Origin: SAR202 cluster bacterium AG-426-M11
GTDB lineage: Bacteria; Chloroflexota; Dehalococcoidia; Lucifugimonadales; UBA826
Length of the DNA stretch: 64,000 nt
Direction of reading: 5' to 3'
Assembly: GCA_003213095.1 (NCBI GenBank)
Contig: QCNV01000004.1
Coordinates: 1 to 64,000, forward strand
Within the stretch, counting starts at the first letter, position 1, and each line of letters begins with the position of its first letter. The notes under the pieces were generated by a model. The model ran no database searches. It was given only the letters and a program-made list of their open reading frames with translations, and was not told where the DNA came from. Of the stretch, positions 1 through 64,000 are shown in pieces. The position numbers and the translations under genes are program-made.

Positions 1-1
1 T

Positions 2-688
2 TTCCCGGGCATAACTATTTTGTTTCACTCAGTGGTAATGTCAGGGTTTGATAATGTTTCGATTACAAATAATTCAACACTAGTTACAGGTATCACATTC
101 ATTTTAGTTGGAGCTTTTACTTGGTACTACAATTGGAGACATGCTCAATCTAGAACAGAAAACGGCTTAGATTTGGGGTCATCTTCACGACGAGCTTACT
201 TTTTAACAATATTTGGCATTGGTGTGGTACTTTTCGCAATTAGTGCCCTAACCATTCTTTTTTTCTCAATACTACATATTTTAGAGCTTAAATTTGGTGT
301 GGAAACCATTAAGTCTACTAGAATATTCATATCTATTATTGTAGGTATTGCTGTGATAGTTCCATTTCATTATCAAGTTTATAAAAATGAAAAAAAATTC
401 TACAAAACAACATCTTCACCTAAACCATCTATCAAAAAAAATGTGACTATATTATGTCAAATACAAGACTCTGAATTTTTACAACAACTTCAATCTGATC
501 TAGGTTATTCAATTAATGCAGTAGAGTGGAGTGACGAAGGAATTGAAAACATTTCTACAAAATATTTATCAGTTTCAAAAATTACAGATGCAATAAACAA
601 TACTAAGGGTTCTCATGTGATAGTAATCTTAGAAGAAAATGGGGCAAAAGTATTTTCACATTCTGGCAAAACCATCAAAAAGTTCTAA
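2..688 (+). CDS. DUF5671-like multi-TM membrane protein, 5' truncated by window edge
   Basis: Frame stays open upstream of the TTG at 20 to the window edge; several hydrophobic segments; 'TFILVGAFTWYYNWRHAQ' and 'RRAYFLTIFGIGVVLFAISALTILFF' resemble DUF5671. Confidence 0.55.
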   Translation, partial: FPGITILFHSVVMSGFDNVSITNNSTLVTGITFILVGAFTWYYNWRHAQSRTENGLDLGSSSRRAYFLTIFGIGVVLFAISALTILFFSILHILELKFGVETIKSTRIFISIIVGIAVIVPFHYQVYKNEKKFYKTTSSPKPSIKKNVTILCQIQDSEFLQQLQSDLGYSINAVEWSDEGIENISTKYLSVSKITDAINNTKGSHVIVILEENGAKVFSHSGKTIKKF

Positions 689-1266
689 TTAAAATTTTCT
701 TTGATTAAATCCATTAACACAAAATCTTGTCCACCCCTCCTAACAGGTCTAACTTCTTTAAACCCCACTTTGGCAAAAGCTGATTGAGCTCTATAATTCC
801 AAGATAAGGTATGCAAATAAACTCTGTGAAGTTCGAGTGTATTAAATAAATATCTTACAATTACCTGCAAAGCGTCAGACCCATAACCTTTTCCCCAATA
901 ATCTTTATGCCCAATCATTATCCCTATCTCAGTTTCTTTTTTTTGAGGATTTAAGTCATAATACATAACATTGCCAATATGAACCCCATCTAAAGTTTCT
1001 AGAGCTAGTCGCTTAGAACGGTAACTGGCAAAACGCATTTCTTCACGAGAATACCTATAAAAATCATCATAAGACATAGATATTGGACGTGTAGCATCTA
1101 ATCTAGATAGTTCTTGATCAATTCTCCATGAGTATTCATTTTCAATATCTTCTAAACGTTTTTCTCTGACCCGAACTTTCTCCCCCAACTCATCTACTAG
1201 CGGCAAATCTTTTAATTCATCTTTAGTCCAAGAAAAAGCTTTTTTAAACAAAATAAATCCTAACAA
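685..1266 (-). CDS. GNAT family N-acetyltransferase (RimJ/RimL-like)
   Basis: 'EIGIMIGHKDYWGKGYGSDALQVIVRYLFNTLELHRVYLHTLSWNYRAQSAFAKVGFKE' is the classic GNAT acetyl-CoA-binding and C-terminal pattern. Confidence 0.85.
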   Translation of the reverse strand: MLGFILFKKAFSWTKDELKDLPLVDELGEKVRVREKRLEDIENEYSWRIDQELSRLDATRPISMSYDDFYRYSREEMRFASYRSKRLALETLDGVHIGNVMYYDLNPQKKETEIGIMIGHKDYWGKGYGSDALQVIVRYLFNTLELHRVYLHTLSWNYRAQSAFAKVGFKEVRPVRRGGQDFVLMDLIKENFN

Positions 1267-1442
1267 ATTAACTTATTCATTATTAGATCACAAATTTCAG
1301 AAATTTGTTCAATATCTTGTATGAATTTAATTTCAGTTGTATGATAGGTCGGATATCATAATGAGATAGTCCTGAAAAGGAGGTTTTTTTTTTGCAAATA
1401 AAAATTTCTAAACCTAGTATCTCCCCAGTATCATTCATAATT

Positions 1443-1471
1443 AACTTGTCCTTAGAGACAAGTTTTTTTTT
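1443..1471 (+). terminator. Intrinsic terminator/attenuator in the pyr leader
   Basis: AACTTGTC-CTTAGA-GACAAGTT (perfect 8-bp stem) running into a 9-T tract, 18 nt before the pyrB ATG at 1489. Confidence 0.7.
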
Positions 1472-1488
1472 GCATATCAAAATCTCAA

Positions 1489-2478
1489 ATGAAATACTGC
1501 GCGGCACTCATGATTGATCCCAAAAGTCACATACTTGATCTTGACCTAATGTCTTTATCTCAGGTAGAAGCAATTCTTGATGATGCTGATGAAATGACGA
1601 AAATTCTGAACAGTGATTTCAAAAAAACTGAGGAATTAAAAGGAAAAACTATTATTACCTTATTTTTTGAACCTAGCACTAGAACTAGATCATCATTTGA
1701 ACAAGCAGGAAAAATTCTTGGCGCAGATGTAATTAATATAGTTAATTCTAGTAGCAGTTCAAAAAAAGGCGAATCTCTATACAATACTGCCTTAACTATC
1801 CAATCAATCAAATCTGATGTGATTGTTTTAAGACATCCACACTCAGGAGCTCCATACTTTTTATCTAAACTGTTACAAGAATCTACAATCATCAATGCTG
1901 GTGATGGAATGCATGCACATCCAACTCAAGCACTGTTAGACATGTATGTTATGAAAAAGCATCTCGGTACCCTAAAAAACAAAAGGATAGTTTTTATTGG
2001 AGATATCTCTCACAGCAGAGTTGTCAGATCAAACATTTTAGGACTAAGTAAATTTGGTGCCAAAATAGTTTTATGCGGTCCTCAAACATTAATACCTCCT
2101 GACTTTTTATCAAATAAACATTTACCGGAAAATCACCCATTCAAAAATATTTTTTATGAGCCAAAATTAAATGATGCAATAGATCAAGCAGACGTAATCA
2201 TGCCATTAAGATTACAACGGGAAAGACAAGATTCAGGGTTATTACCATCATTGAGAGAATATTCAACTTACTTTGGGATCTCTCTGAAAAAATTACAAAA
2301 CGCAAAACCCAATACTATTGTCATGCACCCGGGACCTGTAAATGAGGGAGTTGAAATCGATCACAATGTAGTCCATGGTCAAAATTCTGTGATTCAAGAA
2401 CAAGTATTCAGTGGAGTAGCAATTAGAATGGCTATATTAAAGTCAGTAACACAAAATAAGGCTTTGAAAGTTGAGTAA
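1489..2478 (+). CDS. pyrB: Aspartate carbamoyltransferase catalytic subunit (start at 1489 or ATG 1510)
   Basis: 'FFEPSTRTRSSFEQAGKILGADV', 'HPTQALLDMY', 'HPGPVNEGVEI'. Confidence 0.95.
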   Translation: MKYCAALMIDPKSHILDLDLMSLSQVEAILDDADEMTKILNSDFKKTEELKGKTIITLFFEPSTRTRSSFEQAGKILGADVINIVNSSSSSKKGESLYNTALTIQSIKSDVIVLRHPHSGAPYFLSKLLQESTIINAGDGMHAHPTQALLDMYVMKKHLGTLKNKRIVFIGDISHSRVVRSNILGLSKFGAKIVLCGPQTLIPPDFLSNKHLPENHPFKNIFYEPKLNDAIDQADVIMPLRLQRERQDSGLLPSLREYSTYFGISLKKLQNAKPNTIVMHPGPVNEGVEIDHNVVHGQNSVIQEQVFSGVAIRMAILKSVTQNKALKVE

Positions 2479-3787
2479 AAACATATTAATTCAGAAAGGG
2501 AGATTAATTAATCCTGCTAATCAAACGGATGGGATTTATGACATTTTAATTCAAAACAATATTATTTCAGACATATCAAATCATATTCAACCCAATAACA
2601 ATTTTGAAATCATTGATGCCACTAATAAAATAGTAGTTCCGGGATTTATAGATCTCCACTGCCATTTAAGAGAACCTGGTCAAGAATTCAAAGAAACAGT
2701 TGCTACAGGAACACTAGCTGGAGCTGCAGGCGGGTTCACTACGTTGTGTGCAATGCCAAACACAATTCCGCCAATTGATTCAAAACCGCATATAGAATCA
2801 TTGTCAAACATCTCCAAAGAAACTGGAGCAATAAGAGTTCTACCAATAGCATCGGCTACCATGAAAAGTGAAGGTAAAATACTCACAGAAATGTTTGAAC
2901 TAGCAGATGCAGGAGCTATTGGATTTAGTGATGACGGAAACCCCATTTATGATCCCTTTATCATGCGTCAAGCGTTAAGCTATAGTTCTCAATTAAACAT
3001 CCCAATAATAAATCACTGTGAAGTGCCTGAACTTTCTAAACATGGAGTAATGAATGAAAGCTGGGTCTCAACACAACTAGGGTTACCTGGAATCCCAAAC
3101 TCCGCAGAAGAATCTATGGTAGCCAGAGACATTATGCTCTCAAAACTTACAGGAGGGCATATTCATATTGCTCACGTCAGCACTAGCGGATCTGTAAATT
3201 TGATTAGAGAAGCAAAAAAAGAAGGAGTAAATATTACTTGTGAAGTAACTCCACATCATCTCACACTAACTGACACAATTATTTTAAACAAAAATCTTTC
3301 TGATCAAAATTTTGTCACATCACATCATTCATATGACACAAGAGCAAAAGTCAATCCTCCTTTGAGAACTTCATCGGATGTTCAATCATTAATTGAAGCG
3401 CTAAATGATGGAACTATAGATATTATTGCTACTGACCACGCTCCTCATAGCGATATTGATAAAATTTGTACTTTTACTGAAGCTGCGTTTGGAATTAGTA
3501 ATATCGAAACTGCCTTTAGTCAAATTTATCAATTAGTAATTAATCAACAAATTTCATTACACAAATTAATAGAATCTTTAACTATTGCTCCAGCAAGAAT
3601 TCTAGGGGCTCAATATGGGAATTTAGAAAAAAACAAGCCTGCTGATATCACTATTATAGATTTAAATGAACAATGGAAAGTGAATCCTGAAAAATTTCTA
3701 TCTAAAGGAAAAAATTCTCCATTAGATGGACACACCTTAACTAGCAAAGTATTTAAAACAATTTATCAAGGGAAAATAGTCTTTTGA
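2471..3787 (+). CDS. pyrC: Dihydroorotase
   Basis: 'VVPGFIDLHCHLREPGQEFKETVATGTLAGAAGGFTTLCAMPNT', 'TDHAPHS'; overlaps the pyrB 3' end. Confidence 0.95.
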   Translation: MSKNILIQKGRLINPANQTDGIYDILIQNNIISDISNHIQPNNNFEIIDATNKIVVPGFIDLHCHLREPGQEFKETVATGTLAGAAGGFTTLCAMPNTIPPIDSKPHIESLSNISKETGAIRVLPIASATMKSEGKILTEMFELADAGAIGFSDDGNPIYDPFIMRQALSYSSQLNIPIINHCEVPELSKHGVMNESWVSTQLGLPGIPNSAEESMVARDIMLSKLTGGHIHIAHVSTSGSVNLIREAKKEGVNITCEVTPHHLTLTDTIILNKNLSDQNFVTSHHSYDTRAKVNPPLRTSSDVQSLIEALNDGTIDIIATDHAPHSDIDKICTFTEAAFGISNIETAFSQIYQLVINQQISLHKLIESLTIAPARILGAQYGNLEKNKPADITIIDLNEQWKVNPEKFLSKGKNSPLDGHTLTSKVFKTIYQGKIVF

Positions 3788-4911
3788 CCAATCAACTTAA
3801 ATTTTCAATGAATGAAACTGCTTACCTAGTCTTATCAGATGGGTCAGTTTTTGAAGGGCTTTCATTTGGTAGTGAAAAAACTTCATACGGAGAAGTAGTT
3901 TTTAATACATCAATGACAGGATATCAAGAGATATTAACTGACCCCTCCTACTCAGGACAAATAGTTGTTCCAACATACCCTATCATAGGCAATTATGGAA
4001 TTAACGAAAAAGCTAATGAATCTAAACAGATACAAGTCTCAGGTTTTGTTGTCAGGCAGTATTGTGATTCTCCTAGCCATGCCTCTAGCACATCTAGTAT
4101 TCATGATTTTTTAGCTTCACAAAACATCCCGGGAATTCATGAAATTGATACTAGAGCTATTGTAAGAAAAATCAGATCATCTGGCGTAATGATGGGGGCA
4201 ATAGCTATAGGAATTACACCTGATCAAGCATTAGAAAAAATTCAATCTTCTAAAGCATATAACCTCACCAATTTTGTTGAAAAAGTCACCACTACAAAAC
4301 AATATGATTGGGCTAAAAACACAACACCGCTCGAACCTAACAATAATTCTTTAAATATTCTAGTTTCTGATTATGGTGTCAAATACAACATTCTTAGAAT
4401 TCTTGAGGCTAAAGGATGCAAAGTTACGGTATTTCCATATGATACAACAGCCGAAGAATTGCTAAGCCTAAACCCTGACGGAATCATGCTTTCACCAGGT
4501 CCTGGGGATCCTGAAATGTTAAATGAAACAACAAAAATTGCTAAAGATCTAATAGGTCGTGTACCGATCATGGGAATATGTTTAGGTAATCAGATACTTG
4601 CAAAGGCATTTGGAGCCAAAACTTACAAATTACACTTTGGTCATAGAGGTGGCAATCATCCTGTCAAGGACTTAGAAACTGGGAGAGTTTATATTACTGC
4701 TCAAAATCATGGATACGCTGTAGATCCTGAATCTTTACCCCCTGAATTAGCTGTCACTCATATAAATATGAATGATGGAACTGTTGCTGGCCTAAAACAT
4801 GTTTCTTTACCAGCCATGAGTATCCAATACCACTCTGAAGCCTCGCCAGGGCCTCAGGATAATGAATATATTTTTGACCAGTTTATAGAAATGGTCAAAG
4901 AATTTAAGTAG
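3784..4911 (+). CDS. carA: Carbamoyl-phosphate synthase small subunit
   Basis: '[26 protein letters not shown]', class I amidotransferase '[34 protein letters not shown]'. Confidence 0.96.
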
Positions 4912-4913
4912 AG

Positions 4914-7900
4914 GTGAATTTGAAAAATCCATATAACAAAGTTTTAGTAATCGGTTCTGGTCCTATTGTAATCGGACAAGCCGCTGAGTTTGATTATGCA
5001 GGAACTCAAGCATGTAAATCATTAGAAGAAGAAAACATTAAAACAATCCTAGTTAATTCAAATCCTGCAACAATCATGACAGATGAAGAAACTGCTGACA
5101 GAGTTTACATAGAACCTCTAAGTGTAGAAGTTATTTCTCAAATCATTGAAAAAGAACAACCTGATGCTATTTTACCTACATTAGGAGGGCAAACGGGATT
5201 AAATTTAGCTGTAGAATTATCTGAACAAGGAGTTTTGGACAAATATAAAGTTAAGTTAATTGGCAGTACAGTTGAAACAATTAAAAATGCTGAAGACAGA
5301 GAACTTTTCAGGAAGCTATTATCAGATTTGGGAGAACCTGTGCCTCCGAGTGAAATTGTCGACTCACTTGAATCTGCCATAAAAGCTAAAGAAATTATTG
5401 GCCTACCAATGGTTATAAGACCTGCATATACGCTAGGCGGAACTGGCGGTGGAATTGCAACTTCTTCCCAAGAGTATGAAGAAATAGTTCAATCTGGATT
5501 AGCCGCAAGCCCTATTCATCAAGTTCTAGTTGAAAAATCCATAGTTGGATGGAAGGAATTAGAATACGAAGTAATGAGAGATTCTGCTGATAATTGCATC
5601 ACAATATGTAATATGGAAAATATCGATCCAATGGGAGTGCATACAGGAGATAGTATAGTAGTAGCTCCTAGCCAAACATTATCCGACCAAGACCATCAAA
5701 TGCTAAGGTCTGCCAGCCTAAGAATCATTAGAGCATTAGGAATTGAAGGCGGTTGCAACGTTCAATTTGCACTTGCACCAGGCAATGTAGTAGGTGACAC
5801 TTTACCTGACAGTGGTGAATCGGCAAACAGTTACTATGTAATTGAAGTAAACCCTCGAGTAAGCAGAAGTTCTGCACTAGCAAGTAAAGCTACGGGTTAT
5901 CCTATAGCAAGAGTAGCGGCTAAAATTGCTATTGGAAGAACTTTAGATGAAATCCCAAATCAAATCACACGCAAAACATTTGCAGCATTTGAACCAGCCC
6001 TGGATTATTGTGTAGTAAAAATCCCTAGATGGCCTTTTGATAAATTTAATTCAGGAGACAGAATTCTTGGAACACAAATGAAAGCTACTGGTGAAGTGAT
6101 GGCTATTGATAGAATTTTTGAATCAGCGTTTCAAAAAGCTATCAGATCTTTAGAAATATCTAACAAATCACTTGTATGGGAAGATCCTGAATGGCAAAGT
6201 ACTGAACAAATCATAGAATCTATTCGAACTCCGCATGATGAAAGAATTTGGGGTGTTCTAGCAGCTTTAAGGCGAGGAGTTTCGCCAGAAAAAATTTCAC
6301 AAACTACTGGAATAGATCCATGGTTTACTAGAGCGTTTCAAAAAATCACAGAGTTTGAAAAAGCAATCACTCAATCTCCTACAGATCCTCAAATCATTAA
6401 AAAAGCTAAAAAATTAGGATTCCCCGATGAAATTATAGCTGAGTTATCTACTCAAAACACATCTGAAATCAGAAAATTTAGAATTGAAAAAGGAATTATT
6501 CCCGTCTATAAAATGGTAGATACTTGTGCGGCAGAATTTGAGGCAGTAACTCCATACTTTTATAGTACTTACGAAACAGAAAATGAAGCATTTCCACTTA
6601 GAGGTGAAAAAGCAATAGTATTAGGAAGTGGTCCGATTAGAATTGGTCAGGGAATAGAATTTGACTATTGCTCTGTTCATGCAGCTAAAGCTTTATTAAA
6701 GAATAATATCAAAAGTATTATGATTAATTCTAACCCTGAAACAGTTTCAACTGACTTTGATATAAGTGACAGATTATATGTAGAACCCTTAGATTCAGAA
6801 TCAGTTTTAGACATCATTGATAATGAAAATAATTTTGGAATCAAAAAACAAAACTTTCATATACCATCTATAGTCCAATTTGGTGGACAAACAGCTATCA
6901 ATTTGTCCCAAATTTTAGATCAGACCAATAATCCCGTTTTAGGTTCTTCTGCTCAATCAATAGACATAGCCTCAGACAGACATCTTTTTGAAGAATTTCT
7001 GTCAAAAACAGGAATTCCAAACCCACCAGGGGATACTGTTCTAACTATCGAAGAATCTGTCACTGTTGCTAATAATTTAGGTTATCCTGTTTTGGTTCGC
7101 CCTAGCTATGTTTTAGGTGGGAGAGCTATGGAAATTGTTCACAACGACACAGAATTAAAAAATTATATGCATAAAGCTATAGAGGCAGGAAGTGGCAAAA
7201 GAATTTTAATTGACAAATACTTTGAAGGAAGAGAGGTAGAAGTAGATGCAATTTGTGATGGTGACAACATTTTAATTCCTGGAATCATGGAACATGTTGA
7301 ACGAGCAGGAGTTCATAGTGGCGATTCAATGGCAATATATCCAGCTCTAACATTATCTGACCAAGAAATAAATACGATAGTTAATTACACAGAAACTATA
7401 GGTAAGTCCCTAAATATAAAAGGATTAATGAATATTCAGTATGTTGTGGTAGGTGGAGATACGTATAGAAATCCTTCAGAAAAACCCAAAACAGATGATA
7501 CTGAAATATATGTAATAGAAGTCAACCCTAGATCAAGTAGAACTATTCCATTTATCTCAAAAATTACTGGGATTCCCATGGTGCAATTAGCAGTAGACAT
7601 TATGTTGGGGAAAAAACTTTCTGATAGCAAATATGGGACAGGTTTATGGAAAAAACAACAATTAGTTGGGGTAAAAGCACCTGTTTTTTCAATGTCAAAA
7701 TTAGCCGGAGTCGATACTTACGTCGGCCCAGAAATGAAGTCAACAGGTGAAGTCATGGGATTAGACTCCAATTACGAGTCTGCCACTACAAAAGCTTTGA
7801 TTGCATCAAACATGATGCTGCCAGATAGTGGATCAATCCTATTAAGTATTGCAGACCAAGATAAGGAAAATGCAATACCATTGATTAATGCACTACATAA

Positions 7901-8240
7901 AAACTCGTACAAAATTTTTGCCACACAAGGAACTGCAAAATTCATAAACTCACTAGGAATCCCTGTAATTGAAATTAACAAAAGGTTAGAAGATGGGCAT
8001 CCAAACGTAGTAGATATAATCCAAAATTCTACTGTCGATGCAGTAGTGAATACCGTCACAGGAGACAGAAGCGTTTTACAAGATGGATTCCACATCAGAA
8101 GAGCTGCAGTAGAAATGAGAATCCCATGCTTTACATCATTAGATACCGCAAGAACAGCTTCAGAGAATATCAGTTCAAGATCATTAAACTATAATGTAAA
8201 AACTATCGATGAGTACTTAAACAACACAAAACAGGAATAA
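4914..8240 (+). CDS. carB: Carbamoyl-phosphate synthase large subunit
   Basis: 1108 aa; duplicated ATP-grasp halves ('[27 protein letters not shown]', '[28 protein letters not shown]'); GTG start. Confidence 0.97.
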
Positions 8241-8241
8241 C

Positions 8242-8751
8242 ATGCCAAGTGACATACCACCTCATATTCATGGAAAAGATTTACCAAAAGGGGTGAAGAA
8301 GTCTACGGTTTCTGTTACATGTGATCATTTAGAAAAAATGCTTCATGTAGCTTCTCAAGGAGAATTTTCTTTTTTTTCTGATGAACCCGAAAAAATGGGT
8401 GGAGAAAATGAATTTCCTGCTCCTTTAACTTATGTAGCCTCTGGAATAGGGTTTTGACTACTGACTAACCTGAAGCGGTACGCTTCAATGAAAAAAATTT
8501 CAATAAAATCTGCTCAAGTCAAAATCGAGTTGGATTTTTACTTATTTGGATCTATTGTTGATGAAAATATTGAAAGTGGTGTTTCAGAAGTTCGAAGCTT
8601 TTTTGAAGTCTCTTCAGAGGACAATTTTGAAGATGTTTTAAGCGTTATAAAACTTGCTAAAAAAGGGTGTTTTGCAGAAAGTCTAGTTATTAACCCAGTA
8701 AATCTAGAAAGTGTTTGTATAATCAATGGCAAAAAAATAGAAAATCTCTAA
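8242..8751 (+). CDS. OsmC family protein, probable selenoprotein (UGA 8455-8457 read as Sec, residue 72)
   Basis: ORFs 8242-8457 and 8488-8751 share one frame with a single TGA between them. Joined product reads '...FPAPLTYVASGIGF-U-LLTNLKRYASMKK...VIKLAKKGCFAESLVINPV', matching the OsmC pattern with U at the first catalytic Cys and the second Cys retained. SECIS-like hairpin follows. Confidence 0.8.
8455..8487 (+). promoter_or_regulatory. Candidate bacterial SECIS element
   Basis: UGA, 13-nt spacer, then TGAAGC-GGTAC-GCTTCA (6-bp stem; 7 bp with loop GUA if the G-C closes). First loop G lies 19 nt after the UGA, and the loop begins GG as in E. coli fdhF. Confidence 0.72.
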
Positions 8752-8766
8752 ACTGAATATTTCAAT

Positions 8767-11337
8767 ATGATTCCCTTAAAATTATCAATCGAAAACTTTA
8801 TGTGTTACCAAAGTAATGTACCTACTTTAGATTTCGATTTACTTCATGTCTCTTGTATATCAGGTGAAAATGGACATGGTAAAACAGCAATTTTAGATGC
8901 AATTACTTGGGTTTTATGGGGGAAATCTAGAACAAGAACACAAGAAGAATTAGTAAATCAAAAATCTGATCACATGAGTGTTTCATTAGATTTTTCAATT
9001 GATTCAGACAAATACCGTGTAGCTAGAAAATTTTCAAAAACAAGTTCACAGGGTAAAACTGAATTAAATTTCTTTTTGTTAAATGAATCCGAAGCTACCT
9101 CCATAATGGGCAATACGATTAAAGACACCCAAGAAAAAATTATAGATGTAATTCACATGAATTACGAAACTTTTATTAATACTTCCTATTTAAAACAAGG
9201 TAACTCAGATAATTTCAGCAAATCTACACCTTCTGACAGAAAAAAAATTTTGTCAGAAGTTTTAAATTTAGAATTTTATGAAAACATATCAAATCACTCT
9301 AAAGAAATTGCCCGTCAATTAAATGAGAACCTAAACAAAAATAACGCCTTATTAAGCCTAAGAAAAGAAGATTTAATCAACCCTAAAGAATTATCAAAAT
9401 CATTAAAAAACAAACGGCAGCAACTTGCCGAAATAGAAGATGAAATCTCTAATCTTAAACAAAATATGTTGGATTTACAAAATCAAAAAACTAATTTATC
9501 TGTACTCGAACAAAAAAAAATTACAAATTTATCACTTATTCAAACTAATGAAAAAGACATAGAATCCTTAAATGATCAAGTGGAAAATTGGAACAAAGAA
9601 TCAATTAAATTTCAAAAAATCCTCCAACAAACTGAAAAAATTCAATCCAATGTAATAATCCTCAATGATTATCAAAAACAAGTAGCTGAATTATCTAAAA
9701 CATTTTCAATTTTAAGAGACCTTGAAAAACAACAATCTGAACAAAAACATTCTATAGATTTAGAAAAACAAAAAAAACAAATCGACCTAAAAACACTCCA
9801 AGAAACTTATACATCATTAAAAACATACCAGAAAATCACAATCCCTAAAATTGAATCAGATTTAAAAAATGCTGAAATAAAATTAAAAGATTTGAATAAA
9901 TCTATTATTTTATTAGACAAGAATTTAGATCTGATATCTGAAATCAATTCAAAAATTGCATTAATCGAAATCAATAATGCATCACTTAAAAACACCATGA
10001 ATGATACTAGGCAAAAATTTGATTTATTGCAAACATCAAATAATCATTGTCCATTATGTTCTCAATCATTAAATGAACAAACTCATATGCATATAGAAAA
10101 GGAATTAAAAAATCTAGGGCAAAATAGTCAAGAAACATTTTTAAATAATCAAAAAGAAATTGCCCAATACAAAGATCAAATATCTAAAATTGAATCTGAA
10201 AATTCTCCTCAAAAAACTCTAGCTTTAAATGAAAAACCAATGATTGAATCTGAAATCACTTTACTAAAATCTAAATTAGAAGAAGAAAAGAAAAAGATTG
10301 TAAACATACATGAAACGGCCAAAACAATTGAAAATTTAAAACTAGAAATTTCTGGAGATAACTTTGCTAAACATCACAGAGCCAAATTGATTGAAATCGA
10401 CTCTCAAATTCAATCTTTAAATTACGACCCAAAAATTCACACACAACTTGAACAGGAAATTTCAAGATTAATGCCATACTTAGATTTAAATTCAAAATTG
10501 CATGAATCTGAAAACAATCTAAAATCTTTGAATTCAAACATTACAATCTCTCAAAAAAATATATTAGAAAAAAAATCTCAAAATTCAGACTTATATAATC
10601 AAAATTCAAAAATAGAAAAAGAAATCACAAATTTTACCAACGTTGATAATTTACTGATTTCCACGTCAACAAAGATAGACCAATCATCTCAATCGAAACA
10701 AAACTTGATCTCAGAAATTATAATTTTAGAAAGAGATTTAACAAAAAACCAATCTATTCAAAATGAGGTATTACAATTAGAAACCTCCGTTACATCTATT
10801 CAAAATGAATTAGAAATTTATCAAGAGTTAAGTGCAGCCTTTGGAAGAAATGGAATTCAAGCATTATTAATCGAACAAGCAGTACCTGAAATACAAAATA
10901 ATGCAAACGAATTAATTGAAAAACTATCAGAAAACAAAATGCAAATTTTATTAAACCTTACTGGGGGGAGATTAGATAGACAAACCGGAATTCCTTCCGA
11001 GGAATTAGAAATCAAAATTTCAGACGAAATGGGAATTCGTAACTATGAAACTTATAGTGGAGGAGAATCATTTAGAATAGATTTTGCCATTAGAATAGCT
11101 CTTTCAAAATTATTAGCTTCAAGATCAGGTGCTCCATTGCCAATACTATTTATAGACGAAGGTTTTGGTTCTCAAGACTTCAGGGGACAACAGACTATGA
11201 TTGAAGCAATACAATCCATTCGAAATGATTTCAAAAAAATAATAGTAATTACTCATGTTGACAGCATGAAAGAAAGTTTTGAAGAAAAAATAGAAGTTTT
11301 CAAATCTCCAGAAGGATCTACATTTCAGATCATTTAA
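8767..11337 (+). CDS. Rad50/SbcC-like AAA ATPase with coiled coils and zinc hook
   Basis: Walker A 'GENGHGKTAILDAITWVLWGKSR'; hook 'CPLC'; 'YSGGESFRIDFAIRIALSKLL' signature; 'LFIDEGFGSQD' Walker B. Confidence 0.9.
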   Translation: MIPLKLSIENFMCYQSNVPTLDFDLLHVSCISGENGHGKTAILDAITWVLWGKSRTRTQEELVNQKSDHMSVSLDFSIDSDKYRVARKFSKTSSQGKTELNFFLLNESEATSIMGNTIKDTQEKIIDVIHMNYETFINTSYLKQGNSDNFSKSTPSDRKKILSEVLNLEFYENISNHSKEIARQLNENLNKNNALLSLRKEDLINPKELSKSLKNKRQQLAEIEDEISNLKQNMLDLQNQKTNLSVLEQKKITNLSLIQTNEKDIESLNDQVENWNKESIKFQKILQQTEKIQSNVIILNDYQKQVAELSKTFSILRDLEKQQSEQKHSIDLEKQKKQIDLKTLQETYTSLKTYQKITIPKIESDLKNAEIKLKDLNKSIILLDKNLDLISEINSKIALIEINNASLKNTMNDTRQKFDLLQTSNNHCPLCSQSLNEQTHMHIEKELKNLGQNSQETFLNNQKEIAQYKDQISKIESENSPQKTLALNEKPMIESEITLLKSKLEEEKKKIVNIHETAKTIENLKLEISGDNFAKHHRAKLIEIDSQIQSLNYDPKIHTQLEQEISRLMPYLDLNSKLHESENNLKSLNSNITISQKNILEKKSQNSDLYNQNSKIEKEITNFTNVDNLLISTSTKIDQSSQSKQNLISEIIILERDLTKNQSIQNEVLQLETSVTSIQNELEIYQELSAAFGRNGIQALLIEQAVPEIQNNANELIEKLSENKMQILLNLTGGRLDRQTGIPSEELEIKISDEMGIRNYETYSGGESFRIDFAIRIALSKLLASRSGAPLPILFIDEGFGSQDFRGQQTMIEAIQSIRNDFKKIIVITHVDSMKESFEEKIEVFKSPEGSTFQII

Positions 11338-12000
11338 TTACAATGTGAACTCTTTAATTCCCTTTTCAAAAATCAATTCTACTTCGGTTTCATTTTGGAC
11401 ATCTTCCTTTGTCCACCCGGGAGCACATTCTAATAATTGCAAACCTGACTTAACCACCTGAATTACCGCTATATCTGTAACTATCAAACTCACACAAGAC
11501 TTACTAGTTAAAGGGAAGGAACATTCATTGACGATTTTACTTGAACCGTTTTTATCATTATGCTCCATTGCAACAATCACTTTTTTAGCTCCTACCGCTA
11601 AGTCCATAGCACCTCCAACATTTCCTATACCCCTAGATGGAATCATCCAATTTGCTAAATCTCCTGATTTTGATACTTGCAATGCTCCTAAAACTGTTAC
11701 ATCTATATGTCCTCCTCTTATCATCGCAAAAGCGTCAGAAGAACTAAAAAATGACATCCCATCAACTGGTGCAAGAAATTGTCCACTTGCATTAATTAGA
11801 TCTTGATCCTCAAATCCCTCTTCTGCCATAGGACCATAATTTAAAACTCCACTTTCACTGTGATAAATCACTGTCTTACCTTCAGGAATAAATTGGGAAC
11901 ACAATGAAGGAATTCCTATTCCTAAATTAACTACATCACCATCCTGTAATTCTTTTGCAACTCTCATAGCAATTATTTCTCGATTCAGTCTATCTTTCAT
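11338..12000 (-). CDS. 3-oxoacid CoA-transferase family, subunit B
   Basis: 'DGDVVNLGIGIPSLCSQFIPEGKTVIYHSESGVLNYGPM' is the SCOT beta motif (ESG). Confidence 0.9.
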   Translation of the reverse strand: MKDRLNREIIAMRVAKELQDGDVVNLGIGIPSLCSQFIPEGKTVIYHSESGVLNYGPMAEEGFEDQDLINASGQFLAPVDGMSFFSSSDAFAMIRGGHIDVTVLGALQVSKSGDLANWMIPSRGIGNVGGAMDLAVGAKKVIVAMEHNDKNGSSKIVNECSFPLTSKSCVSLIVTDIAVIQVVKSGLQLLECAPGWTKEDVQNETEVELIFEKGIKEFTL

Positions 12001-12712
12001 TGTTTTCCTTAATTTCTACTATTCTGTCTACATACAGCAAAGGAGTATCAATCAGGGCAGATTCTATAGCACCTGTTTCAACAATTTTATCTACCTCTAC
12101 GATAGATATGGTAGCAGCAGTAACCATTACTGAATTAAAGTTTTTTGAAGTTCCCTTATAAACCAAATTGCCGAGTCTGTCAGATTGATATGCCCGAATC
12201 AAAGCAAAATCAGCCTTCAACGCAGTTTCTAAAACATATTTCTTTCCGTTAAACTCACGTATTTCTTTACCTTCTGATACTCTAGTATCTACTCCAGTGG
12301 GAGTAAAAAAAGCAGGAATTCCGGCTCCACCAGCACGAATTCTTTCCGCCAAAGTTCCTTGAGGAACTAGCTCTAACTCTACTTCATGTTTTGCATATGC
12401 CTTCTCAAAAGCAGTAGGTCTAGAAGGAGAAGGAGAAACTGGAAAAGAAGCAATAACTTTTTTCACTTGATTGTTCTCTACTAAAACACCTATATCTACA
12501 GGCGTTTGACCCGGTAGCGTTCCAAATCCAATCACACTTGCCAAACCTGCAGTGTTACTGATAATTGTTAGGTTTTTTGATCCCAGATTTCTCAAAGCAG
12601 CAATTAAATTCTGTGAAGTTCCACCTGGTCCTGCAAATCCATCTATCATTAAAGTAGAATTATCAGGAATATCCGAAACGGCTTCATCAAATGAATTAAA
12701 AACCTTATTCAT
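11990..12712 (-). CDS. 3-oxoacid CoA-transferase family, subunit A
   Basis: 'DGFAGPGGTSQNLIAALRNLGSKNLTIISNTAG'; 'GGAGIPAFFTPTGVDT'. Confidence 0.9.
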   Translation of the reverse strand: MNKVFNSFDEAVSDIPDNSTLMIDGFAGPGGTSQNLIAALRNLGSKNLTIISNTAGLASVIGFGTLPGQTPVDIGVLVENNQVKKVIASFPVSPSPSRPTAFEKAYAKHEVELELVPQGTLAERIRAGGAGIPAFFTPTGVDTRVSEGKEIREFNGKKYVLETALKADFALIRAYQSDRLGNLVYKGTSKNFNSVMVTAATISIVEVDKIVETGAIESALIDTPLLYVDRIVEIKENNER

Positions 12713-13398
12713 TATAAATTTCTCCCTATTTTTTGTGGGATTAACCAGACTAAAATTGCAAAAAGAATTATTAGAAATCCTATTAACATAGTTGTATCAA
12801 AGAAAAACCCTTGAGGAAACATAGCTATCAAATAATCTGTACGAGGATCCAAAATCCAAAAATCATTATTAAAACTAATTTCATGAAAATATATAAATAA
12901 TTTATCAAACCCAAATAATGACCCTATAGCTAAAGCTCCAAAAATAAGTAACGTAAGAATTCCTCCTCTCGAAATTGAATGTAATAAATTTTTCAAACTA
13001 TATAAACTGCCAAAAAGTAGAGTAAAAAAGGTTACTACTATAATCAATAAAACAGAAATTTTTTGATAAAAAAACACAAAGTTAATTAATTGTTTGACGT
13101 CTTTCATATGAAATATTTCTTTAGAATTAAATAAGTTAGGAAAAAATATATTATTTTTAGTCACCTGAATAGTGATCCATTCTTTATCATTGTTAAAATA
13201 ATTTCTAATTTGATTTGCTGCAGACATCAATTCTGATTTATCTATCCCCGTGTACTCAGAAATCTCGTATCTCTCAAATCCATATTCATACAGTAAAGGA
13301 AAATTAATTACAAAAGAAGCTACAGAAGTAACAATTAAAATGGGAATTAAAATTGTTACAATGAGCGAATTAAATATTGAAAAAGTTTTTGTGAACAT
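12712..13398 (-). CDS. TIGR01906/DUF1461-like integral membrane protein
   Basis: Four to five hydrophobic segments; 'YEYGFERYEISEYTGIDKSELMSAANQIRNYFNND' resembles the TIGR01906 N-terminal region. Confidence 0.65.
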   Translation of the reverse strand: MFTKTFSIFNSLIVTILIPILIVTSVASFVINFPLLYEYGFERYEISEYTGIDKSELMSAANQIRNYFNNDKEWITIQVTKNNIFFPNLFNSKEIFHMKDVKQLINFVFFYQKISVLLIIVVTFFTLLFGSLYSLKNLLHSISRGGILTLLIFGALAIGSLFGFDKLFIYFHEISFNNDFWILDPRTDYLIAMFPQGFFFDTTMLIGFLIILFAILVWLIPQKIGRNL

Positions 13399-13439
13399 GA
13401 CTCCATACTAAATGATTCACAGATATTTTTACAATTCAA

Positions 13440-14258
13440 ATGGAGAAGAATATGGTAAAGGTCTCTCAAAAACAATTTCCCTATAATTTTACGGGATTGA
13501 TGTCGTTAATAGAGTTTCTGTTGGGTCCTAATGGTTGCCCTTGGGATAAAAAACAAACTCCTATCACATTATCTCCCATGTTATTAGAAGAAAGTCATGA
13601 ATTAACTGAAGCAATCGAAAAAAATGACATGCAAAATACTATGGAAGAAATTGGAGATGTAATGCTTCATTTAGCTTTTCAAATTTCATTAGCAAAAATG
13701 AGTTACTCATTTGATGAAGATGACATGTTTAAAGCTCTAATTGAAAAATATATAAAAAGACATCCCCACGTTTTTTCTGACTCTGAAATTTCATCTGAAG
13801 ATGAAATTAAAAAAACATGGGATGAGATTAAAAAAACTGAAAAAGGTAAACCTCAAGATAATTCAACTTTAGGAGAATTCCCAAAATCTCTACCAGCTCT
13901 AAGTACTGCTCAAAAATTACAAAAAAATGCTGCAAAAACAGGATTTGACTGGGACAATATTCGCGATGTAAAAGAAAAAATTTTTGAAGAAATTGAAGAG
14001 ATTAAATTTGCGAAAACTAATGATGATAAACTTGAAGAAATTGGAGATTTATTATTCAGTGTTGTAAATTTTTCAAGACATTTATCCATCGATGCAGAGC
14101 AAGCACTAAGACTATCTAATATGAAATTCCAAAAAAGATTTACCCAAATGGAAATGTTAGCCATAAAAAAATCTCAAGAATTTGCAAAATTACCTATTAT
14201 TGAAAAGGATAAGTTATGGAATGAAATCAAAGCCCAAGAAAAACGTTCACTTCACTGA
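13440..14258 (+). CDS. mazG: MazG family nucleoside triphosphate pyrophosphohydrolase
   Basis: 'LLGPNGCPWDKKQTPITLSPMLLEESHELTEAIE', 'EEIGDVMLHLAFQ', second MazG domain 'KLEEIGDLLFSVVNFSRH'. Confidence 0.93.
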   Translation: MEKNMVKVSQKQFPYNFTGLMSLIEFLLGPNGCPWDKKQTPITLSPMLLEESHELTEAIEKNDMQNTMEEIGDVMLHLAFQISLAKMSYSFDEDDMFKALIEKYIKRHPHVFSDSEISSEDEIKKTWDEIKKTEKGKPQDNSTLGEFPKSLPALSTAQKLQKNAAKTGFDWDNIRDVKEKIFEEIEEIKFAKTNDDKLEEIGDLLFSVVNFSRHLSIDAEQALRLSNMKFQKRFTQMEMLAIKKSQEFAKLPIIEKDKLWNEIKAQEKRSLH

Positions 14259-14297
14259 TATAATCGCCAAACAGGTTGATGAAAAGGAAGGTAAATT

Positions 14298-14636
14298 ATG
14301 TTCGCTGTATTTGTTACATTAAATATCAAAGATGGTTATGTAGAAGAATTTCAAAAAGCAAGTTTCGGTGACTCTCAAGGATCAGTTAGAGATGAACCTG
14401 GATGTTTCAGATTTGACATATTAAAAAATGTAGAAATTCCTAACCAGTTTCATCTATATGAAGTGTATGAAGATGAACAAGCATTCCAAGCACATCAACA
14501 GACTCCTCATTACAAAAAATGGCGTCAAACTGTTCAGCCATGGTTTGAAGGAACTTCACAAAGGGTCACAATGGATACTATTTTCCCTTCAGATCAAGGG
14601 TGGAAAGATCAAAAACCTTGTTTGTTAAATTGGTGA
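14298..14636 (+). CDS. Antibiotic biosynthesis monooxygenase (ABM) domain protein
   Basis: 'RDEPGCFRFDILKNVEIPNQFHLYEVYEDEQAFQAHQQTPHYKKW'. Confidence 0.88.
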   Translation: MFAVFVTLNIKDGYVEEFQKASFGDSQGSVRDEPGCFRFDILKNVEIPNQFHLYEVYEDEQAFQAHQQTPHYKKWRQTVQPWFEGTSQRVTMDTIFPSDQGWKDQKPCLLNW

Positions 14637-14646
14637 TATAGAACAA

Positions 14647-16380
14647 CTACCTTCTGCCAAAATATGTCTCTATAGTTTTAGTATCAACATTTAATACTGT
14701 AGGACGTCCATGGGGACAATTGTTTGAATTCTCAGCAAACTTCAATTGATTAATCAAATCTTGCATCTGTGTAATTGCTAATTGATCTCCCGCCCTTACG
14801 GAACCATGACAAGCAATAGTTGCTACTATTTTCTCAAATGAGGATGGCATATTCATAAACTTTCTAGAATCATTATTAATAAGTTCTACAAAAGAATCTA
14901 CAGGATCTTTTGTAGAAATAATTTTAGGAACACCTCTAAGAATCATCGAATTTGTACCAAATTCTTCAACTAGATACCCTAGGGAAGTAATTGATTCTAA
15001 GTTCTCTTCTAGAAATTCTCTCTGAAAATCATCCACCTCTAGTACAAATGGGTCCAAGAATCTCTGAATCTCAACATCTTCATTCAAGTTTCTAGATAAA
15101 ATCCTCTCAAATAAAATTCTTTCATGAGCTGCATGCTGATCTACCAAATACAACCCATTGTTCCCCTCACAAACTATATATGTTGATGAAATTTGACCTA
15201 TAACTAATAAAGAATCTAAAATTACTTTTAAGCTTGATTCAGATCCACGTAAATCATTAGTACTTGAATTTTTTTCAAAATAATTGAGATTATTATCATT
15301 TGATTTTGGAATAGGCCAAAATTCAGAAGGATCTGAATGTTGAGTAGAAAGACTTATATTATTTTGAAAAACCGGAACTCTTTTCACTAAACTATCTGAA
15401 TTTAAAGTTTTTCTTACAGTTCTCTGTAAAAGTGAGAAAATTTGATTCTCATTAATCAATCTAACTTCTGTCTTTGCAGGATGAATATTGACATCAATCT
15501 CATCAAAAGGAACTTGTATATTGATTACACCAATCGGAAATTTTTTGTTGGGAATATGGTCATGATAAGCTTGTTCTAAGCTAAATGATAAAGATCTATT
15601 TTGTACCATTCTCCCATTGATGTATAAAGAAATACCATTCCTGTTTTGTCTATGTTGAAAAACAGAACCAATTAAACCAGTAATTTTAATTTCTTGATTA
15701 GAATCTGAAATAATTTCTAACATCTCTGAAGAAGTCTCATCTCCATACACAGACGATACAGCATCCCGTAAATCTCCATTTCCTACAGAAAAAAACTTTT
15801 TAGAGTTATTCTGAATCAATTCAAATGAAATACCGGGATGGCTCAAAATAAATTGTTGAACCAATGAAGTAATTTTCGCAGCCTCTGACCTAGGTGTTTT
15901 CATAAATTTTTTTCTGGCAGGAAAATTTTTAAAAAGATTTGAAACACAAATCATTGTTCCAACTACAGAAGCAGTATAAGAAATAGAATTAATTTTTCCT
16001 TGATCCACAAAAATTTGAGTAGCTAATTTGTCTGAAATAGTTTTTGTTATCATTTCTATTTCAGAAACGGCAGCTATACTGAATAAGGCTTCCCCTCTAA
16101 AGCCTAAGGTCGTAATCTGCATCAAGTCATCTTTATTTCTCACTTTACTAGTAGCAAATCTCTCAAACACTAGTGGTGAATCTTCCGAATTTATACCTGA
16201 TCCATTATCAGAAATTTTGATTTGATCCAATCCTCCGGATACTGTCTCAATATTTATCCTAGTAGCTCCTGAATCAATAGAATTTTCAATTAATTCCTTT
16301 ATAACTGACACAGGTCTTTCTATTACTTCACCTGCCGCGATTAATGATGAAATTTGTGGGTCTAAAACTTCAATTCTCAT
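14647..16380 (-). CDS. mutL: DNA mismatch repair protein MutL
   Basis: 'IAAGEVIERPVSVIKELIENSIDSGATRI', 'TLGFRGEALFSIAAV', 'DQHAAHERI'. Confidence 0.96.
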   Translation of the reverse strand: MRIEVLDPQISSLIAAGEVIERPVSVIKELIENSIDSGATRINIETVSGGLDQIKISDNGSGINSEDSPLVFERFATSKVRNKDDLMQITTLGFRGEALFSIAAVSEIEMITKTISDKLATQIFVDQGKINSISYTASVVGTMICVSNLFKNFPARKKFMKTPRSEAAKITSLVQQFILSHPGISFELIQNNSKKFFSVGNGDLRDAVSSVYGDETSSEMLEIISDSNQEIKITGLIGSVFQHRQNRNGISLYINGRMVQNRSLSFSLEQAYHDHIPNKKFPIGVINIQVPFDEIDVNIHPAKTEVRLINENQIFSLLQRTVRKTLNSDSLVKRVPVFQNNISLSTQHSDPSEFWPIPKSNDNNLNYFEKNSSTNDLRGSESSLKVILDSLLVIGQISSTYIVCEGNNGLYLVDQHAAHERILFERILSRNLNEDVEIQRFLDPFVLEVDDFQREFLEENLESITSLGYLVEEFGTNSMILRGVPKIISTKDPVDSFVELINNDSRKFMNMPSSFEKIVATIACHGSVRAGDQLAITQMQDLINQLKFAENSNNCPHGRPTVLNVDTKTIETYFGRR

Positions 16381-16810
16381 GATTATTTAGATGGGGATTA
16401 GGAAACAATTTTCTGGAATCAGATAAACCTGTCTCAAAATACTTCAGCGTGCTTTCAAACAATTCTAAAATTTCTTGATCTAAATCATTTTTAAAATAAT
16501 ATGGAGAGACGTGGTATCCTCCAAAAAACTCAACAATTTCCGGATGGTCGTCTATGACAAAATCTGGTCTAGGGTTAACTTGAAATCTTTGTATGCCTGT
16601 TTCATATTCAGTCACGGGTTTCACGAATATACCTGAAACATATTCAGATAATTCTAATCTATCAATATCTTTATGCCTCAAACCCACACCTGACCAAATA
16701 AAAATAGTATGGCCCAAAGATATAAATTTAGAAAAAACCTCCTGAGTGTGCGGTCTAATTTTGCCATCCATAGACATTATTGTGTAATCGACATCAAAAA
16801 AAATATTCAT
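16370..16810 (-). CDS. HAD-superfamily hydrolase-like protein
   Basis: 'FFDVDYTIMSMDGKIRPHTQEVFSKFISLGHTIFIWSG', 'PDFVIDDHPEIV'. Confidence 0.65.
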   Translation of the reverse strand: MNIFFDVDYTIMSMDGKIRPHTQEVFSKFISLGHTIFIWSGVGLRHKDIDRLELSEYVSGIFVKPVTEYETGIQRFQVNPRPDFVIDDHPEIVEFFGGYHVSPYYFKNDLDQEILELFESTLKYFETGLSDSRKLFPNPHLNNHEN

Positions 16811-17739
16811 GAATTGAAAATACCATTTACTACTTGTTTAATAGGATTTCTTTTTCTAGAAATTTTATTTTTTAATTCATTAATATAATTAGTTGGAGCA
16901 ATCAACATGGGGTTTGTTTTGCGTCGCAGGTCTGACAATTTTGTCTCGCCTAAATCCCATTCTTCTACTAGTGTATCTATTTTAGACCAATGTGTTTCAT
17001 TATTATTAATATTAATTTTTAAAGCTGAACAATTAGATTCGTTAATGATTGCTAATCCACCACTGATATCCCACATATACGCAGAAGAAATGACAGCGTA
17101 TTGAGAAATATTCAGAGCTACCATAAGAATTTCATAAGCAATGCTTCCCCCCATTCTCAATTCTCCAGATAGTGGTAAAAAATCATTAGAAAACTTATAT
17201 CTTCTAGAAAAAAAACCTGGAAGGGTGATCAATGAATTAGCATCAAGTTTTCTGTTTTTAGAGGTATCAATAGATTTCCCATCAAGACTAATACCATTTC
17301 CGGCACTGGCATGAACAACTCGTCCAGAATTTATAGAATTTGGCCAAGGAATAAAAATAGCCCCAACAACTGGTTCTCCTTTATACAAAACTCCTATAGA
17401 ACAAGCATAAATTGGAAAACCGTACATAAAATTCCTAGTCCCATCCAAGGGATCTAATACCCAAACATAATCTGGAGCTAAATCATTCTGAGATTCGCTT
17501 TCCTCACCCACAATTCCATGATCAGGAAATTCTTTTTTGATTTCATCAGATAAGAAAGATTGAACTTTTTTGTCAGCTTTCGTAACAGGATCACGTAAAT
17601 TTGAATCTTTAAATTCAATAGATAAATCAAATTTTGTAAGGAGATCGGGAAAATAGGAATGTAAAATTTCTCCAGATTCTCGCGCTATTTTAAAAGCATG
17701 ATTTTCAATTTTTTTTAAAAAATCTTGATCCAATGTCAT
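16807..17739 (-). CDS. Inositol monophosphatase family protein
   Basis: 'DPVTKADKKVQSFL', 'IVGEESES', 'VWVLDPLDGTRNFMYGFPIYACSIG', 'YMWDISGGLAII'. Confidence 0.88.
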   Translation of the reverse strand: MTLDQDFLKKIENHAFKIARESGEILHSYFPDLLTKFDLSIEFKDSNLRDPVTKADKKVQSFLSDEIKKEFPDHGIVGEESESQNDLAPDYVWVLDPLDGTRNFMYGFPIYACSIGVLYKGEPVVGAIFIPWPNSINSGRVVHASAGNGISLDGKSIDTSKNRKLDANSLITLPGFFSRRYKFSNDFLPLSGELRMGGSIAYEILMVALNISQYAVISSAYMWDISGGLAIINESNCSALKININNNETHWSKIDTLVEEWDLGETKLSDLRRKTNPMLIAPTNYINELKNKISRKRNPIKQVVNGIFNS

Positions 17740-17741
17740 AT

Positions 17742-18209
17742 TTAATTTATCTGACTCATTGAATCAATTGCTTTTAATGCAGCTATTGCATAATCCTCAC
17801 CCTCATTACCTTTTTTACCTCCTACTCGATCTAGAGCTTGTTCAACATTATGAGTAGTAAGAACTCCGAAAATCACTGGAATATCATTATCTATAGCGAC
17901 TCTGCCAATTCCTTGAGTAACAGCTAAAGACACGTATTCATAATGATCAGTGTCTCCTTTTATTACTGCTCCTAGACAAATTATTGCATCAAATTTTTTA
18001 GATTTCGCGAGTTTTGAAGCTATCACAGGAATTTCAAATGACCCTGAGACTTCTAGCTCTAAAATATTTTCAGAACGTACATGGTTAGAAATTAAAGTTT
18101 TTTTAGTTGCATCTAATAGTTTTGAAGTAATAAAACTGTTATATTCTGCAACTATAATTCCAATAGAAATTTCTGACCTATCAGGGTTTTGTTTTAAAGA
18201 TTCATTCAT
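17742..18209 (-). CDS. ribH: 6,7-dimethyl-8-ribityllumazine synthase
   Basis: 'IVAEYNSFITSKLLDATKKTL', 'VSGSFEIPVIASKLA', 'ICLGAVIKGDTDHYEYV', 'FGVLTTHNVEQALDR'. Confidence 0.95.
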   Translation of the reverse strand: MNESLKQNPDRSEISIGIIVAEYNSFITSKLLDATKKTLISNHVRSENILELEVSGSFEIPVIASKLAKSKKFDAIICLGAVIKGDTDHYEYVSLAVTQGIGRVAIDNDIPVIFGVLTTHNVEQALDRVGGKKGNEGEDYAIAALKAIDSMSQIN

Positions 18210-19434
18210 TTATATCTTCGTCCACTACAAGATCATCTGAATCCAATAAATGTCCCATTCTTGTTCTTTTTGTGTCCATATAATCAATATTCTCTTTTCG
18301 ATATTTTGCAATTATTGGAATAGTTTCTGTAATTTCAAGATTAAAACCTTCTAATCCAACTCTTTTTGTAGGATTGTTAGTGATTAATCTCATTTTTCTA
18401 ACTCCTAAATCCTCTAAAATTTGCGCCCCAATTCCATATTGTCTTGGATCAGGCGGAAATCCTAATTGAACATTAGCATCCACTGTGTCATATCCTTGTT
18501 CCTGTAATGCATATGCTTTTATTTTATTATGGATTCCTATTCCTCTTCCTTCCTGACGCATATATAGCAAAACTCCAGATCCTTCTAGAGAAATTTGCTC
18601 CATGGCTATTTCTACTTGATCTCCACAATCACATTTGTTACTTCCAAAAACATCTCCTGTCAGACACTCACTATGTACTCTCACAAGTAAAGGTTTACTA
18701 GAATCAATTTCACCTTTAATTAAAGCAATGTGATCAGCTTGATCAACCATACTAGAATAAGAAACAATCCTGAAATCTCCATAGGAGGTGGGAATTTTTG
18801 CCTCTGCAATTCTTTCAATCAATTTTTCATGAGTTCTGCGATATTTGATTAAATCAGCAACAGTTATAATTTTTATATCATGTGTCTTAGCAAAAATTTC
18901 TAAGTCTGGCATCCTTGCCATTTCTCCATTGTCACCTACAATTTCACAAATCACAGCTGCTTCTTTTAAACCTGCGATTCTACAAATATCTACAGAAGCT
19001 TCAGTTTGACCTGTCCTTTTTAATACTCCTCCATCCATATATTTAAGAGGGAAAATATGACCAGGACGGCCTAAATCTTCAGGTTTAGTATCGGGATCAA
19101 TTAAAGCTTTGATTGTCGCAGACCTATCGGAGGCAGAAATTCCAGTAGAGGTGCCTTTAAGATAATCGACTGAAACAGTAAAGGCAGTACTTAATGGAGC
19201 TGTGTTTTGAGGAACCATAAGAGGCAAATTCAAATGCTCTAAATCTTCTCCCAACATTGGCACGCATATCAAACCTTTCCCATAAGTAGCCATGAAATTT
19301 ATAGCTTCAGGAGTAATTTTCTCCGCTGCCATAGTCAAATCGCCTTCGTTTTCTCTATCCTCATCATCAACAATAATTACCATTTTGCCTTGCTTAATAT
19401 CATTGACAGCATCTTCGATTTTGGAAAGTGGCAT
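18202..19434 (-). CDS. ribBA: Bifunctional DHBP synthase / GTP cyclohydrolase II
   Basis: 'IVDDEDRENEGDLTMAAEKIT', 'RPGHIFPL', 'RVHSECLTGDVFGSNKCDCGDQ', 'YMRQEGRGIGI'. Confidence 0.96.
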   Translation of the reverse strand: MPLSKIEDAVNDIKQGKMVIIVDDEDRENEGDLTMAAEKITPEAINFMATYGKGLICVPMLGEDLEHLNLPLMVPQNTAPLSTAFTVSVDYLKGTSTGISASDRSATIKALIDPDTKPEDLGRPGHIFPLKYMDGGVLKRTGQTEASVDICRIAGLKEAAVICEIVGDNGEMARMPDLEIFAKTHDIKIITVADLIKYRRTHEKLIERIAEAKIPTSYGDFRIVSYSSMVDQADHIALIKGEIDSSKPLLVRVHSECLTGDVFGSNKCDCGDQVEIAMEQISLEGSGVLLYMRQEGRGIGIHNKIKAYALQEQGYDTVDANVQLGFPPDPRQYGIGAQILEDLGVRKMRLITNNPTKRVGLEGFNLEITETIPIIAKYRKENIDYMDTKRTRMGHLLDSDDLVVDEDINE

Positions 19435-19444
19435 AATAAATCCT

Positions 19445-20026
19445 TTAGTTATTAAACTTTAGAATATTCTCAACATATTTTGAAATCATGTCTACTTCAA
19501 TATTCACTATAGACCCTACGGGTTTAATTCCAAAAACTGTATGATCTCTAGTATATGGAATTAGAGTAATAGCAAATGAATTTTTGTCGCATTTTACAAC
19601 TGTCAAACTAGCTCCGTCCACGCAGATATATCCTTTTTCCACAATATATTTTGAAAGTTCACTGTCAATATTAACAACAATCAGCTGAGCATCACCGTCG
19701 GGTATAATGGCTGAAATTTCTCCTGTGCCATCAACATGCCCTTGAACTAAATGACCTCCAATTCGCCCACCGTATACAACTGATCGTTCCAAATTTACAG
19801 GTGAATCAACAGATAACCCTTTCAAATTAGTTCTACGTAAAGTTTCAGGCACAACATTAACCAAAAAATTATCTTGTTTTTTTTCTACTACCGTCAGACA
19901 AACTCCATTTACAGCAATACTATCTTTCACATTCAAATCAGGCAAAACAATATCTGCTTGAATAGAAATTTCAGAATCCGAAATTTTTAAAATTTTTCCT
20001 AACTCTTCTACAATTCCTGTAAACAT
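19445..20026 (-). CDS. ribE: Riboflavin synthase alpha chain
   Basis: 'MFTGIVEELGKI', 'DSIAVNGVCLTV', 'GGHLVQGHVDGTG', 'DGASLTV'. Confidence 0.95.
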   Translation of the reverse strand: MFTGIVEELGKILKISDSEISIQADIVLPDLNVKDSIAVNGVCLTVVEKKQDNFLVNVVPETLRRTNLKGLSVDSPVNLERSVVYGGRIGGHLVQGHVDGTGEISAIIPDGDAQLIVVNIDSELSKYIVEKGYICVDGASLTVVKCDKNSFAITLIPYTRDHTVFGIKPVGSIVNIEVDMISKYVENILKFNN

Positions 20027-20031
20027 ATAAC

Positions 20032-21123
20032 TTATTTTACATATCCTGTAATTAAAATATCATCATCAAATTCAGTAATACTAACATTAGATAGATTTTG
20101 TACATCTTTCATTGTGATTGCCCCTTCCCCACCTATTGGAGATTTTGAAAATTCTCCCCCAATGATTTTGGGTGCAATAAAAGCCTCAATTTTATCGACA
20201 AGATTTTTATCAAAAAAATCTCCAATCAATTGATTCCCTCCTTCAACAAGAATTGATTTAATATCCATTTCGCCTAAATTTTTTAAAATTTCATCTAAAT
20301 TTAATTTACCTTCATTTGTTCCAAATTTTTTAATAATATGTTGTTTAGATATGTTTTTTAACTCAGTAGATTGAGATGTTGCAACGAATGTTTTAGATTC
20401 AGAATTAAAAATATTTGAATCAGTGGGAATTTTTAGGCTAGAATCCAAAACAATTCTAAGGGGCTGTCTTCCTGATAAAGGGGCATGCCTACCTCTAGAT
20501 GTTAAAGTTGGATTGTCAACTATTGCAGTATTTGAACCCACCATAACTCCATCATTGATTGATCTAAGAAAATGAACATAATCTCTAGATTTATCGTTTG
20601 TAATCCATTTGGATTGGCCTGATTTTGTAGATATTTTACCGTCTAAACTCATTGCAAATTTAACTGTTATAAAAGGAATAGCTGTACGAGAAAATTTAAA
20701 GTGAGCTTCCATGATTTTTTTAGATTCCATTTCATTGTCACCGATTTCAACTTTTAAACCTGCATCTAGTAATGCTTGTACTCCGTGACCATTAACTCTT
20801 TTGTCTGGATCTTTTACAGAAATAAATATTTGTGTAATCCCAGAATTAATAATCAAATCAGTACACGGTGGAGTTCTCCCATAATGACAACAAGGTTCTA
20901 AAGTCACATACAAAGATGCGCCTGATAAATCAGTTTTACAATTTTGAATAGCCATCTTTTCAGCATGATCAAATCCAGGAATGTCTGTCCAACCTGTAGA
21001 AATTACTTTTCCATCTTTAACAATTACCGCACCCACAGGTGGATTTGGATTACAAATACCTAAAGATTTTTTGCTAGCTTCTAAAGCTAAATGCATATAT
21101 GACATTCTAATCTGTCGTTTCAA
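20032..21123 (-). CDS. ribD: Bifunctional pyrimidine deaminase/reductase
   Basis: '[20 protein letters not shown]', 'HAEKMAIQ', '[22 protein letters not shown]', C-terminal reductase domain. Confidence 0.95.
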
Positions 21124-21679
21124 AATCCTGATGAATTTTACTTGCTGTAGGTACTGATTGTCCTTGATATTTACTTCCTAAAATTGGTGAACCATAAGGA
21201 TGATCAGCTGGAGTAGTTAATCTTAAATAAGACAATTGACCAATTTTCATTTTGTAATACAAAGTGATAGGAAGGTTAGCAACATTACTAAGTTCTAAAG
21301 TCAAATGTCCTTTAAATCCCGGGTCAACATACCCAGCTGTAGAATGAATCAATAAACCTAACCTACCTAAAGAACTTTTTCCTTCTACCCTTGCAACCAA
21401 ATCGTCAGGTAGTTCAATTTGTTCAAGAGTGCTACCTAAAACAAATTCTCCCGGATGCAATATAAATGGGACATCTTCTTTAATTTGAACTTTCTCAGTT
21501 AAATCTTTCAAATCTTTTCTGACATCAATATATGGAAGTCTAGAATTTCTAAAAACTAAAAACGTATTGTCCAAGTGTACGTCTACACTAGCAGGTTGAA
21601 TCGAATTCTTACCAAGCGGGTCAACGACTATTCTCCCTGCAGCTATTTCTTCTCTTATAGTTCTATCACTTAAAACCAT
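21107..21679 (-). CDS. dcd: dCTP deaminase
   Basis: '[59 protein letters not shown]'. Confidence 0.95.
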
Positions 21680-21696
21680 TTGAATCCCCCAAAATT

Positions 21697-22539
21697 TTAT
21701 TGAATACCAAACATCACATTAACAGTTAAAGATAATTCTAATTCACCCCCACTGATAGAAGTAGAGTAAGGGGCAGAAGCCATAGCTCTCATTCCATAAT
21801 TTTCGAAAGTAGAAGAAACTGATGAGCTGCCTTCTGACAATAATAATACAGGGCCTAAAATTATCCCTGTTAAATCAGCATAATGCGATGCTTTCTCTAA
21901 TGCTTCCTGTATAGCCAATTCTCGTAACTCTGATTGATGTGAACTAGGATCATCAACACTGAAACTAATACTGTTGATCCTAGTAAAATCTCCTCCAGCA
22001 TTCGATGCATCATCTATGATTTTTCCAACCTTATCCAAATTTCTTATCTTCACTTTTAGTGAATTTGTGACAGTATATCCCACTAAAATTTGAGAACCAA
22101 TTCTTCGACCATTCATAGTAATTTCTTCATAATCATATCGAGGTAATATATCAAAACGATTGGTCTGAACATCAATTTGACTTACTTTGTTTTTAAACAA
22201 AGATGATTCTATATCTTCAATGGATTTTGCTGCAGTATTTCTTGCTAAAGTCACAGTTTCAGCAAAAACTTCAACTCCAACATTTAATAATGCTAAATCG
22301 GGCTCTACCATTTTACTCCCTTGACCTGAAACAGAAATTCCATGAGATGTATTTGAGCTCAAATCAGGTGAGAATCCATTCCTATTTAATACGGAGGAAT
22401 TTGTAGAAAATTGATTGGTTAATGTACCAGAAAAGGCGGGAGTTTCAATTTTTGTATTAGTAACATCTTCAGATTCACAGCCTACTAATGTAAAAAGTAC
22501 TCCAGAGAGTATAAGTAATAAGTTTAATTTTTTATTCAT
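21697..22539 (-). CDS. SIMPL-domain (DUF541) lipoprotein
   Basis: Lipobox '[14 protein letters not shown]'; '[25 protein letters not shown]...'; '[26 protein letters not shown]'. Confidence 0.88.
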
Positions 22540-22594
22540 GGATCTCTCCTTTCACCCAAGAATGATTAATACAACTATGATAGAGGATATATAA

Positions 22595-23197
22595 TTGATG
22601 TCTATGAAAATTTTATCTCATTCAACTAAATCACTAATTAGAGAAAGTATTGAAACAATTTTATTGATTTCACTAATCATATCTGTATTTCATATTTCTC
22701 TTCAAAATTTCCAAGTAGAGGGGTCTAGTATGGATCCAAATATTAAAGAAGGAAATTGCGTAGTGGCCGAAAAAGTAACATATTGGAAAAAACCTGAATT
22801 ATTTTCTAATTACCTCCATGATAATTACATTTTCGATCAACCTAACAGGGGTGAAGTCGTCATATTTAAATTCCCCAACGATCCTAGTAGGTTTTTTGTA
22901 AAAAGAATTATTGCTATAGAAGGGGATTCTGTTGAAATCAAATACGGGAATGTCTATGTAAATAATATTAAAATCGATGAGCCATATTTAACTCACCTTA
23001 ATTCTGAATCTGAATATCTATCTCCAGCCATCATAGGGGAAAATCAATATTATGTTCTTGGAGACAACAGAACAGGTAGTAACGATTCCCGAAACTGGGG
23101 GACAATTTCAGACGAGCATATTATAGGAAAATATTTTTTCAAATATGGATCAAACATATGCAATTCTTTTCTCACTTCATCTAAAGGATTGCGATAA
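22595..23197 (+). CDS. lepB: Signal peptidase I
   Basis: 'VEGSSMDPNIKEGNCVVAEKV', 'RGEVVIFKFPNDPSRFFVKRIIAIEGDSVEI', 'YYVLGDNRTGSNDSRNWGTI'. Confidence 0.95.
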   Translation: MMSMKILSHSTKSLIRESIETILLISLIISVFHISLQNFQVEGSSMDPNIKEGNCVVAEKVTYWKKPELFSNYLHDNYIFDQPNRGEVVIFKFPNDPSRFFVKRIIAIEGDSVEIKYGNVYVNNIKIDEPYLTHLNSESEYLSPAIIGENQYYVLGDNRTGSNDSRNWGTISDEHIIGKYFFKYGSNICNSFLTSSKGLR

Positions 23198-23225
23198 ACA
23201 CGTTACTATCTGATAATACGTGTTT
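23196..23225 (+). terminator. Hairpin after lepB
   Basis: AAACACGT ... ACGTGTTT inverted repeat overlapping the lepB stop, followed by GTGTT. Confidence 0.45.
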
Positions 23226-23239
23226 GTGTTAAATAGTTA

Positions 23240-23315
23240 GGGCCGGTAGCTCAGTTGGTAGAGCAATGGACTTTTAATCCATGTGTCGTGAGTTCGAATC
23301 TCACCCGGCTCACCA
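23240..23315 (+). tRNA. tRNA-Lys (anticodon TTT), CCA encoded
   Basis: Acceptor GGGCCGG/CCGGCTC, D-arm GCTCAGTTGGTAGAGC, anticodon arm ATGGA-CTTTTAA-TCCAT, T-arm GTGAG-TTCGAAT-CTCAC, then ACCA. Confidence 0.97.
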
Positions 23316-23395
23316 ACTATTTAATTTTTTTGATAATTCCACTACTATATTCAATCTTAAGCATCAAAAATTACTAGACTACAGATCCTAATTTT

Positions 23396-24577
23396 ATGGA
23401 AAAATCTTATCAACAAAAACAAAACCTGTACGAACCCCTCAAAGGTATCAAAGTCGTTGAAGTTGCTCAGGGAGTTGCCGGACCACATTGCGGTAAAATC
23501 CTGGCAGGACTAGGCGCGGAAGTATTAAAAGTTGAGATTCCACCAGATGGAGACTGGAGCAGAAAATTTGGTCCAATGATTCCGAGTAAAGATGATTTAG
23601 AATCTAGTGCACTTTTTCTTCATAACAACACAGGGAAAAAAAGTGTAGTCATGGATTGGACAGAAAAAGAAGGATTTGTAAATCTACAAAATCTCATTAA
23701 CAAATCTGATATTCTCATAGAAGACTGGGATTTAAAAGATAGAAAATCACTAAACATTTCAAAAGATTTTTTTATCAAACAAAACCCTAAGCTTATTGAA
23801 ATGTGTGTCACGGCATTTGGATTATCCGGACCTTACAGCACATATAAATCTACGCCTATGATTTTATTCGCTTTAGGAGGGTTCATGAACATCATGGGAT
23901 CTCCTGACAAAAAACCTATCATGTTGCCAGGATTTCAGGCTGATTATGTTACAGGAATCAACGCTAATAATGCGATTCAAATCGCTTTATGGGAAAGAGA
24001 TTCCATTTCTAACAAAGGCCAATTTCTTGAATTATCAATGATAGAAACTCTAATCAACTTACACCAAGCACCATTCGAAATGGATCATGGGGGCAATAGA
24101 CAAAGAATGGGGCATAGACAATCTGCATTAAGCGCTAAAGGATTCCCTCCAGGAGTCAGTTCAGTTCCTGCGGAAGACGGATATTTGACTTTTGGCGGAG
24201 GCTCACAACCAATTTTTGAAACACTTTGTCTAATGTTAGGTAGACCAGAATTAATTGAAACTGAAGAATTTCAGAATGTATTCAAAAACCCTGAATCTGG
24301 AGTGCTAATGGATAAATACATGATTGACTGGATGAAAGGAAAAACAAAACAAGAAGTTTTCATTGAAGTTTCAACACAATGGCTGCTACCAGTATCACCT
24401 ATCAACACAATCCGTGACATATTAGAAGACGAGCAATTCAATCATAAAAATGCTTTTCAAGAAATAGATCACCCAATGGTAGGATTAGCCAAATACGCTA
24501 GATTACCTTTTTCTATTAACAATAAAAAATTAAACATCAAACGAGCACCATTATTAGGTGAAAACTCAAATGAATAA
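23396..24577 (+). CDS. CaiB/BaiF (family III) CoA-transferase
   Basis: 'LKGIKVVEVAQGVAGPHCGKILAGLGAEVLKVEIPPDGDWSRKFGP', 'FLELSMIETLINLHQ'. Confidence 0.9.
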   Translation: MEKSYQQKQNLYEPLKGIKVVEVAQGVAGPHCGKILAGLGAEVLKVEIPPDGDWSRKFGPMIPSKDDLESSALFLHNNTGKKSVVMDWTEKEGFVNLQNLINKSDILIEDWDLKDRKSLNISKDFFIKQNPKLIEMCVTAFGLSGPYSTYKSTPMILFALGGFMNIMGSPDKKPIMLPGFQADYVTGINANNAIQIALWERDSISNKGQFLELSMIETLINLHQAPFEMDHGGNRQRMGHRQSALSAKGFPPGVSSVPAEDGYLTFGGGSQPIFETLCLMLGRPELIETEEFQNVFKNPESGVLMDKYMIDWMKGKTKQEVFIEVSTQWLLPVSPINTIRDILEDEQFNHKNAFQEIDHPMVGLAKYARLPFSINNKKLNIKRAPLLGENSNE

Positions 24578-25757
24578 TTCTCCTTCTTTAAACAATTTAA
24601 GAATTTTAGACCTCACCAGAATCTGGGCTGGACCATTAGGAACACGTACTCTAGGTGATTTTGGCGCAGACGTGATTAAAGTGAGTGATCCAAGAAATCC
24701 TATTTCATCTGAAGCACATGTTAATGAGAAACTAAATCGAAACAAAAAAAATATAGCCCTAAGACTAGATACTAAAAAGGGAAGAGATATTTTTCTAGAA
24801 TTAGTCAGAATTTCTGATGTACTCGTAGAAAATTACAGACCTCGCGTGATGAGAAATTTTAACCTTACATATGATGATATTAAAAAGGTCAATCCAAACA
24901 TCATTATGTGTTCAATGCCCGGGTTTGGATTAGATGGACCATATTCTGAATTTCCAGCATTTGGATCTACTGCCGAAGCAATGTCAGGAATAGTTTCTAT
25001 GATGGGATATGAAGAAAACCACCCTATTCAAACAGGTATGTCTTATGCTGATCCAGTCTCAGCTATTAATTTAGTAGGAACTCTCTTAACTTATGCTCGC
25101 CACAGAAGTATTACTGGGGAGGGATGTTTCATTGAAATTGATCTATCTGATAGCCCTTTGGGAGGAATTGGTGAATATATCGTCGCAAATTCTGTAACAG
25201 GATACCAACGACCAATTCAAGGAAACTCTCATGAACAATTTAGCCCTCATGATGCATTTCCATCAAAGAATACTGATGAATGGATTGCTATAAGCATCAC
25301 AACAGAAAATGAATGGGGTAAATTTAAAGAAATTACCTCTATAGAATCCTTAAATGACTCAAAATTTTCATCCTTTAAATCAAGAAAAAAACATGAAGTA
25401 GATTTATATGAAATAATTTCAAAATGGACTCAAAAATTTTCATCTACAGAATTGATGGAATTACTTCAACAAAACGAAATTCCTGCAGGAAGATTATCTA
25501 ACTACCATCAGATACTATCTGACCCGCATTTAAATTCAAGAGAGTACTTCGTAGATTTTTCTGATATAAATCAACGATACGATGGCCAAGCTATCCCTGG
25601 CCACCAATTATCAAAAGAAAAGTGGACACCTATGGATGAATTAGGTAAGTCATCTAAATATATTTTACGAAACTATTTGGGATATACTCAATCTGAAATA
25701 GACTCTCTCGAAGAAGAAGAAATTATAAAACCCGCAACGGGAGATTATTTCATTTGA
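24558..25757 (+). CDS. CaiB/BaiF (family III) CoA-transferase
   Basis: 'LRILDLTRIWAGPLGTRTLGDFGADVIKVSDP', 'LVENYRPRVMRNFNLTYDDIKKVNPNIIMCSMPGFGLDGPY'. Confidence 0.92.
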   Translation: MKTQMNNSPSLNNLRILDLTRIWAGPLGTRTLGDFGADVIKVSDPRNPISSEAHVNEKLNRNKKNIALRLDTKKGRDIFLELVRISDVLVENYRPRVMRNFNLTYDDIKKVNPNIIMCSMPGFGLDGPYSEFPAFGSTAEAMSGIVSMMGYEENHPIQTGMSYADPVSAINLVGTLLTYARHRSITGEGCFIEIDLSDSPLGGIGEYIVANSVTGYQRPIQGNSHEQFSPHDAFPSKNTDEWIAISITTENEWGKFKEITSIESLNDSKFSSFKSRKKHEVDLYEIISKWTQKFSSTELMELLQQNEIPAGRLSNYHQILSDPHLNSREYFVDFSDINQRYDGQAIPGHQLSKEKWTPMDELGKSSKYILRNYLGYTQSEIDSLEEEEIIKPATGDYFI

Positions 25758-25824
25758 TTTTTATCTGGTAGTTAATAATTATGAATCCAAAAGTAAAAAA
25801 CTTTGAATTTTAAAGGAGATATCT

Positions 25825-27426
25825 ATGCCTATAGACCCTAACAGAGAAATGTGGAAACCAGGAATGCCGTGGGAAGATGCAATTTCGGATATTGAATATA
25901 TCAAAAACATAGCAAAAGAAATGGGTGGAAAAGATAGAATTGAGAGGCAACACAAAGCTGGGCTCTACACTATAAGAGAGCGAATTGACAAAATTCTCGA
26001 CACAGACAGTTTTCTAGAATACGGACCCATGATTGGCGCAGCAGAATTTGATGATAACGGAAACATTACCGAATTCACACCTGGTGGATATGTAATGGGT
26101 CTTGGTGAAATTGATGGCAGACCAGTTGCTATTGGAGGTGACGATTTCACAATCTCTGGAGGAAGTCCACATAATGTTCATAAATCCCCAAGAGATTTTG
26201 TCCAACCTTTAGCTATCCAGTACGGTATCCCTTATGTTCAATTGATTCAAGGAGCTGGACATAGCTCAAAAGCGGACGAAGCAGCAGGTCATATGGGATT
26301 ACCCGACGGTGGAATGTGGTGGAGAAATGTAGAAACTCTTAAAAATGTTCCTGTAGCAACAGGAATTCTAGGCCCGGTAGCAGGATGGCCTGCAGCCCAT
26401 GCTCTAATGTCTCATTTTACTGTAATGATTAAAGAAAAATCTCAGATTTTCCCTTCGGGACCACCTGTTGTTCAAAGAGCGATCGGAGAAACACTTTCAA
26501 AAGAAGAACTGGGTGGATACAAAATGCATGTTTATGAAAGCGGTCAGGTAGATAATGTCGCTGAATCTGAAGAAGATGCATACGAACAAATCAAAAAATT
26601 TCTTTCATTTCTACCAAACAACACTAGTGAGGTAGCAGCTCGAGTTGAAACTGGTGATTCCCCTGATAGAAGACCTGAAGAATTATTAAATATTATTCCA
26701 CCAAACAGAAAAAGATCTTACGATCCCAGAAAATTAATTCGTTTAGTTGTGGATAACGGAGACTTCTTTGAAATGCGTGAACATTATGCAGGTTCAATCA
26801 TCACAGGTTTCGCTAGAATGGATGGTTACAGTGTAGGAATTCTAGCCAGTGACCCTAAAGTTTTAGCTGGTGCTATGGATGGGTGGGCCGCAGAAAAATA
26901 TGCACATTTTGTAGATTTATGTGATGCATTCAATATGCCTGTAATGATTTTCTTAGATATGCCAGGATTCATGTTAGGCTCTCATGCAGAAAGAAAAGCA
27001 ACAATGAGAAGAGGTATTTCAGCTCTCATAGCCAGCTATGAGGCTGATGTTCCTAAAATAGAATTCAACATCAGAAAATCTTATGGAGTTGCAGCAGATG
27101 CTCCTAATAGTCTGGGGCATCCAAATGGAGTGAACCTAAGATACGGATGGCCTGCAGGAGAATACGGTGGAATTCCTATTGAAGGAGGAGTTGCAGCGGC
27201 TTACAGACGTGAAATTGAAAACGCACCTGATCCTGAAGCTCACAGAACGATGATAGAAGACAGATTACTAAAATTACGCTCTCCATTTAGAGCTGCTTTC
27301 CATGGAGACATGGTTGATTTAATTGACCCTAGAGAGACTAGATACTTGGCGTGCAAATTTGTAAAACTAGCTCAACCTGTGTTGAAAAAACTAGCTCAAC
27401 GTCCAAAACGAACAGTCCGACCATAA
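25825..27426 (+). CDS. Acyl-CoA carboxylase carboxyltransferase subunit (propionyl-/methylcrotonyl-CoA carboxylase-like)
   Basis: 'GGKDRIERQHKAGLYTIRERIDKILD', 'VYESGQVDNVAESEEDAYEQIKKFLSFLPNN', 'MPVMIFLDMPGFMLG'. Confidence 0.88.
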   Translation: MPIDPNREMWKPGMPWEDAISDIEYIKNIAKEMGGKDRIERQHKAGLYTIRERIDKILDTDSFLEYGPMIGAAEFDDNGNITEFTPGGYVMGLGEIDGRPVAIGGDDFTISGGSPHNVHKSPRDFVQPLAIQYGIPYVQLIQGAGHSSKADEAAGHMGLPDGGMWWRNVETLKNVPVATGILGPVAGWPAAHALMSHFTVMIKEKSQIFPSGPPVVQRAIGETLSKEELGGYKMHVYESGQVDNVAESEEDAYEQIKKFLSFLPNNTSEVAARVETGDSPDRRPEELLNIIPPNRKRSYDPRKLIRLVVDNGDFFEMREHYAGSIITGFARMDGYSVGILASDPKVLAGAMDGWAAEKYAHFVDLCDAFNMPVMIFLDMPGFMLGSHAERKATMRRGISALIASYEADVPKIEFNIRKSYGVAADAPNSLGHPNGVNLRYGWPAGEYGGIPIEGGVAAAYRREIENAPDPEAHRTMIEDRLLKLRSPFRAAFHGDMVDLIDPRETRYLACKFVKLAQPVLKKLAQRPKRTVRP

Positions 27427-27435
27427 GGAGAATTC

Positions 27436-28158
27436 ATGGTAGATTTAAATCAAATCAAAGTCTTAACTTGGGATATAGGGGGCACTGTTTTTGACTGGAG
27501 AGGTACAGTTCAAGAAGAAGTAAGTCGCCTTGCTAAAGAACAGGGGGCAGATATAGATATTTATCAATTTGCCAGTGACTGGAGATATGGCATGTTTGAT
27601 ATGCTCGCCAAGGTAAGAAAAGGTGAATTACCTCACATGAATGCTGATGAAATTCACAGAAAAATGTTAGATATAGTCTTAGATACCCATACTGATTTAA
27701 AACTGTCAAATGATCAAAGAACCCAGTTAAATACTATATGGAGACGATTAAAAGCTTGGGATGATGCCCCAGAAGCTATTGAAAGACTTAGAGGCAGATT
27801 TACAGTAGTTCCATTAACAGTTCTTAGTTGGTCGATCGGCGTGAACTGCTCTAAACATAACGGCATTAGCTGGGATGGATTATTATCTTGTGAATTTTTA
27901 AGACAATATAAACCAGATGCTGGAGCATATTTACATGCAGCTGAATTACTGGATACAGACCCATCACAAATCATGATGTGTGCAGCACATACTAGAGACT
28001 TAAGATCAGCTATGGAAGCAGGTTTTAAATCAGCGTTCGTATACAGAGCTGGAGAAAAATCATTAGAAACAATGACTGAAGAACCCACTGTGCCATTAGA
28101 AACATTTGATTTTGCTGCTACAGATTTTAAAGATTTAGCAAACCAACTACTTAACTAA
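27436..28158 (+). CDS. HAD type II (haloacid dehalogenase-like) hydrolase, copy 1
   Basis: 'VLTWDIGGTVFDWRGTVQEEV', 'PLTVLSWSI', 'CEFLRQYKPDAGAY', 'MMCAAHTRDLRSAMEAGFKSAFVYRA'. Confidence 0.85.
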   Translation: MVDLNQIKVLTWDIGGTVFDWRGTVQEEVSRLAKEQGADIDIYQFASDWRYGMFDMLAKVRKGELPHMNADEIHRKMLDIVLDTHTDLKLSNDQRTQLNTIWRRLKAWDDAPEAIERLRGRFTVVPLTVLSWSIGVNCSKHNGISWDGLLSCEFLRQYKPDAGAYLHAAELLDTDPSQIMMCAAHTRDLRSAMEAGFKSAFVYRAGEKSLETMTEEPTVPLETFDFAATDFKDLANQLLN

Positions 28159-28196
28159 AAATTTTTTAGTTTGACAAAGAGCAATAAAAGGAAAGA

Positions 28197-28931
28197 ATGG
28201 TAGATTTAAATCAAATCAAAGTCTTAACTTGGGATATAGGCGGCACAGTTTTTGATTGGCGTGGCACTATACAAGACGAAGTGGGACACCTTGCTAAACA
28301 ACAAGGTGTAGAAATAGATATTTATCAATTTGCCAGTGACTGGAGATATGGCATGTTTGATATGCTCGCTAAGGTAAGAAAAGGTGAATTACCTCACATG
28401 AATGCTGATGAAATTCACAGAAAAATGCTCGATATAGTATTAGAAACTCATTCAGATTTAAAACTTTCTAACGATGAACGAGATCAATTAAACATGATTT
28501 GGAGAAGATTGAAAGCTTGGGATGATGCTCCTATAGCTATAGAAAAACTCAGAAGCAGATACACTGTAGTGCCATTAACTGTTCTTAGTTGGGCTATCGG
28601 AGTGAATTGCTCTAAACATAATGGAATTAGCTGGGATGGGTTACTATCTTGTGAATTTTTACGACAGTACAAACCAGATCCAGGGGCATATGTACATGCA
28701 GCCGAATTACTGGATACTCACCCATCACAAATCATGATGTGTGCAGCACATACTGGAGATTTAAAAGCAGCTATGAATGCAGGTTTTAAATCTGCTTTTG
28801 TTTATAGAGCTGGAGAGATAGATCCTACTGTTCCATCTGAAAGAAGGTCAGAGGAACCAACAGTTCCACTAGAAACTTTTGATATTGCAGCTACAGACTT
28901 TAACGACTTGGCTGAAAAATTACTCAGTTAA
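28197..28931 (+). CDS. HAD type II (haloacid dehalogenase-like) hydrolase, copy 2 (tandem paralogue)
   Basis: Nearly identical to 27436-28158 over most of its length, including long identical DNA stretches from the start codon. Confidence 0.85.
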   Translation: MVDLNQIKVLTWDIGGTVFDWRGTIQDEVGHLAKQQGVEIDIYQFASDWRYGMFDMLAKVRKGELPHMNADEIHRKMLDIVLETHSDLKLSNDERDQLNMIWRRLKAWDDAPIAIEKLRSRYTVVPLTVLSWAIGVNCSKHNGISWDGLLSCEFLRQYKPDPGAYVHAAELLDTHPSQIMMCAAHTGDLKAAMNAGFKSAFVYRAGEIDPTVPSERRSEEPTVPLETFDIAATDFNDLAEKLLS

Positions 28932-28967
28932 ATGTGTATTTGGCTGGATTACCAGCCAAATACACAT
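28932..28967. terminator. Perfect 16-bp hairpin between convergent genes
   Basis: ATGTGTATTTGGCTGG-ATTA-CCAGCCAAATACACAT; no 3' T-tract on either side. Confidence 0.5.
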
Positions 28968-28974
28968 AAAAAAA

Positions 28975-29640
28975 CTAATCAGCTGTAGCGAAAGATCGTC
29001 CTACGTAAATGTAGAAAGCTGAAATGATAATAAAACACAGTCCGCTAACGGCTGTACCCATGTTTATAAAACCATCGTCAAATCCAGCAAGTAAACTGAC
29101 CAAACCAGCTACTAGGCCTGCTAGAGCAGCTATGTATGCAAAAATAGTATTGTATTCATCTCTTGTCGAAGCTCCAAGAGCTATCAAAAGATTCCCAATT
29201 CCAAAAAGAGGCCCTGAAACAACATTGATTCCTAAAAATGTCCCTACAAATGCCGCATTTGTGAATCCCATTGCAGTAGATGAAGCAATTCCCAATGAAA
29301 TTGTCCAACAGATTATAGCTACAAAAATCATAGGAAGACCCAATCTAGCTATTGCATGGCCACTTCCACCTTCCATACTTTGAACCCAATGCATAGAACC
29401 AGAAAAAACAGCTATTAACCCCAAAGGAATTAACATACTGACAATTATTGCTATCCCTCTATTAGCCACTAATGCAGCAGCTTGAGCAGCAGTATCATCA
29501 GCATCACCAGGATCAATTATCAAACCTCCAGGTTGCAAAAAGAACATTACTAAAGCAATGACAGGTCCTATCATCAATGAATATCCTGCTACCTTATTAA
29601 CAGAAAGTGTGCCCATTTGAGTACCTCCTTTTATTTGCAT
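28975..29640 (-). CDS. Multi-TM membrane protein, unknown function
   Basis: About six hydrophobic segments; good codon structure; RBS-like 'AAAGGAGG' before the internal Met of 'MGTLSVNK', which may be the true start. Confidence 0.7.
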   Translation of the reverse strand: MQIKGGTQMGTLSVNKVAGYSLMIGPVIALVMFFLQPGGLIIDPGDADDTAAQAAALVANRGIAIIVSMLIPLGLIAVFSGSMHWVQSMEGGSGHAIARLGLPMIFVAIICWTISLGIASSTAMGFTNAAFVGTFLGINVVSGPLFGIGNLLIALGASTRDEYNTIFAYIAALAGLVAGLVSLLAGFDDGFINMGTAVSGLCFIIISAFYIYVGRSFATAD

Positions 29641-29733
29641 GTTTGCATTCTCAAATCACACGATGAAAAAATATTCTGATAAAACAAATACAAACACAAG
29701 CAGTTTTTGTATTATTTATACTTTCAATATTGC

Positions 29734-29761
29734 TGATTAATATTATTGATAATATTAATCA
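29734..29761. repeat. Perfect 12-bp inverted repeat next to the 29763 stop
   Basis: TGATTAATATTA-TTGA-TAATATTAATCA. Confidence 0.5.
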
Positions 29762-29762
29762 T

Positions 29763-30218
29763 TTAAAAAAGATTCGAATCAGAAAGGCTATTATCTAAAA
29801 ATGAGGATCTGATTTTTACTCCCCACCTTCCATTAACTTCAATAAATATCCATAAAGTTTGGAATGAATTATACGGAGTACCATCAGGGTGCCGGCGAGT
29901 TTGCAAAAAAGTTAAATGAACTTTTTTATCACCAAACTGAACAGCTGACATATCAGTAGTAGTAGTTTCTCCCCAATTTTCATCGATCAATTTTTGAGTA
30001 TCATCTTCTAACATGATTTGATGTTCTTCAGATGTTTCCCATATTTTTACATCATTACGTCCGGACAGTCGATAATGCGGGAAATGCATTTCTTCTAACA
30101 TTCCTTCTATATTTCTAGAATTAAAAGCTTGTGACCATCTGTAAAATGAATCAATTGCTAAATCCTTAGCCTCTTTCATAGTTACCTCCATGGATTGATC
30201 TAGTACAATCATACTCAA
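29763..30218 (-). CDS. NTF2/SnoaL-like fold protein
   Basis: 'FYRWSQAFNSRNIEGMLEEMHFPHYRLSG' and 'LTFLQTRRHPDGTPYNSFQTLWIFIEVNGRWGVKIRSSF' fit the fold. Confidence 0.65.
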   Translation of the reverse strand: MSMIVLDQSMEVTMKEAKDLAIDSFYRWSQAFNSRNIEGMLEEMHFPHYRLSGRNDVKIWETSEEHQIMLEDDTQKLIDENWGETTTTDMSAVQFGDKKVHLTFLQTRRHPDGTPYNSFQTLWIFIEVNGRWGVKIRSSFLDNSLSDSNLF

Positions 30219-30237
30219 ACATTTACCGGATCTGATA

Positions 30238-32058
30238 ATGAGATTTAAAAAGTTTTATTTAATAGCTACAACTACATTATTAATTGTGATGACTCCTATT
30301 TTAATTATGACTATCATCACATTAGGCAACAACTTAAAAGACAGGATTTCTGATGAAGAAACTAAAGTATCATCAGAAGTTCAATCGGCCATGCCAAATT
30401 CTGATTTTTTTAGAATCGCACCAACATTCACTCCTGTTCCTACATATACTCCTGTTCCTACATATACTCCTGTTCCTACTTTTACTCCTGTTCCATTACC
30501 AAATCAAGTGCCTACACCACAACCAACTCCCACACCAATCCCTATGTACATTTCTCCAACCCCATTGATCGCTTTATGCACTTATGCTAACCCTTCTATT
30601 CCTAAAATGACAGAAAACGAACTTCAACTTCTTAAGTCAAATATTGGCAATGCTATGTTCCTACCTTCAAAAATTTTCGGAGATGAGACAACTAAACTTG
30701 TTACCTTTGGAATTAACGAAATCAACATTGGAACAAATTCGCCTAACTCAATTCAACTTTATGACGATGGGACTCATGGTGATTCAGTAGCAGGTGACAA
30801 TATTTTCACTAGAGCATGTCTAGACAGAAATGATCTTGAATTAGATTACGATTTAATCAATGGGCAATCTGGAAGATTTACACTAAATAACGCAATGCTA
30901 AATGTTGTTCATCCCTCTTTAAGAAACAATATTCCCTATGAACAATTTACTCAAAACCTTTTCTCCACACAAAATGTAATGTTTTATGCTTTAAGCGAAA
31001 AACATCTTAAAGCTCAACACGGGTCCCAAAATGACTTTTTAAATCCTAGAAGCTGTTTAGTATGTATAGAAATTTTAAAAACATTTGGAGATATTATTGA
31101 TCACCTAATTCTTGTCCCCGATAATCCTATTAATACTACTAATTCTGAGTATTACCGAATCTCGGATAACGTTAAAGGAATCATGACTTACGGAGATGCT
31201 ATTTGCGATCCAGTCAGATGGCAGGACCAAGGGAAAAATGAAAGCATCAATGAATATTACATTCAGACTAAATTTGGATGTCCCGCAAAATTTGTCGATG
31301 GCAAAAATTACAATAAACTCAAAGGAAATATTTGGTTCAGCTCAACTTCTTTCGATGATTTAAACGAAACATTTGCTCAATGGATAGGAATTGGACCCAA
31401 AAACATTAAATTCCCTGGAAATGATATCGCGTGGAACTCTTTCTCTGACTACAAAATAGACTCTTTTTCATCTGTTATGGGTCCATTAACTACTAATCTA
31501 GTTAACCCCAAAATTGGCAAAGATTCTACTCTTAAAATTAAAATTTCAGACACTCAAACATCTGAAGCAAAACTTCGATACAACCCTACTACTAAGACTT
31601 TTACTATGGTCCCAATCGATGAAGTTACAAAAGAGTATGACGACATTCTTTTATATATGATGGGCTTAAAATCTTATGATGATTCACAAAAAAGATATTT
31701 CTATCTAGACCCAAAAGAAATTAATTTAAAAGATTGTGAAAGTTCAGAAGAAAATGAACTGATTTGTAATAATTCATTGATCACTAAGGATGAATATGGT
31801 CGTATGATTGAGTTTGGGGTAAAGGAAATGGTTGAGCAATTTGGAGAAAGAGATCCGATTTACAACCCAAGTGCTATAAATTTAAATTCTCCCGTGATTG
31901 TATTAACTAAAAATCTACCTACTGAAGCAGAGATAGCTTATTATCACACGTTATTTAAGTGGTGGGGACAATCTTCACAATCTATCCCACAATTAGGACT
32001 ATCTTACATAGAAGCAACTAAGGGATTAGGAGAAATCACAACTGGTATCCCCAGATAA
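30238..32058 (+). CDS. Membrane-anchored secreted protein with TPVP-rich stalk, unknown function
   Basis: N-terminal TM, then 'TFTPVPTYTPVPTYTPVPTFTPVP', then a globular region with 'IQLYDDGTHGDSVAGDNIFTRACL'. Confidence 0.75.
   Translation: MRFKKFYLIATTTLLIVMTPILIMTIITLGNNLKDRISDEETKVSSEVQSAMPNSDFFRIAPTFTPVPTYTPVPTYTPVPTFTPVPLPNQVPTPQPTPTPIPMYISPTPLIALCTYANPSIPKMTENELQLLKSNIGNAMFLPSKIFGDETTKLVTFGINEINIGTNSPNSIQLYDDGTHGDSVAGDNIFTRACLDRNDLELDYDLINGQSGRFTLNNAMLNVVHPSLRNNIPYEQFTQNLFSTQNVMFYALSEKHLKAQHGSQNDFLNPRSCLVCIEILKTFGDIIDHLILVPDNPINTTNSEYYRISDNVKGIMTYGDAICDPVRWQDQGKNESINEYYIQTKFGCPAKFVDGKNYNKLKGNIWFSSTSFDDLNETFAQWIGIGPKNIKFPGNDIAWNSFSDYKIDSFSSVMGPLTTNLVNPKIGKDSTLKIKISDTQTSEAKLRYNPTTKTFTMVPIDEVTKEYDDILLYMMGLKSYDDSQKRYFYLDPKEINLKDCESSEENELICNNSLITKDEYGRMIEFGVKEMVEQFGERDPIYNPSAINLNSPVIVLTKNLPTEAEIAYYHTLFKWWGQSSQSIPQLGLSYIEATKGLGEITTGIPR
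30425..30495 (+). repeat. 18-nt tandem repeat encoding the TYTPVP stalk
   Basis: ACTCCTGTTCCTACATAT repeated about 3-4 times with minor variation. Confidence 0.8.
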
Positions 32059-32059
32059 T

Positions 32060-32926
32060 CTACTCTGATTCCCACTCAACTTCAAAAACTGTATGGGTAC
32101 CTGGTAGCCCTTTTAATTCAAATTCTATTTCTTCCCCAAACTTTAAGTCTCCTGCAGAATCAGTCATTCTCTTAGTGACAGAGGATATTAAAATTTGTTC
32201 AGCTGTTGCTTTAGCTGAAATTCGAGCAGCTTCATTTACTGCACGTCCAAAATAATCACCATTTTCTAAAATAGCCTCTCCAGTATTTAATCCAATTCTT
32301 ACATTTATAGGTAAATCAGGTTGCCTTTCTCTTAATTGTTTGAGTTCTTTTTGTATTTGAATTGCGCACAAAACACCATTTCTACTACTAGTAAACGCTG
32401 CCATAAAACCGTCACCCATTTCTTTAACAATAAAACCTTCGTTTTGTCTAATTAAATCACTCAAAACTTCTTCATGAATTCTAGAAACTTCTCGGGATTT
32501 AATATCTCCCAAAGTTCTAACTAAGTCTGTAGAACCAAACATATCACTAAACAAAAAGGTGACTGTTCCACTTGGAGGAGGAGCAATATTTTTACCGTCA
32601 ACTTCTTGGATTTGTTCTATGACTACTACTGTCGCTTTACCTTCTGCCAAATCAAACCTATCTCCATCAGTTAATTGAATTACTTCAGATGGATTTAAAA
32701 ATTTACCATTAAAATTAGAACCGTTTGAACTATTCAAGTCTCTAGCAAAAGCCTGATCTTTTTCCAACCAAAATTCAATGTGGGTCCCAGACACATAAGG
32801 ATCATCTATCACAACATTGCATGACGGAGATCTCCCAACAGTCATCCTGTTGGTTGTTAAAATTTGCCTGTCACCTTTGGATTTTGCTGATGAAACTTCT
32901 ATAAAAAATGCCATATTAACCCTCAA
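32060..32926 (-). CDS. FHA domain + class III adenylate/guanylate cyclase
   Basis: FHA 'VGRSPSCNVVIDDPYVSGTHIEFWLEKDQAFARDLNSSNGSNFNG'; cyclase 'VTFLFSDMFGSTDLVRTLGD', 'VRIGLNTGEAILENGDYFGRAVNEAARISAKA'. Confidence 0.92.
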   Translation of the reverse strand: MRVNMAFFIEVSSAKSKGDRQILTTNRMTVGRSPSCNVVIDDPYVSGTHIEFWLEKDQAFARDLNSSNGSNFNGKFLNPSEVIQLTDGDRFDLAEGKATVVVIEQIQEVDGKNIAPPPSGTVTFLFSDMFGSTDLVRTLGDIKSREVSRIHEEVLSDLIRQNEGFIVKEMGDGFMAAFTSSRNGVLCAIQIQKELKQLRERQPDLPINVRIGLNTGEAILENGDYFGRAVNEAARISAKATAEQILISSVTKRMTDSAGDLKFGEEIEFELKGLPGTHTVFEVEWESE

Positions 32927-33061
32927 AACTAATCATAAAAATTTTAGCATATTATAATTTCAAAATCTGAAGCTATATTTCTAACAGATAAAAAATACTG
33001 TGCAACAACATTTTAATTTAACATTGAAAAAGATATCAAAAAAATATTATTTAGAACAAAT

Positions 33062-34549
33062 CTAATTATTGATCATTTTTTCGTAAAGATTCGAATGCAA
33101 CCCTATTAAATCTTGATGTATTTTGTGGTTTTTTAGATTGGGATAATATTTGTCTTCTATTTCCGTTTCAATCTGATCAAAATCTCTTATTTTCCCTAAT
33201 GCCTTTAATATCAAAATTGATACCCCTCTTCCTGTATCTTGATTATCTTTCGAAATATTTATCTGGTGCCCTAAAACATCAGATGTCGTTTGAATCCACC
33301 AAGGTAAGTTTTTTATGGCTCCTCCACTGGCTATCACTTGTGTTTCAACATCTACAAAACTTTCTAACATTTTATAAACCAAAAATAATCTATAACTCAC
33401 GGACTCTAACATTGACTGCAAAATTTCTATAGAAGTATTGGAATATTTCAATCCAGTAATTGTAGCTTTAGAATTATTTGACCAGCCTAATGCTCTTTCT
33501 CCTAATAAAAAAGGTAATGATAAAACTCCATGTCCACCTGGTTGTAATTTTATTAATTCATTATTTAATTGATTTATTTCAGGAACTTTCAAGTTACTAT
33601 TTGCCCAATTAATCAGATTCCCTCCTTCTGAAAAAGAACCTCCCAAAAGAGAATATTTACTATGTAATTGATAGCACCACAAACCTTGTGGGATTTTATC
33701 TATTTTTGAATCTGAAAGAATTCTTATTGCAGCAGTACTTCCTATCGTTATAGCAATTTTATTTCTATTATTACAACCACTTCCAACAGTTGCTGCTAAA
33801 CCATCTCCAACTGATAAAAAGAATGGAGTGTCTGATAATTTCTTCCATCTTTTTAAGTATTTTTTATTTAAACCCATTTCATATTTGTCATAAGGATTTA
33901 AATTAGGTAGATTTTCTTCAGATATGCCTAAATATTTAATAAATTCTGCGTGCCATTCTAATTTGTTTCTATCAAATAATCCGCTCCAAGAAGAAATAGA
34001 ATAACTTGCATTAAAACTTGGATTTTCAAACCATTTTGAATAAATATAAGTAGAAACATCTATAAATTTGTCGATTTCTTGATAATCGTTGAGGTTATCT
34101 TTCATCCACATTATTTTTGAAGGAACATACGAAGTATGTTGAGCTGTTCCAGTTTGTTGATGAAGTATTTTTTCGTCAAAATCGTTTTTTATTTGATCAA
34201 CTTGTTGATTGGATCTAGTATCTGCATAAGTAAAAATTGGGGTAATTGGGTCTCCATATTTATCAACCCCTAATAAAGTGCTTGCCATAGAATCAAAACC
34301 AACTCCGATAACTTTTTCAATATATCCTTCAGATTTTTCAAGGACGTCATCTATGGATTTCTCAACTATAGAACATAACAGTTCTGCATCTTGCTCAGAA
34401 GTGCCATCATTCTTACTTATAATCGTATGTGGAATAGTTACGGAAAATTGGGGCAAAATATTTCCGCTCAAATCAAAAAATGAAGTTTTTACAGATGAAG
34501 TTCCTATATCTACTATAAGTAATGACTCATTTATTTTTGTTTGTTCCAA
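33062..34549 (-). CDS. FGGY-family carbohydrate kinase (gluconokinase/xylulokinase-like)
   Basis: 'LLIVDIGTSSVKTSFFDLSGNI', 'IAITIGSTAAIRIL', 'VIASGGAIKNLPWWIQTTSDVLGHQI'. Confidence 0.88.
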   Translation of the reverse strand: MEQTKINESLLIVDIGTSSVKTSFFDLSGNILPQFSVTIPHTIISKNDGTSEQDAELLCSIVEKSIDDVLEKSEGYIEKVIGVGFDSMASTLLGVDKYGDPITPIFTYADTRSNQQVDQIKNDFDEKILHQQTGTAQHTSYVPSKIMWMKDNLNDYQEIDKFIDVSTYIYSKWFENPSFNASYSISSWSGLFDRNKLEWHAEFIKYLGISEENLPNLNPYDKYEMGLNKKYLKRWKKLSDTPFFLSVGDGLAATVGSGCNNRNKIAITIGSTAAIRILSDSKIDKIPQGLWCYQLHSKYSLLGGSFSEGGNLINWANSNLKVPEINQLNNELIKLQPGGHGVLSLPFLLGERALGWSNNSKATITGLKYSNTSIEILQSMLESVSYRLFLVYKMLESFVDVETQVIASGGAIKNLPWWIQTTSDVLGHQINISKDNQDTGRGVSILILKALGKIRDFDQIETEIEDKYYPNLKNHKIHQDLIGLHSNLYEKMINN

Positions 34550-34691
34550 AATTTTATACTTCTTTACTGTTCATATGATCAAGATTACAAAAAATCATAG
34601 ATACAAATCTACACAAACTTAAATTAATTAGTTAAAGCGGTAAAGTCTTGTAAAATGATTTGTCTTGATTTAGATAGAATTTTATCAGATT

Positions 34692-37600
34692 CTATCTACC
34701 AAAATCTGATTCATAGACTTGAGGTGCGCCAGAAAAATTAGTAACCCCAGGATCTCCTACCCAATAATTCAAAATTAAATTTGAGTTAGAAATAGCAGCA
34801 AACTCTAACAAACCATACTGATTAGTTCCGGGATTAAACATCAACATCAATTCTGATGAATTGGAACTTTCTTGTGTACAAATTCCAATAGTATAGGTAC
34901 TCGAAAATTCATGATTATTTGCGTCTACCAATAAATCTACATTATCAAAATTTTTATAACCAGAGTTACCAGAAAAACATCCTGAAGAATTAATACCTGC
35001 TACTAAATTAGCATTTGGATAAAAGTATGCATTCTGAGCATTCGCACTAGTTATACTCCAAAAAAATGGTGCTAAACCTTCAATAAAAATATCGTTAGAA
35101 TCATATACAGAGACAGTTCCTGTCTTTCCTGACCAATCGCCAATAGAAGTAAATCCTCCGCCTCGGTTATTAAAATTGGATGATTGATTAAAACCTGAAT
35201 TTTGAGACATTATTTCTATAGATAAATAGTCCGAAGGTTCGCTATTACCACCATTTTCATAATAAGCAATAGCATATAGTTGATATTTACCAGGTTCTAA
35301 ATAAATATCATCGATATTCCAATAATTCCCATCGAATTGGGATATAAATGTACCACCTATAAAAGTGCCATCTGAAGTATATAAATCAATGTATGCACCA
35401 CCACTATTATTTCCAAGATCTAACTTCCCTTCAAATGAGACATTAGGAGAATAAGAAGTCGACGTAAATTCTCCTTCAGATATCATGCCACCAATGACAG
35501 GGGCATTACGAATTTCTTCTGTAACTTCAATAAATAAAGTTTCAGAGGGTTCACTATAAATTTGATTATTAGAATATTGATCCATCATCACAGATTCTGC
35601 CCAAATCTCATAACTACCAACTTCCAATTCACCATTTGGATATATAGTCCAACTACCCTGATAGTCAGCATATCCTTTTCCTAATTGTCTGCCATTACCC
35701 CACAAAATTACCTCAGAATTTGAATCTGCAAATCCTCTGAAAAACGGATCCTGAAACCTAGTTATTGTTTTAGCATTAACTTCTCGTCCAGAATCATTAT
35801 CAAAATAATACATAGTCAAATCACGTGGAGCATTAATGTTTTCAGAAGTAATTTCAATATATAAATAATCTGAATCATCACTAACTCTTTGCGGATCACC
35901 AGGATCATATGAATATGCCCATATTGCATATTCACCTATAGGCATTTCACTTTTTGAACATATATTCCATTCGCCATAATCAGACCAACCTTGGCCTATT
36001 TCACCAAATTCAGATTGTAATACAACTTCTGTAAATTGATCTGCTTGTCCTCTAAAACAAGGAAATCGTTCTGAAGTGCTAGTACCAGTAATTTGTGTCC
36101 TAGCATCATTATCCCAAAAGACCATACTTAACCCACTAGGCGGTTGAAGTGTTTCAACAAATATCTCAATATATAGATAATCTGAATCATCACTAATTCT
36201 TTGACGATCATCAGGATCATATGAGTACGCCCATACTGCATACTCTCCTATAGGCATTTCACTTTGTGGACATATATTCCATTGGCCATAATCAGACCAA
36301 CCTCTACCTATTTCCCCAAATTCAGATTGTAATACAACTTCTGTAAATTGATCTGCTTGTCCTCTAAAACAAGGGAATCTTTCTGAAGTATTAGTGCCAG
36401 TAAGTTCTCTTTGAGAGTCATTATCCCAATAAACCATGCTTAATTTACTAGGAGCACTTGGTGGGGGTGATGGAATAATCTCAAAATTATAGTCTTCTGA
36501 AGGAATGCTTAAAAAGCCATCATCGGGATCATATGAAATAGCATATATTGAATATTTTCCTATAGATAAGAAATCAAAATTTTGAGAATACCAATTTCCA
36601 TTAAAATCCGAGAATGATTCACCAATCAATCTTCCATTAGAAGAATCAAAAATTTCAATTCTATGGAATGGCTCAGAGGTACCTGAAATGCTTATCCAAC
36701 CATCAGTAAATGTAGAATCGTAAGAAGAACCCCATGTTCCATTTTCAGTTGAACCTTCAATTGAATTTATTTCAGGTTGTTGTATAGATTGACCTTTAAT
36801 TATTATTGGAAGACCTGGAGAGATTTGACTCATATTTCCAGCGATATCAGTCGCAAAATACTGAATCAAATAATCGCCCGGTTGCAATGAAAAGATTTCT
36901 AAGTCCCAGCTACTACCTTCGACTTCAGTCTCTCCTATAAAGTACCCATCACTGGTTACTACTTCTATAAGAGCTTCTTCAGTAAAAGTGCCACCAATAA
37001 TCGTAGGGGAATCCGAATCACCTTCTTCAAAAAGAATTGGTTGCCTTAAGCCTGAAGGAGCCTGAGTATCAATATTTACTGTAGATGAAGGTGAAGGGTC
37101 TCCTTCATTTCCTGCTTCATCTGTAAGAATCACATAAACATCATGTTTACCATCATTAATATAAGAGGATTGAAGTGTCCAAACTCCATTACTTCTTACT
37201 GTACTAGAGCCTAGTTCATTCCCTCTAGTGTCAAATAAAGTTACATTAACATCAGGCTTTGCATTACCCGTAAATGAAGGAGTTGATTCATTTGTAATGC
37301 CATCATACGAGTATCTTCCCGAATCACTTGATGCAACCAATTGAGGTGCAGAAGATTGACCAACTCCTTGAACTAAAACTTCTACTAAAAGCTCACTAGA
37401 ACTTGAACTTTCATTTCCAGCCCTATCTGTTGCAACAGCATAAACTTCTTGTTTTCCAAACATTCCTTCTGTAGTAATAGACCAAATACCCCTAGAATTA
37501 GAATATCCAGTACCTATAACTGCCGATCCTACAAAAAGTTCAATCAATGTAGTCGGATCAGAAGTTCCTTTAAATGTTGGACTTGTATCTGTTGTCACAT

Positions 37601-40139
37601 TATCTGAATCAGATTGGCCTGTATCACTTTCATCGCTCAAATCGGGCTTTGAGGGAGTTGATATTTCTGTATCAATAGTAATTTTTAATGGAATTTCGCT
37701 TTCAGTTACATTACCTACAGCATCAGTAGATCTAGCTGTAATTTCATGAGACCCTTCATCAAGAGGCTCAGATTTTATTGACCATTTACCAGATTCTGAG
37801 ACAGTAGTCTCACCTATAACTTGTCCACGAGTATTTAATAGCTCAATTTTAATTCCAGGAGAAGATTTGCCTTCAAAAACTGGAGAAGGATTTTTAGTAA
37901 TGTTATCCGAATTTGATTCACCGGAATCATCTCTAGACATCAAATCAACATCTGAAGGGGCACTAGCAGTAGATTCAATTTTAACAAAAACGGGCTCAGA
38001 AAGATCACTTTGATTACCAGCCACATCTTGTGATCGTGCAATAATCACATACTCTCCATCTGATAAGGTTTCAGAAATAATAGACCATAGACCTGTATTT
38101 CCAGCTGTAGTTGAGCCCAAAACGAGACCATCGCCATCTACAAGTTCTATGTATGCCAGAGGGTCAGCTATACCAGTAAATTCTGGATTCAAGCTTGATG
38201 TAAGGTCATCAGTACTTGAAGCGCCCGTATCAGTTTCTCTAGTCATGTCAGGTTTTGAAGGAGAAGTAATAGATCTATCTACTGTCACCATTAAAACAGG
38301 AGAAGGTTCGCTAAAAACATCATTATCATTCAATATTTTTGTATAAATTTGATGTTCCCCTTCAGATATATCAGAATTAGAAATGGTACATATACCAGTT
38401 TCTTGATAAGAATTCGATCCTGGGAGACATTCTCCAAGAAATATATCGTTACCTCTGTAAAAAATTACTTCATCAGATTCTGGATTTATATTTGGATGTT
38501 CAACCGAAAGATAAATTGTATTTGCGTTAGTAATGTTATCTGTGTCAGATTGCCCAGTATCGGAAGAAGTAGGATCATCAAAATTCACTATGTTCGGATT
38601 AAGATACGGAATTCCTGAAGCTATAGGCATAGTGGCGTCAAATTGGGTGATATTAAACACATAATCACCTACACCACCGCCACTATATAATCTAATTGTG
38701 TAAGTACCTGTTTGACGAATAGTCCATTCTGAAATCCTTGCGTTGTAATTGCCCCCAGAATCATCATCTGAGACTTCGATTTTCCCTTTTGGATCCAATA
38801 GCTCTATATACGCATCTACATCTCCAGTACTAGCACCTATCATTGAAAAATTGAATATCTGACCTTCAACACCTTCAAATGGAATTTCATGAACTTCATT
38901 AGAATCTTCAAACACAGAAATCAATTCTTCGTCAATACTCATAGGGTCTTTAGAAATTATTACTTCTCCCTGTTTTGGTTCTGAAGATGAAACAACAGGG
39001 TCGGAAGGAGTTGGTAATGGTTCTGGAATAATCGCGGGTGCAGGTTGTTGTGGTAACGTTGGTTCCGGTATAGATGCTTGAGGTGGTACCGAAGAAGAAT
39101 CAGCTCCAGTAGCTAAACCTACAGTATCGCCTTGATTCAAAAAGAAAAACCCTCCGCCACCTGCTACTAATAAAACTACTATTCCAACTACTGCCAAAAC
39201 AGGCATAGGAACAGGAGAGTTAGATTTTGCAGAAGATTTAGCTGGAGTGGCTGGAGTTTTTGCCATTACTTGAGTTCCTAACCCCTTAGGCATTACTCTA
39301 GTTCTTGCTACGGTAGCAGGACCTTCAGATAAAATTTTTTCTACTTTTTCTAACTCAGTAATTAATTCTTCTGCTGATTGAAATCTATTCTCATTATCTT
39401 TTGCCAACGATTTCAATAATGTTTCTTCTAATTCAGGAGGGAATTCATCTAAATAATCATTTAATGGAGGGGGTTCATTATTCATATGCCCGTTTAAAAT
39501 ATCAAAATCACTTTTACCATTGAATGGGGGTTCAGCCGTAAGCATTTGATATAAAACACAGCCCAAAGAATATATATCTGTCCTTGAATCTACTCCTTCA
39601 CCCTGAATTTGCTCGGGGGACATATATAAAGGGGTACCGACTGTGGCATTAGCATTAGTCACTTTTGATAAAACTTCTGCTGAAGCTATTCCGAAATCAA
39701 TTAACTTTACATCACCACTGTCAGTAATAAGCACATTAGCCGGTTTAATATCTCTATGGGTTATTCCAGAAGAGTGAGAAACAGCAAGTGCTGCAGCAAC
39801 CTGTTTTGTCACTGCGACAGCTCTTTGAATAGGAAGTTTTCCACCTCTTTCTAAAATTCTTTCCAAGTTTTCTGTAACGAATTCTGTGACAATATAATGT
39901 TGACCATTCTCTTCTCCATGATCAAACACTTGGATAATATTAGGATGCTGAATGGTAGCAAGTATTGAAGCTTCTCTTTGAAATCTCTCTAGAAATTCTC
40001 CATCGCTGATTGAAGCAGACAAAACTTTAACAGCCACAATTTGACCAGAAGCAGGATCTTGGGCTCTGTAAACAGCTCCCTGACCACCTTCACCTATAAG
40101 GTCTAGTATCTGATAACCACCAATCTCATTTAATTGCAT
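34692..40139 (-). CDS. Transmembrane Ser/Thr protein kinase with long Ig-like repeat ectodomain (1815 aa)
   Basis: Kinase 'YQILDLIGEGGQGAVYRAQDPASGQIVAVKVL', 'HRDIKPANVLITDSGDVKLIDFGIA'; TM 'VLAVVGIVVLLVAGGGGFFFL'; many 'SDTGQSDSDNVTTDTSPTFKGTSDP'-type Ig-like repeats. Confidence 0.92.
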   Translation of the reverse strand: MQLNEIGGYQILDLIGEGGQGAVYRAQDPASGQIVAVKVLSASISDGEFLERFQREASILATIQHPNIIQVFDHGEENGQHYIVTEFVTENLERILERGGKLPIQRAVAVTKQVAAALAVSHSSGITHRDIKPANVLITDSGDVKLIDFGIASAEVLSKVTNANATVGTPLYMSPEQIQGEGVDSRTDIYSLGCVLYQMLTAEPPFNGKSDFDILNGHMNNEPPPLNDYLDEFPPELEETLLKSLAKDNENRFQSAEELITELEKVEKILSEGPATVARTRVMPKGLGTQVMAKTPATPAKSSAKSNSPVPMPVLAVVGIVVLLVAGGGGFFFLNQGDTVGLATGADSSSVPPQASIPEPTLPQQPAPAIIPEPLPTPSDPVVSSSEPKQGEVIISKDPMSIDEELISVFEDSNEVHEIPFEGVEGQIFNFSMIGASTGDVDAYIELLDPKGKIEVSDDDSGGNYNARISEWTIRQTGTYTIRLYSGGGVGDYVFNITQFDATMPIASGIPYLNPNIVNFDDPTSSDTGQSDTDNITNANTIYLSVEHPNINPESDEVIFYRGNDIFLGECLPGSNSYQETGICTISNSDISEGEHQIYTKILNDNDVFSEPSPVLMVTVDRSITSPSKPDMTRETDTGASSTDDLTSSLNPEFTGIADPLAYIELVDGDGLVLGSTTAGNTGLWSIISETLSDGEYVIIARSQDVAGNQSDLSEPVFVKIESTASAPSDVDLMSRDDSGESNSDNITKNPSPVFEGKSSPGIKIELLNTRGQVIGETTVSESGKWSIKSEPLDEGSHEITARSTDAVGNVTESEIPLKITIDTEISTPSKPDLSDESDTGQSDSDNVTTDTSPTFKGTSDPTTLIELFVGSAVIGTGYSNSRGIWSITTEGMFGKQEVYAVATDRAGNESSSSSELLVEVLVQGVGQSSAPQLVASSDSGRYSYDGITNESTPSFTGNAKPDVNVTLFDTRGNELGSSTVRSNGVWTLQSSYINDGKHDVYVILTDEAGNEGDPSPSSTVNIDTQAPSGLRQPILFEEGDSDSPTIIGGTFTEEALIEVVTSDGYFIGETEVEGSSWDLEIFSLQPGDYLIQYFATDIAGNMSQISPGLPIIIKGQSIQQPEINSIEGSTENGTWGSSYDSTFTDGWISISGTSEPFHRIEIFDSSNGRLIGESFSDFNGNWYSQNFDFLSIGKYSIYAISYDPDDGFLSIPSEDYNFEIIPSPPPSAPSKLSMVYWDNDSQRELTGTNTSERFPCFRGQADQFTEVVLQSEFGEIGRGWSDYGQWNICPQSEMPIGEYAVWAYSYDPDDRQRISDDSDYLYIEIFVETLQPPSGLSMVFWDNDARTQITGTSTSERFPCFRGQADQFTEVVLQSEFGEIGQGWSDYGEWNICSKSEMPIGEYAIWAYSYDPGDPQRVSDDSDYLYIEITSENINAPRDLTMYYFDNDSGREVNAKTITRFQDPFFRGFADSNSEVILWGNGRQLGKGYADYQGSWTIYPNGELEVGSYEIWAESVMMDQYSNNQIYSEPSETLFIEVTEEIRNAPVIGGMISEGEFTSTSYSPNVSFEGKLDLGNNSGGAYIDLYTSDGTFIGGTFISQFDGNYWNIDDIYLEPGKYQLYAIAYYENGGNSEPSDYLSIEIMSQNSGFNQSSNFNNRGGGFTSIGDWSGKTGTVSVYDSNDIFIEGLAPFFWSITSANAQNAYFYPNANLVAGINSSGCFSGNSGYKNFDNVDLLVDANNHEFSSTYTIGICTQESSNSSELMLMFNPGTNQYGLLEFAAISNSNLILNYWVGDPGVTNFSGAPQVYESDFGR
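35850..36441 (-). repeat. Two adjacent near-identical ~280-bp repeats inside the kinase ectodomain
   Basis: Both encode 'TSERFPCFRGQADQFTEVVLQSEFGEIG(R/Q)GWSDYG(Q/E)WNIC..SEMPIGEYA(V/I)WAYSYDP', about 35850-36132 and 36160-36441. Confidence 0.85.
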
Positions 40140-40251
40140 AACATTTTTCTATTTTTATTGTGCCAATTGATTTATCAAAGTTTATAGAACATTTTATTAC
40201 ACTCATTGAATAACGAACAGACAAATTACTACAGAGTGGTGACACCTACTC

Positions 40252-40281
40252 AATTCAAGTGTAACTACTTGAATTTTTTTT
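40252..40281 (+). terminator. Intrinsic terminator in the intergenic region upstream of a response regulator
   Basis: AATTCAAGT-GTAACT-ACTTGAATT with an 8-T run. Confidence 0.6.
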
Positions 40282-40330
40282 AGATTTTAACAAAAATAGA
40301 CTATATAAAATCAAATTAGGATTTAAACCA

Positions 40331-40987
40331 ATGGATAATAGTTCTGATTTAATAAAAATTATCATCGCAGATGATCATGCAATTTTTAGAGCAGGAATTA
40401 TCAAAGTGCTGAATCTAGATTCTCAATTCCAAATTATAGGTGAAGCCACAAACGGTTTAGACGCTATTTCATTAATCAATAATTTGTCACCAGATGTAGC
40501 ACTCCTAGACATCAAAATGCCTGGAAAAACAGGAATTGAAATTGTTAGAGAATTAAACACAATCAACTCGTCTACAAAATGTTTGGTTTTGACAAACTAC
40601 GATGACCCAGAATATATCCTAGATGCTATAGGTGAAGGTGCAAATGGCTATGTATTAAAAACTATTGAACCATCAAATCTAATAGATAGCGTTAAGGCTG
40701 TATCTGAAGGTGAAATAGTTTTAGATCCCGCAATAGCAACCTTAGTAGCAAAACTATGGCGCCAAAGACAGTCTCCCAATAATGATATTGTAGGAATAAA
40801 ATCTCTTACAGACCGAGAAAAAGAAACTTTAGAGTTAGCATGTGGGGGATTACGAAACAAAGATATTTCCAGTGAAATGGGTATTAGCGTAAGAACTGTA
40901 GAAGGTCATTTCAATAGAATTTTTTCTAAATTAGGCGTTTCTTCAAGAACTGAAGCTGTGTTACAAGCAGTTTCAGAAAATGTTTAA
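40331..40987 (+). CDS. NarL/LuxR-type response regulator
   Basis: 'KIIIADDHAIFRAGIIKVL', 'DVALLDIKMPGKTGIE', HTH 'LTDREKETLELACGGLRNKDISSEMGISVRTVEGHFNRIFSKLGVSSRTEAV'. Confidence 0.94.
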   Translation: MDNSSDLIKIIIADDHAIFRAGIIKVLNLDSQFQIIGEATNGLDAISLINNLSPDVALLDIKMPGKTGIEIVRELNTINSSTKCLVLTNYDDPEYILDAIGEGANGYVLKTIEPSNLIDSVKAVSEGEIVLDPAIATLVAKLWRQRQSPNNDIVGIKSLTDREKETLELACGGLRNKDISSEMGISVRTVEGHFNRIFSKLGVSSRTEAVLQAVSENV

Positions 40988-40988
40988 T

Positions 40989-41804
40989 TTATAACTTGAA
41001 AATTTTAGAGAAAAAACCACTTTTATTTTTACCCGTAGTAACACATCCAACCAAAACAGTAATATTATCTGTTCCGCCATTCTGATTTGCTAACTGAATT
41101 AATAGATTTGGAGTTTCAGCAAGTTCTTTTTTAATCAGAGTATCTTGAATCACATGATCTGATACCAACCCAGACAAACCATCAGAACAAACTAATACTA
41201 CATCACCTTCATATATATCCATTGAAGTTACATCAACCTCTACTTCAGAGTTCAATCCAATTGCTCTTGTGATTACATTATTTCTAGGATGGTTGATAGC
41301 ATCTTCAGGCTTAATAATGCCCAATGCAACCTGCTCTGCAACCCAGCTATGATCTTGAGTAATTTGAATAATTTTTTCAGATCTCAAAAGATATGCTCTA
41401 CTATCTCCTACATGAGCATAAAACAATCTATTGTCATAAAACAGAACTGAAGTAAATGTTGTACCCATACCTAAAGTTTCAGATTCTTTAGACTTTTCAT
41501 AGACTTTAAAATTTGCGTGCTTTAAAGAATTTATAAGATGTTCTTCAATACGATTAGATTTTAATATTTTAAAATTTTCAACAAAATATCTTACAGACAA
41601 TTCACTTGCTACTTCTCCAGCTTCATGGCCTCCCATTCCATCTGCAACAACTAACAAAGTGTAATCTTTTTGTTTGTCAGCATGATGAATAAAATAATAA
41701 TCCTCATTGTGATCTCTTACGAGACCTACATCTGTAGCACCATGTGATTCAACAACGAATTGCGTTTTTTTCATTCCTGTTTCCCAATTAAAGTATTTAT
41801 ACAA
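40989..41804 (-). CDS. PP2C-family Ser/Thr phosphatase
   Basis: 'TDVGLVRDHNEDYYFIH', 'LLVVADGMGGHEAGEVAS', 'AHVGDSRAYLLR', 'LVCSDGLSGLV', 'GGTDNITVLV'. Confidence 0.94.
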   Translation of the reverse strand: MYKYFNWETGMKKTQFVVESHGATDVGLVRDHNEDYYFIHHADKQKDYTLLVVADGMGGHEAGEVASELSVRYFVENFKILKSNRIEEHLINSLKHANFKVYEKSKESETLGMGTTFTSVLFYDNRLFYAHVGDSRAYLLRSEKIIQITQDHSWVAEQVALGIIKPEDAINHPRNNVITRAIGLNSEVEVDVTSMDIYEGDVVLVCSDGLSGLVSDHVIQDTLIKKELAETPNLLIQLANQNGGTDNITVLVGCVTTGKNKSGFFSKIFKL

Positions 41805-41872
41805 TAATTAATTAATCTTATTACGTTCTACATTGTTATAATAGTGGAAAAATTGAAGAAATAAATTTACAT

Positions 41873-42796
41873 ATGTTTTCAAATTTATCTTACATAATAG
41901 ATGTTATAGTTTTCTCTCTCTCTTTATTAATCATTATGGGAGCAGTGAGTTCTTTAGTTCTATTAGTATGGAAATTATCTAAAGACAAAGAGAAACAATC
42001 TTCATTGCAAATCATAGAAGAGATCAAAAATTCGCCTAACCTTCAGCCACAAACAACAAATCTAACTGTTTCAAACTCTGAAATTCAACAAAGAGAAATG
42101 ACTTTGGAAGTAGCAAAAAATCTTCTTGAAAGAGAAGGGTTCAAAATTTCCACACAAAGTGAAAAACAAACAAATTCCAGATCAACTGTTCCAACTGTAT
42201 CCAACTCAAACTTTTCACAGAATCTTCCTACAAATCATCCTGCATTTATGTTGTTAAAAACTGGGAATGTCCACATGAAACATGGAGATTTCCCAGCTGC
42301 TATAAAAGATTTTAGCGATGCATTAATACTAAATCCGTCTTATGCTGGTGCGTACAATGCAAGAGGTATGGCTAACCGCAAAATGAAAGATTTTCAGTCA
42401 GCACTTCAAGACTACAATTCAGCCTTAAAATTACACAATAATCTAGCTGCAGCTTATAACAATCGTGGAGTAATATTCATGGAAATCAGACAATTTGAAG
42501 CTGCTTTAAAAGACTTCGATAAAGCTTTAGATTTAGAACCTCAAAATTCATACGGTTATTCTAATAGAGCTGTAGCGTACAATTACATGCGAGATTTCAA
42601 TAAAAGTATTAGTGAAAGTACTAGAGCGGTAGAGATCAATCCCCATTTGCCAGAGGCATATGTAGTCAGGGGAATCGCAAAAATCCAGATTGGAGCCAAT
42701 CAGGCTGCAACATTAGATTTTGACGTTGCTGAATCATTGGGCTACAAAAGAGTTGATATAGAAGATCGTCTTAATGCGATTAAACAATCCATTTAA
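41873..42796 (+). CDS. Membrane-anchored TPR-repeat protein
   Basis: N-terminal TM; repeats 'GDFPAAIKDFSDALILNPSYAGAYNARGMANRKMKDFQSALQDYNSALKL...'. Confidence 0.88.
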   Translation: MFSNLSYIIDVIVFSLSLLIIMGAVSSLVLLVWKLSKDKEKQSSLQIIEEIKNSPNLQPQTTNLTVSNSEIQQREMTLEVAKNLLEREGFKISTQSEKQTNSRSTVPTVSNSNFSQNLPTNHPAFMLLKTGNVHMKHGDFPAAIKDFSDALILNPSYAGAYNARGMANRKMKDFQSALQDYNSALKLHNNLAAAYNNRGVIFMEIRQFEAALKDFDKALDLEPQNSYGYSNRAVAYNYMRDFNKSISESTRAVEINPHLPEAYVVRGIAKIQIGANQAATLDFDVAESLGYKRVDIEDRLNAIKQSI

Positions 42797-43334
42797 AATT
42801 AGCAAGAAATCTACCTTACTGATATCAATTATATTTTCTGCAATTGTATCTATAGATTTCAACACATCGATTTATGAAAACATATATTTATTTCTAAATT
42901 TATCAATAATTTTTTGGGGATTAATAGTACTAGGAATTTCAGATTATTCCTCTAATAAAATTTCAAACAAAATCATCTTAATGTTAATTTCTATTAGCCT
43001 GATATTTAGCGCTATTGATTTACAAAATAATTCATTTACATTAGACAACCAATCTCTTCTAATACATATAAGCGGCGGAATACTAGGATTTACTGTTTTT
43101 TTGGTGGTTTATCTTCTCCCAAAACAAATATTAGGAGGTGGAGATGTAAAACTGGCAGGGTTAATTGGAATAATTACAGGATTCCCAATGGTCACCATAG
43201 TCCTATTGTTAGGATTATTTAGTTGTGTGATTATAGAACGAATCAAAAACACATCTTCATCTATTCCTTTAGGATTCTACCTAGTAATAATCACTATAAT
43301 CTATTTAGGAATATTTAATATTTTCTTTCAATAA
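42774..43334 (+). CDS. A24-family prepilin peptidase
   Basis: GxGD protease motif 'QILGGGDVKLAGLIGIITG', first Asp in 'LGISDYSSNKISNK', multiple TM segments. Confidence 0.8.
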   Translation: MRLNNPFKISKKSTLLISIIFSAIVSIDFNTSIYENIYLFLNLSIIFWGLIVLGISDYSSNKISNKIILMLISISLIFSAIDLQNNSFTLDNQSLLIHISGGILGFTVFLVVYLLPKQILGGGDVKLAGLIGIITGFPMVTIVLLLGLFSCVIIERIKNTSSSIPLGFYLVIITIIYLGIFNIFFQ

Positions 43335-44427
43335 TTTCTTGTGTCAATTTATCGGAATTCCTAGTAATTGGAATATTCCCTACGACAGAAGTACCAGAAC
43401 CTAATTTAGAAACTACATCGACATTGCCTCCAACTCTTTCAGCTCGTAATTTCAAATTCAAAAGTCCGAAGTGTCCTGCTTGAGGAACATTTGAAATATT
43501 ATCTTCTTCAAATCCAATTCCATCATCTTGAATTTCAAAATCAATACTCTTTTCATTCCAAATAATAGATATAACCACCATTTCAGCTTTTGCATGTTTA
43601 AGTGAATTTAACAAAGCTTGACGAACAATATGAAAAATATCTTTTGATACGGGTCCAGGTAATTTATCTTGATCTAAATTTGACCTATAAATAATTTTAG
43701 TATCACCTTTTGTAGGATTTAAATCAATATTTTGAAGTAAAGCTACTATAGCACTATCTAATCCAGTCAAAGCTAAATCATCATGACCTTTTTCTTTTAC
43801 TAATTGTCTCAAATTTTGATCTGCATTTTTCACCATACTTACAATTTCATCAACTTGATCTAATAAAGCTGAATCAGAAGATAATGTGTATTTCATTAAA
43901 CCTAAATTCATCAGAATAGCACTAAGTTCACTCATAGTTTGATCATGTAAATCTGCAGCTAATTCTTTACGCATATCTTCTCGGCCTTGCTCAATCGCAT
44001 CAAACTGCTCTATTCTTCTGAGCCTGTAGGCTAAAATTTGAGCTATTCTCTTTAAAAAGTTCTGCGAAATTTCAGGGTGATCAACAGATAATTTATCAAA
44101 AGAGTCTCTTGAAATCCTAAATAGGGAGCATTCAGTTCTCGCAATCACTCTCGCAGTACGGGGGTTGGAGTCTAAAAATGCTATTTCACCAATAATAGAC
44201 CCCGGTTTAATCCAAGCAACTGTAATCCATAAATCATTGACCTTTATTTCAACTAATGCCTCGCCTTTAACAAGTAAATCTAAGTTAGTAGAAATCTCTC
44301 CATAATCAACGATAATTTGATCTGATGAAACTATAACTTCGTTTCCATAATCATTGAGAGATTCAATCAAATTTCCCATTTCATCAACTGAAAATATAGG
44401 CTCATCCAGTGAATTTTGCATTTCCAC
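43315..44427 (-). CDS. Cyclic-nucleotide-binding domain + HisKA_3-type sensor histidine kinase
   Basis: CNMP domain 'GEALVEIKVNDLWITVAWIKPGSIIGEIAFLDSNPRTARVIARTECSLFRI'; H-box 'MRKELAADLHDQTMSELSAIL'; HATPase 'FEIQDDGIGFEE...GHFGLLNLKLRAERVGGNVDV'. Confidence 0.9.
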   Translation of the reverse strand: MEMQNSLDEPIFSVDEMGNLIESLNDYGNEVIVSSDQIIVDYGEISTNLDLLVKGEALVEIKVNDLWITVAWIKPGSIIGEIAFLDSNPRTARVIARTECSLFRISRDSFDKLSVDHPEISQNFLKRIAQILAYRLRRIEQFDAIEQGREDMRKELAADLHDQTMSELSAILMNLGLMKYTLSSDSALLDQVDEIVSMVKNADQNLRQLVKEKGHDDLALTGLDSAIVALLQNIDLNPTKGDTKIIYRSNLDQDKLPGPVSKDIFHIVRQALLNSLKHAKAEMVVISIIWNEKSIDFEIQDDGIGFEEDNISNVPQAGHFGLLNLKLRAERVGGNVDVVSKLGSGTSVVGNIPITRNSDKLTQEIIERKY

Positions 44428-44437
44428 TCATTTTCAC

Positions 44438-45106
44438 CTATTGGGCTGAGGATTGATTATATAAATTGACGCAATGATCCAAAAATGCGACACCAACGCT
44501 AGGCTGCAAATTTTCAGAAATTTGGATACCCAATGATTCTGCAATTACCTGCAATTCTTTTTCCAATTGATTTAAAGTTATGTCTAATTCATTAGAAATT
44601 TCATTTAAATCCATACCATTACAATTTAAAGCTATGATTTCCAATTGTTGATCAGTGAAATTACTATTCGATGAATCTGAATGCCGATTATAATATCCAA
44701 TTAATTTTTCAACTAAAACTTTATCTAAAACAAAATATCTTTGCTGAACCAAATTCACAGTCCTAATCAACTCTCCAATATCATCTAGTGAGCTTTTTAA
44801 AACATACGCTTTTGCAATAGGATCATCGCCAATCAAATCTTGAATATATGTCCAATCATCATAAGCAGAGACTATTACTATTCCAATTTCTGGAGATTGG
44901 CTTCTTATCAATTTACTTGCAGAAATCCCATCTAGTTTAGGCATTCGGACATCTAAAACAGCAACATCTATTTTATGTTCAGAAATTGCTTCCACAGCTT
45001 GTAACCCATCTTCTACAACTGAAGATACATCAAAATTGATAGATAGAACTCTTTTATATAAAGATCTTATGGGTTCCGAATCATCGGCTATTAAAATTTT
45101 TGACAT
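44438..45106 (-). CDS. Response regulator with degenerate LuxR-like C-terminus
   Basis: 'KILIADDSEPIRSLYKRVL', 'DVAVLDVRMPKLDGI', 'FTDQQLEIIALNCNGMDLNEISNELDI'. Confidence 0.85.
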   Translation of the reverse strand: MSKILIADDSEPIRSLYKRVLSINFDVSSVVEDGLQAVEAISEHKIDVAVLDVRMPKLDGISASKLIRSQSPEIGIVIVSAYDDWTYIQDLIGDDPIAKAYVLKSSLDDIGELIRTVNLVQQRYFVLDKVLVEKLIGYYNRHSDSSNSNFTDQQLEIIALNCNGMDLNEISNELDITLNQLEKELQVIAESLGIQISENLQPSVGVAFLDHCVNLYNQSSAQ

Positions 45107-45111
45107 AAACC

Positions 45112-45720
45112 TTACTTTTTAGAAAGTAATTCATATACTTCTAATAATTCTTGTTTGAGCTGTTCGATAGTGACTGTACCATGTTTATCTAATAGCTGTC
45201 CCACTTGAGGACGTACTTCAATTTTATCGGCAAACAGATCATCCATCTCACTTGAATCCTCATCAATAATTTCTGATACTTGAATTTCTTCAAATTCTTC
45301 ATCAGAGTCTTCTTCTGAATCTGATTCTTCATCAGATGAGACTGATACTGTTTTAAGATTTTTAGGTTTTTCAAAATTTGGAGTAACTGATGTCGCAGTA
45401 GATTCGGGACTAAGATCTTCAGCATCGATAATATTAATATCAGAATCTGAGTCTATACCTGCAGATTCAGATTGATCAGCTTCATCAACTTTCAATACAG
45501 GTTCGAATACATCTTCATAAATTTCAGGATCTAATTCACTCAAATCCCAAAGAGCTTCGGTATTGTTTGATGGATCTGTATCGTCAAACTTTTCTTCAAT
45601 TATTTCAGAATCCAATCCATCTAAATCTGGTGTATCTTCTTTTTTGCCTCCAGTAATACCACTATCTATCTTCTTCATTACGTCGCCAAATTTATCGTAA
45701 ATAGTTCTTCTTACATCCAT
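45112..45720 (-). CDS. Acidic low-complexity protein of the archaellum-like locus
   Basis: Asp/Glu/Ser-rich with conserved-looking C-terminus 'VGQLLDKHGTVTIEQLKQELLEVYELLSKK'; position in operon. Confidence 0.6.
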   Translation of the reverse strand: MDVRRTIYDKFGDVMKKIDSGITGGKKEDTPDLDGLDSEIIEEKFDDTDPSNNTEALWDLSELDPEIYEDVFEPVLKVDEADQSESAGIDSDSDINIIDAEDLSPESTATSVTPNFEKPKNLKTVSVSSDEESDSEEDSDEEFEEIQVSEIIDEDSSEMDDLFADKIEVRPQVGQLLDKHGTVTIEQLKQELLEVYELLSKK

Positions 45721-45735
45721 TTATTTTTTCTCCTA

Positions 45736-47307
45736 CTAAACTGACAACAATGCTTTTGTGATTGGAGGAACAATTAATAATACTATTCCAGAACAAAGGG
45801 AAGTGGAAGATAAATACGAAATTATTCTTAAATTATTTCCACCTTCTGAAAATTTTGGTGCCAACGAATTCGCTATGGTAAGTATAGCGACTGCAAAAAT
45901 AATTGTATATTGTAACGAACCCATATTAGTCATCTGAAATACATCTAACCCTGATGACAGATCTTGTGTCTGAGGTATATTTAAACCCGGAGGAGCAGTT
46001 AAACCAGTTGGAGCCTCAAATTCTGCAGTCACCATAGTACTTTCACCCGAGACAACTTCATTTAATTTAGAATTGAAATTGATAATAATTTCTAAAACAA
46101 AAACTAATATAAATGCCATTACCAAATTCATAGTAAGAGTAAGAAATGAAAAAGTAGATGATGTTAATTTCCGTTTAGCTCTTAGTTCTGTAATATTTTG
46201 AGCATAATCAGAGCAAATTTCTCCAATTTGAGCTGGATCACAACCTACTTCTACTCCATCAACAAACATACCTGTTGTTCTTGCAGCTAGTTCACTGCCA
46301 GTTTCTCGATTAAAAGTTTCCCATGATTCAGTAGAAGGTAAACCCGATTCTAATCTAGTTCTCAATCTTTCTAGAGGTAATCTCAAATGTTGATATGAAG
46401 CTGAATCTATTCTTCTCAAAGACTCAGTTAAAGTAACTCCTGCAGAACCTGCAATACTTCCAATTGCTCTTAAAAACATTGGTAATTCTTCATCGATTTT
46501 ATTGACTCGACTAGCATCTCGAGAAGCTAAATATCCTGAAGGAAGTAAAGCAATCCCTAACAATATAAAAACTGCAGATGAGGATCTAACAGGGCTAATA
46601 TCGTTAGAAGTAAGTACAAAAAATAACAACATGCCTACTGCAAAAGCTGCAGGACCTAAAATCAATGCTAAAAATCTAGAAATTTTTCTATCTCTTGTAG
46701 CTCCAGAAACTGGGTCATAAGTAAATCTTTCATAAGGTGCTACTTTATAAATAAGATATACTCCGACTGAAGTAACTCCAGTCAATGTAAATAACATCAA
46801 ATATATAAAAGATTCACTGGTAGAACCCAATAAACTTGAAACCTGAGAAACAACCATAATCAGAGTAACAGCTACTAACACAGCAGCATATGCATCTGTC
46901 CATTTCCTTAAATTTTCAACATTTCTTTCATAATCATTCCTATAATGTTCACCTTCTGATCTGGTTTCAGATAACACAAAATCAGACTCAGAACTGCCAG
47001 AGGAAATGGATGCCGAAAATCTCAGCAACAAACTTTTAATTCTTGGAGCTTTTGCTTTTTGTGCTACAGCTTGGAATGCTCGCGTATACTCAACACCCAT
47101 AGACCTAGCCATTAAATTGATATATTCAAAGAAAACTGCTGTAACAAATTTTTGCCTTCCACAATATTCCAATAATCTATCTCTACCTACACCACCTCTT
47201 GCTAATATAGACATGTAAGTTAATTGTGAAAAAAGATCAAATCCAATTACTTGGTTATCAGAAGAGACCTTCTCTATTTGCCTGGGCGAGGATGTTGTGG
47301 AGTTCAT
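45736..47307 (-). CDS. arlJ: ArlJ/FlaJ-like (T2SS-F/TadC superfamily) platform membrane protein
   Basis: Two T2SSF-like regions: 'LAARTTGMFVDGVEVGCDPAQIGEICSDYAQNITELRAKRKLTSSTFSFLTLTMNLVMAFILVF'; directly downstream of ArlI/ArlH homologues. Confidence 0.82.
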   Translation of the reverse strand: MNSTTSSPRQIEKVSSDNQVIGFDLFSQLTYMSILARGGVGRDRLLEYCGRQKFVTAVFFEYINLMARSMGVEYTRAFQAVAQKAKAPRIKSLLLRFSASISSGSSESDFVLSETRSEGEHYRNDYERNVENLRKWTDAYAAVLVAVTLIMVVSQVSSLLGSTSESFIYLMLFTLTGVTSVGVYLIYKVAPYERFTYDPVSGATRDRKISRFLALILGPAAFAVGMLLFFVLTSNDISPVRSSSAVFILLGIALLPSGYLASRDASRVNKIDEELPMFLRAIGSIAGSAGVTLTESLRRIDSASYQHLRLPLERLRTRLESGLPSTESWETFNRETGSELAARTTGMFVDGVEVGCDPAQIGEICSDYAQNITELRAKRKLTSSTFSFLTLTMNLVMAFILVFVLEIIINFNSKLNEVVSGESTMVTAEFEAPTGLTAPPGLNIPQTQDLSSGLDVFQMTNMGSLQYTIIFAVAILTIANSLAPKFSEGGNNLRIISYLSSTSLCSGIVLLIVPPITKALLSV

Positions 47308-49045
47308 AAAAGTTTGTATTATCCCGTTCTGCTAATCTTCTTAAAATCTCTGCTCTACGATCTAATTCCTCATAAATTTTTCTATATTCCAAAGGTGGAA
47401 GACCTCTTCTAGAAGCCACTACCTGTTCTAATAAATAAGTATTCATATAACCAGGGAATTCATGTTCATCAGTAGCTGGATTCCATTTAAATACTTCAAT
47501 AAATCCAAAAGAATTAGATTCTGGATCATATTCTACTATTTCATTAATACTTAAACATCTTCTTGCAGGAGTCCCGTCAGGTAACCTTACAGCACTCATA
47601 ATGATTACCATATTGAGGTTATCAACGTAAGTTTTTGGAACATTAATTGGATTACCAGTTAATCTTTGAATCAATTTTTCCACAGATGAAGCGTGGAATG
47701 TAGCCATACAGGCATGACCTGTTTGCATAGCCTGAAAAGCAATAGCGCCCTCTGCGCCTCGAATTTCTCCAATAACTATTTCTTCAGGTCTTTGTCTCAA
47801 AGCAGCCACAAGTAAATCAAACATTGTAACTGAACCACTATTATCCCCACCTCCACGTACAACTTCTCTAATCCAATTTTGGTGAGGAACTTGCAATTCA
47901 GGAGTATCTTCAATACTTACTATTTTTGCATTAGGAGGAATAAACGTACTAATAGCATTTAAGATAGTAGTTTTGCCTGATGCTGTCTCTCCCGAAACGA
48001 AAGTGTTCATTCCTTCTGATAGCATTAATGAAATATAAGCTGCCATCTCAAATGTCATAGACTTAAAATTAATTAAATCTAATATGCTAAATGGAGTTGC
48101 ACTGAATTTCCTGATAGTGTAATTACTACCCCTCTTAGAAACATCCCCACCATAAACAATATTTATTCTAGAACCATCAGGAAGAGTTGCGTCAACAATT
48201 GGATCTCGTAGTGTTACAGGTCTTCCTATTTTTTCAGATAATTGAATGACATATTGATCCAATTTTTCAGTGTCAGTAAATTCCACACTAGCTTTTAATC
48301 CACCAAAAGTTTTGTGTTCAATGTACAAAGGACCAACACCACTACAACTAATATCTTCTATATAAGGATCTTCAACCAAAGGATCCATGATACCCATCCC
48401 AACTTTTTCTCTCTTCATCAAGTAGCGTAGACCTTGAAATTGATCATCAGAAATATCTAATACATTTTGAATTTTTTTTGAATTATTCTTTGATCTACCA
48501 CAAATTTCATCTACTGCAGTCATAATCACATCTAATCGAGCATCTTTATCAGGTGCTTCACGTAATTCATCGATATAATCCATTAATTGAACATCAACTT
48601 CTTTAACTATATCCTCAACTCCAGGAACCAATGAAGGCTCTACAGCCAAGTAGTAATCTCTAGTATCATCTGGGTCATGAATCACATGAATAAATACTCC
48701 TCCACCTACTGGATAAAGTAAATTTCTTTTATCTTGTGAATCAGCTGATTTATTAACAAAACTTTTAAACTCTGGAATACCAATTTCATCAATTGGTAAT
48801 TCGGAAACATATGCTCCTAAATGCCTATATTGTTCAGCCTGCTCTTTAAATTCTTTAGGTAATTTTTGAATAATTTTTTCGTCCAATTCAAAATTAGGTG
48901 AAATCCCATTTGAAACGTTGTCTAAATAACCTCTAATACCTTCACGAGCAACCTGATTGGAGCCTGAAAAAGGCAAAGTGCCATTTTTAGATTTTTGTGA
49001 ACCCATTTGAACAACAACTTTAAAGCTGTCTAACCCAAATTTCAT
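47258..49045 (-). CDS. arlI: ArlI/FlaI-like secretion/assembly ATPase (ORF call to 49153 is over-extended; ATG at 49045 follows the arlH stop)
   Basis: 'PLVEDPYIEDISCSGVGPLYIEHKTFGGLKASVEFTD', 'FVSGETASGKTTILNAISTFIPPNAKIVSIEDTPELQVPHQNW', 'RPEEIVIGEIRGAEGAIAFQAMQTGHACMATFHA'. Confidence 0.92.
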   Translation of the reverse strand: MKFGLDSFKVVVQMGSQKSKNGTLPFSGSNQVAREGIRGYLDNVSNGISPNFELDEKIIQKLPKEFKEQAEQYRHLGAYVSELPIDEIGIPEFKSFVNKSADSQDKRNLLYPVGGGVFIHVIHDPDDTRDYYLAVEPSLVPGVEDIVKEVDVQLMDYIDELREAPDKDARLDVIMTAVDEICGRSKNNSKKIQNVLDISDDQFQGLRYLMKREKVGMGIMDPLVEDPYIEDISCSGVGPLYIEHKTFGGLKASVEFTDTEKLDQYVIQLSEKIGRPVTLRDPIVDATLPDGSRINIVYGGDVSKRGSNYTIRKFSATPFSILDLINFKSMTFEMAAYISLMLSEGMNTFVSGETASGKTTILNAISTFIPPNAKIVSIEDTPELQVPHQNWIREVVRGGGDNSGSVTMFDLLVAALRQRPEEIVIGEIRGAEGAIAFQAMQTGHACMATFHASSVEKLIQRLTGNPINVPKTYVDNLNMVIIMSAVRLPDGTPARRCLSINEIVEYDPESNSFGFIEVFKWNPATDEHEFPGYMNTYLLEQVVASRRGLPPLEYRKIYEELDRRAEILRRLAERDNTNFYELHNILAQANREGLF

Positions 49046-49046
49046 A

Positions 49047-49751
49047 TTAAGCCTTAGCCCTAGAAACCGGAACAATTCGTATTCCCATAGCGGGTTCAAC
49101 TTCAAATCCCATAATATTTCCAGTTTTATTATCTGCGCCTCGAATCTTAGCAACTTCCATAGTCTTTATAAGATTTGTCCCAGAAGAAGTCACTTGTAAT
49201 CTCAAATAAGCATCACATATAGATCTAACTCTTAAAAGAAAATCTTCATCAAAAGCATTTTCATGAACTGTGCAAGCAATAACCTGACCTTTTTCACAAA
49301 CATCTTTTAAACCATTAAAAAAATCTTGAATTTTTTCACCCCCTGCCCTAGACACAAATGTAGTCAAAGAATCAATCACGATCATTTTTGAAGAATGCTG
49401 TTGTTGTATATGATTAGATAATTGATCGAAAAATAAATCGGGATCCTCGTTTTCAGCAGAAGAAGTAATAGGAAAAACTTGCAAGTCATTCATGAGAAAA
49501 TAATCAGTAACTTCTTGCCCCAAACTTTCCATCTGTCTTAAAAATGCATGAATATTTTGTTCAGTAGTATAAATTGTTGCTGATTTACCATCTCTTAAAG
49601 TACCCCAAATTAATTGCTGAGCAAAGGTACTTTTCCCTGATGCATCTTGACCTTCAATTAACATAACAGTTTTAAGTGGAATCCCTCCACCCAAACGCCT
49701 GTCAATTTCTACACTACCAGTACTGATTACTTCTGAAGATTGAGTTGTCAT
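49047..49751 (-). CDS. arlH: ArlH/FlaH-like KaiC/RecA-fold ATPase
   Basis: 'EIDRRLGGGIPLKTVMLIEGQDASGKSTFAQQLIWGTLRDGKSATIYTTEQN', 'MIVIDSLTTFV'. Confidence 0.9.
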   Translation of the reverse strand: MTTQSSEVISTGSVEIDRRLGGGIPLKTVMLIEGQDASGKSTFAQQLIWGTLRDGKSATIYTTEQNIHAFLRQMESLGQEVTDYFLMNDLQVFPITSSAENEDPDLFFDQLSNHIQQQHSSKMIVIDSLTTFVSRAGGEKIQDFFNGLKDVCEKGQVIACTVHENAFDEDFLLRVRSICDAYLRLQVTSSGTNLIKTMEVAKIRGADNKTGNIMGFEVEPAMGIRIVPVSRAKA

Positions 49752-49777
49752 TTTATGATCCTGATAACTTTATTTAG

Positions 49778-50752
49778 TTAATTGTTACACAAAGAGTCAA
49801 AATTTTCTGTAGTTTTCAACCCATTTGGCCAAATCACGATCAATGTGCCGGGTTCTTTATTGTAATTATTTAACTTTGTTGAAATCTGAATAGTTTCATT
49901 ATTATTCAAAATACTAGGTTCATATTGATCATTAGATTGCAGTATTCCATTTTCAGTAATAGTTGCAGGAAGCACAAAAGACCATTCATCATTCCCGGGG
50001 GTTGCATTCAATGATTTATTCAATTTCAAGAAAGTTTCTGGTTGATTTGCAGGACGTAATTGAATAAAAATATCGATTTTTTCAGAAAAATACATCGAAC
50101 CTACCGGAAAAGAAGTTTGGCCAACATTTTTTAAACGAAATTTATCAACACATTGAAAATCAGATAAATTCACAGCTACACCATGAGTGATATCTACAGA
50201 ATATTTTCCATGATAATCACCGTTTGATCCAAACGACCAAACTTTCAAATGGTGTTTGTTTGTATCTGTTGAATTCGTTAAAGAGGTAACGTCTAATGAT
50301 CCAAATCTACTAAGTGAATCAATATATTTAGACCCGAAATTGGTAGCAGTAACATTTTCTCCAACACCGTAATAATCCAAAGATAACCTATTTGCTGTAC
50401 TACGCCCCATTTCAGTCAAAAAATCCCTAACATAATTAATTTGGAAATTTAATCCTGCGGGAGCATCAAACCAATAACATTGATATGGATCAGTCCCAGT
50501 AACCTCCCCTTGTCTTGGTATACCAGTAAAAAGTGGTTTACAACCTAAAGCGTCAACTTCATTATAACTAGCTAATGTAGATACTTCTGAGGTTAATTCA
50601 AATGCTGAGTCTAATTTTTCTGCTCTATACTCAGCAGCAGTACGATTCGCTTCAGCTAATAAATTCATTCCAATCTGATTAGATCTAAACATAACTATAA
50701 CTGAAGTTAGTAGAACAGAAATGATTAATAATGCAGAAATGCTTGAACCCAT
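49778..50752 (-). CDS. ArlF/ArlG-like single-TM stator/pilin-like protein (long form)
   Basis: N-terminal TM 'SSISALLIISVLLTSVIVMF' plus beta-rich C-terminal part; position between arlH and the second ArlF/G-like gene. Confidence 0.55.
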   Translation of the reverse strand: MGSSISALLIISVLLTSVIVMFRSNQIGMNLLAEANRTAAEYRAEKLDSAFELTSEVSTLASYNEVDALGCKPLFTGIPRQGEVTGTDPYQCYWFDAPAGLNFQINYVRDFLTEMGRSTANRLSLDYYGVGENVTATNFGSKYIDSLSRFGSLDVTSLTNSTDTNKHHLKVWSFGSNGDYHGKYSVDITHGVAVNLSDFQCVDKFRLKNVGQTSFPVGSMYFSEKIDIFIQLRPANQPETFLKLNKSLNATPGNDEWSFVLPATITENGILQSNDQYEPSILNNNETIQISTKLNNYNKEPGTLIVIWPNGLKTTENFDSLCNN

Positions 50753-50767
50753 TTAGGTCACCAAGAT

Positions 50768-51256
50768 CTATTGATCAAACTTAAATTGATAATTTGATTG
50801 AATTCCGTTAGATGTCGCAAAACGTAAAAAATAAATTTTAGGTTTAATCAATGCGCTAGCATTATTAAGTTTAATTGAAATTTCAACAGTCTCACCTTGA
50901 GTCCATGGACCTGTTTTAGTTGTACTCCAGTTATTGTCTGCAAGATTCCCAGTAGAATCATAGGATAAAACATAAAATTGAGTCTGATCATTAGATCCAA
51001 TAAAAATATCGGATAAACTCAATTGAGTAATATTTGCTCCACCTATGTTTTTAACCCAAGCATTTACCGTTGTAGAATTCGTTGAGTGAACAGTTACAAT
51101 TTCTACATCTGTAGAAATTCTTACTGATAAATCTTTTTGAGATTCAACAATTGATCTACTACTACTCCCAACAATAGGTGTAAGCGTAGTAGTAACTAAT
51201 GCAGCAGCAGTAACTCCAGCAATAACCAATAAGGCAGTAACAATCACTTTATCCAT
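50768..51256 (-). CDS. ArlF/ArlG-like single-TM protein
   Basis: 'MDKVIVTALLVIAGVTAAALVTTTLTPIVG...' then 'VNAWVKNIGGANITQLSLSDIFIG', the beta-sandwich pattern of archaeal FlaF/FlaG. Confidence 0.72.
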   Translation of the reverse strand: MDKVIVTALLVIAGVTAAALVTTTLTPIVGSSSRSIVESQKDLSVRISTDVEIVTVHSTNSTTVNAWVKNIGGANITQLSLSDIFIGSNDQTQFYVLSYDSTGNLADNNWSTTKTGPWTQGETVEISIKLNNASALIKPKIYFLRFATSNGIQSNYQFKFDQ

Positions 51257-51271
51257 GATTTACTCCTGATA

Positions 51272-51799
51272 TTAAGCAGAGTCTATAGAAATACAAACTA
51301 ACTTATGTAGTTCTGATACCACCTCAGAATAAGCAGATGGAGACATAGGGTCGTCTGAAGAATACATCTCATCTAACATAGACATATTCTTCAAAATAAA
51401 TTTTGCCATTAATGGACTAATCATTCCTGAATTCTCATAGGCTTCTAAAATAGGAAATAATCTAGCAGCAGTCAGTCCTTTTTCTTTAGAGTTTCCCATC
51501 CATCCCAATAAGTCATTTAATGTGCCTTTATTGTTCTGATCAGCAGACATATCTAACCCCGAATCATTACCAAAGTATGGTTGAGGCTTTCCTGCTGGGG
51601 CAGGCATTGGAGAAGAATTAGATACAGGTGAGGCGGCAGCTGCTGCCTGAACGATTTGAGGTGCAGAAATCACATCAGATTTCCTTAACCAAATATCTCT
51701 CATATCTATCAAAATCTGTCTAATTTCAGATTTTAATAAATTAACTTCACCCTCTAGAGCTTCTACTCTTTGTTGTAATTGTGAATTCGAGGTAGTCAT
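51272..51799 (-). CDS. ArlD/E-like cytoplasmic protein with N-terminal coiled coil
   Basis: 'QLQQRVEALEGEVNLLKSEIRQILIDMRDIWLRKSD' and 'LNDLLGWMGNSKEKGLTAARLFPILEAYENSGMISPLMAKFILK'. Confidence 0.6.
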   Translation of the reverse strand: MTTSNSQLQQRVEALEGEVNLLKSEIRQILIDMRDIWLRKSDVISAPQIVQAAAAASPVSNSSPMPAPAGKPQPYFGNDSGLDMSADQNNKGTLNDLLGWMGNSKEKGLTAARLFPILEAYENSGMISPLMAKFILKNMSMLDEMYSSDDPMSPSAYSEVVSELHKLVCISIDSA

Positions 51800-51809
51800 T
51801 TATCACCTA

Positions 51810-52457
51810 TTATTCTAAGTTCATCACGCGCATTAACTCTGGAGGTGTCTTTCTAGACAAAATTAACGATCCACCTTGCTGTGGAATAATTTCAAGTCTA
51901 AAAATCATATTAGGACCTAATAAAGTTGCACCACCAGCTTGAGTATCATTCAATACCACTCTAATTTCAGCGACATCACCTTGTTGTAACAATTCTGGAG
52001 TATTGGCAGTAGTTTCCACAACTTTAGTAACAGTTACAGTGCTCAAAATACCGTCAGCTGCAGCTCTTCCATTTATCTCAGCATTAGAAGAATCTCTCTG
52101 ATTATCATCGGAATAAATCAAAGCAATTTTATCTCTAGCAATAGATGTACCTGTAGATCCACTAGCTGTAGTAATCTGAAAAGTTAATGCTTCTACACGA
52201 GTACAAGCACCTTGAGCATTCTGCGCACATTCAGCAATCAGCCCGCCTTTAGGTGCAAAAGTAGAGCTAGCTTCAGCTATTCCAGCTTGTGCAGTAGTTT
52301 TTGCTTTCTCTGTACTAAACAAACCAGTTGTCATAACTGTAAAAGCGAATACAGCAGCAACAACGATAAATGCGATCAAAATAATCGCAGTTTCAAGACC
52401 AGTAATTCCTCTTTGATCTTTCCAAAGTCCATTCATTCTGTCAAACATATTTTTCAT
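51810..52457 (-). CDS. arlB: Archaellin-like (FlaB/ArlB-type) filament subunit with type III signal peptide
   Basis: 'WKDQRG|ITGLETAIILIAFIVVAAVFAFTVMTTGLFSTEKAKTT' is the archaellin N-terminal pattern including the RG cleavage context. Confidence 0.9.
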   Translation of the reverse strand: MKNMFDRMNGLWKDQRGITGLETAIILIAFIVVAAVFAFTVMTTGLFSTEKAKTTAQAGIAEASSTFAPKGGLIAECAQNAQGACTRVEALTFQITTASGSTGTSIARDKIALIYSDDNQRDSSNAEINGRAAADGILSTVTVTKVVETTANTPELLQQGDVAEIRVVLNDTQAGGATLLGPNMIFRLEIIPQQGGSLILSRKTPPELMRVMNLE

Positions 52458-52544
52458 GTCTAATTATTCCTTATAAATAACTAAATCAATTTTTCAATCT
52501 ACATTCTAACAGTACTACAAAGAAGATTGTAAGTATTGTTAAAT

Positions 52545-53426
52545 TTATTCTACAAATTGAAGAATGTATGCAGGCCAATAATTCTCAACTATCGCTCCTA
52601 TAATCACGATCACAAAAGCGATTATAGCTAGAACTAATACGGCATTTAAAACTTTATACAATCTAGGATTTTTAAAACCGTATATTGTTACCCCACGTGA
52701 TAAAAATATACCAGCTAAAGAACCTACTATATAAGCTAATCCCTCTAAGATAATGTGAGGAATCAAGGCTACAAAAGCATAAATAATATACATTGTAGGG
52801 TCAGCAGCAGATTCCAGGCCAACTTTTGTTAGAAGGACTAAAGTAATACTCCATCTCCCCGCATTCCAACCTAAAGCTAGACTAGCTCCCAAACTTCTAA
52901 ACATAAATGAAAACCAAAAAAACAATATCAAAATAGCGGTATTGTTAAAGAAAAATTGCCAACCATGGCCGGCAAATCTGTCTCCTGTTAAGACAAATTG
53001 CTCACTGGGATATGCAGCCCCAACAAAAGTAAATCTCTCAACAAGAATGTCTCTCTCAATAATTGAAGCCAATATAGCCCAAACAACTAGCATACTAACT
53101 AAAATCACTGTTCCAGAAACAATACTTTTCCTGTTTGCAGTCCATCCGCCCACCCCTTGATCCCAAATCCTCTCACGATTAATTCTTAAAATTTGATTTA
53201 CTCTAGGCACTATTGCGGCGGTAGCAATCGCTAATGACGCTAAACCTGCTTCACTCATGGGGATAATAACGGTAGTAACAACAACACCAATAAAAACTGC
53301 TAACGCAGCCTCAATCCCTATTAATAGATTCCATCTAAAATCAGATTCAACCTTAATATGATCTAGTGTTGCTCCTATAACAGAACCTGGCTCTTCAGAA
53401 GACCTGATATTTGCAAACATGTTCAT
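52545..53426 (-). CDS. SpoIIM/DUF95-like integral membrane protein
   Basis: 'WQFFFNNTAILILFFWFSFMFRSLGASLALGWNAG' and 'ALIPHIILEGLAYIVGSLAGIFLSRG' match the SpoIIM NN...PH.xxE signature. Confidence 0.7.
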   Translation of the reverse strand: MNMFANIRSSEEPGSVIGATLDHIKVESDFRWNLLIGIEAALAVFIGVVVTTVIIPMSEAGLASLAIATAAIVPRVNQILRINRERIWDQGVGGWTANRKSIVSGTVILVSMLVVWAILASIIERDILVERFTFVGAAYPSEQFVLTGDRFAGHGWQFFFNNTAILILFFWFSFMFRSLGASLALGWNAGRWSITLVLLTKVGLESAADPTMYIIYAFVALIPHIILEGLAYIVGSLAGIFLSRGVTIYGFKNPRLYKVLNAVLVLAIIAFVIVIIGAIVENYWPAYILQFVE

Positions 53427-53497
53427 TAATGTCTACTCCCAGAAAAATTTCCAATATTATTTCCGACATAGTACATAATAAACATGTTTTTTTCACC

Positions 53498-54196
53498 CTA
53501 TTTTTTCTTGAAAATCATTATGTTTTTTGTGTTTAAAATAATATCCCAATCCCAAATTTCTTCAATAAACTTCAATGTTTCTGGAGAATAAAAAGCTATA
53601 TGAGTTGGATCTAATTTGTAATACCAATCCGAAAATTCAATATCTTCATAAAAAATAGATGTCATGATACCCAAAACCCCGTTTGGTTTAAGTAATTTAT
53701 GCAATCTATCGAATTCAAATCTAATATTTTCAAAATGTTCTACTGTTTCAGAACAAACTACAAAATCATAATTCTCTTCTAATACAATTTCATCATTAGC
53801 AAAAAACTTATCAAACACATTGACTTTTATTCCCTCTTCTTGAAACATCAAAGATAAAGTGGGCTCTGGGCCAGACCCGAAATCTAATCCAACTGAATCA
53901 GATTTTATCAATGGATCTATTTGCATTTTAAGTCTGTTTAAAAATTTCCTGTAATTGGGATCGTATGGCAAATTTTCATGTTCTAAATAACGTTTTTTTT
54001 CATCTTCTTCATTTAAATGGAATTCAAGAGGCACAAAAACCAGATCACAAATTTCACATTTTAAATAATCCCGAAGAAGGTTTTTTCTATTACTCTCAAA
54101 AAACAAATCTAATTTTGCAGACAAACAAAGGGGACATTGATTCAAATTATTCTCCTGTAACAGGAAACACATAAAGATGACACCTAAATTTAACAA
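53498..54196 (-). CDS. Class I SAM-dependent methyltransferase with N-terminal zinc-binding Cys motifs
   Basis: 'CPLC...CEIC', 'SVGLDFGSGPEPTLSLMFQEEG', 'DFVVCSETVEHFENIRFEFDRLHKLLKPNGVLGIMTS'. Confidence 0.85.
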   Translation of the reverse strand: MLNLGVIFMCFLLQENNLNQCPLCLSAKLDLFFESNRKNLLRDYLKCEICDLVFVPLEFHLNEEDEKKRYLEHENLPYDPNYRKFLNRLKMQIDPLIKSDSVGLDFGSGPEPTLSLMFQEEGIKVNVFDKFFANDEIVLEENYDFVVCSETVEHFENIRFEFDRLHKLLKPNGVLGIMTSIFYEDIEFSDWYYKLDPTHIAFYSPETLKFIEEIWDWDIILNTKNIMIFKKK

Positions 54197-54277
54197 AAAA
54201 TCAGCATTGATTAAATGGCAGATTCACACATAAAGTTATAAAATGATTTTGGTGAAAATTATCACAAATTTGCAAAT

Positions 54278-55102
54278 TTGGAGTCAAATAAATTGGTTGC
54301 TTATGTCCCTGAGTATAAATCCATATTCATTAGCGATACTCATTTAGGTTCTAGGGGTGCTCAAGCACACCACCTAAATAATTTCCTACAAAAATACAAC
54401 AGCGAAAATTTATTTTTAGTTGGCGATATTGTCGATGGCTGGAGATTAGAAAGAAAATTTTTTTGGCCCGAACAACACACTAAAGTTCTTGAACAAATAA
54501 ATAAAAAGGCATTATCAGGAACACATGTACATTACCTTATAGGAAATCATGACGAATCAGTAAAAAACTTTTCTGATCGCGGGTTAAACATAGCAGAATT
54601 AGATACTCTTGCAGAAAATGTGAATTTTGAAACACAGATAGATTACATTGGAATCGATGGGAAAAAATACTTAGTTTGTCATGGAGACATGTTCGATACT
54701 CTAATGGACTCAAACACTGGTAGATGGGTAATGTTTTTAGGAACTACATCTTATGATCTTTTACTCTACATAAACACTGCAGTAAACATCATCACACGTA
54801 AACTAAATCTTCCATACATAAATATTACGGGGTTTGCCAAAAGAAGAGCAAAAGCTGCTTGTAATTTATTACTCAAATTTGAAGGTATATTGAGTAACCA
54901 TGCAAGCGAAAAACAATATGATGGGGTAATATGTGGACACATCCATACACCCGAAATAAAAAATATTAGCGGTACCGTTTACATGAACAGTGGTGACTGG
55001 GTGGAAAACTGTAGCGCTTTAGTTGAACATCATGACGGGAGCTGGGAAATTATAAATTGGCGAGAATCACATAGTAAAACCAAAACTAGCACTCATAACT
55101 GA
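54278..55102 (+). CDS. UDP-2,3-diacylglucosamine pyrophosphatase (LpxH)-like metallophosphatase
   Basis: 'SIFISDTHLGSRGAQA', 'LFLVGDIVDGWRLERKFFWPEQH', 'YLIGNHDE', 'GVICGHIHTPEI'. Confidence 0.9.
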   Translation: MESNKLVAYVPEYKSIFISDTHLGSRGAQAHHLNNFLQKYNSENLFLVGDIVDGWRLERKFFWPEQHTKVLEQINKKALSGTHVHYLIGNHDESVKNFSDRGLNIAELDTLAENVNFETQIDYIGIDGKKYLVCHGDMFDTLMDSNTGRWVMFLGTTSYDLLLYINTAVNIITRKLNLPYINITGFAKRRAKAACNLLLKFEGILSNHASEKQYDGVICGHIHTPEIKNISGTVYMNSGDWVENCSALVEHHDGSWEIINWRESHSKTKTSTHN

Positions 55103-56117
55103 AGCTTGGCACCCACAAATTAATGGGGTTGTTACAACATTAACTAGCATTATTCCTCATGTTAAGGCTCATGGAATAGATGTAGAAGTTGTGGACCCTT
55201 CTATGTTCATGTCATTAAATCTACCTGGATATAATGAAATTGATCTTTCATTTCCAATCAATTCAATTGGGAAAAAATTATCTTCAATTGATCCTACCTA
55301 TTTTCATATCGCAACAGAAGGACCTATGGGAATAGCTGCTAGACGATGGATTAAAAAAAATGGGTATGCATTCACAACAAGTTATCATACTAATCTTCCT
55401 GAATATTCAAAAATGTTATACAAAATCCCAGAATCTTGGATTTGGAAATACGTTAGATGGTTTCACTCACCTTCACATCAAGTATTGGTACCTACCCCAA
55501 CTGTAATCAATACATTAGATTCTAAGGGATTCCAAAACCTTAAACTTTGGTCTAGAGGCATTGATCCTTCACTATTTCCACAACCAAATGCAGACTTAAT
55601 TTCTAAAAACAACCTAGAGGCTAAAGCTCTACTATATGTAGGAAGAGTAAGTAAAGAAAAAAATATTGAGACTTTATGTCAACTATCAAAAAACTCTGAT
55701 TTTGAAGTTTGGATAGTAGGGGACGGCCCTTATAAGTCAACTCTAGAAAAAAAATATTCTTCTTCGGGAGTTAGATTTTTTGGAGCTATCAAACATGACA
55801 AATTAGCTCCTTACTTTCAATCAGCTGATGTCTTCGTATTCCCTAGTAAAACAGATACTTTTGGGATAGTAATGATAGAAAGTATGGCTTGTGGAACTCC
55901 AGTTGCTGCATATCCTGTTCAAGGTCCAATTGATGTGGTCAAACATAGAGTTTCAGGTTTTTTGGATGAAGATCTAGAAATCGCAGTACTAGAGGCACTA
56001 AAACTTTCAACAGAATCTGTTGAAAGTTACGGGCGAAATTTTACTTGGGAAAAATGTGCAGAAACATTTATTGAAACTCTTGTACCAAAAGAAATTAACC
56101 TCGAGGATGCACAATGA
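55071..56117 (+). CDS. GT4-family glycosyltransferase (alpha-mannosyltransferase-like); start codon uncertain, possibly ATA at 55071
   Basis: Conserved N-terminus 'KPKLALITEAWHPQINGVVTTLTSIIPHVKAHGIDVEVVDPS' continues in frame upstream of the called GTG at 55191; 'ALLYVGRVSKEKNIETL', 'FVFPSKTDTFGIVMIESMACGTPVAAYPV'. Confidence 0.88.
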   Translation: MVKPKLALITEAWHPQINGVVTTLTSIIPHVKAHGIDVEVVDPSMFMSLNLPGYNEIDLSFPINSIGKKLSSIDPTYFHIATEGPMGIAARRWIKKNGYAFTTSYHTNLPEYSKMLYKIPESWIWKYVRWFHSPSHQVLVPTPTVINTLDSKGFQNLKLWSRGIDPSLFPQPNADLISKNNLEAKALLYVGRVSKEKNIETLCQLSKNSDFEVWIVGDGPYKSTLEKKYSSSGVRFFGAIKHDKLAPYFQSADVFVFPSKTDTFGIVMIESMACGTPVAAYPVQGPIDVVKHRVSGFLDEDLEIAVLEALKLSTESVESYGRNFTWEKCAETFIETLVPKEINLEDAQ

Positions 56118-57433
56118 AAATAAGCGTAATAGGAATGGGTTATGCAGGAGCAGTAACCTCTGCATGTTTAGCAGAATTAGGCCATTATGTTACAGGCTAT
56201 GATATTGATCATCGTAGAATTAACTCTTTAAATTCATTTAAACCACAAATCTTTGAACCTGGGTTAGAAAAACTAATTGAAAAAAACTGCGAAATTAAAC
56301 GACTTAAATTTCAACATGTCGATGATTCTGATCTTGATCTCGGAGAAATAACTATTATCACAGTGGGTACTCCGTCTGATCCAAATGGGTCGCCTAATTT
56401 AGAGTACATTTGGAAATCCGTTGAATGGGCTACAGAACATTTGCAACAAAACTCCATACTTTTGATGAGAAGTACAGTTCAACCAGGCACTGGAGATCTG
56501 ATTTCTACCAGATTTTGTGAGAACAAAAATATCAATTACATTTCATGTCCTGAATTTTTAAAAGAGGGCGAAGCTGTTAGTGATTTTTTTACTCCTGACA
56601 GAATTATCATTGGAGGAAACAATTCTGATGCTATAGAAAAAGTAGTTGATCTTCATTCGGGAATCAGTTCCCCAATTATTAAAACAAAAATCATAGCTGC
56701 AGAAATGATTAAATTCGCAAGCAATGCTTTCTTAGCTACTAAGATTTCATTTATTAATGAAATGGCCAACTTTTGTGAAGCATGGGGAGCAGACGTTGAT
56801 GATGTAAAAGAAGGATTGGGATTGGACCATAGAATTGGAAAATCATTTTTAAATGCTGGAGTGGGTTTCGGGGGCTCTTGTCTTCCAAAAGAAACTAGAG
56901 CTTTTACTTCTTTAGCTTCAAATTATGGAATCAAATCTAATCTATTAGAATCTGTCCTTGAAGTAAATGAATATCAGTCTCAAATCCCTTTCAGAATAAT
57001 TAAAGATGTGTTTGCAGATATGAATAATGTAAAAGTTGGAATATTAGGAATGTCATTTAAGCCAAACACAGATGATATTAGAGAATCCCCTTCTATTAAA
57101 ATCGCCCAAACTTTGTCAAAACTGGGATGCCAAGTTTCGTGTTTTGATCCTGTATCAAATCAAAAAAGTGAAGAAAAATTAGGATCTACAGTTAAATTTG
57201 AAACATCTATTGAAAATTTAACTACAAACAAAAATATAATTTTGTTAATGACTCCATGGGAAATAATATTAAATTCAAATTGGCATCAAATATTTGAATC
57301 TATGATCGAGCCTAAAATTTTATTTGACGGAAGAAACTCTTTGGATCCCGCAATCATGAAAAATATCGGATTCAATTACATTGGGGTGGGTCGAGGAATT
57401 TCATCTTCGCATCTTGATCATTTAAGTTGGTGA
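56114..57433 (+). CDS. UDP-glucose/GDP-mannose dehydrogenase family protein
   Basis: 'ISVIGMGYAGAVTSACLAELGHYVTGYDID', 'FGGSCLPKETRAF', 'VGILGMSFKPNTDDIRESPSI'. Confidence 0.93.
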   Translation: MKISVIGMGYAGAVTSACLAELGHYVTGYDIDHRRINSLNSFKPQIFEPGLEKLIEKNCEIKRLKFQHVDDSDLDLGEITIITVGTPSDPNGSPNLEYIWKSVEWATEHLQQNSILLMRSTVQPGTGDLISTRFCENKNINYISCPEFLKEGEAVSDFFTPDRIIIGGNNSDAIEKVVDLHSGISSPIIKTKIIAAEMIKFASNAFLATKISFINEMANFCEAWGADVDDVKEGLGLDHRIGKSFLNAGVGFGGSCLPKETRAFTSLASNYGIKSNLLESVLEVNEYQSQIPFRIIKDVFADMNNVKVGILGMSFKPNTDDIRESPSIKIAQTLSKLGCQVSCFDPVSNQKSEEKLGSTVKFETSIENLTTNKNIILLMTPWEIILNSNWHQIFESMIEPKILFDGRNSLDPAIMKNIGFNYIGVGRGISSSHLDHLSW

Positions 57434-57504
57434 CCCCAGCGGGATTCGAACCCGCGATTTCCGCCTTGAGAGGGCAGCGTCCTAGACCGCTAGACGATGG
57501 GGCC
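57428..57504 (-). tRNA. tRNA-Glu (anticodon CTC), CCA encoded
   Basis: Reverse complement GGCCCCATCGTCTAGCGGTCTAGGACGCTGCCCTCTCAAGGCGGAAATCGCGGGTTCGAATCCCGCTGGGGTCACCA folds as a cloverleaf. Confidence 0.96.
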
Positions 57505-57516
57505 TAAATTTTTAAT

Positions 57517-57590
57517 TGGCTGGGGATATAGGATTCGAACCTATGCTTACAGAGTCAGAGTCTGTCGTCCTACCACTAGACGAATCCCCA
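57517..57590 (-). tRNA. tRNA-Gln (anticodon CTG), CCA encoded
   Basis: Reverse complement TGGGGATTCGTCTAGTGGTAGGACGACAGACTCTGACTCTGTAAGCATAGGTTCGAATCCTATATCCCCAGCCA; U1-A72 acceptor typical of Gln. Confidence 0.95.
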
Positions 57591-57696
57591 CAGTTAAATA
57601 GATTTTATCACTAACCCCCACACTGTCTTCAATTTGCTTGCTCTAATATGATCAAAATCATAAAATCAACGAATCACATCATATCAAGAGGCAAGT

Positions 57697-58470
57697 ATGT
57701 ACACATTAGATCTTTCTGGTAAAAAAGCTGTAGTATTTGGTATTGCTAACCAAAGAAGTATTGCTTGGGCAATTTCAAAACGACTAAACGAAGCTGGCGC
57801 TACAATAATTTCAGCATACCAAAACGAAAGAGTTAAAGACTCTGTCACTAAGTTAACTTCAGAATTATCTGATGTCACTTTAATTGAATGTGATGTAAGT
57901 CAAGAAGAAAACGTTGCAAAATGCTTTGAAGAAATTCAAAACATTCACGGTAATATAGATATTTTGGTTCATTCGATTGCTTTTGCACAAAAAGAAGACC
58001 TAGGTGGCAGGTTTGTTGATACCGACAGGTCAGGTTTTCAAATAGCTTTGGATATCAGCGCATACTCACTAATATCAATCACTCGACATGCTTCAAAAAT
58101 GATGAATCCAAAAGGGGCAATTATCACGATGTCATTTATGGCAGCAGAAAAAGTTTTCCCTGGATATAACGTAATGAGTACTGCAAAAGCTGCACTAGAA
58201 AACGAGGTTAGACAAATTGCAAATGACTTAGGTCCAGATGACATTCGAATTAATGCTATTTCTGCCGGCCCACTAGACACACTCTCTTCTAGAGTAATTA
58301 GTGGATATAGAGATATGAAATCAGCTCACTCTGAAAGGGCTCCATTGAGAAGAAACATTACTCATGATGAAGTTGCTACTACAGCTTTATACCTATGTAG
58401 CGACATGTCTAGCGGAGTGACTGGAGAAGTAATTCACGTTGATACTGGCTATCATGTAATGGGAATTTAG
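57697..58470 (+). CDS. fabI: Enoyl-[acyl-carrier-protein] reductase (NADH)
   Basis: 'LSGKKAVVFGIANQRSIAWAISKRLNEAGATI', 'HSIAFAQKEDLGGRFVDTDRSGF', 'YNVMSTAKAALE', 'GEVIHVDTGYHVMG'. Confidence 0.95.
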   Translation: MYTLDLSGKKAVVFGIANQRSIAWAISKRLNEAGATIISAYQNERVKDSVTKLTSELSDVTLIECDVSQEENVAKCFEEIQNIHGNIDILVHSIAFAQKEDLGGRFVDTDRSGFQIALDISAYSLISITRHASKMMNPKGAIITMSFMAAEKVFPGYNVMSTAKAALENEVRQIANDLGPDDIRINAISAGPLDTLSSRVISGYRDMKSAHSERAPLRRNITHDEVATTALYLCSDMSSGVTGEVIHVDTGYHVMGI

Positions 58471-58471
58471 A

Positions 58472-59719
58472 TTAATTATCAGGAATAATACGACCTCTAA
58501 TAGAAGTCATTTTGTATCCTGAAATAATTACCAATACCAATCCAATAACTGAATTAATTATTAGAGCGTTAGATGTACTAAACATTTCAGATGACAATCC
58601 TAAAATTATTGAGCCAACAGGTGCAGCACCTATACATAGTGTTACAAGCCCCATACATCTTCCTCTAAACTCCTTTTTAGACACTAATAAAACAATTACA
58701 GATTGCATAGTACCAAACGCTGAAGTCCCCAAACCTAAAGCAAAAAGTAAAATCATAGATATGAAATAAATATCTGAAATACCAAATAGTAATAACCCTG
58801 ATAAAGATAGAATAGATCCATAAAGATAATATCTGCCGTGAAATTCCATTTTAGATTTAGATGCTAATGCAGTCGATCCAATTAATGCACCAAAGCCATC
58901 GCTAGCCATTAATATACCCATTAACAATGGTCCCACAGACAATACTTCTTTTGAAATAATTGAAACCATTTGCATGTATGGAAAAAGTAATAAGTTCATG
59001 AAAAATGTAATTACTAAAACAGCGAAAATAGTTTGATTATTTAAAGCGTACTTAAACGCATCGGCAAGCTCTATAAAAAAGAATTTAATCCCACTTAACA
59101 TTGAAAAATGATTCTTATTTCTCTGATTAAAATCATCCTGATTCATATTTACTTGAAAAATAGAAACAGTACCTACAAAAATTATGACTGACATAAAAAC
59201 GTAAGTACCTAGCACTCCTGTAAATGCAATTAAAGCGCCAGCTATAGCTGGACCAACCATTTTACTAGTGTGCATCCCTACTGCATCCAATGAAATACCA
59301 TTAGTAATTCTATCTGGACCTAAAATATCCATTACTAATGCTCTTCTTGATGGCATATCCAGTGCCCAACTCACTCCAGGAACAAATATCGCAACATAAA
59401 CATGCCAAAGTTGTAAAAAGTCAAACAATAGCAAAAAAGTCATCACCACAGCACCAGAAAAAGTGATGATTTGACTAATAATGATTAATACTTTTTTATT
59501 AAAAAAATCAGCAATTACTCCTCCAAACAAACCGAAAAACATTAATGGAGCAAGTCCGAAAAATCCAATCAAACTAACCATAAAAGCTGATTCAGTCTGA
59601 TCAAAAACAAACCACGACAATGTCGTCATTTGCATCCACCTAGAAATATATAAAGATATATTTGAAGCCCAGCAAAACCTGAAGTTTTGATTTGTAAAAG
59701 CAGAAAAAGTACTCATCAT
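58472..59719 (-). CDS. MFS transporter (MFS_3/EntS-like)
   Basis: About 11-12 TM segments; 'QNFRFCWASNISLYISRWMQMTTLSWFVFDQTESAFMVSLIGFFGLAPLMFFGLFGGVIADFFNKK'. Confidence 0.9.
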   Translation of the reverse strand: MMSTFSAFTNQNFRFCWASNISLYISRWMQMTTLSWFVFDQTESAFMVSLIGFFGLAPLMFFGLFGGVIADFFNKKVLIIISQIITFSGAVVMTFLLLFDFLQLWHVYVAIFVPGVSWALDMPSRRALVMDILGPDRITNGISLDAVGMHTSKMVGPAIAGALIAFTGVLGTYVFMSVIIFVGTVSIFQVNMNQDDFNQRNKNHFSMLSGIKFFFIELADAFKYALNNQTIFAVLVITFFMNLLLFPYMQMVSIISKEVLSVGPLLMGILMASDGFGALIGSTALASKSKMEFHGRYYLYGSILSLSGLLLFGISDIYFISMILLFALGLGTSAFGTMQSVIVLLVSKKEFRGRCMGLVTLCIGAAPVGSIILGLSSEMFSTSNALIINSVIGLVLVIISGYKMTSIRGRIIPDN

Positions 59720-59777
59720 CTAACCTGACGTTTGAATTCAGGAATAGTATTTCATGTATATTGTTTTTACAACTTAT

Positions 59778-60875
59778 TTATACATTGAATCTAAACAAAA
59801 TCACATCACCATCTTGGACAATATAATCTTTTCCTTCAACTCTCATTTTCCCTGCTTCACGAGATTTATGCTCTCCCTGAAATTCGACATAGTCCTCATA
59901 AGATATTACCTCAGCACGAATAAAACCTTTTTCAAAGTCTGTATGAATCTCCCTAGCTGCTCTAGGAGCTGTAGAATTTCTAGGAATAGTCCAAGCTCTG
60001 GATTCTTTGGCACCAGATGTAAAATATGTTATGAGTCCTAATAGCTCATAACCAGCCTGAATCACACGAACTAAACCAGGCTCATGTAACCCCAAATCCT
60101 CCAAGAGTTCAGATTGATCTTCTTTATCTAATTGAGATAATTCGGATTCTATAGAAGCCGAAATAATCACAGATTTTGCACCTTCTGATTTTGCAAGTTG
60201 AAAAACTTTTTCAGAAAATTTATTGCCAGAAGCTGCAGAAGATTCATCTACATTACATACATATAAAACTGGTTTTGAAGTCAAAAGTTGTAGCGAATGA
60301 ATTAGATTACAATCAGATTCATTAAATTTGATAGATCTAATAGGATTTCCATTTTGTAAGGCTTCTAAACAAAGATTAATCAACTTAAGTAAGTCCTTTG
60401 ATTCAGAATCATTACTTTTAGATTTTTTTTCCAATGCAGGAAGACGTTTTTCCAGATTTTCTAAATCTGACAACATCAATTCAGTTTCAACTGTTTCAGC
60501 ATCACTAATGGGATCAACATTACCATCTACATGAATAATGTTTGGGTCTTCAAAACATCTTAAAACATAGGCGATAGCATCCATCTCACGAATATTTGCT
60601 AAAAATTGATTACCTAACCCCTCACCTTTAGAGGCACCTTTCACTAATCCTGCAATATCTACAAAAGTCATTCTAGTAGGCACAACATTCTGAGAATTAG
60701 AGATTATAGAAAGATCATTCAAACGAGGGTCAGGAATTGCTACTTCACCTACATTAGGCTCTATAGTACAAAAAGGATAGTTTTCAGCTTGAGCAACAGC
60801 AGTACTAGTCAGGGCATTAAAAAGGGTGGACTTTCCTACATTAGGAAGGCCTACTATCCCACATTTAAAACCCAT
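59778..60875 (-). CDS. ychF: Redox-regulated ATPase YchF (Obg family)
   Basis: 'CGIVGLPNVGKSTLFNALTSTAVAQAENYPFCTIEPNVG', 'FVDIAGLVKGASKGEGLGNQFLANIREMDAI', 'ESRAWTIPRNSTAPRAAREIHTDFEKGFIRAEVISYEDYV'. Confidence 0.96.
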   Translation of the reverse strand: MGFKCGIVGLPNVGKSTLFNALTSTAVAQAENYPFCTIEPNVGEVAIPDPRLNDLSIISNSQNVVPTRMTFVDIAGLVKGASKGEGLGNQFLANIREMDAIAYVLRCFEDPNIIHVDGNVDPISDAETVETELMLSDLENLEKRLPALEKKSKSNDSESKDLLKLINLCLEALQNGNPIRSIKFNESDCNLIHSLQLLTSKPVLYVCNVDESSAASGNKFSEKVFQLAKSEGAKSVIISASIESELSQLDKEDQSELLEDLGLHEPGLVRVIQAGYELLGLITYFTSGAKESRAWTIPRNSTAPRAAREIHTDFEKGFIRAEVISYEDYVEFQGEHKSREAGKMRVEGKDYIVQDGDVILFRFNV

Positions 60876-60927
60876 AGAAACACTCCAAAAACAGATCTAA
60901 ATCAGTGGAAGTTATGAAAAAAGATAC

Positions 60928-60948
60928 GGGTGACTCAATGAGTCACCC
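60928..60948 (-). terminator. Intrinsic terminator of the DUF5679-like gene
   Basis: GGGTGACTC-ATT-GAGTCACCC on the minus strand followed by GTATCTTTTTT. Confidence 0.7.
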
Positions 60949-60955
60949 ATTCTAT

Positions 60956-61105
60956 TTAACTGCTTTTACCAATCCTAAACACATTGGTATCACAATCGCT
61001 CTTAGAACAAGTACCTTTGGTTGCAGGCCTGCCATTCTTCAAAGTAACCTGTTCAGGATTATCTATAGTCACTTTTTCTCGACATTTAACGCAATAGGCT
61101 TCCAT
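60956..61105 (-). CDS. DUF5679-like zinc-ribbon mini-protein (49 aa), absent from the ORF track
   Basis: Translation MEAYCVKCREKVTIDNPEQVTLKNGRPATKGTCSKSDCDTNVFRIGKSS; CxxC...CxxxxC and 'LKNGRPATKGTC' match the DUF5679 pattern. Confidence 0.85.
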   Translation of the reverse strand: MEAYCVKCREKVTIDNPEQVTLKNGRPATKGTCSKSDCDTNVFRIGKSS

Positions 61106-61368
61106 TTTTATACTCCTTGCGACATTTTATTAGGAACAACTCTAGTTAATCTAAAGTATATTACCCATACCTTAAATATTTATGCAAGTGTTTTTTGGGC
61201 TTTTTTTAAAAAATACATACTATTTTCTACTATTTATTGTGTTCTGAACCCAAACATCAACCACTATATATTGTTAGGTCGCTAATTTGATTGATAAATG
61301 CAACAAATAATTAACTTTAAAGAAATATTGAGTTAACAAGTAATCAATATTATTTAATTACTCCTTTT

Positions 61369-61406
61369 TGTCTGTCTAGAAATACATAACAATTTCTAGA
61401 CAGACA
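61369..61406. repeat. Perfect 14-bp inverted repeat upstream of the first amtB
   Basis: TGTCTGTCTAGAAA-TACATAACAA-TTTCTAGACAGACA. Confidence 0.65.
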
Positions 61407-61410
61407 TCTT

Positions 61411-61474
61411 GAAACATAACTGTTACATGTAGTTTACAAAAATTTAACAACAATCCATTTTTCGTAAATAGAAT
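61411..61474 (+). promoter_or_regulatory. GlnR-box-like array and promoter of the first amtB
   Basis: GAAAC-n6-GTTAC-n6-TTTAC-n6-TTAAC at exact 11-bp periodicity, then a 20-nt gap and TAGAAT (61469-61474). Confidence 0.6.
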
Positions 61475-61510
61475 GATTTCGATCTAAATTATTCAATAAA
61501 GGAGATTAAA

Positions 61511-62731
61511 ATGGATTCTGGACATACCGCCTGGATGCTCACCGCATCTGCATTAGTATTTTTTATGACCCCGGGATTGGCCTTTTTTTACGGGGGATTA
61601 GTTAGAGCCAAAAGCCTAGTCAATACAATCATGCTTAGCTTTATGACCATAGGTGTCGTAAGTATAGTATGGACTTTATGGGGATACTCATTGGCCTACG
61701 GAAACGGTGAATTAATAGAAAACTTCATCGGAGACTTTTCATTGCTAGGACTAGATGGAGTTGCAATGATGTCAGGAGAAGAAGATGCAATCAGTCCCTT
61801 ATATGATGTTTTATTCCAAATGATGTTTGCAATTATCACTCCTGCTCTTATTACTGGAGCATTTGTAGAGAGATTTAAATTTTCAACATACTTAATATTT
61901 ACAGTAATATGGATTACGATCGTTTACGCACCTGTAGCTCACTGGGTATGGGGTGGTGGATGGATTGGAGACGCAGGAGCATTAGATTTTGCCGGGGGTA
62001 CTGTTATACACATTAATGCAGGAGCTGCAGCAGTTGCCGCTGCATTACTAGTAGGAAAAAGAGCTAATCCCGGATTGCAACCAAACAATGTGCCCTTTGT
62101 AGTTTTGGGCGCTTCAATTCTTTGGTTTGGATGGTTTGGATTTAATGGAGGATCTGCGTTAGCTGCTGACGATTTTGCAGTAAACGCAATGCTAGTCACT
62201 CAAATTGCTGCTGGTACTGCCGCTACTACTTGGGGGTTAATCGGATTATTTGCCACCAAAAAAATTAGTGCAGTTGGAGTTGCCACTGGAGCAGTTGCAG
62301 GGTTAGTAGCTATCACTCCTGCAGCTGGAGCAGTAAATGCATTAGGCGCTATAGCTATAGGATTAGGAGCTGGGGCAATTTGTTATTTCGCAGTTGAATT
62401 AATTCACAGGACTAACCTAGATGATGCTCTGGACGTTTTTGCAGTACATGGAATCGGAGGAATTTGGGGCTGTATTGCAACCGGAATTTTTGCAGTAGAA
62501 AGCATTGCCGGTGTCAAAGGATTAATTTCAGGTAGTTTCGAACAAGTTTGGATCCAAATTTACACTGCAGGAGGTACTTTAGCCTACTCATTCATTTTAT
62601 CTTTTGCAATCTTATTTGTATTAGATAAAATACCGGGACTTGGACTTAGAGTATCTGAGTCTGCAGAAAGCCAAGGATTAGACTTGTCTGAACATGGCGA
62701 ACAAGCTGTAGTAAATGATGGAGCAAATTAA
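61511..62731 (+). CDS. amtB: Ammonium transporter
   Basis: 'DSGHTAWMLTASALVFFMTPGLAFFYGGLVRAKSLVNTIMLSF', 'DFAGGTVIHINAGAAAVAAALLVGKR', 'DDALDVFAVHGIGGIWG'. Confidence 0.97.
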   Translation: MDSGHTAWMLTASALVFFMTPGLAFFYGGLVRAKSLVNTIMLSFMTIGVVSIVWTLWGYSLAYGNGELIENFIGDFSLLGLDGVAMMSGEEDAISPLYDVLFQMMFAIITPALITGAFVERFKFSTYLIFTVIWITIVYAPVAHWVWGGGWIGDAGALDFAGGTVIHINAGAAAVAAALLVGKRANPGLQPNNVPFVVLGASILWFGWFGFNGGSALAADDFAVNAMLVTQIAAGTAATTWGLIGLFATKKISAVGVATGAVAGLVAITPAAGAVNALGAIAIGLGAGAICYFAVELIHRTNLDDALDVFAVHGIGGIWGCIATGIFAVESIAGVKGLISGSFEQVWIQIYTAGGTLAYSFILSFAILFVLDKIPGLGLRVSESAESQGLDLSEHGEQAVVNDGAN

Positions 62732-62756
62732 ATTAGTTTCCTAAACGGAGGGAAAA

Positions 62757-63101
62757 ATGCTAAAAATTGAAGCAATTTTCAGACCAGAACGAGTTAATGC
62801 CGTTACTGATGCATTAACAAGTGTGGGTGTTACAGGATTCCATTACCAAAATATTACCGGACAGGGTCAGCAACAAGGAGTAGAGGTAATTACTGGCAGA
62901 GGTAGTCAAACTGCCACAAGAGCCTCTGTATCAAAAACTCTCCTAGTTACTATAGTTTCGGATGACAAAAAGGACGAGGTGGTAAATGCAATTATCGAAT
63001 CAACACGTAGTGGAGATATCGGTGACGGTAAAATATTTATCAGTGAAATTGCAGATATCATCAGAGTAAGAACAGGAGAAACAGGAGAAGAAGCAATTTA
63101 G
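62757..63101 (+). CDS. glnK: P-II family nitrogen regulatory protein
   Basis: 'LKIEAIFRPERVNAVTDALTSVGVTGFHYQNITGQGQQ', 'IIESTRSGDIGDGKIFISEIADIIRVRTGETGEEAI'. Confidence 0.95.
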   Translation: MLKIEAIFRPERVNAVTDALTSVGVTGFHYQNITGQGQQQGVEVITGRGSQTATRASVSKTLLVTIVSDDKKDEVVNAIIESTRSGDIGDGKIFISEIADIIRVRTGETGEEAI

Positions 63102-63119
63102 CTCTTTTCTTAGAGGTTT

Positions 63120-63157
63120 TAGATAAATAGGGAGTTTCTACGATCTCTATTTATCTA
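63120..63157. repeat. 11-bp inverted repeat between glnK and the second amtB
   Basis: TAGATAAATAG ... CTATTTATCTA. Confidence 0.6.
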
Positions 63158-63173
63158 ACCTCACCCAATATAT

Positions 63174-63226
63174 GTTACATATTTGTAACATATATTTAAC
63201 ATTTCCAATCTTTTCAAACATAGAAT
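63174..63226 (+). promoter_or_regulatory. GlnR-box-like array and promoter of the second amtB
   Basis: GTTAC-ATATTT-GTAAC-ATATAT-TTAAC at 11-bp periodicity, same 20-nt gap to TAGAAT (63221-63226) as the first amtB. Confidence 0.6.
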
Positions 63227-63275
63227 CATTTGAAATTTCGTGCCATTTAAATAATGTGCAATAAAGGAGTTAAAA

Positions 63276-64000
63276 ATGGATTCTGGACATACAGCATGGA
63301 TGTTAACAGCATCAGCACTAGTTTTTTTCATGACCCCTGGACTAGCGTTTTTTTACGGAGGATTAGTTAGAGCAAAAAGCTTAGTGAATACAATCATGTT
63401 GAGCTTTATGACAATTTGTGTAGTCACTATAGTATGGACTTTATGGGGATATTCCTTAGCATACGGTCCAAATGTAGGTGGAGACCCAATCATTCAAGGT
63501 CTTATAGGCAATTTCAGTGCCTTAGGATTAGATGGAATCAGATGGGATCCAATAGACTCGAGCGGTTCTTTCGGAGGTAGCGGAGTTGATGTTCTATTTC
63601 AAATGATGTTTGCAATTATCACTCCTGCATTAATAACCGGAGCATTTGTGGAGCGATTCAAATTCTCTACATATTTAATATTTACTATTATTTGGATCAC
63701 AGTAGTATATGCCCCCGTTGCTCACTGGGTTTGGGGTGGAGGATGGATTGGAGCTGACGGAGCAGGTGCTTTAGATTTTGCTGGAGGAATAGTGATACAC
63801 ATTACTGCAGGATCTGCTGCTGTAGCAGCAGCATTATTAGTTGGTAAAAGAGCAAACCCTGGCTTACAACCTAACAATGTTCCATATGTACTATTAGGAG
63901 CAGCTATTCTTTGGTTTGGATGGTTTGGTTTTAATGGGGGATCAGCTTTATTAGCTGATGGATATGCAGTTAATGCCATGCTAGTAACTCAGATTTCTGC
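63276..64000 (+). CDS. amtB: Second ammonium transporter, truncated by window edge
   Basis: Translation from ATG 63276: MDSGHTAWMLTASALVFFMTPGLAFFYGGLVRAKSLVNTIMLSFMTICVVTIVWTLWGYSLAYGPNVGG... open to window end; paralogue of 61511-62731. Confidence 0.96.
   Translation, partial: MDSGHTAWMLTASALVFFMTPGLAFFYGGLVRAKSLVNTIMLSFMTICVVTIVWTLWGYSLAYGPNVGGDPIIQGLIGNFSALGLDGIRWDPIDSSGSFGGSGVDVLFQMMFAIITPALITGAFVERFKFSTYLIFTIIWITVVYAPVAHWVWGGGWIGADGAGALDFAGGIVIHITAGSAAVAAALLVGKRANPGLQPNNVPYVLLGAAILWFGWFGFNGGSALLADGYAVNAMLVTQIS

Follow-up and report, generated by a model that had tools for sequence, protein, structure and literature searches.

Archaella in Chloroflexota are a recent theme, as a preliminary description of the DNA analysed here had suspected: they were published in 2023 for SAR202 isolates (PMC10444878) and in 2025 for Litorilinea aerophila (Caldilineales), whose bacterial archaellum has a solved, functional structure (PMC12488501; 9i5h). 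L. aerophila carries PilN/PilO-LysM genes near its locus as proposed anchors, plus a cheY homologue, and the same paper noted the lack of CheF, the adaptor through which chemotaxis acts on the motor, and that another component may have evolved. Passages of the 2023 report describe, for 'Candidatus Lucifugimonas marina' isolates, six tandem and six scattered archaellins and no archaella under the microscope, and give no description of ArlF size or of signalling neighbours (PMC10444878). The archaellum of archaea touches the S-layer through its ArlF subunit, a binding that is essential for motility, and a 2026 paper states that the anchoring of archaella in Chloroflexota without PilN/PilO is unknown (PMC13319060).

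The locus described here lies in a 64,000-nucleotide stretch (the window) of a contig from SAR202 cluster bacterium AG-426-M11 (QCNV01000004.1, positions 1 to 64,000). On the minus strand, 45736-52457 reads arlB-arlD/E-arlG-arlF-arlH-arlI-arlJ, the order of the euryarchaeal arl2 archaella of Archaeoglobi and Methanosarcinales, to whose ArlI the protein found here is about 50% identical. The preliminary description had proposed an archaellum-like locus in a bacterial genome; its seven open reading frames were recovered at the positions and on the strand it gave, all of them open, on which ground a decayed pseudogene cluster was rejected. It is very probable that this small, uncultured marine bacterium carries a complete archaeal-type archaellum locus. 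As in L. aerophila, an arl2-type core set stands in a bacterial host where flagellar genes are absent (none of 12 genomes yielded a flagellar rod protein), and the 'Ca. L. marina' isolates, likewise SAR202, have flaB, flaGFHIJ and a prepilin peptidase according to the passages cited above. Unlike L. aerophila, AG-426-M11 has an insert in ArlF itself, an adjacent peptidase, and, following arlJ, response regulators together with a cyclic-nucleotide-binding kinase; unlike 'Ca. L. marina', it has a single archaellin. Since Chloroflexota archaella, SAR202 included, were published in 2023 and 2025, the core finding is not new; what looks new is the extra domain of ArlF and a conserved signalling set where chemotaxis genes are missing.

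The motor ATPase gene arlI (47258..49045, minus strand) scored 636 bits against the archaellum motor family NF058587 (cut-off 550), as compared to 178 bits for the bindosome family, 157 for TadA and 50 for PilB; its best PDB match was FlaI (4ii7, 424 bits), with CpaF at 151. In the phylogeny, it falls among Chloroflexota archaellum ATPases with the euryarchaeal ones adjoining, and all 63 of the 63 Chloroflexota rows lie on one side of a branch with 98% support; the outgroup consisted of two distant paralogues whose very long branches make the root uninformative, so only the split between Chloroflexota and archaea was used. The KaiC-like motor ATPase gene arlH (49047..49751, minus) exceeded the cut-off of NF004723 (FlaH; 253 against 194 bits), scored slightly under that of the stricter NF052589 (203 against 215), and had FlaH 4yds as its top single-domain PDB match (120 bits). 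The membrane platform gene arlJ (45736..47307, minus) overlaps arlI and reached 344 bits with NF004703, under the curated cut-off of 570 yet by far its best family. The frame 51272..51799 (minus), which occupies the archaeal position between arlB and arlG, encodes a putative arlD/E-type cytoplasmic ring protein with an N-terminal coiled coil and a C-terminal helical domain. The ArlD/E-like label given to it earlier is favoured by synteny and by alignment with archaeal homologues, which an iterated profile recruits together with it and which match PF04659 barely below cut-off; the protein has no Pfam match of its own, and by sequence the assignment is weak.

The archaellin gene arlB (51810..52457, minus) carries the class III signal DQRG|ITGLETA, with GITGLETAI invariant among the ArlB of relatives, and scored 83.4 bits with PF01917 (cut-off 29.5); ArlG aside, it is the sole archaellin found in the assembly. 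Its AlphaFold model (pLDDT 84.7) matched the cryo-EM archaellum of L. aerophila best (9i5h, E 2.3e-14, 32% identity) and archaeal archaellins as well. The assembly contains one detected prepilin (archaellin) peptidase, encoded next to the cluster on the plus strand (42774..43334; PF01478, 53.5 bits). The preliminary description had left two reading frames as ArlF/G-like: that family assignment stood and is now resolved, 50768..51256 (minus) being arlG, the stator filament subunit (PF01917, 40.4 bits; NCBIfam ArlG, 32.5 bits, below cut-off), and 49778..50752 (minus) being arlF, the stator cap, with an insert. By homology with studied archaella, the neighbouring peptidase would cut the ArlB pre-archaellin and ArlI would build the filament on ArlJ; ArlH would switch ArlI from assembly to rotation, while ArlG and ArlF would make up the stationary part within the wall.

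The assignment to archaella rather than to Tad or type IV pilus systems, made earlier from the reading frames, was borne out, and neither ArlI nor ArlH falls in Tad or KaiC families. The bacterial Tad pilus (CpaF/TadA) and type IV pili have a distantly homologous ATPase and platform protein; a Tad pilus was rejected on the ArlI scores, and to our knowledge Tad systems lack ArlH, ArlF and ArlG. We consider it very unlikely that the product of the locus is a non-rotating pilus of archaeal type, for adhesion or uptake, instead of a swimming organ. Homologues of ArlI, ArlJ and the pilin are common to such pili, archaeal pilus loci occur in two Chloroflexota outside the archaellum clade (PMC12488501), and chemotaxis genes were not found; however, ArlH, ArlF, ArlG and the putative ArlD/E, parts linked to rotation in a review (PMC12024892), are all present, ArlI falls with the archaellum motor and not the bindosome family, and the ArlB model folds like archaellins. 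That the contig is contaminated or chimeric with archaeal DNA has a negligible probability. The window does come from a draft assembly (50 contigs), but the genes around the cluster are bacterial, as the preliminary description had stated, and a bacterial context recurs in at least nine relatives, on contigs that include 291 kb, 173 kb and a single-contig genome of 2.69 Mb; moreover, the G+C content stays even along the window (0.34 within the cluster) and ArlI groups with other Chloroflexota. ArlG, ArlH, ArlI and ArlJ are 93-97% identical to those of a locus from the same genus (L028), with the genes intact, and vertical maintenance within SAR202 is the best explanation. Taken together, family models, PDB matches, the tree, the ArlB fold and synteny in independent genomes confirm the placement of this SAR202 locus in the archaellum clade.

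ArlF consists of a membrane helix (aa 1-55) and an Ig domain (aa 205-319), which align with positions 1-55 and 67-168 of a compact-ArlF profile, and an insert of about 145 residues interrupts this core. The AlphaFold model (pLDDT 81.8) has S. acidocaldarius FlaF as its top PDB match (4p94, E 2.4e-5) and shows the insert (aa 58-200; 50153..50581, minus) as beta strands lying after the first strand of the Ig domain and before its second. Pfam and PDB searches assigned the insert to no family, and it weakly resembles collagenase PPC/CBD domains. It is missing from archaeal ArlF, which in euryarchaeal arl2 loci measures 153-180 aa, and from the compact ArlF of another locus (L051), whereas three lineages have the core split at the same site. 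Other Chloroflexota ArlFs bear beta-propellers or cadherin-like tails and reach at most 1287 aa. ArlFs longer than 250 aa were found in 19 of 51 bacterial loci and in none of 15 archaeal loci, an archaeal sample that is close throughout to the bacterial donor lineage, and the enlargement required at least five changes on the tree. We found no prior description of the beta-rich insert; in titles and abstracts of the literature on ArlF and 'propeller', the word denotes the filament and no domain insertions in ArlF appear. We infer that the extra domain most likely lets the stator grip the bacterial envelope rather than an S-layer, and an anchoring role of the insert stands at about an even chance.

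Genes predicted to act in signalling adjoin the cluster on its arlJ side. They comprise, within the window, a soluble histidine kinase bearing a cyclic-nucleotide-binding domain at its N-terminus (43315..44427, minus; PF00027, PF07730, PF02518); a response regulator, RR2, with a receiver whose Asp is conserved and a degenerate LuxR-like C-terminus (44438..45106, minus; PF00072, 66.9 bits); a PP2C-type Ser/Thr phosphatase (40989..41804, minus; PF13672/PF00481); a NarL/LuxR-type response regulator, RR1 (40331..40987, plus; PF00072 and PF00196, syntenic within the family); a Ser/Thr protein kinase with C-terminal bacterial Ig repeats (34692..40139, minus; PF00069, 188.7 bits; PF19077, 281.5 bits; synteny); and an FHA-domain class III adenylate/guanylate cyclase (32060..32926, minus; PF00498, 63 bits; PF00211, 56.5 bits), which lies inside the cluster in another locus (L039). 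A membrane-anchored TPR protein encoded on the same side (41873..42796, plus; TPR families) is by synteny a conserved neighbour. Histidine kinase orthologues occur in 9 of 10 genomes with arl genes and 0 of 6 without (genome G011 set apart), and cyclase orthologues in 10 of 10 against 1 of 6, counts from few, related genomes that could reflect linkage. The phosphatase was found only where this cluster is present. In this family, the occurrence of the histidine kinase, the phosphatase and the cyclase largely follows that of the archaellum. A second family (f28) has the same signalling set around its archaellum, with the cyclase in the middle. With gene content assessed family by family across the genome, no CheW-domain protein was found in the AG-426-M11 assembly or in 14 of 16 SAR202 genomes with arl genes; given the 78% completeness of the assembly, the absence of chemotaxis rests mainly on more complete relatives. 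The cell appears to lack chemotaxis signalling, and we found no prior description of a conserved signalling set beside the archaellum in place of chemotaxis genes. Judging from the conserved neighbourhood and from co-occurrence with the archaellum, the histidine kinase and response regulators would most likely control archaellum production or activity, and the Ser/Thr kinase, PP2C phosphatase and FHA-cyclase may feed into them; that the set acts on the archaellum as such a relay is, from sequence, a shade short of an even prospect.

Both proposals have a serious competitor. The ArlF insert, propellers and cadherin-like domains could be adhesion or sensing modules unrelated to stator anchoring, a possibility of real weight that we place well below even. 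Beta-propellers and cadherin/Big domains are often adhesive modules, and the majority of Chloroflexota archaella retain a compact ArlF, so function does not depend on an insert; against this, the additions hit ArlF, whose archaeal counterpart makes the essential S-layer contact (PMC13319060), whereas ArlG stays at ~150-190 aa even in loci with enlarged ArlF. Similarly, the histidine kinase, phosphatase, kinase and cyclase could form a general regulatory island that merely adjoins the archaellum genes, which we regard as credible and also the lesser prospect. One genome (G005, 77% complete) has the cyclase with no archaellum genes detected, and G011, the one genome with the kinase and without arlI, keeps its peptidase, kinase and TPR genes after a clean deletion whose ends lie upstream of arlB and within RR2. 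That deletion, however, takes part of RR2 and looks recent, and neither the distribution of the histidine kinase nor the mid-cluster cyclase of f28 favours a mere island.

Joined into one reading, the Chloroflexota ArlF would be a modular wall anchor in which foreign domains (a beta-sandwich-like insert, beta-propellers, cadherin-like tails), inserted or appended, were gained several times independently and replace S-layer binding, while the SAR202 archaellum, without a chemotaxis array, would be run by a cyclic-nucleotide kinase-phosphatase-cyclase-histidine kinase relay; as a whole we hold this tentatively, as rather unlikely. If true, the modular bacterial ArlF would clearly illustrate how a rotary machine is adapted to another type of cell wall, because S-layer-less archaea showed no distinctive ArlF motif (PMC12448462). 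The enlarged ArlFs are testable candidates for filling the anchoring gap, and the signalling genes for the chemotaxis-link gap.

The preliminary description mentioned neither the enlarged ArlF nor the linked signalling genes. Its range, 43315-53426, held for the arl cluster and also spans the histidine kinase and response regulator (43315-45106) and a membrane protein, none of which it named. The membrane protein (52545..53426, minus), upstream of arlB, is multi-pass and weakly SpoIIM-like (PF01944, E 0.031, below cut-off), and by synteny is a conserved neighbour in families f1 and f28. Directly 3' of arlJ, 45112..45720 (minus) encodes a conserved acidic protein that Pfam, NCBIfam and PDB sequence searches placed in no family; it follows arlJ in four SAR202 families and ends in a conserved tail, LLxKHGTxxxxxLxxEL.

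All seven genes that the preliminary description assigned to the minus-strand archaellum cluster (45736-52457) are open and lie at the positions it gave, and its reading of the system as an archaellum rather than Tad holds for ArlI: the protein scores 636 bits against the archaellum-motor model (cut-off 550) versus 157 bits against the TadA model, and among solved structures it matches FlaI best (4ii7, 424 bits; 4ihq, 421), then 2oap (307), with CpaF at 151. ArlH passed one FlaH model and missed a stricter one by a small margin, while the top family of ArlJ was ArlJ itself, though with a score below its cut-off. The arl2 order holds for ArlG and ArlF, and the protein at 51272-51799 can be aligned with archaeal ArlD/E proteins, though no family model recognised it. 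The class III signal of ArlB is intact and invariant across relatives; comparison of its predicted structure (pLDDT 84.7) with archaellins, as earlier proposed, gave the solved archaellum of L. aerophila as top match, followed by archaeal archaella. In the proposed ArlI phylogeny, a branch with 98% SH-aLRT support separates all Chloroflexota rows (63/63) from the archaeal rows. The ArlI of 'Fermentibacteria' row L072 (Candidatus Fermentibacteria bin B22_G4) nested with Methanogasteraceae/Methanosarcinales archaea, and its contig is probably archaeal DNA misplaced by a binning error. Tandem adjoining arlI pairs occur in some Dehalococcoidia (loci L109 and L120, contigs G124:C1 and G160:C5).

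A profile of compact archaeal and bacterial ArlFs matched the window's ArlF (49778-50752) in two pieces, residues 1-55 and 205-319, so that the approximately 145 residues between them interrupt the protein at the start of the Ig domain, between its first two strands. This insert is β-rich in the predicted model and shows a weak likeness to PPC/collagen-binding domains, from fold matches reported without the part of the query covered. The same site holds PD40 β-propeller repeats in loci L048 and L050, with three tandem ArlFs of 497-1287 aa, and about 370 inserted residues in L120; the 923-aa ArlF of locus L027 is interrupted at another loop, by repeats whose sequence reads like the PD40 propeller type. 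Cadherin/Big tails are present on several Anaerolineae ArlFs. The longest ArlF exceeds 250 aa in 19 of 51 bacterial versus 0 of 15 archaeal loci, the 'Fermentibacteria' locus (n = 1) being counted as archaeal (Fisher p = 0.003, with rows that are related and not independent), and enlargement requires at least five changes on the ArlI tree. Compared with L028, a locus of the same genus, ArlF is the fastest-changing arl protein (61% identity, versus 86-97% for the others). Archaeal ArlF is described in PMC13319060 as a stator cap that binds the S-layer; we infer that the bacterial additions serve anchoring.

On the 3' side of arlJ lie an acidic protein without known function, a response regulator (RR2) and a histidine kinase that carries a cyclic-nucleotide-binding domain, then a peptidase, a TPR protein, a phosphatase of the PP2C type, another response regulator and a Ser/Thr kinase (34692-40139; 1815 aa, six Big_13 repeats) that is conserved next to the archaellum cluster; an FHA-domain cyclase follows farther along, past an FGGY-type sugar kinase. 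In the SAR202 family f28, this cyclase has the phosphatase on one side and the membrane protein on the other. Taking as archaellum-positive the genomes with ArlI from f28 and the window's own family, and leaving genome G011 out of the six negatives, the histidine kinase is found in 9/10 positive and 0/6 negative genomes (the contig of the tenth positive, G015, ends nearby), the cyclase orthologue in 10/10 and 1/6, and the phosphatase in 8/10 and 0/6, with a fragment in G011. Domain content and neighbourhood would allow a reading in which the Ser/Thr kinase and phosphatase act on the FHA-cyclase, whose cyclic nucleotide would in turn reach the histidine kinase and regulators. Other Chloroflexota archaellum loci (L057, L058, L061, L077 and L096; L064, L076, L102 and L116) are also flanked by genes for histidine kinases and response regulators, in sets of varying size and order.

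G011 lacks arlI and retains the histidine kinase, flanking membrane protein, peptidase and TPR genes. At its junction (locus L144 on contig G011:C18, about 16740-16965), sequence from upstream of arlB runs straight into the 3' end of RR2, the missing stretch being arlB through most of RR2; the cause may be a natural deletion or, alternatively, a join made during assembly. CheW was not found in the window's assembly and is missing from 14 of 16 archaellum-positive SAR202 genomes, several of them at least 95% complete, and no flagellar rod proteins were found in any of 12 genomes.

That archaellum genes in Chloroflexota are a recent theme, as first supposed, is borne out by publications on Chloroflexota archaella, including structure and swimming (PMC12488501), and on SAR202 loci (PMC10444878). 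The former mentions arlF duplication; its main text does not contain 'kinase', 'response regulator' or 'insertion'. In the main-text passages covered of the Chloroflexota archaellum papers, we found neither enlarged ArlF domains nor a locus-linked kinase described, and an earlier description may still stand in the supplements.

The 70.4 kb contig, of which the window spans bases 1-64000, belongs to a 1.16 Mb assembly that is 78% complete; G+C is level throughout the window. The named ArlI relatives are a Chloroflexi and a SAR202 (ALOHA) metagenome bin at 96-97% identity, and next UBA6495, UBA7891 and OSU_TB12 at 78-80%. Other genomes of the same genus and family keep the cluster syntenic, and other SAR202 families do so in part; just 9 of 349 genomes in a phylum-wide sample pass the ArlI cut-off, as do 17 of 98 among relatives. 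The membrane protein 5' of arlB (52545-53426) is 99% identical to its copy in the same-genus locus L028 (2978-3859) and, unlike neighbouring genes, just about 51% identical to that of the sister genus. The genes directly upstream of the cluster in this genus (54278-57433) encode a metallophosphatase, a glycosyltransferase and a protein resembling UDP-glucose dehydrogenase, and may be linked to filament glycosylation.
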